From: Owenia fusiformis
Taxonomy: Eukaryota > Annelida > Polychaeta > Sabellida > Oweniidae
NCBI GenBank assembly: GCA_903813345.2
Contig: CAIIXF020000011.1
Location: 5,666,571 to 5,730,570 of the forward strand
Direction of reading: 5' to 3'
Length of the DNA stretch: 64,000 nucleotides
Shown: in pieces, positions 1-64,000 of the stretch
How the letters are laid out: each line of letters starts with the position of its first letter
Position numbering within the stretch: position 1 is the stretch's first letter
Made by a program: the position numbers and the translations under genes
The notes under the pieces: generated by a model
What the model was told of the DNA's origin: nothing
What the model saw: only the letters and a program-made list of their open reading frames with translations
Databases searched by the model: none

Positions 1-61
1 TGGAGGGACGTATATGAAAAAATTGTAAGCCATTGCTCACCTATTTCAAATTTTGTTCCAG

Positions 62-1071
62 GTATACAGTATAGCAACATATTTTGCGCAAGATGTAACA
101 ATGTCAAGTCCCCTGTATTGTGGCAGACAAAGTACAGGTGTGATCGAGACGTATTGGATAAGTCGGATTTTCAGAACCCTGGACCAAATACCTTATCGAG
201 AGTTATGAATTCCCCTTTTTGTTCTGTTGAGTATATCGCTCCTTCAAATGATAATCTACAACCGAGGCCATGCATACCAACTATCCATACATGTCCGGAT
301 GGAACAGATCGTTTGCTGGCCTATCGGTGTGCGAACTCTAACTTAGACCCTTATTCTACTTACAAACAACAATACCATGCCTATCATAACTGGTATTGCT
401 TCATATGTACAGAACCTGAACGTCCATTGCATTCGTGTACCGTACGATTGAGTCAGATAAGTCAACGAAGCAGCCCCGACTTGTCCTTGTTTTCGTTTAA
501 AATAATGGTGGATGTGACATCTGATAATGAAATAAGACTGAGGTCTCAAGCTGGTCATGGCATCGTTGGATTGGATGTTGAGGTAGGGTGTAACTCGGAC
601 AATCTTTGCAAGGCTTTAACTTGCCCAAAAGCGTATATACGAGCTGGGGGTAAATGCAAATTGGTAAGCACCATTGTTCCAGTACAAATCAACTGCTATC
701 TCTCCATTGAACTAGAAGAGTATACATTTCATGTCATCAAAACTTACATCAAACAAATTTTTGATCCAGTTGGTTTGATTTTAATCCGAAATGGTCCTGA
801 TTATGATCAATTCACGTTCAATGCATCTTTCCCTGAGAACTACACATCGCCTCAGATTTACAAGAAAATGGCATCAGACTCTGAACGCATGAAAGAAAAA
901 GCTGGAATTGCTTTCACACAGCTTATGAAGGACATAAATATCACGTATGATGTGTCGTTTATAAAACATAAGGTCAGTCATGTAACGGAAAAGGTGCCAA
1001 ATAGTGGATCTCAAACCGGTTCCGGAATGGCATGGATGTTTTACATATTTTTGTTCATGAAAATATGTTAA
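62..1071 (+). CDS. Partial gene: last visible exon of a cysteine-rich receptor-type ectodomain protein
   Basis: The reading frame is open from a splice acceptor (pyrimidine-rich tract, AG at 60-61) to a TAA at 1069-1071, so this is an internal or terminal exon whose upstream exons lie outside the window. The codon at the junction is split after its first base. The exon opens with YSNIFCARCNNV, a motif I recognise from the extracellular parts of invertebrate adhesion/Methuselah-type GPCRs and relatives, followed by many cysteines, including CPDGTDRLLAYRC and WYCFICTEP. The frame ends in a short hydrophobic tail (GMAWMFYIFLFMKIC), which could be a GPI-type or failed membrane signal; no seven-helix region follows. 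An ectodomain-only paralog or a truncated receptor is possible. Family assignment is by motif memory only; coding status is more certain than function. Confidence 0.6.
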
Positions 1072-2752
1072 GAGAACGAAAGCACGTGGACTCACATTGG
1101 CAGTTTTGTTCATTAAAACTAAAATTGTAATTAAAAAAGAATTGTCAGAGATGTTGTAATCAATTTCGTGTCTCAAATAGACAAAGCAGTTTAAGTTGCA
1201 TAGAAAGTCGGAACAAAAACTTACAATGTCATTCCCAAAATTCATTTCGTTCGTTGTGTACCTTCACTACCTCTCTGACGTTGTTAAAATAGTTCTGAAA
1301 TTCCCGGGGCACGATCTGAGAAAGCTTCAGAAATTAGTACGATCTGTAATACTTTAATCAACAACACCAAAACTTTGATATAACATAAATTATAACGTTT
1401 ACAAATGATTTTACCACTACCCTGCGCGCAGTCTACTCATAAACTACCCTCTGCCTAGACTATATTACAGTCTAGCAGCCCCGCCTCAAAGATTGGTGCC
1501 TGTGACAGCCCAGGTAATAAATCATTCCAAAATTACCACGCCGACCCTTCCTCAACCAATCAGCGAAGTGGAATGGACGCATACTAAATACGATGCCATA
1601 GGAAATGACCATATAGAAAGTCGTCCGTATTTCGACGACAAATTCTGATTGGCTCGGTGAGATCAGAGATTTATTGTAAACTGAAAGAGTGAAGACGAAG
1701 CTCTCTTTTAAGAAGTGAAGTAGAACAAATGCAAAGGATATTTTACCATCGAAATTGGTAATCAATGCTGTATTTGATGTGTTTTATGTAAAAATCTCCG
1801 CGGAGCAACACATTGTAAAATGTCAAGATCGATAATCACTGGGTTCAATATTACTACACGTTTTCAAGATGGCGGTGTCAAAATTTTCTGAAAAGGCTTC
1901 AAATAATATTGTGTTAATTTCTGGCGAGTTCACCAACTTGTTAACTATTAACAATTGATAGAGAAATATGTAAGAAATTCAATTTTATACGAATATGGGG
2001 ATGACGTCACTTCAAAACGAACTGCATAGCAACGGTGTTATAAACAGTTTCTGATCGGAAGTCCTTACAAATTCCTAAGTATTCACTTTTTAACAGTCTG
2101 TTACGAATTATTCGCAATCGCATAGCTACATGTCTATCTCGCTAAGCAGGGGGCTGCTCGTAATGATGTTCATTGTTTAATGAAAACACTCGGTAAAATC
2201 ACGATTCCTCTGCACCATTAAATCATTCGGGTACCTATGTATAACCGAATGGTCCGAATCTCGTTCGTCCGAAACCTAACGATTGTCGATGTTGTTGTAT
2301 TGTATTGTATATATTGTATTGTAATCTAAAATATATTTAATTTCAAAAGCGAAAGCACATTAGTTTAAAAGTACGATAAAATCCCGGGATAAAATAATCA
2401 ACGGCAGATTTGTCATTTAAAACTAGCATTCATGTATAATTTGGTCATGTACACCATCCTTTAGTAAACGGGAAGATGACCTATCGGATGTCAAATTTTG
2501 GAATTATGAGAGTTGCTGACGTATTCTGACCTGACCCAAGTGTTCCGAACTTCCTATTTTCAAATACATTCGATAGATGTCTTCGTTGATATTCATAATT
2601 TTGGATTTAACTTATTCGAAAGATGATTCCCCTTGATCACTCTGGTTGACCTTTCTAACATATTTATGTAAGGAAACGTAGTTACGTCATATTAGACAGG
2701 ATTTTTTTGTTCGAATGATTGCTCTTGTCAAGTCATTCTAGTTGATTCCAGG
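1072..2752. other. No gene seen; AT-rich intergenic DNA
   Basis: Short frames here have no recognisable domain. A short imperfect ATTGT microsatellite lies at about 2291-2325. I see no RNA gene or clear element boundary. Confidence 0.5.
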
Positions 2753-3677
2753 GAGGATTGGCTCCCAGAATCGAAGCTAGTCGATATTTTCCAACAATGA
2801 AAACGCCGAAATGTCGTTATTTTCTGAAATTATAACCGATTATAAATGCAGAATGAGCAGTTCAAAAGATTTGAACCAATATCTCGATCATTTCTTGTGA
2901 GTTTTGGAATTTTCCGTTAGGAAATAAGACCATAATTAACGATTCAAATGTTGAAGTGAACAAAATGGCGGCTGTTGGAATTCGAATTTTGTAGCACGAC
3001 ATCCATAAATATGGGACAGAATATCAATTGCTGGAATTACACATGGCGTTTTACAAAAGCTTCTTCGGTTTTAACCAGGTTTAAGAATTAGGTGTAATCA
3101 CGATTGCGGTTTTACAAAAACGCTTTTCTAAAACTCCAATAACCCTTGTCACTAACATTTGCCCTAAACGAAATATTTGATACATTTGAAACATTTGATA
3201 CATGATGGGACATCCGGTCACGCTGCTCTCTGGCTATATCTTAATTGAAAAATGGATGATGGTCGCCAGGTCACATCGAAATCAAGTGTTATCTTCAGAG
3301 AATTTGTACATATTTTTCTTTTACCTTTTTATTATGTTTTCTCATAATTAATAAAAGATAAATAAAAATTATGCAATGTCATGCATTTTTAATCAAATTA
3401 TGGAAGATCAGTTTTGTCTTAGATGCAAAAAGAATACATTTACAGGAGATGTACACATACATGTATGCTGGATGTTATCCATAACTACATCGTTAAAAGT
3501 GCACGAAAGGCGTTTTAGAAAAAAACAGGTGTTATTCCAAAATATAGTTCCTAAGACGCTTTAGAAATGTTGGTGTAATCAGAATGGCGATTTTGTATTT
3601 GCGCCTTCCACTAAAACGTTTTAGCGGATTTTGTGGTGTAATTCCAGCAAATGTTGCACCCTGGGAGCCAATTCCTC
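2753..3677. mobile_element. Putative non-autonomous DNA transposon with short terminal inverted repeats
   Basis: The left end GAGGATTGGCTCCCAG (2753-2768) is inverted at 3661-3677 as CTGGGAGCCAATTCCTC, with one base of length difference. Inside it, a second inverted pair (TTGCTGGAATTACAC at 3028-3042 and its complement at 3636-3650) suggests a nested element of about 620 bp with imperfect GGCGTTTTA-type subterminal words. No transposase frame is present. Related words recur at 4025-4590. The target duplication is not clear, so the outer boundary is tentative. Confidence 0.4.
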
Positions 3678-4024
3678 TTTGCGTTTCGTCATATTACTGC
3701 CTAACCAATATGTTGTGATTTTTTAATTTTATTTCAGGTTCCAACCTCCATCACTAGTACTCCTCTCTTGTGTAACAAATGCTTTTTATACAGAATTGTC
3801 GACACATAACTCGTGATAAATAAAGCTGCATAAAATAATGTATGATTTGTTGTTCACAATGATTTTTAAGAGATATCTTGTGAATAAAAGTGGAATCAAA
3901 TGACAAGCTGATAAAATAGCCAAAGTAGACACCTATCAAGTATATTATATAAAGATAAGTTAATTCGGAATATAGTCGGGTCACGTCAGAACCAGGTCAG
4001 GCAAAAAAACAAAGTTTGGTCTAA

Positions 4025-4590
4025 TTTACTGTCTTGTAGCCAAAGAAGGATTGGATCAAAAACGCATTAATATATTGATGACTTCTTGTGTGTTTTAAAG
4101 ATTTTTAATTATGTATTAACAACACCAAAAATCACGAAATCCTTCAAGATCAGATTCATTGTTGGAAAATATCGAGTTGCGTCTTTGGCCTCAAATTCCT
4201 CTTGCTTGTAGCTGATGAATATTAAACCACCTTGAGCATAAACAAGCTTTTAACGGTGATAGAAAATGGGACTTCCGGTTTGTTAAACTAATGAACGGGA
4301 GCAAGGAAGATTGGCTCCAAGGAAGAGGGAAAAACCCATGATTCAATTGACGACATACGATTTCCTCCTTCGCACACCTCCTTTTGTCGAAAACTTACCC
4401 TCCATCTTGGTTTTCAAAGTTTTCAAATTGACCTAGTTTTAAACCAATCAACGATCGACTCGCTTAACCAATCAGCGACGATGTCATCTCAATACATTAC
4501 ATTATAAGCGTATGTCATCTTTGCACCCTGGGGTTTCTCCCCCTCTTGCTCCCAAGGACGCAACTCGATATTTTCCAACACTGAGAATGT
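4025..4590. repeat. Fragments of the same inverted-repeat family as 2753-3677
   Basis: Near 4165-4205 the sequence is the inverse complement of the words at about 4545-4580 (GACGCAACTCGATATTTTCC), and both resemble 2775-2800. GGATTGGATC at 4028, GATTGGCTCC at 4309 and GCACCCTGGG at 4521 look like further broken ends. This reads as several inverted, decayed copies rather than one element. Confidence 0.35.
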
Positions 4591-5108
4591 CGCAATTTTC
4601 TGAATTTATAATTGACTGTAAATTTATAATTATCAGTTTAAAAGATTCGAACCAATATTTCACTTCTTGTGTGGTAGAATATATCGTGTGTGATCGAGAA
4701 TACTACGCTGTCGTTATCCCCCTCAGTTAGATACGTCTACAGCATACAATAAAGTACCATCGGAGGGTTATATCACAATTTAAAACAATCGGATATCAAG
4801 TGACACGATACATAATTAAACGATCATGTATAATCTAAAGCTGTGATGAGATGGTTATCGGTTATTTTATCTATAGGTTATTTTATTTTATACTCATGTT
4901 ACTGTTAATTTGGCAAATTATGATTTCATAATTAACACTCCGTTAATCGTGAGATACTTAGTGAGACGCCACGTACGGTTTCTACAAATTGCTAGTTGCG
5001 AAAAGGAAACACACATCAAATTACATCATAACCCGCTGGCTAGTATCAAACGGAGGTAACGACCGTAACCTTCGCATCTAAGATGGTGGGCGGTAAGTGT
5101 CGGGCTAA

Positions 5109-5154
5109 TATACAATTGTTGACCTCTCCAGAGGTCAACCGGCAAAATTGTATA
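5109..5154. repeat. 46-bp near-perfect palindrome
   Basis: GTTGACCTCT (5118-5127) and AGAGGTCAAC (5130-5139) are perfect inverted arms around CC. Outside them TATACAATTG (5109-5118) faces AAATTGTATA (5145-5154). This may be a cruciform-prone site or the core of a small fold-back element. Confidence 0.6.
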
Positions 5155-5550
5155 CCGAGACTGTAAACCGAGAAACTATACTGTTGACTGAGACCGAAGG
5201 TTTCTTTTTGTATTTTTGCTATACTTGTCGTCTAGCAAAGTCAAAATATCACTTGCATCAACGTTTACGAAATGTCCGTCTACCATGTTTTTTCTGTAAA
5301 CATTATGACGTCATATTTCCCATAATTCACAAGTGTAGTACAGTAGCATAAGCGGTCAATAATCATGATATCCCATGATGCACAGGTGAGGTACGGGCAA
5401 AAATGTTGACCGCTAATTGACCAATCAGATGCGAGTATTTACACTGAGGTACTAACAATATGACATGTGTACTCTGGAGTGTGATAATTTGTTTTTATAA
5501 TGTGGGCGAGCGCCACAGTTCAACGATTTCTTCCACATTTTGAAGGAAGG

Positions 5551-6179
5551 TTGTTACGCGGTATATGGCATACATTCATGGTTGCGCGGTATTTGTGATA
5601 CGGGTGAATATGCCATACTCACCTGCGGTATATGGCATATTCCGCAGGTGAGTATGCGATATTCCGCAGTGAATATGCGATACATTGTTTTCAGTGAATA
5701 CCCGATACTCACCTGCGGAATATGTCATACTAATTTGCGGAATATGCCATATACCGCAGGTGAATATGACATATACCGCAGGTCAAAACGTGATACAGAA
5801 AGTCTTGATTTGATTGGTTGCGAGAATAGACTCTAAATGTAAAACTACGCCGGATAGTTAGTGCGTCGAGTACTAATATATGAATCCTGGATTGACTGAG
5901 TACGTTTATTACGTGAGATTGGTGACTGATACTTCTGCTAAGTTAATATATTCGATACACAGAACTGTTGATTCAGTAATCATTATAATAATTTATTAAG
6001 TTTTACTAATCTAGTTCGTTCAATCGATGCAATTGACAATTGCGTACTTCCGTATCACGTTCTCATTGGTTTGTGTGTATGCCATATACTGCAGGTGAAT
6101 CTGTCATACACCGCAAGTGAATATGCCATATTCGCTGCGGAATATGACATATTTTTGTATCGTGTTTACCGCGTAACAA
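5551..6179. mobile_element. Non-autonomous DNA transposon with subterminal palindromic repeats
   Basis: A perfect 12-bp inverted pair bounds the element: TTGTTACGCGGT at 5551-5562 and ACCGCGTAACAA at 6168-6179. AGG flanks both ends (5548-5550 and 6180-6182), consistent with a 3-bp target duplication. Both termini carry many copies, in both orientations, of words such as GCGGTATATGGCATAT and ATTCCGCAGGTGA (about 5556-5790 and 6078-6150), probably transposase binding sites. The long open frame over 5540-5836 is a by-product of these repeats. No transposase is encoded. Confidence 0.65.
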
Positions 6180-6765
6180 AGGTAACTAGTATAGCAAAAA
6201 TGTGAAACAATCAAGACAGTAGTAATATGAATATATAAACGTTTTCTATAATAAAAAATTATTGCTATATTACAGGGTGTCCAAGAAGTAACGTCAATGA
6301 CCCTGACATTTTGTCATTTATGCTTCAAATGTCATGAAACTTTGTACATCTTTGAATGGCGAAATGATGATAATCACAAGATGCACAATCGGCAAACAAA
6401 CATGTCTTGTACCGATCTAAACCTAAATATCGGCCTATAGACCTATCTCTTAAGCAGTTAAGATAAATGGCCTAACCATAGGCGCGATGGTAACAGCTTG
6501 GTGATAGAGGATCGCCTATGGGAACCCCAACAAACAACGAATACCTACGTTGAAGCACATAATTATCACCTTACATGGAATAAAGAAAATATGTGGAAAT
6601 TACATCAAGTTTTGAAGCTTTCCACTCGCTTCGATACACAACTTAAAAACTTGATTTTAAAAGAAGAAAATGATACCATCTGTGGTATAAAATATAAGTC
6701 AATCATTTATATCTCATTGAAATCACTTTAGAGCGCCTCTAAAGTAACTCCCTCGGGCGTTATCT

Positions 6766-6851
6766 TGATGGCGGGACGTGTATGAGAAAAATCGGTAGGC
6801 CTACACCTATTTCACATTTTATATCAGGTGTCCAGTATAGCAACATATTAA
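6766..6851 (+). pseudogene. Truncated duplicate of the intron/exon junction found at positions 1-85
   Basis: The stretch GGGACGTGTATGAGAAAAAT through CAGTATAGCAACATATTA repeats, with scattered differences, the first 85 bases of the window, including the acceptor (TATATCAG) and the start of the ectodomain exon (VQYSNIL compared with IQYSNIF). Similarity stops a few codons into the exon. It is a partial tandem duplication of the upstream gene, or the scar of a lost paralog. Confidence 0.6.
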
Positions 6852-7408
6852 AATAAATCAAATGTACCTGGCCTGTTACAGGCAGTGCACTGAAACGGAA
6901 CTATCTTTACCCACTCACTTCTCAATACACTTACCTTATTGAGTCAATACAAAATAGATCAGTTCTTTTTAAAGTGAGATCATGGACCATTTACCTTTAA
7001 GTAACACCCCAGTCACATTTCCTACGGCGACAGTGCGGTCTATCATTTCTGCGGTCAGTAAGATTTCTACGCTCGCTGTAGAATTTCTGCGGTCGGATAC
7101 TTTTGCAGTCACATTACTTAGGGCAGCTGCACGGCAAATTTTGCATTTCTGTTGATAAACGTTAATGTTTATTTCTATTAAATTTAAATCTGTACAATTA
7201 ATAAATAATATTTATAGCGCTTGGATTTAATACCAAATGAAAAAAAAAGGGTTGAGTGATTCATTGACCGATATTAACTTAAGCTTTTGTAATGCATAGG
7301 TTGCTGTGGTATCAGTGACTTTACATCAAGCACATACCTATTCCTTTCTATTCACAGCAAATATATGACTGCAAACCTGACCTGAAAAAAAGTTACCAAA
7401 TGTAACTT

Positions 7409-7578
7409 GCCCGTAGCCAGCTTTTACCAGGAGGGGGAGCTTTTTCCAGGGGGGTGGAGCTTTTTCACAATTTTGGCAAAAAATCATTCGAAAAATTCTT
7501 AGAATGGTGAAAAACTGCATGATTTTGAAAGAAGTTCTGGCCAGGGGCTTTCGCTCCCCCCCCCCCCTGGCTACGGGC
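7409..7578. mobile_element. MITE of the CGTAGCCAG family, copy 1
   Basis: Ends GCCCGTAGCCAG (7409) and CTGGCTACGGGC (to 7578) are inverted. The interior has G-rich and C-rich runs. Other copies are at 19748-20029, 33135-33287 and 51568-51830. Confidence 0.55.
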
Positions 7579-7668
7579 CTGTGTAAATAATCCATCGAAA
7601 CACTACTTCAGACACAACGTAACCCCGACGTGCTTCCACCATGGGACCGTTCTGCAGCCTGGTAATGG

Positions 7669-8044
7669 CCTGTTGATTTCTACGGGGACCGCAGAAATGA
7701 AAAATATGAGTTATAATTTTCACGATTACCCTGCGGCCTTTACAAAACTGGATACGCCGTAAGAATACCGCAAGGCGACCGTAGTTTTCCTACGCTCGCC
7801 ACAGATATTCACTGATTTAATTGTTCTGCGGTCAACTTATAAGTTAATTATGGTCACCGTACGACACCGTACGGCGGCCGTGTGTCGACCGCAAATCAGT
7901 GAACTTCTGCGGCGAGCGTAGAAGCTCGCCTTGCGGTCTCCGCACGGCGTATCCAGTTTTTACAGGCCACGGGGTAGCCGTAGAAATTTGAACTCGGAGT
8001 TATAATATTTGTTCATTTTTGCGGTCTTCGTAGAAATCATCAGG
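7669..8044. mobile_element. 376-bp fold-back element nested in the THAP transposon
   Basis: Left arm CCTGTTGATTTCTACGG (7669) faces right arm CGTAGAAATCATCAGG (to 8044). The arms include an especially strong inner inverted pair beginning CTGGATACGCCGT (about 7748) and ending ACGGCGTATCCAG (about 7960). The arms use the same words (TTTCTACGG, GACCGCAGAAATG) as the outer transposon ends, so it is probably a deletion derivative of the same family. It abuts the 3' end of the THAP frame. Confidence 0.6.
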
Positions 8045-8423
8045 TCGTTAAATTGTCCTTGTTTTGCTGCATACGATTAAAGATTCTTTTTCTCTGGTTA
8101 CTACAATTAGTCGCATTCATATTTGGAACATCTACCCAACAATCAAAAACATGAGGTACAACATCTTTTTTCAGAGAACGTTTCTTACTAAAACCATGAT
8201 ATTCAAAATCATCATCATGAGTGAAGTGTAAAGAACAAACTTTACAAGAAGGTTTCAACTGAAATGATTTATCTTCCATTCGATGGATAGCAATTAACCA
8301 TTTTCTTTTATCATTCTCTGGAACCTTTACAAATGTTACGACCTTGTCCCATATGAGGTGCATCTTGGAACTATGCAATGTGTTTGTGTGTACATGTCTT
8401 GCGTTTCCTGGAACTGTCACCAA
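8040..8423 (-). pseudogene. THAP zinc-finger remnant of a transposase or accessory protein
   Basis: The frame contains the second half of a THAP domain: VTFVKVPENDKRKWLIAI, then CKVCSLHF (the Cys-x2-His pair) and KKDVVPHVFD (the usual A/V-V-P-x-x-F box). The first half, with the C-x4-C pair (HCIVPRC), lies just upstream on the minus strand in a different frame; a one-base loss in the stretch around 8340 explains the break. After the domain about 30 basic residues remain and the frame ends where the fold-back element begins. It is therefore a dead copy truncated at its C-terminus. THAP domains bind transposon ends in P-type elements (family knowledge). Confidence 0.6.
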
Positions 8424-9955
8424 AATATTTATTTTCGAGTTCGTTTAATAATGTGAAATTGATGATATGCTGCCGCATCCTGAAATCAATTGAAGAAAAT
8501 TATAAATTAGTGCATTGAATTATTATCAAGCACTGATTCACGAGTTGAAAAAGTTTTCTTTAAGCCCCCCCCCCCCAAGAGTTAATTAATTAAGCTTCTT
8601 GTTCAAACTCCCCATTTTAATTTCTATTTCCCTGGCTGGATGTACATCAATGCTTGTTCATTAACTGGAGTGTACGCAAGACTCTAGAAGGCCAAAACCT
8701 TGATAATTTACCCCCTCCCCCAATACATATGACTCGTTTTTATAGTTGATTGATCAATTAATATCTATTTCACTTAACACTATGAGAAAATATAGCACAA
8801 GCTTATTATTACAGTGCAGTAGTCAATGGTATGTTGACAGTAAAGAAGTACATATCAGGGTCAATTTGCTGTAAACATTGGACTCTTCACATCAATTTTA
8901 CTCTATTCATTTGATTTCTCAGAACAGTATAATAAAGGGGAAATATAAACGAGAGTGTAGTTAATGAGATTCCATAACATTTATGATACAGATAATTAAG
9001 TACTCACCATAATTCAACAATTAAATGAGCCCGTCTCTGTCGCGATTCACATTGACTTGTAATGGGTTCAGATTTTGCCGCGAAAATCTGGAAATCTGCC
9101 CTATTCTGACGTCAGAGATTCTAGATTTGCTAATTATAATATTCATGAGCTGACTTTGGGGAAAGGTTAATTCTACGACGAGCATAGAAATGTTACTGAC
9201 CGCAGAAATGATAGACCGCACGGTCGCCGTAGGAAATGTGACTGGGATCTATTATTTATCCTAAAACCCAATACCCATACATGAAGTTTATCACTAACAT
9301 AACCACGGCTGTCATTTTGATTATTTGGGAGAATTGATAATAAAAGATTGATACAGGCAAATTTGTTACATTTGCCCTATCGTGTCCAAATTAAAATACT
9401 GCAAATCTCAAACGAAGCATAAGATTTCCTATTTTTGAAATACCAATTGTCGTAAATTGGGCCTTGTGCCATTTGGGGAACAAATGCTATATCATCCTGT
9501 TGTCTACATATACACAGCAAATATATATTTTTGAAATGCACTATTAATGAAAAGCCATGCCCGAACATATATTATGCTACTATGCCATATGCACACTTAT
9601 CCCACGATTAATGTGTTATTGTACAATAACAGCTATTGATATTTCTGATATTATTGAAATCCGTGTGATATTTTCCAGAAAATCGTTTATCAAACTCATA
9701 TGCGTGTGATATCGTTTATCTCACGCATATCCGTGTGATATCACATTTGCATTTCGCGCCACAATATTGTTGGAAATTAGGTCAGATAATTTATTCTCTT
9801 TTGAGAAAAAAGGTCCGTTAATTTATTCTCTTTAAGTTTCATTGGTGTATTGAATTACGATTGTGTATATAATTTGCTTAGAAGGCTGCTAACTAACTAT
9901 ATCATGTACAGAAAGTAGTGCATATTACTGCGCAGTGAGTAAAGTACAAATCAAA

Positions 9956-10015
9956 ATGGCCGGTGCGAATTCGTCTGACGAAGAATTAAAAATTAAAATA
10001 AAAAAACATCACAAG
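9956..10015 (+). CDS. Candidate first coding exon (very tentative)
   Basis: An ATG in good context (AAAATGGCC) opens 20 codons (MAGANSSDEELKIKIKKHHK) ending at a possible donor, CACAAG followed by GTGATT. No partner exon was found, and a palindromic element begins 25 bp downstream. It could be the 5' stub of a gene interrupted by insertions, or chance. Confidence 0.2.
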
Positions 10016-10040
10016 GTGATTGTAATCATGGGATAAACCC

Positions 10041-10180
10041 AATATCACATAATTTCTCGTGATATCATTTTATCGCCTCGTAGATATCAAATATCAACAC
10101 TCATTCGCTTCGCTCACTCGTGTTGATATTTGATATCAACTCGGCGATAAAAATGATATCACTCAAAATGATGTGATATT
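10041..10180. mobile_element. 140-bp palindromic fold-back element
   Basis: AATATCACAT at 10041 faces ATGTGATATT ending at 10180. The inner arms GATATCAAATATCAACAC and GTGTTGATATTTGATATC are a perfect inverted pair around a short spacer. The word GTGATATC also recurs at 9662-9745, so this may be the end of a larger decayed element. Confidence 0.6.
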
Positions 10181-10234
10181 CTGTATTTATTGGTCAGAAA
10201 GTATCAAAATTCAATGTTAATATTACACTTGATA

Positions 10235-11764
10235 GTACCCCACACATAATTTTGTCGCCAACTTCAATTTATGATTTCAGTGCTTTCCTACATACATATC
10301 TTCATGAAATTTAGCATACTTAAACTTGAACATATTTCCAACACTCAAATTTTTTTATTTAACATAAAACTTATTATTTATTTTTTAACAACATTTTCAA
10401 AATGCAGTATCATTTTGCAAAATTGCCTAAAATTAGGCTATTTTAGCATTTTTAACTGTATTCTTGAATGTTTTAGTTTTGCATGTTGTATATTACATTA
10501 GCGAAGTAAATGTACTTTTACTACTGTTTAGCTGAACATGGCTATATTTGAAGTTATTCTATAATGAAAATACCAGTTTGTATTTTGCAAATTCAGTTCA
10601 TATTAGCTTTAAACTCTTAATAAATCCGCCCACGGGTTCAACTCTTAATTGCGACGTGCTGGCCATGAGAATATTTGGCGATTGGCAATGCCAGCCCTGG
10701 ACCTTCGAGCCTTTACATTCTTTGCCACAGAGCTTTTTGCAACACGATTCAGAGAGTCCCTTCCAGTTGCTCTTTTATTAAAAAACTCGTGAAACATTTC
10801 AGGTTTATCCTTCATTTCATCCAGGGCATCATTCACTGCCATAGCACACTCATCAAACGACCGTGGCCCAACGATTGCATGGCCGTACTCATCGGTGGGG
10901 TCACCTGGCGGTCGCCAACGTACTACTTTTTGCTGGATACAATTGTTAAACAATTCGGAAGGGTTGAGAAGATGACCTTTAGGGGGGAGCATTACCACGT
11001 TTATCCCTGCTTCTCTAATTTTGCTTTAATTTGTGGGTTATAGTGCTGTTTACATGGGTTCTGTGCTCTTCCAGATCGTCCAAGCCTGTCCCATACCAAA
11101 AAAGCCCCTCTTGGTAGATGACAACATCTGTTTCAAGGGAAAATTTCTCATTAATCTCCGTTATCCGTGCGAATGGCTCATGATCTGCGATGTCAAATAA
11201 GACATCTTCAACTTCTGAATTTGGTACAATCTTCAATTTTGGACCCCGTTGCTGAGGTGAGTTCTGGTTAGTAGATGCAATCCGCTGAACAGTTCTGATA
11301 TTTATTCCATGGTTTCCAGCAACATTGGTTTTGGATCTGCCTTGGTCTAACTGTTCTAAAATCGAACTTCGCCTTCTTGGTGCATACGTTCTTGTACACT
11401 TTACCACAATATTTTTTTCAACATTCCTCCCTTTGAAGTAAATAGAAGAGGGGTTTTGTTCCCCTTTGGAAAACCCTTTTTCCCTTTCATTGTTACACTT
11501 CAACTGAACAGATTTAATTCAAAACAGTTTTCTTAAACCAGTACCGAAAGAGGTCAAAAGTGCAAAATAAGCGGGAAAATGTAAAACAATGTAGCAGTTT
11601 GCTGTCAGTCTCAAGTGAACACCTGGTATCCGTTTGTAAAACAAAAAAATTTGAGTGTTGGAAATATGTTCACGTTTAAGTATGCTAAGTTTCATGAAGA
11701 TATGTACGTAGGAAAGTACTTTAATCTTAAATTGAAGTTGGCGACAAAATTATGTGTGGGGTAC
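10235..11764 (-). mobile_element. Dead Tc1/mariner-like transposon
   Basis: GTACCCCACACATAATTTTG at 10235 is inverted at the right end (GTGTGGGGTAC to 11764), and similarity between the arms continues for roughly 110-120 bp. TA flanks both ends, as expected for Tc1/mariner. The interior holds minus-strand transposase remnants (10645-11503). The right flank is a short tandem array whose unit matches the left flank (TTAATATTACA), so it jumped into, or next to, that repeat. Confidence 0.75.
10645..11503 (-). pseudogene. Broken Tc1/mariner transposase
   Basis: The N-terminal piece (11503 down to 11015) has a basic stretch and a helix-turn-helix region (RRRSSILEQLDQGRSKTNV, GINIRTVQRIA). The C-terminal piece (10998 down to 10645) starts INVVMLPPKGHLLNPSE, the usual box after the last catalytic acidic residue, and ends with a basic tail. 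The two pieces are in different frames at about 11005-11015, and most of the central DDE core is missing: the N-terminal piece passes from the HTH region almost directly to the region before LPP. The protein cannot be catalytic, so the copy is dead and could only have been mobilised in trans. Confidence 0.75.
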
Positions 11765-11765
11765 T

Positions 11766-11850
11766 ATATTCTTAATATTACATTTGATACATTCTTAATA
11801 TTACATTTGATACATTCTTAATATTACATTTGATGCATTCTTGATATTTG
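11766..11850. repeat. 23-bp tandem repeat, about 3.5 units
   Basis: The unit ATTCTTAATATTACATTTGA plus TAC is repeated directly next to the right end of the Tc1-like element. Confidence 0.7.
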
Positions 11851-12122
11851 AAATAATGTTTAAAATATCAAATAAGAAAAATGTATAAACCTTGAATCTT
11901 TTTAAAACAGCAAATAAGAAAAAAAAACAAGTCAGTGTTGATAACTTCAAGTAAGACAAACACGACATCAAACTATTTTTATGTATAAACTCTTGTGCAT
12001 TTTTCTTGCTTGAACTTTTCATTTTTATATTCGAGTTCAAACCTACATTTCCCGTATTCGAACTTTCTTTTTTTCTATTCAAACAGTTATCACATTCCTT
12101 GTCAATTACTTGTTATATATAC

Positions 12123-15100
12123 TTATTGTTCACAAATAAAACCAACTTTAGCAGAGCATAACATATCGGCCCATTTGTAATTCCTATAGGAAGATAAAGC
12201 AACACAGTGTGAATCGTCATTTGGATTCGGTTCATCTGTGCCCCAAGCATAATATGTAGCACTTTTCCCCGATCCAGTCCAGATGTAGTCATTCGCAACA
12301 GCTCGATCATTGAGGCCAATGTTGAAGTATAGATCACCTAAATAAATAAAACCATGAATACAGTCATTAAGGCAAGTACGGGAAGATGAAGTTAGAAAAT
12401 TGATAAATAATGAATAAATAAACATAAAAAATAAGTTTTCTCTCAAATTCGTGAAGAGAGTGCGATTCACAAATATTTGGAATATAATATAATATATGTT
12501 GGAAAGGATCTGATTTGCTAAACGATTACAAATAGAGTAATAAAGATCACGTTCCATTTACGATTCTAACGTTCCAAACAATTACCAATCAAATAGAGCA
12601 ATAATGATATCGCTCCATTTTCTGCAGCATAAGAAACAAGGTAACTGGGTAACTATCAATATTTTTATGAATTTCATTTTATTGGCATTAGCTTCCGACA
12701 ATTATAAGTTTACCCCAATACCCAAATCACCAAAAGTTTTTTTCACCAAAAGTGTCTTATATCTGTGGACCAACGGAAATCGTACGATTATCGCACAATT
12801 AGTATAATGGAATAAAATTGTAAAAGAATGACATATTGGGGTGGGTATGTAGGTGGGCGGATTTGTCGTGTTGTCGTCCCTTGTTTGTCTCGACCTCAAT
12901 TGTGAATTTTGACATAAATCACTGGTGATCCACTTGATTACGCTGGTTACCGTAACGGTTCGTTTTGGTAACAACATGTCGGAACGTCGAATGTACGATT
13001 TTTCTTTTCTCCCTATTTCACGCAATGTAGGCAGAATCCCCACAACGTTTTTTCTCACAAACGTATATCAGTATCATATGTTTTATAAATGTACATGTTT
13101 GCGAAAAATAGCTCAGAAGACAACAGAATCGTCGATTTAATTCCTCACTTAAGTCACAGAAACGGTTTGGGTTAAAAGTGCAGATCTTAGCTGTTTTTCG
13201 AAATACCATTTTTGTAACTGAAGTGAGGAATTAAATCGACGATTCTGTTGTCTCTCGAACTATTTGTTCGCAAATATGTACATTTTCTTAAACATATGAT
13301 ACTGATACACGTTTGAGTAAAAAATGTCGTGAGAATTCTGCCTACTATGTGTGAAATAAGGAAAAAAGAAAAATCGTACCTTCGATGTTCAGACATTTTG
13401 TTGCCGAATCAAACCGTTTCGGTAACCAGTGTAATCGAGTGGATCACCAGTGATAATATAAATATTTAATAGATTATAACTTATGGACGCGTATATTCAT
13501 TCATGCATAGGCCGATGTCCAGACGGGTGTCGTACGGCAACGTTGGGTAGTTACAATTGTTCAAAATTTTCAGTTTTGAACAAATCATTCATTGCTTCGG
13601 CACCGGTGTTGAAGATAGGAGCAAATGTGAACACAGCATTAGTCGAGCTGCTTACGATATCCTTAAAATGCCTGTTGATTTTTCCTGGAGACTTTTTGTA
13701 TATTATTATGTACCGTACTCATTGGCGAATCTTAGACACCGGAAAAAGTGGGAAATCGACATCCGGCGCAAATGTGACCAAGGCATTATCTAATCTGAAT
13801 CTATTTTACTTGATATTCATAATTTATTTATTATAATAATTTGAAAAGAAAAAGAAAATGCCTAAATTAGTACATGTTACATGTACCTCTCATCTTGTCA
13901 TTGAAGTGAACTTGCTGGATTATATCATTGAAATACAACGTGGTTTCAGGTCAATTTTTAACTTCATGATTATTGAAGATATTTGTATGCTTTAATTACA
14001 AGTCATATCAATCAATTAAATTATTTATGAACATTAATATGTCTTCATGTTTATATCAGACGCTGAGAAGTTAGTATATGGAAGCAATATGTAAATGCAT
14101 GAGTTGCTAGGGCTATTTGTTCATTTTCGGCCTCTATGGTTACCAAATGTGCTCCATACTCAAGGCATCTGATCTCTGCGTCAGTGCAATTCAGGGGCCC
14201 TTGGTGAAAGCAATACGCTGACCCGTTGTAAATGTTTGTTAGTATATATTGAGATAGACATCGTTTTATCGCCGCAACCCCAAGTGAAGCCTTTACAAAA
14301 TAAGACGTTACGCCGTTAGCATATTATATGTTCTCCTTTATTATTCATTCATAAAATTAAATATTCGAGTTAAAATAAATCACAAATAATGCATTTAACA
14401 ATCCTTAATATCTTCCTGTCTGTGTTTATCAGTTGAATATGGCAAGGGGCATTGTGAAAGAGTCTAGAAAGACGGTGCGACAACGAGAGCGCAGGGCCGA
14501 AAAGCGCTACAAAGAAAAAAACGGGTAGGGTTTGAAATGTCTACTTTCTGGTGATTCTAATTCTGTATATCGTGACACAACCTTTTTGAATATAGAATTG
14601 TATTGAAGCGCACATTAATCTGAACAAAACTTGAAGTTTTTAAGAAGATTCCACGAATATTAAAACGTTTGCAATTACTTGGAGGAGCATTGCGCATATT
14701 TATCGCGTAAATCTTTGCATTTTGTCGGTAAAATGAACAATTACACTGTTACGCCGTGATGTACAGTATCTGACGTCGTATCTTAGATGATTTTGAAAAA
14801 ATAAATGTTTGACCTGTTTTTTACCTTGAGAGGGACATCGAAGGTCAAATCTCAAATCTAAAGTCAGATTTGAACTTCTGATGACTTGTAGATGATTTAA
14901 AAAAAGAATTTGGTCAATTTGAAGCAAGTTGAAAAAAGATCTTTCTGTCCTTTCGTTGAAGGTGAAATCTGAAATATAAAGTCAGATTTGAACTTCTGGA
15001 AACTTGTACATGAATTTGAAAACATTGAAATCAGTCTAAACAGTGTTTGATAAGTTATTGGAAGTTGTAAGAATTTGTTACAGACGTCGATCTCCGATCA

Positions 15101-16724
15101 CCAACCGCCGATCGCCAACCGCCGTGAAAAAAGAAGACCATAACATAATAAACTGAAATACTAGATATTTTGTTCTGCACCACACCAGTCCCCGAAATTT
15201 TAGTAAGCATTACTTATATCTGTAACTAAATCCAAGTAATTCTCCCTTTCGCGATTCGCTCTTTGAATCAGAACGTTCGCAAATATGTACTGAAAAAGCA
15301 CTCAAAAAGGACAAAATTTGATTGGTTTATATTTTCTCACTATGCATTTCGCGTAGCTATTTGCGTGACCCGAAAGTTCTAAATCAAACTAATTACGCAA
15401 TTTTGTTTTTACACCCGCACGCTAAATAAAACAATGACAACATCGGAAGTATTCTTCTTTGTCATTGCTTTAATAGTCTGTATACCGAGTTTAATCAATA
15501 AAAGATTGTACAATGAACAACAAAATTCGGAAACGAGTACTATAGATTTGCTTTCGGACCACTGAACAGAGTGACCTAGATAATAGCGACGCTTCTTCTT
15601 TGGTCTACTGCTCAGTTATTTGTTGGTTTTCAACGTAACTCTATGATGTAATTTGATGATGAATACTTTTATTCCGTTGTTGCATCGATGATGCAGTTTG
15701 TAGTGCGGTAAGATTGGCATGAAAGTATTGAAAGTCGAATGGAATTGTTTTTTCCAATATGGCGACTAGTCAACTGATCATGTGACTTTCTCTTCCGGAA
15801 TATTTTCTCACTTTTCAATCATCGTTTTCACCACGCTATGAATCAATACAATGAAAAAAGTAGCTGTTATATTAAGATTAATAAAAGATCAATCGTTTCT
15901 AATAATTTTTTCTGTACCCTCGTACGGGAATATGAACGAATATATCGTTTGAAAAATAGGTGTTAAAATCCCCATGTTAAACCTATGAGGGAAAACAAGG
16001 AAGTATAAATTTGTTCCTCCGCGAACTGCATCATGGGAAATATTTTGACCTTATAAGGAAAGATTTTCGCGTCTCCTCTTTTGAAGAGGGAACAGCGATT
16101 TCGAGAATTCAATTACTAAGTGTTCATAAAAATACATAATTATCTAATATTTGAAAATTTATTTGAAAGATAATTTATCAAAAAACGTCAAAACATTTAC
16201 ACCCCGTAGGTCTCGTTGAACTCGATTTAACATTTGTTGACTTTCTTAAAGAAAAAACTTTTTTTGAAGTGGTATTGAACCAACAAAACATGCATGGGAA
16301 CTGTAAGTGTCGTTATGTTTTAAAGTGTCTGTACTATTTCCATTCTTTGGATTTAGAATATTTTATATTCCAAGAGATTTTAAACAGAACTCACTGCTAA
16401 ACATCATAGTGTAATGTTGATGTGCTGGACTGCTTACTTTTGTGCCAGCGCCCCATCCAAATAAATCGCAATTCCATATTCTCTCTGTCAATTTTTCAAC
16501 GTTAATCTGGGCGCAATGTTTTGTTTTTACACATTGGAGGCTGCAATTCACAATAGAACGGGTTATCAAATTCTTTATGTGTCCAACCCCAGGCATCTTG
16601 TTGTCAGGTGTGAACTTCATATCGCCTACTTTGTGAAAAAGTGCTCAATTTGAGATGCGATGACAGCGTATGCACTGACCCAGACCAAGTATAATATTCC
16701 CCCCAAAATCCGAGTCACCATCAT
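12123..16724 (-). CDS. Secreted PAN/apple plus C-type lectin domain protein, three exons
   Basis: Exons on the minus strand are 16724-16438, 14290-14062 and 12337-12123. Exon 1 starts MMVTRILGGILYLVWVSAYA, a good signal peptide, then a PAN/apple-like segment with spaced cysteines (SIVNCSLQC, KHCAQINVE, WNCDLFGWG), and ends at a strong donor (AAAA/GTAAGC, phase 0). Exon 2 (acceptor GTAAAG, phase 0) is the first half of a CTLD: YNGSAYCFHQGPLNCTDAEI, then CLEYGAHLVTIEAENEQ. It ends at a weaker donor (CAGC/GTCTGA, phase 1). Exon 3 (phase 1) completes the CTLD: FNIGLNDRAV, an EPN motif typical of mannose-type sugar specificity, KWADMLC and FICEQ-stop. Phases match at both introns. The signal-peptide frame and the PAN frame differ by one base near 16628, so the copy is either broken, mis-sequenced or uses an unseen small intron. 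Role inferred: extracellular glycan binding. Confidence 0.65.
12918..13454. mobile_element. 537-bp fold-back element, copy A
   Basis: ATCACTGGTGATCCAC (12918-12933) is exactly inverted at 13439-13454, and the inverted similarity continues through almost the whole element (GGAACGTCGAA, AATCGTCGATTTAATTCCTC), so a single strand would fold into a 250-bp hairpin. Open frames inside are by-products. It lies in the second intron of the lectin gene. A second copy is at 23452-23917. Confidence 0.8.
13574..14528 (+). other. Two possible plus-strand exons inside the lectin intron (unproven)
   Basis: After a possible acceptor (AAAATTTTCAG), 13574-13793 is open and reads FEQIIHCFGTGVEDRSKC, then FSWRLFVYYYVPYSLAN and RRKCDQGII-stop. 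After another acceptor-like tract (GTGTTTATCAG), 14439-14528 encodes a very basic 29-residue frame (MARGIVKESRKTVRQRERR and on). I recognise no family, and the two are not phase-linked by clear sites. They could be chance frames or remnants of a gene on the opposite strand. Confidence 0.2.
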
Positions 16725-17690
16725 TTTGACTTAATTAACTACTATGTAGCGTTCAAGTGAATATTTTAATATTCCTTTATAAATAACATGTTCCATAGAA
16801 ATTAGGCAAAGCACATATCTTATGTACAAGGCTCAAGTTCTCGCTTCATGTACATGTACCTTAGAGGATGGTAGAAGCTTGTATCCATATGCTACATAGC
16901 ATCGTAGTTGTTAAGCCATTAGATCATTTATACATGCTTTGTTTCGATAACGATATTGAAATACAATTACCGTGAAATATTAATGCGTTACAATTATACT
17001 GATAAAAAAGTGCGTTCTGACAAAGAATATGTCACAATTATGGAGTCCATTGAATAACATACAAAGCTTGTTTTGTGTAAATATTACCCTGTGAAGAATA
17101 CAAATAAAAATGGTAACATCTTTATTTCGATAGAAAATAAAAAGATTCAAGAATGTTTATTTGATTTGTAATTGCAAGCTGCGAAGTGCTCATTGCTATT
17201 CTGATATCAAATGCCAAGGGCAAACCAATTTATTTCAAATACCAGGAAGATGAAAAATAAGTTAAGTTTGTTCATTTTTACTAAATTAACTTCACTAGCC
17301 TATATATTGCTTTCACGCAAATATTTCAATAACATCACATCACATTTACGTAGTTACGTAGCATTACCGTTGTATTGGGATCAAAATATCAGAGAAAAAA
17401 TTTGATTTCAAACAATGGAACTCTAATCAAGCCATCGATGCGGTATGTTGCGACAATATTATTAAAATACATATTCCATGAAATATTAATGAGTGTCAGT
17501 GTCTATAAAGCATTAGAGAATTGAAATAAGAGATTGAAGAAGGAAAACGAGAGCAATTATACAAGATATATTTGGAGCGTGTAGTCAAAACAACTTCACC
17601 TGATGCGTTCAAGTTTGCCTTCATAGGTGAAACCGGTATCATTTTGAACATGCTGTTACAATAGACCTTTCGAGAAAGTAAATTCATAGA
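16725..17690. other. No gene seen upstream of the lectin gene
   Basis: AT-rich DNA that should contain the lectin promoter on the minus strand. I see no clear TATA box, RNA gene or repeat boundary. Confidence 0.4.
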
Positions 17691-17874
17691 CGTGTCGAAA
17701 AAAGGTGGCGCATTTGTTTTTTAAGGATATCGCGTGAATGTAACTTTGATTCCCCGGATTATAAGATAATGTTCTAATTAAAGTTAGATATCATTTTAAA
17801 GCTGTTTCGATGAAGTTTTTAGATCAACTACACTCCGTTCACAATTCTTGCGCGTTCTTTTTTAAAAAAGAGTT

Positions 17875-18372
17875 TTTTACCAAAACATCTGGCAAATATC
17901 CCCTGTTGACAAGTTACACTTTGAATTATTTTTCGTCTTTAAACGCTCATAACTCAAACCAGAACAACGGCAACGCCAAAGCGTAGCGAATCCCATCGAA
18001 CAGAAATGGCTGGCATTTTTACAAACGAAATATAAAGCAAACATCATCAAACAACACACCAGAAAGGCCACCATTTTCAAAATGGTTGCTCACTAGCCAA
18101 GTTGTCATCAGAAGAAATAATATGCTTTTAAGTAGCCACCTATAAAATCTTTGAAAAATCGCATACATGTACTTGTAAAATAACACACATAAAAATGGTG
18201 GCCATTTTTCAAAATGACTGACTACTCCCCAAAGTTTTATTAGACAATGTGCCATGCTTAAAGTATTCACATATCAAATATGAACAAAATTGCTCCACTA
18301 CTTTTCGAGTTATAGTAAAAAATGTAAAAATGACAGCCATTTTTATAAAATGGCTGCCTACACTGGGCGAAG
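17875..18372. repeat. Tandem array of about 120-bp units, left part
   Basis: Units share CAAATATGAACAAAATTGCT, TCGAGTTATAG and an inverted ATGGCNGCCAT-type word (AAAATGGTTGC, AAAATGGTGGCCATTTTT, AAAATGGCTGCC). Roughly three degenerate units are seen here. The same array resumes at 22010, so the two parts were probably continuous before the insertion of 18380-22000. Confidence 0.65.
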
Positions 18373-19437
18373 TGACCAAATATAAACAATTTTAATCACA
18401 AATAATCAGTGAAAAAATGATTATTATCTGGTTAAAACCTATTATCGAGACTATTATTGGTGGTTATCGCTGATTATCAAGACTTATTAATCAACAATAA
18501 CCGGTGTTTTCACTGGTTATTACGATAATCAGTTCTTATTAATGTGTAGCCAATGGCAAAAATTCCAACTGATTATTATGTCAAGTGATTATTCACCCAA
18601 CTGGTTATCGCTTTGTTTTCATTAGCAATTAAGAACCGTCTGCCATTTATGCATCTAGCGCTTTTAATTATTATCCGTTGAATAAACAAACTATAGCCTT
18701 TGTCTAGCTAAAGAATATGAATTTTTGCGGAATTGAATTTTTTATTCAAACATCTTTTTTTTTAATTCATTATCAACCGAACAAAAAATAAAAGAAACAC
18801 ATTTTTAGAATTTCATTTAATGTTAGATTTTATTTAGCTGTCCAACTTCAATTACCAGGATTCGAGATTTTTCATTAGCAATTATCATGCAGCAGATTTC
18901 TGCAATTCAATCAATAGTTTATACTAATTAGTAGTAATTAAAGAATATCACCAAGAAAATATTTTATCATCGTGTAGAAAGTCCAATCTAAAATCTGGTA
19001 AATGTGTTGCGTTTATTGAAGCAATAACGTTGTGATACCACTGTAAAACTATAATTAAAATGTTTGATATGAAATCCGATTGTCAGGAATAAGAAATACA
19101 CATCAATACTTTTACATAATATCCAGTGTATTGAAATAAGATGTTATAACAAAGGCAATTGAAAAACTTCAATCTCAGTGAAACTAGTAGTGAAACTCCC
19201 TGAATCTGTTAAAGGGAAGCTTTCATTCAAGCACTGAAATCTAAGTTTAAGAGGAAGAATTCAGTATCCCGTGTGTTCACTACCCCCTCCCATCCCCAAT
19301 TATTTAACTATGCTCCAATGTGTTTCATTTCTGAGTTTAATAAATGCAATCAATATGATAGTTCTATATAACTCATTATTACCGTAGAGCAAATGTGCGC
19401 AAGGTTAAATTTTAATCTTTTTGAAAAATGTTAATTA

Positions 19438-19735
19438 GTTGCTTGGATGGTAGATTGTTTGTTTGATTGTTTATTAGCACGATTGATTGCTTGATTGGCC
19501 GTTTACTTGCAAACATTCTTTCTTTGTTGCTTTGCTGCTTCCTTGGTTTCTTGCATTAGAGTTTAATTAGCTACTTGCTTGGTTGGTTTGTCGGCTGTTT
19601 GCTTGCTTTATTTGTAAGTTGCATGGTTTGCTTTTTTACTTGGTTAGTTTCCTGCTTGCTTGGATGGTCGTTTGCTTGGTTGCTTGGTTGGTTACTTGCG
19701 TGGTTGGTTGCTGAGTTATTGATTTGAAACTTTCT
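19438..19735. repeat. Degenerate tetranucleotide low-complexity tract (TTGC/TTGG)
   Basis: Repeated GCTTGGTTGG, GTTTGCTTGC and similar words run through about 300 bp; the minus-strand frame here (KQTNQ-rich) is an artefact of the repeat. Confidence 0.75.
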
Positions 19736-19747
19736 AAATATCCATAA

Positions 19748-20029
19748 GCGTAGCCAAGGAGGAGGGGGGTTGCGAAAACCAATAAAAATCAAACCCTGAG
19801 AATGAGGACTCAAAGAGCTTTTAAATGCTTTTTATTTGAAGCTTCTAGCTCACTTTGGAAGGAACTTGCATCCAGTTTTTGTAAAATTCAATATAAAAAT
19901 CATTTTTGGCTTGTTTATGTCATAATCGCACCCCCTGTTTATGTCACAATCGCACCCCCCCCCCCGACTGAAAAGCGAAATATTTTTGACAATCGCACTA
20001 CCCCTGACTGAAAGCTGGCTACGCCCCTG
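19748..20029. mobile_element. MITE of the CGTAGCCAG family, copy 2
   Basis: GCGTAGCCAAGGAGG at the left is inverted at GCTGGCTACGCCCCTG at the right. The interior AAATGCTTTTTATTTGAAGC is shared with the copy at 51568-51830. Confidence 0.6.
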
Positions 20030-20105
20030 ATATCTGTTATTGGCCATCAATAAACTATATTTATATTGTGAGCATTTATGGGTTTTGATAACAATAGGCT
20101 TTATA

Positions 20106-20734
20106 CAGGGTGTCAAAAAACAACGGCACCCCCCTCTACAGCAAAAAGTGCTTAATGTTACATGGTGTGTCATATCTCATTTTAAAGACAATTTAATTCT
20201 GGAGTTACCTGAGAAATTTCAGCTTTATATCATATAATTTTACAGATGTACAGCTGATTCTTAGTAGTTAGTATGGCCACAAGTTGCTGCTAAAACAGCA
20301 GCTTATCTGGACGGATATGATTTCAATAAAAATTCACATAAAGGTGTAGCATTGCATAATCCTCTTCGCACTTTCCTCACATACTTCAGAAATACATCCT
20401 TACTGTGTCTTTTTTCAAGAGGCTCTTTGCCCATCAGTTCCTATACCCTGTTTTTCAGAAATGAACCCATATGTTCAGTGCAGTTGAAATCTGGAGTAAT
20501 TATTTCATATTTCACTTTCTGAAGATTTTACTTTTAACCAGTAACAGAGCAGCAAACAAAGTACCGAAGTAGCAAACTTTGAAACAATGTAGCTTTTCTA
20601 ATATTAAGTTTTATTAAATGAAATTTGATGAGTAACTCCAGAATTAAATTGTCTTTCAAATGAGATATGACATGATATGGAACATTAAGGACTTTTTGCT
20701 TTAGAGGGGGGTGCCGTTGTTTTTTGACACCCTG
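20106..20734. mobile_element. Mariner-type MITE with about 115-bp inverted repeats
   Basis: CAGGGTGTCAAAAAACAACG at 20106 is inverted at the right end (to 20734), and the arms match for about 115 bp (including GACAATTTAATTCTGGAGTT). TA dinucleotides flank both ends. There is no coding capacity, so it would need a Tc1/mariner-type transposase in trans. Confidence 0.85.
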
Positions 20735-22009
20735 TACATGTATAATTAATCAAATTTCATATTGTATCATGTTGGCTAAATCGTTTCAAGTGAAGAATTA
20801 CTGAATTAAGAACTGTAATCGGGGTTTGCTTAGTTTGAGCCAGGGAACAAAATGTAATCAGACGGACGGATTAATTAATGTTCGTTTTGATAAATGAGTA
20901 TTATAGGTTATAGGCAGTATCATGGGAACCAAGTAGTCGTGTATAGGATTATTTTTTGTTTACTTCAGAATTGAGTGAACCATCTGTAGTTTTAAAATCA
21001 AGATCAATAAATACATCTAATCAAGATCAAATATTAGAAATCTATTTTTGACTGGACAAATTCTTGTTCTCGAATGTCAAACAGAACCTTCATTATTATC
21101 ATTATTGTCGTTATTACATTACTTTTGTACATTATTACATACACAGTAAACGCGACCCGATCGGGGAGTGGATTCAGGTTTTTGTTATCTCTTTATGCAT
21201 GTTTTATTGCCAAATTAATATAAAAACAAGCTGGAGAAACATAAGTTTTTATTTTGTACTTTGTTACCACACGTCAAAAAGCGCATTTGAAGTTCAGAAA
21301 ATGTAAGAAGACTTGGCTAGACATTATGTACTTATATATTTATATGTTACGTATTTATTTTGTATTCAATTCGAATTCTGTTCACTCGCACTTCCTGAAC
21401 CACCCCCACCCCTTGGCTACGGGTATAAGTACTTTCAGCACACGGAGAGAATAACATTAGACTTCTGCAATGCAACTACATGTAATAAGAGACCTAAAAT
21501 GAAAAAAATGTAATGTAAGAATATACAATTGTAGCCCATCACAAAGTTCATTTATTTCATAAAAGCGTCAAGGGACAATGCCTCTAAACACTAAGATAAA
21601 CAAATTAACTTCCGTAGAAACATCCTGTTGTGGAAAAAAAGGCTTTTCACAACGGATTAGAATAGCCAGTCTGTCTAATTGTATAATATATTACATACAT
21701 TTTAAATTCCTTTATACTTCTTTTATACAGGTTGATCATTTTATTTAGACAAGAGATTTTTTTCCAGCAGTGTCATTTGTAATTAGCCCTTTGAAGTTTA
21801 ATCAGTCACAATAATCAGTTGGTCGGTTATTCAGTAAAGAAAAAAGTGATTATCGCAAGGCCATGCCTGTTGCCATTATATCTAGCCTTTAAAAGTTATA
21901 ATTAGGTCAGGATCAGACTGTGTCTGGTTATTAATGATTATTCTAAAAAATTAATCGCTGATTATTATGTGTTAATTCCAACCTGTTTGTCTAGTGCTAC
22001 TATCTGAAG

Positions 22010-22916
22010 TGTCATGAGACAGTGTGCAAGGCTCATGAGTATTCACATATCAAATATGACCAAATCGCTTCACTACTTTTCAAGTTATAGTAAAAAACAT
22101 AAAAATGGTGACCATTTTTCAAAATGGCCACCTACTACCCAAAGTGTCATTAAACAGTGTGCCATGCTTATAGTATTCACATATGAAATATGAAACATAC
22201 CAAATATGAACAAAATCGCTTCACTACTTTTCGAGTTATAGTAAAATACGTTAAAATGGAGGCCATTTTTCAATTTTTTTTCAAAATGGCCGCATTCTAC
22301 CAAAAGTGTCATAGGACGATGTGCCATGCTTATAGTATTCACATACCAAATATGAACAAAATCGCTCCACTACTTTTCGAGTTATAGTAATATACGTTAA
22401 AATGGCGGCCATTTTGAAAAATGGCCGCCTTCTACCAAAAGTGTCTTTAGGCAGTGTGCAATGCTTATAGTATTCACATACCAAATATGAACAAAATCGC
22501 TCCATTACTTTTCGAGTTATAGCAAAAATCGTAAAATAACGAATAAAGGCCGCCATTTTTTAAGATGGCTGCCATGTGCTTCTTTAATGTCTACATTTAT
22601 AGCTTTATTAATGTCCTTCATAATTTTTTTACATTTAAAACATAATTGCTATTACAGTTTTACATATTGCACCTAAATTACTGTAAAATCGGCACTAAAA
22701 TGGCCGCCATTTTGAATTGAGCGGCCATTTTGAAAATCGGGTTTCGAGCAGAACTTCTACCCCCATAGGGTATATGTGTACAAAATATGAACAAAATCGG
22801 GCCAACGGTATTTGAGTTATCGCCCGGACGGACGGACGGACGGACGGACGGACGTACGTACGGACGGACGGAGGCGTTCCCTATATCCCTCCGAACTTCG
22901 TTCGATGGGATAACAA
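22010..22916. repeat. Tandem array of about 120-bp units, right part, ending in a GGAC microsatellite
   Basis: About five units share AAATATGAACAAAATCGCTC, TTTTCGAGTTATAG, a palindromic AAAATGGCGGCCATTTT and AGTGTGCCATGCTTATAG. A variant unit at 22730-22820 leads into (GGAC)n at about 22825-22872 and a closing GGAGGCGTTCCCTATATCCC. The whole looks like a mobile element with internal tandem amplification; its class is not known to me. Confidence 0.7.
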
Positions 22917-23451
22917 TATATGACTATTATACTTATTTTTCGTCTTGATAAAGGTAGATGGAAGTTTTATTTCGAAGGATGAATTTTAGTAAGCGTCCCA
23001 TATTGTGACTTTTCAGGTGTACATTAAACATAAAATGCGAGATCGATTTTTAATAAATCATACATGATTATTTTGCTCTTAAACTCTTGTTTATTAATAA
23101 ATAGTTGATTTTGTTCGCAAAAGTATGTGTTTTCTGTTGTATGTGAAAAAGTGGAGGACGAAAGGTTTTCAAAATTCTTTAAAATAGGGCTAATTTACGC
23201 CATTCGCCTATTTTCTAGCACAGCAACACGTATATTTATTTCACCTAAAATATCAATTGATTCGTGTTTTATGATGCTCCTAACCGATTGTTAATACATA
23301 TACGATATCAGAGTAATTCGCCTTAAACATTTTGAGATATAGAGGTAAATGTGGAGGACGAAAGGATTTCCATATGTATGCATTTTTTGGTGTTAAAAAG
23401 CGAAAATGTGTAACAATACGTGCGCGAACATTTTGCGACGTGTCATGATAT

Positions 23452-23917
23452 TCACTGGTGATCCACTCGATTACGCTGGAACCGTTTCGGTAACAAAATG
23501 TCGGAACGTCGAAGCTACGATTTTTCTTTTTTCCTTATTACACGCGTCGAAGGCAGAATCCCCATGACATTTTTTCTCACAAGCGTATATCAGTATCATA
23601 TATTTTAGGAAATGTGCATGTTTGCGAAAAAGTAGCTCAGAAGACAACAGAATCGTCGATTTAATTCCTCACTTAAGTTACATAAACGGTAGGGGTTAAA
23701 AGTGCAGATCTTAACTGTTTTTCGAAATACCGTTTATGTAAGTTAAGTGAGGAATTAAATCGACGATTCCGTCGTCTTCTGAACTATTTGTTCGCAAATG
23801 TGTACATTTTCTTAAACACATGATACTGATACACGTCTGTGATAAAAATGTTGTTTGAGTTCTGCCTACAACGTGTGAAATTTCGGTAACCAGCGTAATC
23901 GAGCGGATCACCAGTGA
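23452..23917. mobile_element. 466-bp fold-back element, copy B
   Basis: TCACTGGTGATCCAC at 23452 faces the inverted copy ending at 23917. The interior matches 12918-13454 (GGAACGTCGAA, CAGAATCGTCGATTTAATTC). TAT is present on both sides (23449-23451 and 23918-23920), a possible 3-bp duplication. Confidence 0.75.
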
Positions 23918-24332
23918 TATTGAGAAAATTCATAATATTGAGAAAATTTCACAGAAGTGGATAGTAAATTTTTCGTGTCATGTTGTACAATGTCAAATTA
24001 TTGATTATACAGTTATCAGGTTATGGCAGACATTTTACACTTTAATTTTGTATTGCAAATTATTTATTTAAATGTTATGCTGATGGTGTTTTATATCTAA
24101 GCAATCATTTTTTAGTAAGACACAAATGGTAATAAAATTTTAAGTGGAATTTATGATCCATCAACCTTTTATCTGAAACCAATCCAATCGAACAATGATA
24201 AATAATATCTAGTACTTTTATTTATTTATTACGTTATTTAAAAATACTTTCTCCGGTGTGAGTTCTTATGTACATGTTTAATAAGTAAGTGACTACATGA
24301 ACAACACCATTTTTACAATATTCAACTTTAGT
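23918..24332. other. No gene seen
   Basis: AT-rich DNA between the fold-back element and the zinc-finger gene. It also holds a decayed finger-like word (TCTCCGGTGTGAGTTCTTATG at 24249) in the 3' flank of the array. Confidence 0.4.
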
Positions 24333-25763
24333 TTAAATTATAAGATGCCATAAAACATTTTTACAATGTTCACATTTAAAAGGTATTTCTCCGATGTAAG
24401 TAGAAGATTTTTCACAAAATTCACATTTTAAAATACGTTCTCCTGTATGGATTCTCACGTGTTTCTTTAAAGTACTGGAATGTCCAAAACATTTTTTATA
24501 ATGTTCACTTTTAAAAGGTTTTTCTCCAGTGTGAGTTCTTATGTGTTCCTTTAATTTCCAATTTTCACCAAAACATTTCTCACAATGTTCACATTTGAAT
24601 GTTCTTTCTCCAGTGTGAGTTCGTAAGTGTTTTCTTAAACTACCAGATTCATTGTAACATTTTTCACAATATTCACATTTAAAAGATTTTTCTCCTGTAT
24701 GAGTTCCCATGTGCACCTTTAAACTATTAGATAATGAAGAGCATGCTTCACAATATTCACATTTAAAAGGTTTTTCTCCTGTATGAGTTCTCATGTGCAC
24801 CTTTAAACTATTAGATAATGAAAAGCATGCTTCACAATATTCACATTTAAAAGGTTTTTCTCCTGTGTGAGTTCTCATGTGCACCTTTAAACTATTAGAT
24901 AATGAAAAACATGCTTCACAATATTCACATTTAAAAGGTTTTTCTCCTGTATGATTTCTCATGTGCACCTTTAAACTATTAGATAATGAAGAGCATGCTT
25001 CACAATGTTTACATTTAAAAGGTTTTTCTCCTGTATGAGTTCTCATGTGCACCTTTAAACTATTAGATAATGAAGAGCATGCTTCACAATATTCACATTT
25101 AAAAGGTTTTTCTCCTGTGTGAGTTCTCATGTGCACCTTTAAACTATTAGATAATGAAAAACATGCTTCACAATATTCACATTTAAAAGGTTTTTCTCCT
25201 GTATGAGTTCTCATGTGCACCTTTAAACTATTAGATAATGAAAAGCATGCTTCACAATATTCACATTTAAAAGGTTTTTCTCCTGTGTGAGTTCTCATGT
25301 GCACCTTTAAACTATTAGATAATGAAAAGCATGCTTCACAATATTCACATTTAAAAGGTTTTTCTCCTGTATGAGTTCTCATGTGCACCTTTAAACTATT
25401 AGATAATGAAAAGCATGCTTCACAATATTCACATTTAAAAGGTTTTTCTCCTGTATGAGTTCTCATGTGCACCTTTAAACTATTAGATAATGAAGAGCAT
25501 GCTTCACAATATTCACATTTAAAAGGTTTTTCTCCTGTATGAATTCTCATGTGCACCTTTAAACTATTAGATAATGAAGAGCATGCTTCACAATGTTTAC
25601 ATTTAAAAGGTCTTTCTCCTGTGTGAGTTATTACGTGTCCCTTTAAATCACAAGATGAACCAAAACATTTTTCACAATATTCACATTGAAAACGTCTCTC
25701 CCCATTGTGAGTTCTAACATGTTTCTTTAAATTACTAAATGAACTGAAACATGTAAGAGGTCC
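24333..25763 (-). pseudogene. 3' part of the C2H2 zinc-finger gene: near-identical finger array, frame-separated
   Basis: The minus-strand frame from 25763 to 24333 encodes one partial finger (FSSFSNLKKHVRTH), FQCEYCEKCFGSSCDLKGH, then eleven near-identical fingers of the type KCEYCEACFSLSNSLKVH joined by TGEKPF linkers, two ordinary fingers and two degenerate ones (SEHYKK has lost both cysteines; the last breaks up). Five or six of the eleven have Ser in place of the conserved Phe (EACSSLSN), which may weaken folding. The frame equals that of the 5' gene (25914-27599), but a short segment in another frame (25727-25951) separates them, so this part is probably not translated unless it has its own start. 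At the DNA level it is an 84-bp tandem array. Confidence 0.7.
24730..25640. repeat. 84-bp tandem repeat (eleven zinc-finger units)
   Basis: Each 84-bp unit encodes one finger plus linker. Units differ by only a few bases (GAAAAGC, GAAAAAC or GAAGAGC at the Phe/Ser site), which points to recent amplification or gene conversion. Confidence 0.9.
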
Positions 25764-25951
25764 TCACTTTTGTGAGTTTTCGTGTGTATCTTTAGATTAC
25801 TAGATCTACTAAAACATTTTTCACAATGTTCACATTTAAAAGGTCTTTCTCCTGTGTGAGTTATTACGTGTCCCTTTAAATCACAAGATGAACCAAAACA
25901 TTTTTCACAATATTCACATTGAAAACGTCTCTCCCCATTGTGAGTTCTCAC
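25727..25951 (-). pseudogene. Zinc-finger segment in a shifted frame between the two halves
   Basis: This frame reads TRTHNGERRFQCEYCEKCF-type text, one finger (GSSCDLKGHVITH), a second (SRSSNLKIHTKTH) and then loses register at HKSEDLL. Its DNA is a tandem duplicate of the adjoining segments: 25860-25935 repeats 25617-25692. One length change near 25955 shifts into this frame and another near 25765 shifts back, so the array was once continuous. It marks the gene as recently broken or shortened. Confidence 0.7.
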
Positions 25952-27599
25952 GTGTAAGAGGTCCTTCTCTTTTGTGAGTTTTCGTGTGTATCTTTAGATT
26001 ACTAGATTTACTAAAACATTTTTCACAATGTTCACATTTAAAAGGTCTTTTTCCAATGTGAGTTCTAATGTGTATCTTTAGACTACTAGATCTACTAAAA
26101 CATTTTTCACAATGTTCGCATTTAAAAGGTTTTTCTCCAGTGTGAGTCATCATGTGATTCTTTAAATAACGAAGTTGACCATAACACTTTTCACATTGTT
26201 CACATTTAAAAGGTCTTTCTCCTGTGTGAGTTCTCATATGTGTCTTTAATTCACTAGAGGTATAACAACATTTTTCACAATGTTCGCATTTAAAAGGTTT
26301 TTTTCCAGTGTGAGTCATCATGTGATTCTTTAAATAACGAAGTTGACCAAAACACTTTTCACAATGTTCACATTTAAAAGGTTTTTCTCCTGTGTGAGTT
26401 CTCATGTGTATATTTAAACTACCCGATTCAATGAAACTTTTTCCACAGTGTTCACATGTAAAAGGTTTTTCTCCCGTGTGAGTTCTTATGTGTCTCCTTA
26501 ATTTACCAGATTCACCAAAACATTTTTCGCAATGTTCACATTTAAAAGGTCTCTCTCCTGTATGAGTTCGGACATGACTCTTTAAACTGCTAGATGTACT
26601 AAAATATTTTTCACAATGTTCACATTTAAAAGGTCTTTCTCCTGTGTGAGTTCTAATGTTTTCCTTTAATCTATGATGTTCTCTAAAACATTTTTCACAG
26701 TTTTCACACTTAAAAGGTTTTTCTCCAGTGTGAGTTCTCACGTGTATCTTTAAACTACTAGATGTACGAAAACATTTTTCACACTTTTCACATTTAAAAG
26801 GTCTTTCCCCCGTGTGAGTTCTTATGTGTTCCTTTAATTTACGATGTTCTCTAAAACATTTTTCACAGTTTTCACACTTAAAAGGTTTTTCTCCAGTGTG
26901 AGTTCTCACGTGTATCTTTAAACTACTAGATGTACGAAAACATTTTTCACACTTTTCACATTTAAAAAGTCTTTCCCCTGTGTGAGTTCTTATGTGTTTG
27001 TTTAAATCATAGGACCTAGAAAAGCATTCCTCACAATGTTGACATTTGAATGATTTTTCTTTTGTTATCACATTATTGTCACTTTGGACATATGACTGAT
27101 CAGTATTCCCAGTGAATTCAAAATTTCCAAATTCATTCTTAGCTTGATCAAAATCTTCTTGTTTAATAAGTGACTTTGATGCTTTCATATCATTGTCAGT
27201 TTCTATAGATGATTGTTCAGAATTAGTTGCAAATACAGAATTTCCGAATTGATCGTCAACTTCACCAAAAATTTCTTTTTTGACATTTGAGTGATTCACC
27301 ATAAATACGCTTTCTTTAGTGGCGCTGCACTCAAACTTACTTGAGGAACTTTGTTTAGATATGTGGTCATGGTCCAGTTTAAAATTGGCAAAACCTGATT
27401 GATCATGGCATACATGTTCTTGAGTTGCTTCTTCTTTTATTTCAACTGGCTCTTGCTTGATCATTTTTACATCTAGAGTTGACATGTTCGCCCCAAAATG
27501 CCCAGCTCTTGGTTGATCATAGGATACATGTTCTTGTGTTGTTTCTACTTTTATTTCAACTGGCTCTTGCTTGATCATTTGTACATCTAGAGTTGACAT
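25914..27599 (-). CDS. C2H2 zinc-finger protein, 13 fingers, with SUMO-site-rich N-terminus
   Basis: 561 residues. The N-terminal 190 residues lack a known domain but contain an internal duplication (MSTLDVQMIKQEPVEIKVE and MSTLDVKMIKQEPVEIKEE) and several psi-K-x-E sumoylation-type sites (IKQE three times, IKVE, IKEE, VKKE). Then 13 C2H2 fingers with TGE(K/R)(P)F linkers follow from about residue 190 (CQHCEECFSRSYDLNKH) to CEHCEKCFSKSSNLKIH. Finger 5 has Asn for the first zinc His (RLKENIRTH). The frame closes after GPLTRENSQWGETFSM where a length change breaks the array. The start is the first ATG after a probable 5'UTR acceptor at 27709 (TATGTATTTTCAG). Expected role: sequence-specific nuclear DNA binding with SUMO-dependent regulation (inference). 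Confidence 0.8.
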   Translation of the reverse strand: MSTLDVQMIKQEPVEIKVETTQEHVSYDQPRAGHFGANMSTLDVKMIKQEPVEIKEEATQEHVCHDQSGFANFKLDHDHISKQSSSSKFECSATKESVFMVNHSNVKKEIFGEVDDQFGNSVFATNSEQSSIETDNDMKASKSLIKQEDFDQAKNEFGNFEFTGNTDQSYVQSDNNVITKEKSFKCQHCEECFSRSYDLNKHIRTHTGERLFKCEKCEKCFRTSSSLKIHVRTHTGEKPFKCENCEKCFREHRKLKEHIRTHTGERPFKCEKCEKCFRTSSSLKIHVRTHTGEKPFKCENCEKCFREHHRLKENIRTHTGERPFKCEHCEKYFSTSSSLKSHVRTHTGERPFKCEHCEKCFGESGKLRRHIRTHTGEKPFTCEHCGKSFIESGSLNIHMRTHTGEKPFKCEHCEKCFGQLRYLKNHMMTHTGKKPFKCEHCEKCCYTSSELKTHMRTHTGERPFKCEQCEKCYGQLRYLKNHMMTHTGEKPFKCEHCEKCFSRSSSLKIHIRTHIGKRPFKCEHCEKCFSKSSNLKIHTKTHKREGPLTRENSQWGETFSM

Positions 27600-27759
27600 A
27601 TTGACCCCATACTAATCTCCTTCCTCTTCTTGTTTTACGAATTTCATTTTGTTACGCCATCTATGTACTTGTTGTTTATTTACTTTGCTGTCACAGGAAC
27701 CAGACGCATCTGAAAATACATAAAATATTGTCTAATAAGAACACAGGATAGTCATTCTA

Positions 27760-28355
27760 TATTTTACAACAGATGAATATTCATTTTGGCCTTGGCCTTG
27801 ATCAAGCAATTTGACTACCTAAGTTGTCGATTTTCAAATTTCAAGGGAAGAGTCTTGGCTAGAGACTCGAGTAAGCCTAGCCTAGTCATGTAAAAATTCA
27901 TGAATGTTATTCAACTTCTTCCAAAGTTATTTTTAACATGGGAAATCGTCACTTCAACAAATCCATAACTCATTTATTTATGGTCTAAACTTTCCTAATT
28001 ATCGCATATCAGGAGACTCGTGGACCATATTTTCTATCAACATCGATAACGAAGCATCTCGAGTGCATAAAATGATGGACAGAGTACATGGAGGCAATGG
28101 CTTCCATGTAGGTAATTGTCAGACACTCAGTGTATGCAGTCATTTGTCCGACAATTACCTTCGTGGACAACATTGCCACCCTGTCCTCTTATATAGTGAT
28201 AAATATTTCATACAAGTAGTAGTGGGGGTGATCTCAAAAATCACCCCTACATTTATGCAAATTATTGGGGTAGCAATCTCAAATCCTGTTTCCAATCCTG
28301 GTTTAAATTTAAATGGTCTACCTACATGGATCCATCACTCATCAGGTTTGTAAGC
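27760..28355. other. Upstream region of the zinc-finger gene, with a small fold-back
   Basis: No coding sequence recognised. A short inverted pair lies at 28090-28120 and 28150-28177 (GGTAATTGTC and GACAATTACC cores). Confidence 0.4.
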
Positions 28356-28359
28356 TACA

Positions 28360-29230
28360 GTAAAATCTTAAAAGTTTGGAACTACTTTGAAAAAATAAGC
28401 AATTAAAGGACCATATTATAATTGAAACACCTATACCTGTCTGTATGTTTTAGTTTGTTTTGTAGTATAGCTATATATTTTGATGCTTCTCTGCCATGTT
28501 ATTTTCGAAAAAATTAACATGGCTGAAACTCCCTTAATTACAAAAGGCCACAGCTTTGCTGCACATTATACATAACGATCTGAAGTATACAAAAGTTATA
28601 CAAAACATTTAAAATTTTACTGTAGTCCTACATGTAGTATGTATCCAACAGACTAGAAGCCTTGACAGACAAGATTTTAGGACTAAACAGTTCAAAACAG
28701 AAACATGCCTGAGAAGTTCAAATGAATCCCTCAAACGGTTTGGCTGGAAACCTGTAGACAAGATAATTCGGGCCGCCCAGCCACCCGGCAAACTGATTAC
28801 AATATAGCACCTTATAGTCAAAACAGAAATGTTTGGGAGTACTTTGAATTTAAAATATAAGCAATCAAATGACCATATTGAAACAGTATATGTAAAAATA
28901 GAAACATCTATATTTATCCTAACTTTTGTATATTTCAGATAGTAATGTATAATGTGCAGCAAAGCTGTGGCCTTTTGTAATTGAGGGAGTTTCAGCCATG
29001 TTAATTTTTCCGAAAATAACATGGCAGAGAAGTATCAAATATAAGAGGACACTGGTATGATCATATGATAGCTAAATTACAAAACAAACTAAAATATACA
29101 AAAGTTAGGATAAATATAAATGTTTCTATTTTTACATAAACTGTTTCAATATGGTCATTTGATTGCTTATTTTTTAAATTCAAAGTACTCCCAAACATTT
29201 CTGTTTTGACTCTACACTGTAGACTACAGT
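28360..29230. repeat. Inverted copies of a dispersed repeat (target of the pogo insertion)
   Basis: Segments around 28500-28625 and 28830-28945 are repeated in inverse orientation at 28940-29040 and 29085-29220 (words ACAAAAGGCCACAGCTTTGC, AAATATACAAAAGTTAGGAT). The same family continues at 35522-35655, the far side of the pogo element. Confidence 0.7.
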
Positions 29231-30606
29231 AAAATTTTAAATGTTTGTGACTAGTCTAATCTACTTTGAATTTTACATTACTAGAGTCAATACGTCTATT
29301 TCCGAACACCCCCATCAAAAAATGTATTTACCTTGACTGTCTTGCGATTCTCTCGTATAATTTTATATCTGTAATGCGTAGTTTATGTTTTAAACGCATT
29401 TTTAGAAAAAAAATTGGATAAACCATCGGAAAAATTTAGGCGATACCATTTTAAGTGTAAGTTATTTCAGGGGGGTAAACACGAACAGGTGTTTTTTGTG
29501 GGGTAATTCCGAACACTTACAAGGGGGTAATTCCGAACACTTACATCATCTTAGCATTGATATGTTTATGTTTTCCTTCGAGGTAGATTGATGGCATATA
29601 TCACTTTAGTTACTTTCTTCTACCAGCCATTTTGGATCCTATCACCCCTGGATATCAGAAGCTCCCAAGTTTAAATGATTTTAAGTGACATCTATTTAAT
29701 GTTTGAACTATTATTCTTTTCTAAATCTAGTATTATTTGTACAGTTACTGGCTGAAATAAATGGATCACACAGACATATTAGATTCAAATAAAATTTATT
29801 AAGCCATTGCTTCTGTATTATCTGGCATGGAAAAACTGCATTTAAATGTCATTTAGCTCATTAATATCACATATGGGTACCCTACTATTAACTTTATACT
29901 CAACTTAATGAAACATTTACCATTGATCTAACAGCATGATTGTGATGACTTTGTATTCTATTGAACTTGATTTTGATTCATCTTACTTTGGTAACTGTAT
30001 AGTATGTAATACTTATAGTGTGAGCTTCTTTTGCAGGTGAGGTACCGGTAATGTAAGCTGTACTCCCAAGGTATAGGTACATAGACCTATAGTTATCAGT
30101 ATTAGACAATGGAAGAACAAGATTGGTAGATGTAGTCCAACATACTTTATACCAAGAAAACAAATTATTCCACATGATGCTTAATAACCTGATAATAAGA
30201 GCAAATGTGACTTTATATTCATTATACTGTCAGTCATAGCATACTGTATATCACCTATCTTGTCATGCCTTAATTCAACCATTTTACCTAACATACAGTG
30301 TATCTTATATAATAAGCATATATGCAGTACAGACATGGACGTTGAAGTCTATGTTTGTATTGTTTATGCATCAAGGATATCTTTACCTGTTTACCCAAAT
30401 TTCATCTGTTCATTGATCATTATTATTTCAACTTGATGTGATCATTTCATTAGCTTGATATCTTTCATATCCATCATATCATATCATATATTACACTGCC
30501 ACATAGACATCTTAAATTATTGATTGAACACTTTTTTCACGTCAAGTCATATTTCATCATTACTGTCATAGATTTTTTACCATAATACTATAACTAGTAT
30601 CATTAA

Positions 30607-33600
30607 TTATGCACACTTATAGCATACAAATTTGTCAAATTTTATTCTGCCCCATCTTGGGATGTTAGAGCCTGCATATCGTGCACATGAGACATGGTAC
30701 CAGGTAAGGCAAATGTTACATTCGACCATCCTGTCAGCCTCTTTCCCATTACCCCTAGCATCCTCATTTTCTTCACAAATATCACATGGCTCATCATATT
30801 CTTCATCATCATCATCATCTTCTTCGCCATCATCTTCATCACTTTGTTCTTCATACTCCTTGCTTAGCTCTACTTTCTTCTTCTTTTGCTGCTTAATTTC
30901 TTCATTCTCTAACTTTAGTTTTCTCTTTAGTTCTCTTTCCTTCCTTCTTCTTTCTTTGGCTTCTTCCTTCTGTCTTCTTTCTTCATCTTTCCTCTGTTTC
31001 TCTTGTATTATCTCTGGACTTGTCAGGATTCTTGATGAATTAATGCGTGGTCTACGGGGTCTAGATGGAGTACTTTGTTGCGTTGCTGGGAGACAAAATT
31101 CACTTTCCACAGCACGTTCCTGCAATTTCAAAAACAATATTTATGGAACATATTAATCTGATAAACACATTTTTATAGTTGTCTTCAACAAGGGTAGACC
31201 TTGTATTATATTGATCTTACTTAGTATGATATTGCAAAATTGAAAAGATTCACCATTTGGGAAAAATAACATAAAATACAAGAGCAAAAAAAAGAACTTT
31301 CTATTTTGGTACACATAAATATTTTCACATTCAATACCATTTCCATGGCCAGCTGACAGAAATTTTGTAACTTTTATTAATATGTTGAATAAATAATTTT
31401 ATTAAAAATACTTAGAAAGAAAGGAACAGATAGGAAGCTCTGATTTCTTTATCTTACCATAAAAATACTATCTAGTACATCCATAACAAAGGTAAATACC
31501 ATTGACCATAGTGTCAACATAAGTCCATGTTATTTGCTTAAGTATTTCGATTTAAAAGTTTTACCACATCTGTGCACTTGGCCAATGATGGGAAACTCTC
31601 TGGGACATCTGGCTCAGCACCCACTGGTCTGCCTAATGCATTTCCACCCTCTACTAAATTCTGTTCTGGTTCCTATATAATTATATAGAATATACATTAC
31701 CATGAGGAGCACAAAATAAATAAAGGAGGTTCAAGGACAAAGAATAGTTTAGAGCAATTCACTAACTTACTCATTTCATGCTTACAATTCTAGCTTTGTA
31801 TTATGAACATCCTATAGGTTAGTGATTTTTATATTGTATGTGTCACAAACCCTAATGTTCCCAAATGTTTGAAGGTTATATTCAGTTCCTCTGTTAGCTG
31901 TACTGTATTTATTGATTTCATTTTCATTTAAATTATTCAGATTATTAAAACTGGATGCAAATAAGGTACTCACTTGGTGTATTTCCATATCTAAAGTTGT
32001 TAATGCTTGGTTGGGTTCAACAGCCTCATTTACTTTAGGAATCTAAAAGAACATTTAAGATTCATTTAAGAGTTGGTTGACTAATTGTTCATGAATACAG
32101 TAGTATTGGGTAAAGAAAACATTTATTCTACTTTTAAAAATTCTAAATTGAAAAGGAAAATTAATGAAAAGAGAAGTTTACATGTCATAGACCTACATGT
32201 AAAACAATCATTTTTGTAGCCTTATATTCACTTACAGTCACCGAAAGTCCAATGTCTTCCAACTGTTTCTTCAATTGCTCTATATCGTTCATGCCTTCTG
32301 GGACTTCCATGATGAATGCTCCTTCACTGTATGAGAATGCGGGAATCGGGCTTATTACTGGCGATGAGGAGGTTGAAGGGAGTGGGGTAGATGGGTGCTT
32401 GAATGGGTCTGCGGGTTGATATGCATGTAATGGTATAATTTCAGGGTTTAGTGGATATATTCCAGTTGCCCTGAAACCACTTCGAATGTTGTCTGGCGTG
32501 ACTGCATTTTGGACTGCCTCTTTGAACAGTTTGGGCCAGGTCCTGGTAGTAACCTGGTGATTCGGGTTCGCAACCATAAATTGCGAGCATGCTTTATTGT
32601 ATGCTCTGGAGAGTGGGCCAAACACGCTCTTATCCAAGGGTTGTAACCAGTGAGTGGTGTGGGGTGGCAAAGCTAAGATATGAATGTCTTCCTCGACTGC
32701 TATCTCAAGCAGTTCGAGAACCTCATGTGATGAATGGCTGTCCAGTATTAGTAACTGTGGCCTGGCCTCCCCACAGTTCTTTAGAAACACATTCACAAAC
32801 CAATCTTCTCCAAGGACATCTGTCATCCAAGCCTTATGTTGGTAGGTAAAGTATGTACCTTCAGGGGCCTCATCTGCAAAGATGATTTAAAAACTCAGTG
32901 GCTAGTGGTCACACTTGTATTGCAAGTCAATGACTGTGTTTACAAGTGTATGTGTAGATGTGACTATCTGACTATAGTTTACAGTGAAACATAGTACAGT
33001 GAAAGCAATTCATTATTTCATTTTCATTATTAAGTAAAGTTGGTTAGATACAGCCTGCTTATAACTTATCTCAAACTGATGTAAAGTGTATTTGGACAAA
33101 TAAATTAGTTTTAACCCTATATTAAACATTTAAACAGGCCCGTAGCCAGGGGGGGGGGGGTCTTTCATAATCATGCAGATTTTCAAGATTTTGAGCACTG
33201 TTCAAGCCAAATTGTCAAATTTCACCCCCTAAATTTTTTTTCAAAAAGTGAACCTCCCTCATCGGCAAATCTTCGCTACAGGCCTGTTAAACATGATTAA
33301 TCATATAGCATATTTACGGGTATTCCAGCTCGACAGTACACCTCGAGTCTTGCCTTGGACAATCACTGTCCAGGGCATGGCATCCCCTGCTGCATTCACT
33401 GCCCCTAGAATGCTCGATGAGCGACGATTGTTGGACACTCGCCCAGGAACTTTTTTCATGCCTACAATGATAGATGTAGCCTATAGAATTTCATTATTGA
33501 GATACTTAAAAGTACCAATAGACAATCAGTGTTACCCTAGAATGCAAAAATATAGTGTTCAGTGTTACATAGGTTTTATACTTTTAGTTTTAATATTTCA

Positions 33601-34827
33601 GTATTAAAGAGTTATTTTCAGAGGTACGCATCTTATCATTGGCTGATTGAGAGATTTCAAAATAACTTTGAATAGCCTAGAAATTGATTGTCTTTAACTT
33701 GTATGCACAAACATCTGCTCCCTGGTGTGAACTATAAAATATTAATTCATTGAATATTAATTCATTGAATATTAATTTGTCAATTATATTGACACTGCAA
33801 GTATACAGTATTTTATAATAGGTTTACCTTTCACACAGACCACTCCTGTCGGGGAGTGTTCGAATGAGATGTTGCTCTCATCCATATTCCATATCTCTCG
33901 AGGGCCAAATTGATGGACATCCAAAAGTTGTTGTAGCTGCGAGAAATACTTCTCAACAACTTTCCTGTCCATCAATTTGCTCCTCGAGGTAGATTGAGCT
34001 GAGGGTTTCCTTATTGTGAGTTCCGGCCATCTTTTTTTCAGTCCTTCGTACCATTCCTAGAATAATAATTCATGCAAAATTTCAAAATTGCTTTTTAAAC
34101 TGCATCTTACTTTACTTGTTATTTAAACTTGTTCATTTGGACTTATAATTTAGAAGGCTTCATTGAGAAAGATTTTTGTATCATTACTTGAATTGTTCTT
34201 AGACAGTTTCAATTCAATATCTCATTTTTGATTGCTAACATTAAAGATAAGCATGTCAACGCCCACTGGAATTGAACCAGTTCCATCTACTTTCGTAGAT
34301 TATGCTACCATTACACTAGAGAGTTGGAGACATCATACATCAAAATGTAACGCAATCAAAATTGTAAAAGACAACTATTTGAAATATACTGTAAAGTCCA
34401 AACCAACAAGCAATTATCAAGTAAAGTAAGACAACAAACAAGTCAAACAACTAAGACTTACTCTTCCGGCCACCATGTTGCCCCTGTTATCTTTAAGAAA
34501 AGGGGTGGAAAGTTTCAGGGCTTTGGCAACACGCCCTGCCTTGTGCTGCAGCTGAAAGCGTGAAATCCCAAATCCGGACTTTGCCGCCTTGATCGTTTTC
34601 GAGATTATTTCTTCTTCCACATCACGTGGAAGAGCTGGCTGTCTGCCTCGTCTAGCCCCAATCTCAATTTTGCCACTTTTGTGGTCATGCAATGTAGTAA
34701 GGGGAATGCCAGTCTGGCGGGCAGTTGATCTAACAGACTGGCCATTCCCAATCAATTCCAGGGCCCTTCGCATGTCATCATCGGACCAACCTGGCTTCTT
34801 ATTCCTAGCATTATATTTACGTGGCAT
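30607..34827 (-). CDS. Pogo/Tigger-like transposase with C-terminal PHD finger, seven exons, 688 aa
   Basis: Exons (minus): 34827-34462, 34056-33828, 33461-33318, 32873-32236, 32042-31974, 31672-31565, 31119-30607. All junctions are GT-AG, phases agree, and the sum is 2067 nt with no internal stop. Residues 1-55 form a psq-type helix-turn-helix (MRRALELIGNGQSVRSTARQ), followed by a CENP-B-like second DNA-binding region up to about 150. The DDE_1 catalytic core has Asp about 181 (IWNMDES), Asp about 291 (LLILDSHSSH) and Asp about 327 (THWLQPLDKSVFGPL), a DD35D spacing, then FRATGIYPLNPE. After a Pro/Ser linker come a charged coiled coil (RKDEERRQKEEAKERRRKER), an acidic run and a C4HC3 PHD finger (CDIC, VECNIC, WYHVSC, FVCYKC). 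A PHD finger could target histone H3 tails; this is inference. Six introns are many for a transposase, so host co-option is possible, but intact ends argue for a transposon. Confidence 0.9.
33135..33287. mobile_element. MITE of the CGTAGCCAG family, copy 3, inside a transposase intron
   Basis: AGGCCCGTAGCCAGG at the left faces a partly matching GCTACAGGCCT at the right. It lies between exons 4 and 3 of the transposase gene without touching the splice sites, so it arrived after the pogo element was built. Confidence 0.55.
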
Positions 34828-35521
34828 TCTGAAAAAAATAACAATTCAAAGTGAATGTAACATCATATGTAACACCATTGCTACAACCAGGGGTCAGCAG
34901 AACAATCACTGGGCATTATTGAGATTATTATTTCATATAACCTTAACACTAATACTAAGGTAGAAGATAGAGAACTGGTAGAAAAAATAAAATCAGTTGA
35001 AAGAATATGAGTATAAAATTCATGATAAATCGTATCAAGTCCAGAGAGAACAAAACACAATCAAATTTCAACGGTTCCTGAAAAAGCTGGGGGTAAATGC
35101 GAACACCTCATTTATTAACGAGTTTCACATGAAAAATGTATATAGGGTTGTATAACAACATGAAAGATATCTAAGAACTCATATTGAAAAGGTTTATTCA
35201 GTTCTTAGACGCAAAACTGTACAAATTATACTCACATTCCTTGAAATTTTAGCACAATCAAAAAATTTTTGAGCGATATTTTTTTGCTGCCGATAGAGGG
35301 CGAAAGAACAAATCTCGCCAAATCTCTAGAGATTAAGCATGGCAATTTTGAAAAAATCATGATTCAAGAATTTTCACAGACATTGGAAAAATAAGGTATG
35401 TAATATCATGAAACAGTTAAGCAAATAATATTATAGTGTTCGGAATTACCCCCAGCTTATGAACAATGGCCGCCATTGTTCGGAATTACCCTCTATATCG
35501 GATTTAGACGTATTGACTCTA

Positions 35522-35655
35522 TCTGAAATATACAAAAGTTAGGATAAATATAAATGTTACTATTTTTACATATACTGTTTCAATTTGGTCATTTGATTGC
35601 TTATTTTTTAAATTCAAAGTAGTTCCTAACATTTAAAATTTTACTGTAGGCCTAG
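35522..35655. repeat. Right-flank half of the dispersed repeat split by the pogo element
   Basis: TCTGAAATATACAAAAGTTA and the following 120 bp match 29090-29220 directly and 28830-28925 inversely. Confidence 0.75.
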
Positions 35656-36861
35656 GGCTAGGGTGCGATAAAAATAAATAAAAATTTAGTCAAACAAAGT
35701 CACTCTCAATATTACGCAGATTAAATTGGATCGTAATAAAGTTTAGCTCAAATGCTATACATTTAATCACTTTCCACTAATTTATATCCATACTGAACGA
35801 AACTGTAGGTGAAAAGATCTAAAATACTTGAATTCACAAATAACTACCAATCGATTTCCGGTGAGTTGCATAAAATTTTCGAACGACACCAAATTTACCT
35901 CCGATGATTGTTCGTTTTTCTGACATTGGTTAAACTGTTGAACAGAAGTGGAAGGGGAATACCCGGGGTAAATACGGTAACTATTTGAATTTGAATGCCG
36001 TAGACAGGTATGAGGCTAGTTCAACAAGTCAAACCAAATACCACAATAGTGTGCGCCAAAACTCCAGAAAATCCCATTAACTGATGTTGAGGTAGGTTAC
36101 TATGATTTGACCCATAGTCAATATAGATTGGTTCATTGACTATTCATTTTTACTTGTCTGCACTCAAAAAAGTGACACGAAAGGGCTAAACGGCTTGCCC
36201 CAAGGTGCAACCGTCAAAAAGATGAGTTTGACAAAAATCTTTTTTTCAAATAATAGCAGCGAGTATATGAAATATGAGGCAAATTTGATATTGATATGTA
36301 TGATAGTCCATTTGGGTGTGGTCATTTTTATTAAAAACAATAATATTGAAGAATTATACATTTCTGACCTTAAAATGCCATTTTAATGCAAAAGTCACGG
36401 TTGCTATTAATTATATTCCTATTTTACCTATTTAATGTTTTCTATATATTACACTTACCATTATATTCATTTTTGGCAAAGTAATTAATAATGGGGCTCA
36501 CACAAGGATCCACTTTATTTACAACTTTTTCATATTTAGTGATGTTTTGAAAAATTACTACGTTTAACAGAAAATTATTTGTTAAATGTTAAACAAAATA
36601 ATGATTATGTGTTTGTTTTGTTGTTTCAACTGAAAAATGACAATTCATTGCTCTTGATCTTAGAGCGGCAGGGCATATACCAGTACGACCAATCTTCAAT
36701 ACAGTTGATCCTTGTGTGATCCCTACTATTATTTACTTTGCCAAAAACTAATATAATGGTTATTCAGATATATGAAAATCATTTGATAGTCAAAATAAGA
36801 ATAATATAATTGTCTTTTGAATAATAAAGCATTATAGAGTCAGAAGTACCAAATTTGTCCC

Positions 36862-37010
36862 ATAATTGTAGCGTGGCTGCTAGTTAAGGCGGTAGATCAT
36901 CAGAATCTAGATTAGAAGGTACTAGGTTTGGTTCCCACACAGAGCATTACCACGCAACTCCCCGAAGGAACCCTCGGGTCCTTACAGAGTGCCATATTTG
37001 CATATTAAAG
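36862..37010 (+). mobile_element. tRNA-derived SINE-like sequence
   Basis: A pol III A-box (TAGTTAAGGCGG, 36881-36892, fits TRGYNNARNNGG) and a B-box-like GGTTTGGTTCC (36925-36935; two differences from GGTTCRANTCC) are spaced 44 bp apart, typical of tRNA-derived promoters. A hairpin (CCGAAGGAACCCTCGG) follows. The sequence is too diverged for a working tRNA gene: no acceptor stem closes. The 3' end is approximate. Confidence 0.5.
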
Positions 37011-37074
37011 GAAATAGACGATTTTGCCACCCTCCCGCCATATTCTTGTGTATGTTTACAATACTAGCAATCTA

Positions 37075-38225
37075 CTGTTCGAGTCGGTCACAGCAGCCCC
37101 ACGGCCTTAAAAATAATTCCAAATACCTGGCTTTTGACTTTTGACCTTTTCTGATGCATGACATGAACTAGCCTAAAGGCCTTAAAAGGCTTAATACCTA
37201 GATATTGACTTTTGACCTTGAATTGACATGACCCATCAGTAATGACTTTGACCCCAAGTCGCCTAGTAATGGGTCACCAAGCATCACAGCATCTCCCGAA
37301 TGCCTTGAAACACCAATACCTAGATATTGACCTTGACCTTGAGATGATCTTGAATTGAACCATTAAATGATGACTGACCTAATGTTACCTTATCATGAGT
37401 CGCCGACAGCAGCCCATGTGGCCTTAAAACGCCAAACATTAAGATATTGAAATTTGACCTTAGATTGACCTTGACCTCAGGTCACGTTTCAATGGAGTCA
37501 AGTGCAGCAGCCACTCCAAAACGCCAAATATTTAGATATTGATCTCTGGCCTTGACCTATAAAAATGACACTGATCTCAGGTCACTTTATCATTGGTGAT
37601 CAAATGTCAGTGTAGCCACAAACAAACCAACTACCTAGATATTGACTTTTGACCTTACTATAATTTTGAACCATAGATATTGACTTTGACCTCATGTCAC
37701 CTTAGCTTGAGTTGGCAAGGGTTATAGCAGCACCCAGGGCCTCAAAATGCCAAATACAGAGATTATGACCTTGTAGGAATGACCTTGACCTCAGAACACA
37801 TATCAATGGGTCCTCACATGAAGCAGCATCCCCAAAATGCCAAATATTCAGATACTGACCTCTGACCGTGAGATGACCTTGACCCATAAACAGTGACATT
37901 GACCTTAGGTCACTTTATCTTTGGTGATCAAATGTTACTGAAGACCCACAGTAGCCAACTATCTATGACCTAGATATTTGACCTTTGACCTTGAAACTAC
38001 CTTAAAATCACCTCATCATTGGTCGCCAAAGGTCACAATTGTTCTCACGTCAACTTGCTAGATATTGACCTTTGAACTTGAAATTTCCTTGATCCATTCA
38101 GACCTTGGCTTCAGGTCACCTAATCATTGGTTGTGGAGGGTCAAATAAACGACCAGGTGTCTTAAAAAGCCAACTACCTAAATATTGACATTGTACCTTG
38201 AAATGACCTTGACTTTTGTAGAATA
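37075..38225. repeat. Minisatellite of about 110-130 bp units rich in TGACCT half-sites
   Basis: About nine degenerate units contain CTAGATATTGACTTTTGACC, GACCTTGACCTCAGGTCAC, ATCATTGGTCGCCAA and GGCCTTAAAACGCCAA. TGACCT or its complement AGGTCA occurs about 25-30 times, often as TGACCTTTGACCT (a direct repeat with one-base spacing) or TGACCTCAGGTCA (inverted with short spacing). Confidence 0.8.
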
Positions 38226-39774
38226 CACTTTTTATGAACAAAAATGAAACATTCAAAGTTAAAAACTGACCGTTTGAAAATATAAAATTGCTGCTAATGT
38301 TTCAAAACAAAGGTATCTGTATTGTAAAAGTAATGTTCGAATTGAATAAACTCAAAGAAATATACTTCAATTATATAATTTTCTATCAGACTAAGTAAAA
38401 TTGTAACTGTTCTAAATGTAAATGTTGCAATGAAAGCCCACATATATCTTGTTGCATAGCATATCAGTCTAGTGCAGCTGCTACAGGTATCACTCTGACA
38501 AACATCGGTGAACAAATCAAACTTGATGTGATGCAAATCGGTATCTTTTAATTTGGCGTCCACGCAGAATGTTGGACAAAATGGCTAACTGTAACCATCA
38601 ATAATAGAATTGTCAAAAGTTGCATTTATAAAATCAATTCCTGCCTGTTACACCCATTACTACAAGATGTTGTCTCGACTAGGTCACTGTCTGCAAGCTA
38701 AAAAAAGTATCAAAATCATTGCCTGCTTTATCACAATAAACGTTTGTTACAAATAATTTCAGTAAAATGCAAATAGAAGGCCCATTTGATATTAATATGG
38801 AAAGATAGTCCACTTTGGTGCGGTAATTTTACTGCAACAACTACATATATATGTACATGTATAATGCCTTTTTATTCAAAAGTCAATCATTGTATTCCTA
38901 TTTAACATATTAAAGGATTTTTATATATCTGAATAATCGTTATATTCATTTTTGGCAAAGTAAATAATCATAGGGCTCACACAAGGATCAACTTTATTGA
39001 AGACTTTTTGTACTGGTATATGCCCTGCAGCTCTAAGAGCAAGAGCAATGAATTGCGATTTTTAGTTGAAACAATGAAACAAACACAATACCATCATTAC
39101 ATTTAATATTTAACAAATACAATTGTGTTAAACTTAGTATTTTTTGAAATCATCACTAAATATGAAATAGTTGTAAACAAAGTGGATCCTTGTGTGACCC
39201 CTATAATTATTTACTTTGCCAAAACCTAACATAATGGTAATTGAAACATTTAGAAAACATTGAATAAGTAAAATGGGAATATTATGATTAGCAACAGTGA
39301 CTTTTGGATTAAAATGGCATTTCAAGGTCAGCAATATATAATTCTTCACCATTATTGTTTTTAATAAAAATGACCACACCCAAATAGACTATCATACATA
39401 TCAATATCAAATATTCTTCTTATTTCATATACTCACTGCTATTATTTGAAAAACATGATTTTTTTTCAAACTTATATTTTTGACGGTTGCACCTTGGGGC
39501 AAGCCGTTTAGCCCTTTCGTGTCACCTTTTTAACTGCAGACAAGTGAAAATGAATAGTCAATGAACCAATCTATAATGACTATGGGCCACTTCTTAGTAA
39601 TCTACCTCAACATCGGTTTAGACTAACTAAGCCACTTTGGAAGTGATTTGGCGCATACTACAACTTTCATTTATTAATCTGAAAATTCTTGTTGCCTTGC
39701 GCATTGAATTCTATGCGCTGCTATAGGCCACAATTAAATCTTTTTGCATCGATGGTCGAATAGGCACGGACGTT

Positions 39775-41308
39775 AAACCTAGGGCGGGCCACAAGATATG
39801 TCAGATAAGAAATAAGGCCCAGACTAGGTTTAACTTGTTGAAATCTTTAATGAAAATATATTACTCACTTGTCTACTCACACTTGCAATATTGTATCCCA
39901 ATTGGGGGTGGGGCAGGAAAGACACATATTGATACTCCATTAAAATAACAGAAAAGATTTGTCAGTTTGGCTACTAATAGTGAATATAATAAAGCACCAT
40001 CCTCACCTCTATTCCGTACATTAAATATACTTAAGATAAATGATAATTATAAACTCAATGTTCTCACCTTTACTTACAAATGCATCAACCGTCCAGACAA
40101 TTTTCCTAATGATTTATTTTGTAATTATTTTCAAAAAAATCATTAGTCTATATCCAATAGACTGAATTTCCTGAGAATTCAGTCTATTGATCATTATGTC
40201 CTTCCTGTGGGAAAAACAGGAAATTTCAGGCACACAATTATAAATTTCAGGAAACTTCCCTTCCCAAAAATAAGCATTAACAATTCAATTAAGTAGTAAG
40301 GTACAATTAAATGCTATGAAAAGTAACACAGCATATTGTCAAATGGAAATAAAGCTAGGGGAAGTAACAAAGTATGCAAATTAATTTACCCAGTCGGCCA
40401 TTTTGAATGACACTTCCTATGTAAACAAATACAGGGTGGGCCAAAAAAACGCCACTTTTTTTCAAAATGCTATAACTTTTTAAATTTTTGGTAAAAAATC
40501 ATATTTTGCATACCAAATGCAACTTGAAGTTGTTATCTAGCCATGGATCATGAATTGTACACTTTTACTTGAATAAAATATGTCACCAGGGTCTCACCTA
40601 AACATGTGGTGTGCCATGAGAAATAAGCATAATCATTGCAAAATGTTCCTGAACTGGTATGGCCTGATGACCACCAAGCTAATAGCCCTGATGCAAACCC
40701 CAGTGAGTATAGGGTATGGAAAAGTCCCCAGAAAATTGTATGAAGGCACCCAATCTAAAAAATTGCTCAACTAATGCTGGCAATTTAAGACATGTTGAAA
40801 AAAAAATTCGCTAACATTCCACTGATACTACTATATGAGCAAGGCGACTTAAACTAAAATCTATCATCAAATAGGGTGGCGGACCAATTGAACTCCTCTT
40901 TTAGATCAAATATTATCCAATTAGAAGGACTTGTTACATTATATTATTACTAAGAACTAAGAACCCCTGGCACTATATAACTGCAAAGTTTGGGGAATGT
41001 AGGTTGGAAAATAAAAAAGTTATAGTGTCTTGAAAAAAAAATGGCGTTTTTTTTTTTCATTCCAAATTTCAAAAAAAAATCAGACTAGAGGATATAGTCT
41101 AAGCAAATCATCGCGTACATGACTACAACACAAGGCAGACTAGCAATCTTCATATTTTCAAATTTAGAACTAACCATGGCAAAAGAAGCATTAAGACTCA
41201 AGGGGCACTAATCTGGAATTCAGCTCCAGATAACATCAAAAATTCCAAAACCTTTCAGATTTTAAAGTGTGCTTTTAAAAGACACGTTATTAGTCTCAAT
41301 GATTAGTA
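39775..41308 (+). mobile_element. LINE (non-LTR retrotransposon) 3' remnant, split by an insertion
   Basis: At 39835-40145 the plus strand reads IYYSLVYSHLQYCIPIGG, then (after an in-frame stop) QKRFVSLATNS, PSSPLFRTLNILKIND and LNVLTFTYKCINRPDNFP, the end of a CR1/L2/Jockey-group reverse transcriptase ORF. The text resumes at about 41075-41308: HDYNTRQ, FKFRTNHGKRSIKTQGALIW, NSAPDNIKNSKTFQI and FKRHVISLND-stop. The 930 bp between the parts is a later insertion. It is a 5'-truncated, inactive copy, probably the last 200 or so residues of ORF2. Confidence 0.75.
40432..41062. mobile_element. MITE with CAGGGTGGGCC end, inside the LINE remnant
   Basis: CAGGGTGGGCCAAAAAAACG (40432) and about 50 bp that follow (including GCTATAACTTTTT) are inverted near 41005-41060 (AAAAAGTTATAG, AATGGCGTTTTTTT). 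The right terminus lacks the CCCTG end, so it is truncated. A perfect 12-bp hairpin (ATAGACTGAATT / AATTCAGTCTAT) lies upstream at about 40158-40188 within the same inserted block. Confidence 0.55.
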
Positions 41309-42509
41309 CTCTGTACTACCTTTAAACAGATGCACCGGTATCCATAAATTAATTTTATATCTTTCAACTATATCATGTTAAACATTTTACTTATACTGTT
41401 TACCAGCTTGGCTTACCTGATTTAAATTTTGATGACACATTGTAAATTCAAGAGAAAGGCACCTAAATTTAAAACAATTTATAAAAAATTACAACTTAAT
41501 GATATGCAGTTTTAAAATGTTCTAGCTTGTGATAAGCCATACACCCCCAGGGGTGTCTTTATCATTATTATGTAAATATGTAACTAGTATGAGGCAGGCA
41601 ATAATTATTAAAAAAAGCACTTACACGGGCGTAGCTATAAGGTATCGGCATTTTTTTAATGTAAACAAAGAAGTGAGATTTACGAATTTTTCATTATACA
41701 TGATCCTCATCAGATAAACTGATTTTCATACAGTTATGGCATCACAATATACAGGAACAGGTAAAATTTACTTACATTTAACTAATTATGATCCTGGCCA
41801 TTGTTACTAATGAAGTAGTTAGAAATTAATGGTATCCACTGTTAAGTATTTTTTCATTTTTATTCATGTAATGATTCTATTCAAGATGATTCATCTAATA
41901 ACTAAAAAGAAAAAACGACAAAGACAAATTCTGAGAGAGAAATGCGATCTGAAATACGCTTGTATTTTTGAAGCACATTTTACTTTCGGTATGAATTTAA
42001 AAGTAAGAAAGTTAGATTATGAAGATTATACTAGTAAACCATAAAACTACATAATGCCCATTGCGTTGGTGTAAAACGAGTTACACTCTCTGACAATCTG
42101 TTTGGAATTAATTTAATCATTATTTCATACGATGTATGTGATATTCGGAAATACATATTATATTCATTTTCTGGCCTAGTTAGATAATCAACAATGGGGT
42201 TCTTTTATTTGAAAAATGAAATCGGTGAATTCGTAAGAAACTGGATGTAACACCTCTGAAGAAGAAAAAAATGGGGAAATTTGGAGTTATAAGACTTCAA
42301 GGTCAAGTCACATCTCTTATCATGTATTATCTATACATATTGTAGAGGCTGACGGTAATTCCGGTTATACGGTTTCGGTACGGAATTGAGCATTTACCGG
42401 TATTGAAATTAATAACCGGTTAACCGACGATAATCCCCGGGGAAATAAAAGACACGTCGTTTTTTTAATTAATTCGTTTAATTTCCACTTTCACGATGCC
42501 TACATTTAC
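41309..42509. other. No gene seen
   Basis: AT-rich DNA with short frames only. A small GGTTATACGG/CCGGTTA-rich patch is at about 42360-42425. Confidence 0.4.
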
Positions 42510-43045
42510 ATAGACATTTAGATGTCCATGTTTGGCAGTTCAGGTGTGATTTCCATGTTTGGCAGTTCAGGTGTGATGTCCATGTCTGGCAGTTCGGATG
42601 TAACGTCCGACACCGTTCCAACAACCCCTTGTACGCTGATAAAACGCTAACAACCGCTCCACCGACGTTTGTGCAACGTTTAATCGCCGCCCGGGCAACG
42701 CTGGCGAAGCAGCGGTGGTCCAGCGTTTAAGATTTCTGCGTTGGTCTAGCGGATTCAAGCGTCCACGAACTTAATTGCGTCTAGCGGTGCCAAACTTTGA
42801 CTGGGCGTTGGTGGAGCGGTGATAAACTTTTCCAGGGCGTAAAATTGTCCCTTTTTCAACGCTCGCAATATTTTAAGCAGCTCAAAACTTTTGGAGCGTT
42901 AGGATGGCCACTCCGCGTTGGCCGAGCGTTAACAGCGTTGGTTTAACGGATGCCAACTTTTGTTAAACGGTGGTGAACGTTTACGAGCGTTGATGATGTT
43001 TTTCAACGTTCAAGGAACGCTCCAGCAATGTTTAGGCGGTGTGAC
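42510..43045. repeat. 28-bp tandem repeat and a GC-richer tract of AACGCTC/GAGCGTT words
   Basis: The first 90 bp hold three copies of a unit with CCATGTTTGGCAGTTCAGGT. Then to about 43045 the words GCGTTG, GAGCGTT, AACGCT and GTTTAACG recur in both orientations, and the block ends GGTGTGACCGGGCC. This resembles a transposon with dense subterminal repeats. No partner end was identified. Confidence 0.45.
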
Positions 43046-43069
43046 CGGGCCTTTTGTTGCCTGATTATA

Positions 43070-44048
43070 CAGGGCGTATAAAAAACGCAACAAATTTTTA
43101 TCTTATAAAATCACAAAACTAGTGATGACTACATCAATTTCATTCAATGTACCATAAAGCCACGTCTCTCCTCTTTGCAATGATATGTCATTCATTCACA
43201 TGTGGTAATGGTTGGGTGAGAAATCCTTCCATTTGCACAGTGGGTCAAAATCGGCTCTGGACCAAGTTTTAGATATTGTAAAAATAAGTACAAGGGCTAA
43301 GTGCCATTTTAAGTTCCCTTGACTTGAATTGTTGTGACTTTTTCTTTTGGAGCTATCTCAGGAGCATCTGTGCTCACAATTCCTCCACCAGATATTTCAA
43401 AACCTTGAGAAAAAATTGCCCATGGGCTGCTTTTCTCTGCTTTAACCAACAGATGACTCAGGGCTGAACCATGCATGACATGGACAGATAAGCGAATCTT
43501 TATGTGCAAGGAAGTGGTGGCAATTTGGAGGGGTTATAGGATGTATTCTTGCAAGAGTATGATGAACACTTTACTGGCTATGCCACATCTGTCACACCTT
43601 CTTCCAATAGCCCCTATGCCCCTTGTACCGACTTTTGCAATGTTTAAAACTTGGGTCCGAGCTGAATTTTGCCCAACTTTGCAAAATTAATGATTATTCG
43701 GCCAGCCTGTTAATGAATGATATTCCATTGCAAAGAGGAGTAATTTGGCTTTTTGGTACATTGAATGAAAAGGATGCAGTCAGCATTGGTTTTATGTTTT
43801 CTTCCAATATTGCATCCGGCTCCGTACACTGACTTTTGCGATGTTTATAACTTGGTCCCAAGCTAATTTTGGCCCACTTTGCAAATGGAATGAATACTCG
43901 CCCAACCATGACCAAATATCAATGAATGAGATACCATTGTAAAGAGGAGACACATGACTTTATGGTGCATTGAATGAAATCAATGCTGTTATCACTGGTT
44001 TTGTGCTTTTCCCAGATAACCATCTGTTGCGTTTTTTTATACGCACTG
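43070..44048. mobile_element. Mariner-type MITE, 979 bp, with long inverted ends
   Basis: CAGGGCGTATAAAAAACGCA at 43070 is inverted at TGTTGCGTTTTTTTATACGC and ACTG (to 44048), with weaker inverted similarity for about 170 bp (CATTGAATG, AAAGAGGAG). TA flanks both ends (43068-43069, 44049-44050). The interior contains roughly three tandem copies of a 190-bp module (words CATTGCAAAGAGGAG, CTTTTGCAATGTTTA). The short frames inside are not transposase. Confidence 0.8.
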
Positions 44049-44700
44049 TATAGCAAAACATTGACTTGTGCACGCTGGTGGCATTGTGCCTTTTTAATAG
44101 ATCTCGTGCATGTATCGTAGAATCACGGTTCAAAAAATCTTATAAGACCTAACATACGTTAGTATTAACATACTATTTTCGTATTTCACCAAAACCACGC
44201 GCCTATTCATTCAGGCATTCAATTGTAAACTTTTTTTTGAAAAAATAAATCTTAATATTGTTCGTATTGTTACCAATTAAGCAACTGTCATAACTTATCA
44301 TGATTGATGTACATGTACCTTTTTCTGGAAGTTCATGGGTTTATTTTTCCCTATGAGATAAATACATGTTATGGAGATGAGATACATTTTCCACTTATGA
44401 GCACGATCAATTGTAAATGACATATTATAACTTTGATTATAATCCTCTAGACGATTATCATCTACACACCAATCTTCTTCACAAGCATCCTCCAAACGAG
44501 TTTCCACATGGACATTTTCTAACAATACGAGTATTATCTATACGTGCATTCGTACCTCACGAGCATCACAAAACTAGCATCGAGCATCCTCTATTTCTGA
44601 TTATAGCATCATTTGCATTATCATGCAATTATTTCATTAAAAAATAAAGAAAAAATGGCCTCTCATCCATTTAGGCATAATTCCACGTATTACGTAATGG

Positions 44701-45704
44701 ATGACCAGGCCGATCGAAGCCAAATGTGTTTCATGGTTCACTCTACTATACCTTGCATTTGGTGTTCATGAGCAACCAATTTGGTTTATCCGTTATGATT
44801 ATGTTATTTGTTTTTATGTGTCTGCTGCTTATGGATGGTTTATTGGATCACATTTAGATGTTAATAAGGTACTTTTAAATATATACTAAACAATACAATT
44901 AGACAAACAGAATATCTTATGCTTTTCTAGGGGTTGGGTACAGTAGAGTGTGGTTAAACAGAAGGCTATTAAACAACGTAAGAAGTGGTAACTTCTAAAG
45001 TGTTAAATGAATGCTTTTTTCGTAGTTTTCATAGGTCTTTGAGAAGTATTTTGTTAGCTAAAACTCTAAGTGGTTAACCATCTCTCATTTTGATATTATT
45101 CTATTAGGGATAATCAATTCGTCTTACCTGTAGGTAATAGGAAAATTAATGGCCAATGGGCGAAGCCCCGAAGCCATTATTTTCTCCTAAGACCCAAGAC
45201 GAATTGTTTATCTTACTTAAATCACACAATGGGCATAAATTCCTATGAAAGTTAAATGGCCAATGATCCAATTTTAGGAAAAATCCATTTAAAGTTTGAT
45301 TTTTTGTGTTTACTATTCAACTACTGAAAGAGTGATTATGATATAATTAGCTCAGCTATAACAGCGAATGAGCTAAAGTGGAACAGTCCTACTAATAATT
45401 GTTTCACTATCATTTTTACTTTATTTTCTAGTTTTCATTTAGTTCAGTATTTCTCTACCATGTTACATAACACTTTCAAAGTCAGCTGTATGTTCAATTA
45501 GCTCGAGGCGAAGTACATGCAGTTCATGTGTCGTATGTTACCACCTTTGAGGATGTTGTTGTCAAACAGTGTCAAAATGGCAGAGATAATGTATATGAGT
45601 ACAAAGAAGGGACCCTCTTAAGCCACAAGAGAATTAAAACTAGATGCCTTACAACAAAACGTACTGGGTTACAAGAACCTGATATTATAACACTATTACC
45701 ATGA
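44701..45704 (+). CDS. Candidate two-exon gene of unknown family
   Basis: Exon 1 44701-44868 starts at an ATG with an in-frame stop just before it and encodes a hydrophobic stretch (WFTLLYLAFGVHEQPIWFI, YVICFYVSAAYGWFIGSHL), ending at AATAAG/GTACTT, phase 0. Exon 2 45486-45704, after an acceptor CAAAGTCAG, phase 0, encodes LYVQLARGEVHAVHVSYVTT, FEDVVVKQCQNGRDNVYEYK and a basic tail ending at TGA: about 128 residues in all, with one or two membrane segments at the N-terminus. A second frame with a good start context (44655, MASHPFRHNSTYYVMDDQAD) overlaps exon 1 and runs to 44771, so a frame change or a different exon structure is possible. I recognise no family. Confidence 0.35.
45111..45210. 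repeat. Small fold-back
   Basis: TAATCAATTCGTCTT (45111-45125) faces AAGACGAATTGTTTA (45196-45210), with AATGGCC/GGCTTCG-type words between. Confidence 0.55.
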
Positions 45705-47600
45705 ATTTTTAATGTGAATTACTTTAGTTAATTTGTTTGAATGAAGTTGCATGGTCTCCAAAAGTTTCATGCGAATGTGTTCAGTGCTATTAACAATATT
45801 TGTTTATAACAAACGAACACCAGTGTTTAACAACTGTACAATCCAATCCATTGTTTAAAAAGCTGTTCATAGATTATTGTGTCCATAGTATACGTTTATC
45901 TTTCTATCGTTGATGTAATTTTGCCCATACATTTTGTACTTTAATTAAAGCCATATAGGCTTAGAACAAATTAAATATTACTTACTTAGCTAAAATATCA
46001 ACTCCCCAGGCAACATGGTATTCAACTACAAAGGTTTAAATAATCTGCATTGCTTAGAACCTTCACTGGACTGCTATTTTCACGGAAGAAAAATGCTTTG
46101 ATTTCTAAAATTTAGTTTACATTCTCCATTTATGAGTCATGTGATCTATATTCAGAATGAGGCTTTGACCTCTCTATGTAAACAAATTGAGGGATCGTTC
46201 ACACTTTTGATGATGTCATCACGAGGTCAGTTCACAAGCCTGTATTGTAAAATTGAGATATATTGATATAAGCTTCAAAATGAGAAATCTCCAGTATTTC
46301 CGAATACCACACGTCGTTTTGATGTGTTAATCGATGTGAGCATATTCAATACATCTTTCTTTAAATCTTGATCTGAAATAAGAAGCTATGATACTTGTTA
46401 ACACTCCAGAAATTAACATAATATTATTCACCGGGTTAGAAACCGCCGGCCATTGATGTAATTTGTCTTTGATTTGACCAATCAGCTCCGATGTGTTCTC
46501 AATACAGATTGAATCCTGCCTTCCCCTCTTACTTTAATTAATGGTATTCATTTGCTATATATATATCAGGTGTCCCAAAAAAGTATTTTCTCAACATTGT
46601 CAATTAATAGATCTCGCGAATTCATTGAAATAGCCAAAGGGTATCATTATTAAATGAAATGAATATGTAAGAAATCGGTTCCATATTATGTGAGTATTGA
46701 CAGAATGAAAAATGCAAGTTTAAAAATCCAATATCAGAGCAACTCAATGAGACCTTCGTAGCGTTTGTGCCAGGGATCAGATAAGAGCACATGCCTTAAT
46801 CAGTTCTACAATGCAAAACTAGAACAACACCAAATCCCTTGAAACAAAACATACGAAATATTGAATGGACCTTTGTATTTCTTGCTCTACTGAAATAAGG
46901 TCCAACGGACCGTTATCCCTCGGAAATATGGTCCGACTGGGAAATACAGTCCCACCTGCTTGAGTGTGTGGTCCCAAATGGACCAAAATCTGATTATTGA
47001 TCCCGAGCCTAAATTCCTAGGGATATTGGTCCTACATTTCATTCCATGGGAATATTGTTAAGCACTATGGATAATCATTTTATCCAAAGGATTATTTGTC
47101 TGAAAACAAAATCTTAAACGGGTCGCGAAAAGAACATTAGAGGTTTAAGTTGCAATGTTTTTCACAACCTAAAAGTGAACGGAAAACGTTTAAGCGATGC
47201 ATTTGTATGGGCTCTTGACATACCATTTTATTACATTTTTGTAAAGAAATAGTTTGAAATAGATTAAAGAATTGCAAATATTTATAAAAAAAGTAGTATG
47301 AATCATTTGAATTGAATCGTTTCTTTGATACTTATGTTCTTTAATGCAACATAACTTTACTCCTATTATAACTTGGTTTGAATTGAGGTCGCCATAATAC
47401 ATTCACATTGAAGTTCTAACTTAAAATAGGTGTCAGACATCATTTGTTAGTCAATTTTAACTCCGAATTATAATCGAGTATACTACAGTGATACAAATTC
47501 AAAACTCCTGATGCAGAACTCGAATACAATTTTTCATTTTCTATGCGAGGAGGCCGACGCTACAGTTACAGTATGCAAAGCTTTTTAAAACTTCAATCCA
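45705..47600. other. No gene seen; one MITE-like end
   Basis: A CAGGTGTCCCAAAAAAG sequence at 46568 resembles a Tc1/mariner-type MITE end, but I found no partner. Tracts near 46910-47040 repeat GGTCC-type words. Upstream control sequence of the ANKH-like gene should lie at the right-hand side. Confidence 0.35.
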
Positions 47601-47633
47601 CATTTTAATTTTAGTACGGAAGACTTCGATAAT

Positions 47634-49013
47634 ATGACGTTTATTGCTTATGATGTGGCTGATATTGACTTGGGAAAATGTTTGTTTATATTTCAAATAT
47701 TTCTACCTACTGCCATTGCAAATATGGAACCAGCAATGGCTAGAGTTGTCGACAGTTTGAGCCAAACATATACCCAGGATATAAATGAATCCTTGATTGT
47801 TGTATCATTGACGCTCAGCATTGCAAGCATTCTTCGAGCATACTTATCACTAAGCCAGGCAACGCAAGTTTTTATTTTACTGGTCAACTCAAAGATGGAC
47901 CTAAAGAAAGGTCTGATCTTTGTGATTTTCAGTAGCACCATCACAGCAGGGATTTTTCTTGTGATTGGACTTACACCAGTGGGATACGCCATCCAAGTGC
48001 TGTTTCGTATCACCGATCGACAACTTAAAGAAGTTCAATTTGGCATAGCATCCTTCTGTTTGATATCAGGAGTCCTCAATAGTGGGCATGCAATCCATGG
48101 ATTATTATTAAAGAATAAACACACCTATTTTTGTCTCCTCTCTGAGTTTTTAGGGTTCATAACAAAATTAGGAGCTGTGTTCTCGCTCATGGCTACACCA
48201 TTATTAACTAGAAGACCAATCTTGATACCTATAATATCAGCATATGTGTCAGCATTGGTTTATCTTCTCTTGAGCTTTATAGGATATAGATTATATTTGA
48301 TCAATAATTTACCTGCTGAAAGTACAAATACACTGACATATCGTCAAATGATTGAAGTGACACTACCCCTAGGGCTGCAAGAATTGATCGAAAGATGCGA
48401 ATCATTTATCCTAAGCTTTATAGTTGCCCAACTAACGCCATCTGAATCTATGCGAAGTATGGCACTGGCGAACATTCATGTCCTCCATGCATCATTTTAC
48501 TCAGTGCGAAGGACGTTAGTCAGCATTTCAACAATGGTACCGGCATACCTTGCATCAGGAATGAATTCATCATTGCATTTCGACCATGAACTAGTTATCT
48601 GTACCGCAATCATTGCATTCGTTTCATTTTTGATTTCTTTTTCAATGTGCTGGATTACTCCCGTTACGAGGGTTATATTTTTATACGTTTTTCACATTTC
48701 TGAAGAAAATTTCATTGCAATATACTATCCCTTTAAGTTGTACACATTCTGGCCGATTATACAAATATTTTCTTTGTTTTCCCTTGGAATTTTACTACAT
48801 AAAAAAGACACCAAGATGACATTAGTGAGTTCTGGTTGCAAAGTCATCACATTGGGTTGTCTACCATTTGCTTTAGATCTTCTTGGATTCGATGTTTTAC
48901 TGTCTTCAGTTGTGGCTTTGTTTACTGCTCAGTCATTTATCGCAGGCATACTTTTCCCATACCTTTATTTGAAGTATTTAAGAAAATCTCAATCGCATCA
49001 AAAACAAGTATGA
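47634..49013 (+). CDS. Divergent ANKH-like multi-pass membrane transporter, intronless
   Basis: 459 residues from an ATG at 47634 to a TGA at 49011-49013, with about ten hydrophobic segments. Three blocks align by eye with vertebrate ANKH (492 aa): LVNSKMDLKKG (residues 83-93; human VNSKRDRTKA), HGLLLKNKHTYF (155-166; human AGILLKHKYSF) and RRPILIPIISAYVSALV (193-209; human REPLLIPILSLYMGALV), in the right order and spacing. The segment LPLGLQELIERCESFI (about 244) matches the fifth-block position. ANKH exports ATP, citrate and pyrophosphate-related substrates across the plasma membrane (family knowledge); the substrate here is unknown. Vertebrate ANKH has many introns, whereas this frame is unbroken, so it is a retrocopy-derived paralog or lost its introns. 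A possible 5'UTR acceptor (TTAATTTTAG) is 20 bp before the ATG. Identity to ANKH looks low, and some family residues may have changed. Confidence 0.75.
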   Translation: MTFIAYDVADIDLGKCLFIFQIFLPTAIANMEPAMARVVDSLSQTYTQDINESLIVVSLTLSIASILRAYLSLSQATQVFILLVNSKMDLKKGLIFVIFSSTITAGIFLVIGLTPVGYAIQVLFRITDRQLKEVQFGIASFCLISGVLNSGHAIHGLLLKNKHTYFCLLSEFLGFITKLGAVFSLMATPLLTRRPILIPIISAYVSALVYLLLSFIGYRLYLINNLPAESTNTLTYRQMIEVTLPLGLQELIERCESFILSFIVAQLTPSESMRSMALANIHVLHASFYSVRRTLVSISTMVPAYLASGMNSSLHFDHELVICTAIIAFVSFLISFSMCWITPVTRVIFLYVFHISEENFIAIYYPFKLYTFWPIIQIFSLFSLGILLHKKDTKMTLVSSGCKVITLGCLPFALDLLGFDVLLSSVVALFTAQSFIAGILFPYLYLKYLRKSQSHQKQV

Positions 49014-49109
49014 AATAAGGTAGTTATATAGTATATAATACTGAGATTGGGCTATATATAGTCATGTAAATTAATTCAGTCATGTATTAGTATCACATTA
49101 TTTTATTGG

Positions 49110-49115
49110 AATAAA
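49110..49115 (+). terminator. Polyadenylation signal of the ANKH-like gene
   Basis: AATAAA, 97 bp after the stop codon. Confidence 0.55.
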
Positions 49116-51567
49116 GTTTAAAATGGTGTGTATGAATGCATTATTGATATAGCCTTTATCTATATGTTGAATTTGGTTGAATACAATGTAAAGATCGAAA
49201 AACAACTTTCTTTCTGGAAACAAACATAATTTATTGAATCAACCGTACAAATCTTCTCGCTTAAACTTCTAGTATATAGAACACTTAAAGAGCTGGAAGA
49301 TTAAGATTTGTTTGAGTGGTAGTGTCAGTGAGTGCATGTTTCTGCCGACGTATTACTCTCAACACGGAGACTAATCAAGCATTATGATAAAAACACGCAA
49401 TGCATTCGTTTTGGTATATAGGGAACGTTTTTAAAATAGGAAATATTTGAAGATTTAAAGTATTTTTCAAATTTTTTTATTTTCATTCAAGAACAAAATG
49501 TTTCGCGCATCAAAATGATAAAAACTGCCTTTAAAACTGCCTTTTAAAAGAAGAATATAAGTAGTAAGAAGCTACCATATCAGGCATTCTGATAATAATA
49601 CTGTATATCTTTATATATAACCTCCCTCCCAACCTCATTTCAACTAAGGGGAGATGTATAGTCACAATTTATCATAGAGAATGACAAATATTCGAATTCC
49701 TTCTTTATACAACTGAAGTACATTTTCCTGCTTTATATGAAAAATCGATGAAAAAAGTATGATGTGAAAAAGAAACTTGGCAATAATTTCAAAGAGAAAA
49801 TGTAAATATTACCAAGTTGAAAATTCATAATAATATACTGTTGCGCTGCTTAGGCCACAAACTGTGTTGCTTTGGATTTATAGATAAAAAGTTGAAACCG
49901 ATTGTCAAAAACATATTAAAAAGATTGAAAAAGCATGATTGCTTTCTTAATTTTACCCCTTGGTGATGAAAGGAGTAATATCAAATTTTTACTTTTAGTG
50001 AAAATTCGGAAAGAGATTCAAAACTGACATTCTCAGAGTTATGTGTGCTATGGTAACATGACATCACAATACCCGGGGCAACATCCCACGCAGAAAGTTA
50101 CAGAGACTTTAAGCATTTTGTATATCCAATATTAAAGTCGAAATGCAACAAACACGAGTGGGAATTACATTTGCTTTTTTTACATCATTTGATATCATTA
50201 TGTGTTCTCTACTCTGAAAAGTAGGCTCTTCCATGGTTAGTACAAGAGTAGCACGTACTTTGGATCCATGACTTATGAGTGAACCCATTTGAGGATATTT
50301 TCATCTTTAAAGGTAAATGATAAGCATCCCGTTCTCCATATCAGTAAAAATTAGATATTGCATGATCAGAGGAGTATGTTACAGGGTCTTAGACCTCAAT
50401 ACTTAGCTCCTCTATATAGCTGCAGTGGTCTTTTATGCTGACTTGCGGACATGCACGTTATCAGGGTAGATGACTTCAAATTTGGTATTTTCAAAAACTC
50501 AACCGTGAATTGCCTATTAACGTATTTTTATTATGTTGGTATTGTTGTAAACCTTATTCAATCAACTCTTCAGAAATGTATAATTGCGTTATTTGAGAAA
50601 TTAGGTCAACAAAGGTTAAAATTGAGGTCAACGTGACCAAGGCATGGAATGTAACTGCATTATGATCTTGTTAAGCCATGTACATTGTGATTACACATTA
50701 AAATTGTGACCCCTGTAAGAGTAAATTAACTTTTAAAGGTTTTTAACATTCTATCAATGGGGATTAAGCCCGATCTTTTTCAGAAACCAATGAAGGTAAA
50801 TAACTGTGTAAATCAAAGTCGTTTTGAGTAAAAGTATACAAAGAATTCAATATTAATGTTGGTCTTTAATGATCGAACTCTCCCACTGTTCTGCCTATTT
50901 ACCACTTGCCACAATCAACCTCGCTGCTAGCATATCAAACCAGGCTCATTTTCTATCAAACTTGACCCAACTACAAGTACTATCGTTGGATATCTTTCAA
51001 AAACCAAGTTATCATTGTTACCAAAGCCTTATAGTTACCATGCGACCCTGAAAATGGCGTTAAACTTGAGAGCAAAAAGCACCCAAACCTTCCATAATGG
51101 CACTAATTTTTGAAAATAAAATTTCTTAAACGTTGATATCATCTAGAACACTTCTTTACAACACAAATGTCAAAAATGGGGTCAGGTTTACCACTTTGAT
51201 TTTTTCAAAGCTTGGTCAAAGTAAAACTGCGAAAAATGAACTCATTTTCACTTTGGAATCACCCATTATCGCCAAAATGGCTATATTTTGTCAAGGTCAA
51301 TGTCGCCATGTTAAAAGTAGAACTACGGAGCTAAATCTGCCCTCCAGATAATATTTTATAGCCATTCTTTACCAAGGAACAAAGATCGTTGCATTTCGCA
51401 CTTCCTTTGGTGTAATAAATCCTAATGCTTAAAAAGGCAGATCTCCTAAAATCTCACTTATAACGAGACTTCAACGAGATTTCAAAGCTGTTTAGAAACA
51501 GCTCTATTAGTATTTCAAAATTGGAAAGCAAATATTGCATTTCTAAAGTTTTTCTTTCATGATGCAT
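49116..51567. other. No gene seen
   Basis: About 2.4 kb of AT-rich DNA. Short plus-strand frames near 50451-51351 have no recognisable domain and no splice partners that I can see. Confidence 0.4.
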
Positions 51568-51830
51568 AGGCGTAGCCAGGAGGGGGTGCGGGTGTGCGAT
51601 CGCACCTCCCAAAACAATGAAAATATTACCATTAGATGGAAGAAGAAAATGGCGTTAAAATGCTTTTTATTTGAAGCTTCTAGCTCATTTTGAAGGAAGT
51701 TACATTAATTTTACTAAAATTCAAAACAAATCTTTATCTTTTTGGCACGATCACACCCCCTTGAATGAAAACCAAAATTATTTTGGCGATCACACCCCCC
51801 CCCCCTGACTGAAAGCTGGCTACGCCCCTG
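51568..51830. mobile_element. MITE of the CGTAGCCAG family, copy 4
   Basis: GGCGTAGCCAGGAGGGGG at the left is inverted at GCTGGCTACGCCCCTG at the right. The interior matches 19823-19890. Confidence 0.65.
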
Positions 51831-52067
51831 TGATGTGTATATTCTTGATAAGAGACATCAGACACAATCACTTATTATAATCTACTGTGTATCATGACAT
51901 AAAATAGTTGATTTCAATGCAAGTATTTTACACAGATCACGATGCTGACATTATGATCACAATATGAATGAAATAAAATTCTGAATTTATAGATATTAAA
52001 AGTCATATCGATTTGAAACATTGGTGATACGTATTAATATTTTCGCGTCCTGGAATCAAGAAAGACG

Positions 52068-53869
52068 ATGCATCACTTTACAGAGGTGTTTGGGATCATA
52101 TTTCTTTTTGGTATACAAATAGGTAATGCTTAATAGAATAATTTAGACAAAAACAACAACGTTTTATCAAGTAATTATTGAATTAGGTCGGCATTATATA
52201 CCCTAAACGCTGTTACAGGCAAACCGACTGAAACGTTTCTGTAAAAGCTGTTGAAAATAACTTTACGTCTGACAATTCTAAAGATACTGGAAAAAGACAT
52301 ATGTGTAACTTGCTTCATATAGAGGAATAGAGGAATTTCTATCTAGCTTTGAGTCTCACTTATTCTTGTTTTTTTCGTTGGATTTGTATATTAAACCTCC
52401 CATGGCTTATTTTTCCTTTTTAATAGCCTATTTGAATTCAGTATAGACTTTGCCGAATTGATCTAACTGTGTACGAACGGTTCAGACGTAGTTGAAATGT
52501 TAACGATCTTAATTCTAACTTCACGTTTTGGCGGCCATCCAATAAGACCGAGTGACAACATAATTAAAACGAGATGGACGTTTCGAGAACTAGATTTTCT
52601 CGTCTTGAATCAAGAAGAATTGGCCTCCAGGGTTTCAACTTTTCCATAGAACTGAATAGACCTTTACCATCAACACTGAGAAGATTGCTTGACGGTTTGA
52701 ACTGCGTTGAAACCCTGGTAGCCAATTATCCTTGGTCTTGAATATAATCTGTCTGTCCATGCGCTTTTGGTATACTTTTTCACTGAAATAATATTTAATA
52801 ATGTTTAACACTTGTTTCTTTTCACTGTATATCTGCAGTCAGTGGCCATGTTAATTCAGCGACATGCAACAGTAATGAGCAGATGAAGTGTACAATGTCA
52901 TGTGATTGTGAAGGTAAGTGGTAGTTCCTCTCTATTAGCATAAGATGGAATAACTGAAAAAACACTCTATTATTATAATTTGCCGGTACTTGATAAGGAT
53001 CTACTCCAATTTTGTTGATGCCCAATTTTGTCTGTAAGGGACCGGAACAAGGTCAAGTCAAAACGAAATTTGTATTTCAGTCACATCACATTTGATACCG
53101 AATTCCGGGCGATGTTTTTTGGCAAAAATAGATCTGCAAGTCGGGAAATATTACTGGCGTTTTTGGGGTCAGGTTCAACTAAACTTCTGGTTTACTCTTT
53201 GATTAATATTTTGCAGCTAAATATTTGACCGATTGTTGCGTTGATCCTTCATTCACTGGTGTAATAAACATCAAAACACAAGACGGAAAAATATTCAACG
53301 CATACTGTGTCCAGGGTTGGACTTACGCATTTAAACGTTTTGACGGCTCGGAGGATTTCTACCGCACTTGGGTCGAGTATCAACATGGCTTTGGTAAAAG
53401 AGATGGTGAACATTTCATTGGATTGGATAACCTTGCCAGCTTTGTGAAGGGGCGTACGTGCAAAGTGCGGTTTGATTTGGAAGCATGGCCTCCCGTATCC
53501 CCAGCTAAACGATTTGCCGAATATTCAATATTCAATGTCGCAGACGAGACCCAAAAGTATCGTCTTACCATCGATGGATACAGTGGAACAGCTGGTGATG
53601 CAATGAAAAGAAAACACAATGGACGAATGTTTTCCACGCATGACCGAGATAATGATGAGGCCGATTTTAATTGTGCCACTTCCTACCATGGTGCTTGGTG
53701 GTACGGACACTGCCACGATGCAAACCTTTTTGGATTGTACGTGAATGGGCCAATTTGCCCGGCACATGCAAAGTGTCTTGTTTGGGAAAATTGGCCATCT
53801 GTTATCGGAACACCAACAAATAACTACTACTCGTTCAAAAATGCATCTATGAAAATACATTGCTGTTAG
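52068..53869 (+). CDS. Secreted fibrinogen-related protein (FReD), gene A, three exons, 260 aa
   Basis: Exons are 52068-52122, 52839-52913 and 53217-53869; both introns are GT-AG and phase 1, and the sum is 783 nt. Exon 1 encodes a signal peptide (MHHFTEVFGIIFLFGIQI). Exon 2 encodes a short Cys-rich linker (SATCNSNEQMKCTMSCDCEG). Exon 3 is a fibrinogen C-terminal-type domain: GWTYAFKRFDGSEDFYRTWV, YQHGFG, EHFIGLDNL, GYSGTAGDAM, FSTHDRDNDEADFNC (the usual calcium loop, DRDND at 186-190) and HGAWWYGHCHDANLFGLY. The usual NLNG is NLFG here. Extra cysteines (DCCVD at the start, IHCC at the end) may form added disulphides. Ficolin and related FReD proteins bind acetylated sugars or microbial surfaces; that role here is inference. 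Paralog B lies 8.9 kb downstream in the same orientation. Confidence 0.85.
52605..52742. mobile_element. 138-bp fold-back element in intron 1 of FReD gene A
   Basis: TTGAATCAAGAAGAATTGGC (52605) and CCTCCAGGGTTTCAAC are inverted at GTTGAAACCCTGGTAGCCAA to about 52742. The terminal GAATTGGC and CCAGGGT words resemble those of the family at 2753-3677. Confidence 0.65.
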
Positions 53870-54437
53870 ATTCTGTACAAACAAGTAAATACAAGTAATG
53901 GCATGTGCAATACTTTAAAGATCAAATATTTGAAACGATTTTTTGTTTTTGTTCAATTTGCTTTCACCATTCTCATACTACTAGAACAAATACCATTTGA
54001 TAAGATTGTGTGTGTAGCCAAGCTTCAGGTAGGATTCATGCAGTTGCCTCGCCAACATTTCAGAGAAACATATTAATTTAGACTTTCTTCAATTGAAACT
54101 GTAAAACTGAAGCCCCGTGATAGCATTATTTCAAATGTTAGCATCTGCATCCTTGCAATGATCTGCAAAGGGCTAACAAGCCCATTTAAAGCAGACATAT
54201 TATTTAACAAAAATAGAATTTGAATATAATATAATTTAAACCCTAACTCTTATATTTAAAAATCTATGGTTTGGATACAACTCATTTTAAAATTGAAAGG
54301 AAACTCCCTGTTTGTACCCCCTAGGAAGTCCATTTATGTTGAAATGCACTAAAACGACTTTGCATGCTACCGCGTTGACATCATCCCTCTTTACCAGTAG
54401 TGCAGGCTTGTTGCTGTGCACTTGGGACATTCTGCAT

Positions 54438-54732
54438 TAAAAGTAATTTAAGGAATCTGCAAGTGGACCTTAAATGGATTTATACCGACTGGCCGGATAT
54501 CCAATCATGTACTGGCTTTCACTTTCAGTTATACACGTGTGTCTCGAGTTACATCTTGGGTCTATCTACTACTTCCTAGCTAGACAGCATCCTTCATTCA
54601 GTTTCATGTTTCGAAACAGACAACATGAATAAGCATTGATTTGTTAAAAAATTATTGTTTCAACTTTACAAGCTATTCAGCATTGTTATATTAAGAAAAT
54701 ATTATATAACATAAGAAAGAACACTATTTATA
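54438..54732 (+). repeat. Ngaro repeat A1
   Basis: 295-bp direct repeat that begins TAAAAGTAATTTAAGG and ends CACTATTTATA; the partner is A2. Confidence 0.9.
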
Positions 54733-54920
54733 TACAATTTATAACATATTTTTACTTTACGAACTTATAAGTTAATAAATACACAGTTTGTGGATTGAAT
54801 TCGATCATTTACCAAATTCCATAGTGGACAGGACTCGGAAGGAGGATATAAATCTCTTCACCATCTAAAGCGATATCTATTAAACCCTGTGAGTATCTGT
54901 TCCTTTATACATTTTGTAAC

Positions 54921-55493
54921 ATGGATGGATTATCAGCAATGCTAATTGGACATTCCTTTGTTAGGCGCTTTAAGAATTATGTTCGCACAACTGAAGACAA
55001 ACGCGTTAAATGGAATCTTGGGCTAGAACGCATTCATATTAGATATGACGGTTTGGGCGGTAGAAAAGTAGGGACAATATTGAATGAAACATTGGAAAAT
55101 AAATTAAAAAATCCGCCAAACATAGTCATCTTACAAATTGGAGGAAATGATATCTCAAACGGAAAAAGACCCGAAACAGTTGCCTCCGATATAGAAAATC
55201 TAGTCATGAAATTACACCAAGAATATCACGTCGAATATATTTTAGTATCTGAACTTATACAAAGAAAATCAGCTCCTTTAAAATACAATGAAAACGTCAT
55301 GCTATGCAATCGTATTCTGACAGCATTATTAGAGCACATTCCATTCGCAAAGCTGTGGCACCACAGAGGTATTAGGAATAGCCAATTTAACCTCTACATT
55401 GAAGACGGTGTCCATTACAATGATCGCGGAAATTATAAACTCTATCAAAGCTACAAGCAAGCATGCATCTTCGGTGAAAGCCAACTTAATTAA
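54921..55493 (+). CDS. SGNH/GDSL-type hydrolase ORF of the Ngaro element
   Basis: 190 residues. The SGNH blocks are all visible: the nucleophile block IGHSFVRRF (residues 8-16), a Gly block (GLGGRKVG), the Asn block LQIGGNDIS (about 71-79) and the Asp-His pair EDGVHYN near 168. The length fits a minimal SGNH domain. Similar hydrolases are known in ORF1 proteins of some LINEs and, to my recollection, in some Ngaro elements; their role in retrotransposition is not settled. It is the first ORF after repeat A1 and precedes the hairpin array. Confidence 0.8.
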   Translation: MDGLSAMLIGHSFVRRFKNYVRTTEDKRVKWNLGLERIHIRYDGLGGRKVGTILNETLENKLKNPPNIVILQIGGNDISNGKRPETVASDIENLVMKLHQEYHVEYILVSELIQRKSAPLKYNENVMLCNRILTALLEHIPFAKLWHHRGIRNSQFNLYIEDGVHYNDRGNYKLYQSYKQACIFGESQLN

Positions 55494-55802
55494 TATACAA
55501 AACATAAGCATTGCTGGTAAGACCCATTATTGTATTTTTCTACTCGTAGCATGGGGTAGTGGTATAAAGATTTAATTGAAAAACAATTATTGTATTAGAA
55601 AGATATCTTTATATATATTATCACGCAAACAGGGCAAAGGTAATGCAGCACTCAATATATATTTCTCGAGCTGCCGAAAGCTGGGTAACCATTCCTTGTC
55701 TTAATACAGTAGCCATTTGAATTATATCATTGTTTGTGCATCGCTCAGAATCAGCTTCTGAGCATTTAATTGTGAGATTTAATCACAAAGCTCACTTGTC
55801 CC

Positions 55803-56346
55803 TTGGATTGAAATCATATCCAAACTACGGACAACAACTATTACCTTTTTTAACGGTCTCAAGGATTAAAATAAGTATCCTTAATTAAAGACTTTAGTGC
55901 CCTCTTAAATAGTATTACGTTCTATTTGTTTGAGGGTTGAAATCATTATCCTCATACTTTATCTCACGGATTGAAATTAGTATCTGTCGAGACAAAAATG
56001 GCGTTTACATGTTTGTTCGAGGATTGAAATTATTATCCTCAAACTTTATCTCACAGATTGAAATTAGTATCTGTCGAGACAAAATGGCGTTTATTTGTTT
56101 GTTCGAGGATTGAAATTATTATCCTCATACTACATCTCACTGATTGAAATTAGTATCTGTTGAGACAAAAAAATGGCATTTAAATTGTTTGTTCGAGGAT
56201 TGAAATTATTATCCTCATACTTCATCTCACGAATTGAAATTCGTATCTGTTGAGACAAAAAATGGCATTTAAATCGTTTGATTCGAGGGTTGAAATTATT
56301 ATCCTCATACTTCATCTCACGGATTGAAATTATTATCCGTTGAGAC
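55803..56346 (+). repeat. Tandem hairpin array between the hydrolase and gag-like ORFs
   Basis: A unit of about 90 bp is repeated, each with two potential stem-loops around a TGAAATTA-type loop. Stems differ but remain paired: TTGGAT/ATCCAA (55803-55823), AAGGAT/ATCCTT (55861-55882), GAGGAT/ATCCTC (56019-56040, 56105-56126, 56195-56216), ACAGAT/ATCTGT (56053-56074), ACGAAT/ATTCGT (56229-56244) and ACGGAT/ATCCGT (56319-56340). GAGGGT/ATCCTC and ACGGAT/ATCTGT use G-U pairs. TCTC before and GAGA after several stems can extend them. One copy (56139-56160) has a mismatch. Confidence 0.75.
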
Positions 56347-56458
56347 AAAATACGGTTTTTAATTTGTTTGTCTTTGTTTGTCTTGCTTTATTAAAATTGT
56401 AAAATATCGCTGTTACTTTCTTTATTTTCCCACCGCGTCTCTGTTTTATTTGCAGATC

Positions 56459-57442
56459 ATGCCTAAGAGACAACTAAGACCCAGGGGATCGCCTTCAAGG
56501 GCACCCGGAAGAAAACCTTCAACAAAGAAGCAGAAGTTGAATGAGGAGTTGGTGGTGGAAATCACGAAACGGGTGGTAGAAAGTCTATCCCAGCAACCTG
56601 CAACTTCAACAAATACACGAGACAACTCTACTAGCGAGGACTCTGGGGATTCAGACGGCGAGGTCTCATTCCCAAAATTAGGTACGGAAACAAACCTCAA
56701 TGAGCCCGAAGCTCCTTCTAAGGCATTTTCTTTCCAAATACCTATCGACATGCATGTGCCAACAGCTATTAAGCAAAAAATCTGGAATAACGAGTACGTA
56801 GAGTTCGGGTCACTTCTCCCTAAACATTCACGAGTCAAAGACTCAGAATTCGATTTGAAACAATCCAAATCAGGTAATCTTAAAATAACCAAGGCCCAAG
56901 GTAATTTTAAATTAGTTTCCATTGAAGAATGGATTTCCGCTTTCCATATTTTCACCACCATACATTGCACAAAATATGGCACGGATGCAATTCCGTTAAT
57001 GCACTATGGCCAGAATGTAAGGAAATTAGCGGAAAACCATTTGGACTGGAACTACTACGACGAAAATTTTCGACGGGCAAGGGCCAATAATATATCATTA
57101 CCCTGGGACCAGCCCCATCCCACGTTATTCATTTTTACTTCCCTCGAGGGAAAGCAACAGCAAAATAACAAGCACAATAACTCTCAATACCCAAGCAATA
57201 GCAAGTCAAAACCAAACATCCCCAAAGGATTCTGTTACAAATTCCAATTAGGCCAAACTTGCTTCAAAAAATCTGAATGCAAATTCCACCACTATTGCTT
57301 TAAGTGTAATAGTCCCTCTGCAAACCATCCAGGCTTGAAGTGTAATAAGAATTTTCGACCCCAACGCTCGTCCTCCAATTTTCAAACTCCAAGTAACAAG
57401 GGTCAAAACTCAAATCACAATGCCAACACCAATAATCATTAA
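56459..57442 (+). CDS. Gag-like ORF of the Ngaro element
   Basis: 328 residues from the ATG at 56459. The basic N-terminus (MPKRQLRPRGSPSRAPGRK) is followed by a Ser/Thr-rich acidic stretch, a middle region with PTAIKQKIWNNEYVEFGSLL (a motif I associate with the gag-like proteins of DIRS/Ngaro elements) and a C-terminal Cys/His cluster (GFCYKFQLGQTCFKKSECKF, HHYCFKC) like a CCCH or zinc-knuckle RNA-binding domain, then an Asn-rich tail. Presumed role: packaging of element RNA. It overlaps the next ORF by 23 bases. Confidence 0.75.
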   Translation: MPKRQLRPRGSPSRAPGRKPSTKKQKLNEELVVEITKRVVESLSQQPATSTNTRDNSTSEDSGDSDGEVSFPKLGTETNLNEPEAPSKAFSFQIPIDMHVPTAIKQKIWNNEYVEFGSLLPKHSRVKDSEFDLKQSKSGNLKITKAQGNFKLVSIEEWISAFHIFTTIHCTKYGTDAIPLMHYGQNVRKLAENHLDWNYYDENFRRARANNISLPWDQPHPTLFIFTSLEGKQQQNNKHNNSQYPSNSKSKPNIPKGFCYKFQLGQTCFKKSECKFHHYCFKCNSPSANHPGLKCNKNFRPQRSSSNFQTPSNKGQNSNHNANTNNH

Positions 57443-59018
57443 TGGATTATCATACTATATCAAGGGATACGACGCGTTTCTGTCTAGCTACCTTCTAAAT
57501 GGTTTCAGCAATGGTTTCAGTATTGGTTATTTTGGCGAAAGAGAATCGAGACGGTCAACTAATTTTAAGTCGGCCATAATCAATCACCACATTGTTAAGG
57601 AGAAAGTTAAATCTGAAATTCAAAAAAACAGGATTTCACCTCCCCAGTCCGATCCACCGTTTGATAAGTATTTTGTCACATCTCCATTGTCAGTAATTCC
57701 CAAAAAGACCCCCGGCGAATTTAGATTAATTCATGATCTTTCATATCCGAAAGGCTCTTCTATAAACGACGGAATTCCAGTTGAATTGCGATCTGTCAAT
57801 TACTCAAACGTATCTGAAGCAATCAAAATAATTTCGGAAATGGGTAGGGAATGTTTTTTAATAAAAATCGACATTCGTTCCGCATTCAGAATCATTCCTT
57901 TACATGAAGACGATTATCCATTACTAGGTTTTGAGTTCGAGGGTAATTTTTACTATCAAAAGGTTCTACCAGAAGGCTGCGCTAGTAGTTGCGCTATATT
58001 TGAAAAATTCAGTTCATGCGTGGAATGGATAATGAAAAAACAACTTGAAACACAAAATATCTTGCATTACTTAGACGATTTCCTAGTAGTATCAAAAACT
58101 TATGAAGAAGGTCGAGTGTACCTTCAAAAATTTCAGGCTATATGCAATGACATAGGCATTCCATTATCTATAGAAAAAACATCTGCCGAACCGGTAAATT
58201 GCCTCACTTTTCTGGGCATCGAATTAGACACTGCTTCAATGGAAGCCAGATTGCCATTAGAAAAACTTCATAAATGTTGTACTCTGATAGAGACAAATAT
58301 GCATAGAGATAAGCTTAAATTAAAGGAATTGCAAGAAATCATAGGCCTCCTTAATTTTGCATGCTCAGTAATTAGCCCTGGTAGAGCTTTCTTGAGGAGA
58401 ATGATAGATTTGACGAGGGGAATATCCAACAAACATTATCATATCCGTATGAACAACGAAGCAAAGCAAGATTTGAAAATGTGGAAACTATTTCTTAACC
58501 AATTCAATGGGAGGGCAATCATTAAGTCACCCGATTGGACCTCCTCCGACACTTTAAAACTATTCACAGATAGCTCAGGTTCGGGCTATGGCGCATTGTT
58601 TCAAAACAATTATTTCCACGGAGTTTGGAATTCTCACTGGAAAAAATTTCACATTACCATACTTGAACTTTATCCAATAGTTTTAGCAATAGACATGTGG
58701 GGAAACTCTTTCAAAAACAAAAATGTCTTGTTCTACACAGATAACGAGGCAGTCGCATATATCATCAATAAACAAACGTCAAAGGATGGGAATATAATGG
58801 CCCTCATCAGAAGATTGGTTCTGTCTTGTCTCTCATTTAATATATCATTCAGTGCAAAACATGTGGCAGGAACATTAAATACATCAGCAGATAGTTTATC
58901 CAGAGGTCAAGTTACAAAATTTAAACTATTAAACCACCATGTAATTAACTTACAGGGAATAAATGTACCAAACCTGCCACAAGTCGACAGCTGCAACAGA
59001 ATCTGTTGGGGATTCTAG
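57420..59018 (+). CDS. Reverse transcriptase-RNase H ORF of the Ngaro element
   Basis: 532 residues. RT motifs: FRLIHDLSYPKGSSIND (about 101), FLIKIDIRSAFRIIPL (the first catalytic Asp, about 150), LPEGCASSCAIFEKFS and LHYLDDFLVV (the YxDD box, about 217). The RNase H domain follows: LKLFTDSSGSGYGALF (first Asp), LELYPIVLAI (Glu) and VLFYTDNEAVAYIINKQ (Asp), then HVAGTLNTSADSLSR. This order and spacing fits DIRS/Ngaro RT-RH. There is no DDE integrase or protease, as expected for this order. It overlaps the recombinase ORF by 13 bases. Confidence 0.9.
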   Translation: MPTPIIINGLSYYIKGYDAFLSSYLLNGFSNGFSIGYFGERESRRSTNFKSAIINHHIVKEKVKSEIQKNRISPPQSDPPFDKYFVTSPLSVIPKKTPGEFRLIHDLSYPKGSSINDGIPVELRSVNYSNVSEAIKIISEMGRECFLIKIDIRSAFRIIPLHEDDYPLLGFEFEGNFYYQKVLPEGCASSCAIFEKFSSCVEWIMKKQLETQNILHYLDDFLVVSKTYEEGRVYLQKFQAICNDIGIPLSIEKTSAEPVNCLTFLGIELDTASMEARLPLEKLHKCCTLIETNMHRDKLKLKELQEIIGLLNFACSVISPGRAFLRRMIDLTRGISNKHYHIRMNNEAKQDLKMWKLFLNQFNGRAIIKSPDWTSSDTLKLFTDSSGSGYGALFQNNYFHGVWNSHWKKFHITILELYPIVLAIDMWGNSFKNKNVLFYTDNEAVAYIINKQTSKDGNIMALIRRLVLSCLSFNISFSAKHVAGTLNTSADSLSRGQVTKFKLLNHHVINLQGINVPNLPQVDSCNRICWGF

Positions 59019-59917
59019 AAGCCGCCTTGGAACCAACTTCAAGGGTGGCTTACAAGACAGCCTTAAAATGGTATAAACAATTTAATGACTCGTATAAATT
59101 AAACGACCCGATGCTTCCCTGTCATGTCTCTGATGTGCTTCTATTCATATCGTATCTCAACTTCAAAGATCTCAAACCTTCTACTATTACATCATACATC
59201 AGTGCCTTGGGTTACATTCACAAATTGCAACATGATAGAACACCCACCGATGCCTTCATCGTTCAAAAAACATTGTTAGGCCTAAGGAAAAAACAACCGA
59301 GTATTGACTCTAGACTTCCAATTACCCTACCAATCTTGAATAGCCTTATCGATTCATTGAATTCTATCATCCCATCAAATCCCTATTTGCAAACAATGTT
59401 CAAAGCAATGTTTGCTATGGCATTTCATTGTTTCTTGAGAATAGGGGAAATAACAGGTGGTTCGAGTAACCAAAATCTGATTCAATTAGATAATGTCAAA
59501 TTTATAAGAGAACGTTCCGAAATATGTGCTTTCGAACTTACCTTCAAAAAATATAAACATAGTATACCAGGTAAATCGCATCGCATACGAGTTGAAAAAG
59601 GAAGCATTCCTAAATATTGCCCTGTCTCACTTCTTAAAAATTACCTCACCTTGAGGGGTATGTCAGAAGGCCCGCTGTTTTTGCAATCAAACACAACACA
59701 AGTCCACAGAGACAGCTTCAGCAAATGGTTAAGAAAAGCCCTGACATTCATGAATCTTGATACAAAGTTTTATAAGACACATTCCTTCAGAATTGGTTCG
59801 GCTACTCACGCGTGTATAAACAAAGGTCTAACGGATCAGCAAATAATGCACCTAGGGAGATGGGCATCAAACAGTTTTAAAAAATACATAAGACCTCAAA
59901 TTAATTCAGCAATGTAA
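59006..59917 (+). CDS. Tyrosine recombinase ORF of the Ngaro element
   Basis: About 303 residues without an ATG at the head of the frame; expression probably depends on the overlap with the RT frame. An N-terminal SAM-like half (RVAYKTALKWYKQFND; PSTITSYISALGYIHKLQ) is followed by the catalytic half: AFHCFLRIGEI (Arg I), THSFRIGSATH (His-x-x-Arg), LGRWASNSFKKYIR (second His/Trp position, then Tyr). The set R...H-x-x-R...Y is characteristic of phage-type integrases and takes the place of a DDE integrase in this order of retrotransposons. It would join a circular cDNA to the target. Confidence 0.9.
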   Translation: MGILEAALEPTSRVAYKTALKWYKQFNDSYKLNDPMLPCHVSDVLLFISYLNFKDLKPSTITSYISALGYIHKLQHDRTPTDAFIVQKTLLGLRKKQPSIDSRLPITLPILNSLIDSLNSIIPSNPYLQTMFKAMFAMAFHCFLRIGEITGGSSNQNLIQLDNVKFIRERSEICAFELTFKKYKHSIPGKSHRIRVEKGSIPKYCPVSLLKNYLTLRGMSEGPLFLQSNTTQVHRDSFSKWLRKALTFMNLDTKFYKTHSFRIGSATHACINKGLTDQQIMHLGRWASNSFKKYIRPQINSAM

Positions 59918-60541
59918 TTCATAAATAGCCTGAGGTGTTGCCCAAGCTATCAACTTATCACTATCGAATCATGATTTATGAATCATAATTTAAATTAGAC
60001 GGTTGGCACATGCATGCACTCTTGAAATAAGTGGGCAAGGAAATTCAAGTATGATTGAATTGGTTGATACCAGATGAGAGCCCCTTTTATCATTTATTAG
60101 GATATGACATCAAATTAAAATGGTGTTTTCAGAGCTGTTGGCCTGGAATCTAGTACGTTTGACTAACATTAAATGAATATTACCTTTCCCAGAGCAGTTG
60201 GCCTGGAAAGTCTATGGTTCCTGTATATAGTGTAAACACATAGCTAGCAACGAATTAGTTTTAGCAAGGGTGAACGTGACCGAGGATTTCGGGATCCTTC
60301 GGAAATTTAAAACTCCCTGGAGTTTGAGCTGATGGCCAATCTCTAAAGTTAAAAACATACGCATATTAGAAGAATAATAAGAATAATTCTCGTAATTCTC
60401 ACAAAACAAATTCATTGTATTTTAAAACTCATACAGCTAATTTTTCTTCACAGACGGCGCATGTCTTAAAAATTAATGTTCATGTGTTTTTCATGGTCTT
60501 TGGCCACACAAACATGATAACTCATGTTATTAGTGCCCAGT

Positions 60542-60790
60542 GGCTTTTTAGCGTCCATTTCAAACATTATGTAAGGTTATGTAATACTTTATACAATTAT
60601 GTAAGACAATGTAAACGAATTTATACTATTGTTAATTTGTGTAATATTATGTAATGTTAGGAAATTGATTATGTAATGTTTTTATGTAAAAATAATAAAT
60701 CAAAATAGATGGCCACAGGATGGCTCTTGACACACCAAATTATACTTGTCAGTTTATTATTTCCCCGATAGAGCGGGCGGGAAGTATAAA
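60542..60790 (+). repeat. Ngaro repeat B1
   Basis: 249 bp, beginning GGCTTTTTAGCGTCC; the partner is B2. It overlaps A2 by 4 bp (TAAA). Confidence 0.9.
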
Positions 60791-61081
60791 AGTAATTTAA
60801 GGAATCTGCAAGTGGACCTTAAATGGATTTATACCGACTGGCCGGATATCCAATCATGTACTGGCTTTCACTTTCAGTTATACACGTGTGTCTCGAGTTA
60901 CATCTTGGGTCTATCTACTACTTCCTAGCTAGACAGCATCCTTCATTCAGTTTCATGTTTCGAAACAGACAACATGAATAAGCATTGATTTGTTAAAAAA
61001 TTATTGTTTCAACTTTACAAGCTATTCAGCATTGTTATATTAAGAAAATATTATATAACATAAGAAAGAACACTATTTATA
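60787..61081 (+). repeat. Ngaro repeat A2
   Basis: 295 bp, matching A1 throughout by eye. Confidence 0.9.
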
Positions 61082-61294
61082 ACCCTCCTCCTTTCCCCGA
61101 TTCTACCTCCAATAACACTAATGTATTATTGTTGAAATTCACGTTGTTTTAGTTTACAGACTGTATTAACTATGTCACGTTTTTCGCAAACCTATTTGAG
61201 AAAGAGACTTTCACATAGCTGTCACCATGTGTTAGTAAGCTTGTACAGTCCTAACTAACCTTTTTTTTATATTTTTTATTTTACATTAGGTTAC

Positions 61295-61543
61295 GGCTTT
61301 TTAGCGTCCATTTCAAACATTATGTAAGGTTATGTAATACTTTATACAATTATGTAAGACAATGTAAACGAATTTATACTATTGTTAATTTGTGTAATAT
61401 TATGTAATGTTAGGAAATTGATTATGTAATGTTTTTATGTAAAAATAATAAATCAAAATAGATGGCCACAGGATGGCTCTTGACACACCAAATTATACTT
61501 GTCAGTTTATTATTTCCCCGATAGAGCGGGCGGGAAGTATAAA
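61295..61543 (+). repeat. Ngaro repeat B2
   Basis: 249 bp, matching B1; the right boundary of the element. Confidence 0.9.
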
Positions 61544-62754
61544 TATTTATGATAGACCTATTGCTAAAATACAACTAGTGTGTGTAGCTATAGAGATGGC
61601 AGCTAAGTTGTGAGTTCCTTTGTAGAAAATGGAAAGTCTAGAGGCTTCTCTTCGAGATTGTAGCGATTCCAACTGTAGGTGGAGAGCTCGGGTGACAAAG
61701 CCTGAGCCTAGTTCCTTAGACGACAATTGGTTGAAAATCTGACTGCTCTTCTTTTTACCCGCTTCGGCATGTTGATATCCTTTTGGCGGTAAGGATCCAA
61801 TGCTACAATAGCATATGGCATATTCTAGGGTTGACCTGTCACCTTACTTGGACGTTGATGTCCTCTGGGCGCTACTGAATGTTGCGCCGGAGGCACACTA
61901 ACAACTTGTTAGATTTCGATTCTACTGTTTGTGTGGTCCAGTTGAGGTTGTTCGTGATTTCGATTCCTAGATATGGAATTTAAGTAAATTGAATAGCTAT
62001 TTCGCATTTAATTGGTACTGATATCAACGTTGAATCATTGATCAAAGAAACTAGTTTTGAATCAGCATTGACCTTGAGATGAGAGATTCAGCATTGATCA
62101 CATAAAAGTTTCAGCACGGACGAATCAATAAACATTTCAACGATGTGAAATTATTGAAACAGCTTTGATTTAATGGCTTCTACGACATTTTGGGATGGCA
62201 TTTGTTGTGACATCCATTTTCCTCCATGATTGACTAAACGCTGGTATATTCATTATTGGATATTGTATAGCAGCATAAGTAACATCAACTGTATAGATTA
62301 TTACTATACATTTTGTGGAAGACATGTGTCAAACATTAGCAACGTGTACACACCTTAGACAGCCACATCTGTGGACATTTTTCTCATTCAGTTTCTGTCT
62401 AATGATTTTAATTTACTTTGATATGACATTTCAGTCGTGATTAAACAATTGAATTAACAGTTTCTGTGGTTTTATGCGTTTCATGATTTAGCGACAGGAA
62501 TAATTATCATATTGACCTATTCGTGTAATACGACTAAACGTGAGAACAGTTAAATTAATTACTTCTATTTCTAACTGAAAATTCTTCCAATCACGATGAA
62601 GGCCAGAGCATGTTTGAACATTGTCACGACATGGACATTTTAACAATAGATATGCCGTGAGTGACATTATTTTAAAAGTCAGAGATCATTTACTAGTATA
62701 AACGTCGAATCAACTAGAATCATTTTGGTTACGCTAGCTGACTTTTAGAAAGTG
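61544..62754. other. No gene seen upstream of FReD gene B
   Basis: Intergenic DNA of about 1.2 kb that should include the promoter of the next gene. No element ends or RNA genes recognised. Confidence 0.4.
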
Positions 62755-64000
62755 ATGGATTTTACTGCATTGGTATTGGGAACCGTATGCCTTTTCGGTT
62801 TATCATCAGGTATGGCTTAAACGTGTTGTATTTTAGACGTAAAACTTGTTTAACATACATGATCAGAAAAAGCACATAGAAAAGAAGCTAAGATGAAGAA
62901 AAAGATCCAAGTACTCATATATAATAGAATAGAATAATATAGACCAATTATTCTTCAAATGAAAAACGTTTTGATGATTTTGTATAGTGAATGGATGAGT
63001 GATATAAAAAAATAAGTGGATGTTCCTCAAATAACGGTAAGATCAGACTGTTTGATGTATAGATGGCGTGTTCTAAATTGTGTTTCATTCTCATCTTTTA
63101 CAAAAACCAGCAGACAGCGCGAAGGTTAAATCAGCAACATGCACAATCAACGAACAGATGAAATGTACATGTGAAGGTAAGACATCAAAAATTATATAGC
63201 TACAGAATTGTATGTAGGGACGTAGCCAGGATCTGAAAATAAACTAGGCTTTATAGAAGAGACAAAGTCAATATACAGATGAGGTACAATGCTACTAAAG
63301 GAATATTCGACATTGACCCGAATCTTGCTTTTTCAAATCAAATCGTTTAACACACATTAATTTAATCTAATTTTTAATGCCACGTGCATAAATATTTTCA
63401 GAAAAATATGTGAATGACTGTTGTGTTGACCCTTCCTACTCTGGTGTAAGAAACATTAAAACACGAGAAGGAAAAATCTTCAGTGCGTACTGTGACCAGG
63501 GTTGGACTTACGCTTTTAAACGATTTGACGGCTCTGAGGATTTTTACCGCACTTGGGTTGAGTATCAACATGGCTTTGGTAAAACAGAAGGTGAACATTT
63601 CATTGGATTGGATAATCTTGCGAGTTTTGTGAAGGGGCGTAAGTGCAAAGTGCGATTTGATTTTGTGACATGGCCCCCTACATCTCCGGCTACAGCATTT
63701 GCAGAGTATTCAAAATTTCACGTTGCTGATGAGACACAAAAGTACCGTCTTACAATTGGTGGCTATAGTGGGACCGCTGGTGATTCAATGATAACAAGAC
63801 ACAATGGACAAAGATTCTCCACCTATGATCAAGATAATGACAAGTACCCTCTAAATTGTGCAGCATTATTCAAAGGAGCATGGTGGTACAAGGAATGTCA
63901 CCATGCAAACTTGTTTGGTTTGTACATGAAAAGACCAGCTTGCCCAAAATATGCCGAATGTCTTACATGGTACTACTGGCCTTCAACCATTGGATCACCT
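62755..64000 (+). CDS. Secreted fibrinogen-related protein (FReD), gene B, cut by the window end
   Basis: Exon 1 62755-62809 (signal peptide MDFTALVLGTVCLFGLSS), exon 2 63111-63176 (or from 63114: tandem CAG acceptors) and exon 3 from 63402 to beyond 64000. Exon 1 has the same length (55 nt) and both introns the same phase (1) as gene A. The linker SATCTINEQMKCTCEG is a shorter form of that in gene A. The FReD reads DCCVDPSYSGVRNIKTREGK, GWTYAFKRFDGSEDFYRTWV, EHFIGLDNLASFVKGRKC, FSTYDQDNDKYPLNC and FKGAWWYKECHHANLFGLY. The Ca-loop is DQDND. It is clearly a tandem paralog of gene A. Short stretches such as the GWTYAFKRFDGSEDFYRTWV segment are identical in the two, whereas the region around the ligand pocket (Met-Lys-Arg-Lys versus Met-Ile-Thr-Arg) differs. 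Confidence 0.85.

Follow-up and report, generated by a model that had tools for sequence, protein, structure and literature searches.

PHD fingers are known in LINEs, in Ginger and Rehavkus transposons and in the RAG recombinase, and their role for selfish DNA has been little tested. Here we describe an element of the annelid Owenia fusiformis whose predicted transposase ends in such a finger; it lies in a stretch of 64,000 nucleotides that was analysed as a whole (the window, C11:5666571-5730570). Judged from the accessible parts of the cited sources, several described systems resemble this element in some respects. Ginger1-9_HM of Hydra is likewise a cut-and-paste transposon with a PHD among the C-terminal domains of its transposase, whereas that transposase is of the Gypsy-integrase type, is combined with Ulp1 and belongs to another superfamily (PMC2836005). 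Similarly, Rehavkus transposons have a PHD finger in the transposase, but they are MULE-like and have 9-bp duplications (PMC6446971), and CR1/L2 LINEs carry a PHD finger, suggested to aid targeting, in mobile elements that are, unlike the one described here, retrotransposons (PMC4120745). The transposase-derived RAG1/RAG2 machine also combines an acidic hinge with a PHD, that of RAG2 binding H3K4me3; there, however, the PHD sits on a separate subunit and the core is Transib-related (PMC11844651, preprint). In the accessible text of the same preprint, the PHD is described as absent from ProtoRAG (PMC11844651).

The pogo superfamily has been surveyed, with element lengths of 1.2-5.2 kb, five HTH types and, for Tigger, a spacing of 29-36 given in the accessible part of the survey (PMC7386202). 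The window element shares with this superfamily a DDE_1 domain, the DD35D arrangement, a TA duplication and TIRs shorter than 40 bp, and with the Fot/Fot-like elements a psq-type HTH (PMC7386202). It differs from the elements surveyed in its length (6.2 kb versus 1.2-5.2 kb, the latter being the range of the survey and not a definition), in its seven predicted exons and in a C-terminal coil, acidic run and PHD (PMC7386202). PHD is absent from the main text of that survey (PMC7386202), and no description of a PHD finger on a pogo transposase was found in the literature searched, with most subscription journals and Repbase outside its scope. A literature search for 'MFS-type transporter clz9-like' returned 0 papers. 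Many predicted animal proteins that bear this name are psq/DDE_1 proteins with a C-terminal finger. If this holds, databases contain the architecture widely, although it has no name in the literature found, and because such unnamed predictions appear to be common, the novelty of a PHD-bearing pogo protein is lowered. New here are the related MITEs of 636-653 bp with near-identical TIRs, and the tail of acidic run and PHD that recalls RAG2. The locus also carries a warning, as an annotation that names a PHD or transcription-factor protein may conceal a transposase.

To judge from its sequence, the window element (29284-35519; 6,236 bp) is a DNA transposon of the cut-and-paste type that belongs to the pogo superfamily, looks complete and is apparently autonomous. 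The preliminary description had reported an intact, TIR-bounded pogo element with a PHD-ending transposase, and its coordinates are exact. The 15-bp TIRs and the TA duplication, said there to be perfect, are indeed so, with 15/15 TIR positions identical and TA on both sides (Table 1); counting in the TA pair, the ends match over 24 positions at 92%. Further inside, the subterminal repeats GGGGTAATTCCGAACA are putative inner transposase-binding sites. At two or fewer mismatches they have five matches in the window, all of them inside the element, where 0.02 would be expected.

Table 1. Features of the element and its predicted transposase gene (window coordinates)
Feature	Position	Strand	Basis or remark
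Left TA target duplication	29282..29283	.	TA at both ends; uninterrupted sites elsewhere match ~12 nt on this side
Left 15-bp TIR GAGTCAATACGTCTA	29284..29298	+	Past the 3' end of the transposase gene
Two subterminal repeats GGGGTAATTCCGAACA	29500..29539 (29500-29515, 29524-29539)	+	Similar repeats in MITEs
PHD finger, residues 630-687, C4HC3	30613..30786	-	Pfam PF00628, ligand positions, PDB relatives PHF13/PHF23
Acidic run, residues 606-629	30787..30858	-	18/24 D/E
Exon 7: coil-like basic stretch, acidic run, PHD finger, stop	31119-30607	-	Predicted frame, Pfam
Exon 6	31672-31565	-	Predicted frame; counterpart in C8 element
Exon 5	32042-31974	-	Predicted frame; counterpart in C8 element
Exon 4: DDE_1 core, Asp291 (32740-32742), Asp327 (32632-32634)	32873-32236	-	Predicted frame, Pfam
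Exon 3	33461-33318	-	Predicted frame; counterpart in C8 element
Exon 2, with Asp181 (33880-33882)	34056-33828	-	Predicted frame
Exon 1: start codon, psq-type HTH at residues 16-55	34827-34462	-	Predicted frame, Pfam
Two subterminal repeats, right end	35437..35492 (35437-35452, 35477-35492)	-	Match to GGGGTAATTCCGAACA
Right 15-bp TIR	35505..35519	-	Identical to left TIR
Right TA target duplication	35520..35521	.	TA flanking both ends; uninterrupted sites elsewhere

The right flank of the element belongs to a high-copy repeat, one arm of which begins precisely at the TA; this flank matches two fetched copies of the repeat over 129-130 bp at 99%. When the two flanks were joined (trimmed to 122 nt), 39 non-self matches were obtained among the 40 scored of 1,115 candidates, at 96-98% across the junction; the joined flanks also match a copy within the window at 28920 (-) over 34 nt with one mismatch. 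The genomic matches extend just 7-13 nt to the left of the TA; support for an uninterrupted site is accordingly strong on the right side and thin on the left, where it amounts to ~12 nt. Because the left flank departs from the high-copy repeat beyond ~12 nt left of the TA, some rearrangement on that side of the element is likely. The repeat itself, which has inverted arms (137 nt, 93% complementary) and 1,115 candidates genome-wide, lies left of the element at window positions 28813-29214, and one arm makes up the right flank just described (35519-35648). One of the MITEs (L019) also adjoins a copy of it.

The predicted transposase gene consists of seven minus-strand exons encoding 688 aa and a stop, with six introns that are all GT-AG, and in this the seven exons and matching 688-codon frame of the preliminary description were reproduced. 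The protein is predicted to contain, in order, a psq HTH, a DD35D DDE_1 core, a coil-like basic stretch, an acidic run and a C4HC3 PHD. DDE_1 is matched in Pfam at 1.2e-26 (93.8 bits; cut-off 22), and the catalytic triad of Asp181, Asp291 and Asp327 has 35 residues between the last two, which is exactly the DD35D spacing first claimed. HTH_psq scores 18.9 bits on the whole protein and 22.1 bits on its first 163 aa (cut-off 20.4), while PHD (PF00628) scores 32.3 bits on the isolated C-terminus and, for the protein as a whole, 23.9 bits, 0.1 short of the cut-off of 24. The profile scans proposed earlier were thus positive outright for DDE_1, and for HTH_psq and PHD on partial sequence, both falling under the cut-off on the whole protein. 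DDE_1, the DDD spacing, TIRs with TA and an N-terminal HTH of a listed type agree with the pogo superfamily, in which the duplication may also be TAA or TAAA. Neither CENP-B_N nor HTH_Tnp_Tc5 is listed by Pfam at E<=1 for the window protein or at E<=0.5 for the related C8 and C10 proteins described below, the filters dropping weak matches. The CENP-B-like region and the Tigger label that had been given to the element thus find no support, its HTH being of the psq type. A PDB sequence search with the first 393 residues of the protein gave no match at E<=1.

Relatives of the element were sought in the genome (498 Mb, 525 contigs). A second element, on C8, is bounded by 13-bp TIRs (GAGTCCGTACGTC), and TA is present at C8:2547412 and 2554218. 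A seven-exon model can be fitted to it, with positions and phases that correspond to those of the window gene and GT-AG at every intron; the predicted product of 695 aa ends in a finger, the exon borders having been chosen by likeness to the window gene model. Pfam gives the PHD of this protein just 12.9 bits, so the finger call rests on alignment. In the C10 relative (733 aa from three predicted exons), a single 514-codon frame holds the coil, the PHD and that portion of the DDE region which includes the second and third Asp; its PHD scores 21.0 bits, under the cut-off. HTH_psq scores 37.1 bits in the C8 protein and 18.7 bits in the C10 protein (cut-off 20.4). DDE_1 and a C-terminal finger also share one frame at C3:25.96 (PHD at 30.1 bits, above the cut-off), C12:12.13 (17.2 bits, below it) and C4:28.31 (finger by motif only); the C12 and C4 fingers are shorter, and both miss a stricter spacing pattern.

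The genome holds 19 DDE_1 matches, of which 13 loci were scanned for a finger, the six others lying outside the scan, and the finger is present in 6/13 (6/9 of the loci translated and aligned). The motif scan returned no finger at C8:2.46 (similar to C8:0.93), C4:27.24, C4:30.08 and C4:30.14. Such absence is weak evidence, because the flanking sequence retrieved was of limited length and several of the loci are disrupted. As a genome query at E<=0.001, the window finger matches only itself and the C10 and C8 fingers. No relative was found in viral_contigs or genome_contigs; these hold viruses and prokaryotes, and the result therefore says nothing on the distribution in animals.

These observations make us very confident both of the identity of the element and of the PHD finger being integral to its transposase. 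The join in the window is based on predicted splice sites, and the PHD exon might thus be part of an adjacent host gene and have been attached to the transposase in error, a case raised in the preliminary description; the uninterrupted DDE-PHD frame at C10, the fingers that share a frame with DDE at C3, C12 and C4, and the C8 element, with DDE and finger inside one TIR pair, all contradict this and leave it a negligible chance. Recent capture of a host PHD is disfavoured, the other finger matches at E<=0.001 all lying in DDE loci. Since related transposases elsewhere in the genome end in a similar way, the finger looks like an old working part of the transposase lineage, neither a recent capture nor a sign of domestication. 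As to further PHD-bearing copies, which the earlier account had proposed to look for, the C8 element is a PHD-bearing relative with its own TIRs, and a second full-length copy of the window type was not found among the 40 of 475 candidates scored. The standing of the window element as the sole full-length copy within that sample, together with its intact frame, would suit domestication, the locus then being a host gene that stems from a pogo transposase, an origin that we consider very improbable, given the insertion at the edge of a high-copy repeat, and reject on the identical TIRs with TA on both sides, the complete catalytic triad and the second TIR-bounded element of the same design on C8. 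A step toward host use, as was suggested earlier, is unsupported because TIRs, TA and the full triad are kept and fingers occur in several divergent transposases.

The window finger agrees with the definition of a PHD in its C4HC3 ligands and the conserved Trp before the His, and its place behind a coil-like stretch and an acidic run, at the C-terminus, is as first described. The Trp of the C..C..W.H..C motif and seven of the zinc ligands are the same in all six fingers (6/6), and the eighth ligand is Cys in 5/6 and His in C8. The best PDB sequence matches of the window finger are PHF13 and PHF23 (3.4e-6 to 2e-5). Its Met and Trp align with PHF13, for which the title of PDB 3o7a reads PHF13 with H3K4me3, and we take these two aligned residues to be cage residues. 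An AF2 model (mean pLDDT 78.2, pTM 0.64) gave weak structure matches, mostly to PHD-containing chains. Our best guess, in which we have about even confidence, is that the finger is a histone H3 reader, its ligand most likely being the K4-methylated or the unmodified tail; chromatin-guided targeting by this candidate reader is plausible.

PHD-like folds serve several roles, and a module that serves structure, dimerisation or contact with protein partners and does not bind histones would accord with the weak structure matches and with the differences among the fingers in length and last ligand; the invariant motif Trp (6/6) and the rank of PHF13 and PHF23 as best PDB sequence matches argue against such a module, which we regard as somewhat unlikely. 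The explanation that we moderately favour overall is a pogo transposon with a finger that binds the H3 tail to bias or release integration. The HTH would bind the TIRs and the subterminal repeats, the DDD core would excise the element and insert it at TA, and the finger would bind the histone H3 tail. Through this binding, integration may favour, or be released at, certain chromatin. Because a finger and a nuclease are predicted in one polypeptide, and the element has clean ends and MITE relatives as well as an open frame, the steering or gating of transposition by a histone reader is directly testable with this element.

Alternatively, the acidic run and the PHD may form a built-in brake that occupies the target-DNA site of the transposase as long as a suitable histone tail is lacking; H3K4me3 would then free the site and lead to integration at open chromatin. 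The order of coil, acidic run and PHD is common to the window, C8 and C10 proteins, with 18, 15 and 11 D/E, respectively, in the 24 residues before the finger, counts that 2000 shuffles attained 0, 0 and 6 times. In RAG2, hinge and PHD are described as blocking target DNA until H3K4me3 gives relief, and the yield of double-ended transposition product rose 22-fold with a long H3K4me3 peptide (PMC11844651, preprint, accessible part). By contrast, no such acidic run precedes the finger at the three more distant loci that bear one (3, 1 and 5 D/E of 24). Acidic runs are, moreover, common in nuclear proteins, and such a brake in this transposase seems unlikely to us. We are more doubtful still that the pogo lineage evolved a histone-gated brake, with acidic hinge, PHD and release by methylated H3, independently of RAG2. 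If true, the brake would be a natural single-protein model of a chromatin mark licensing or forbidding transposition, and the RAG2 solution would have arisen inside selfish elements.

The left end of the window element has at least 36 matching places (~259-417 bp, 71-77%; 40 of 475 candidates scored). Complete MITEs of 636-653 bp, with both ends and TA/TA in every case, were obtained at 14/16 left-end loci fetched. Their TIRs are the same as those of the element within two mismatches and exact at both ends in 3/14, and their pairwise identity averages 91.8%, with 99.7% for the best pair. Going by these sequence likenesses, the MITEs are recently moved non-autonomous relatives of the window element. 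By eye, no target-site motif beyond TA is obvious in the 14 MITE insertions. A degenerate 28-base pattern of the left end has 78 matches genome-wide, including the window copy, versus 0 for the reversed control. The 77 other matches read CCAAAC where the window copy reads CCGAAC, which speaks against direct mobilisation of the MITEs by the window copy, and another subfamily may have been their source.

Three relics of 0.7-1.2 kb on C3 match the 5' region of the element (40 of 475 candidates scored); all three include exon 1 and upstream sequence, and two include intron 1. Against these relics, dN/dS of exon 1 is 0.17, 0.17 and 0.20 over 119, 99 and 78 codons, stop and gapped codons omitted, which points to constraint on the coding sequence as the lineages parted. 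The interior of exon 1 (34462-34827) has 72-85% identity to the C3 relics, with dS about 0.5-0.7, and intron 1 (34057-34461) has 85-97% identity to two of them in 60-bp blocks. CpG decay accounts for only part of the greater divergence of exon 1; the subfamilies may have undergone gene conversion, or the intron may have a function. Intron 1 also contains a tRNA-like sequence in the same sense as the transposase (window 34257-34325, -; Rfam tRNA 32.8 bits, cut-off 29), which ARAGORN places at 34255-34326 with a short anticodon loop and no anticodon called. A 161-nt query around it matches only the window element and two of the C3 relics (C3:1290111-1290267 and C3:884696-884851) at 96-97%.

Elsewhere in the genome, a LINE-like frame (L064, C5:16962001-16965500) has an N-terminal PHD followed, by eye, by an apparent endonuclease and reverse transcriptase, and many dispersed frames of >1,000 codons with PHD matches may belong to its family. 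Within the window, two long C2H2 zinc-finger frames, an ANKH-like frame and a Fibrinogen_C frame lie at 24336-27611 (-), 47589-49010 (+) and 53207-53866 (+). Further, neighbouring frames at 54852-59917 (+) match GDSL lipase/hydrolase (54852-55490), reverse transcriptase with RNase H (57339-59015) and, under the cut-off, a phage-type integrase (58949-59914), suggesting a retroelement that we take to be DIRS/Ngaro-like.
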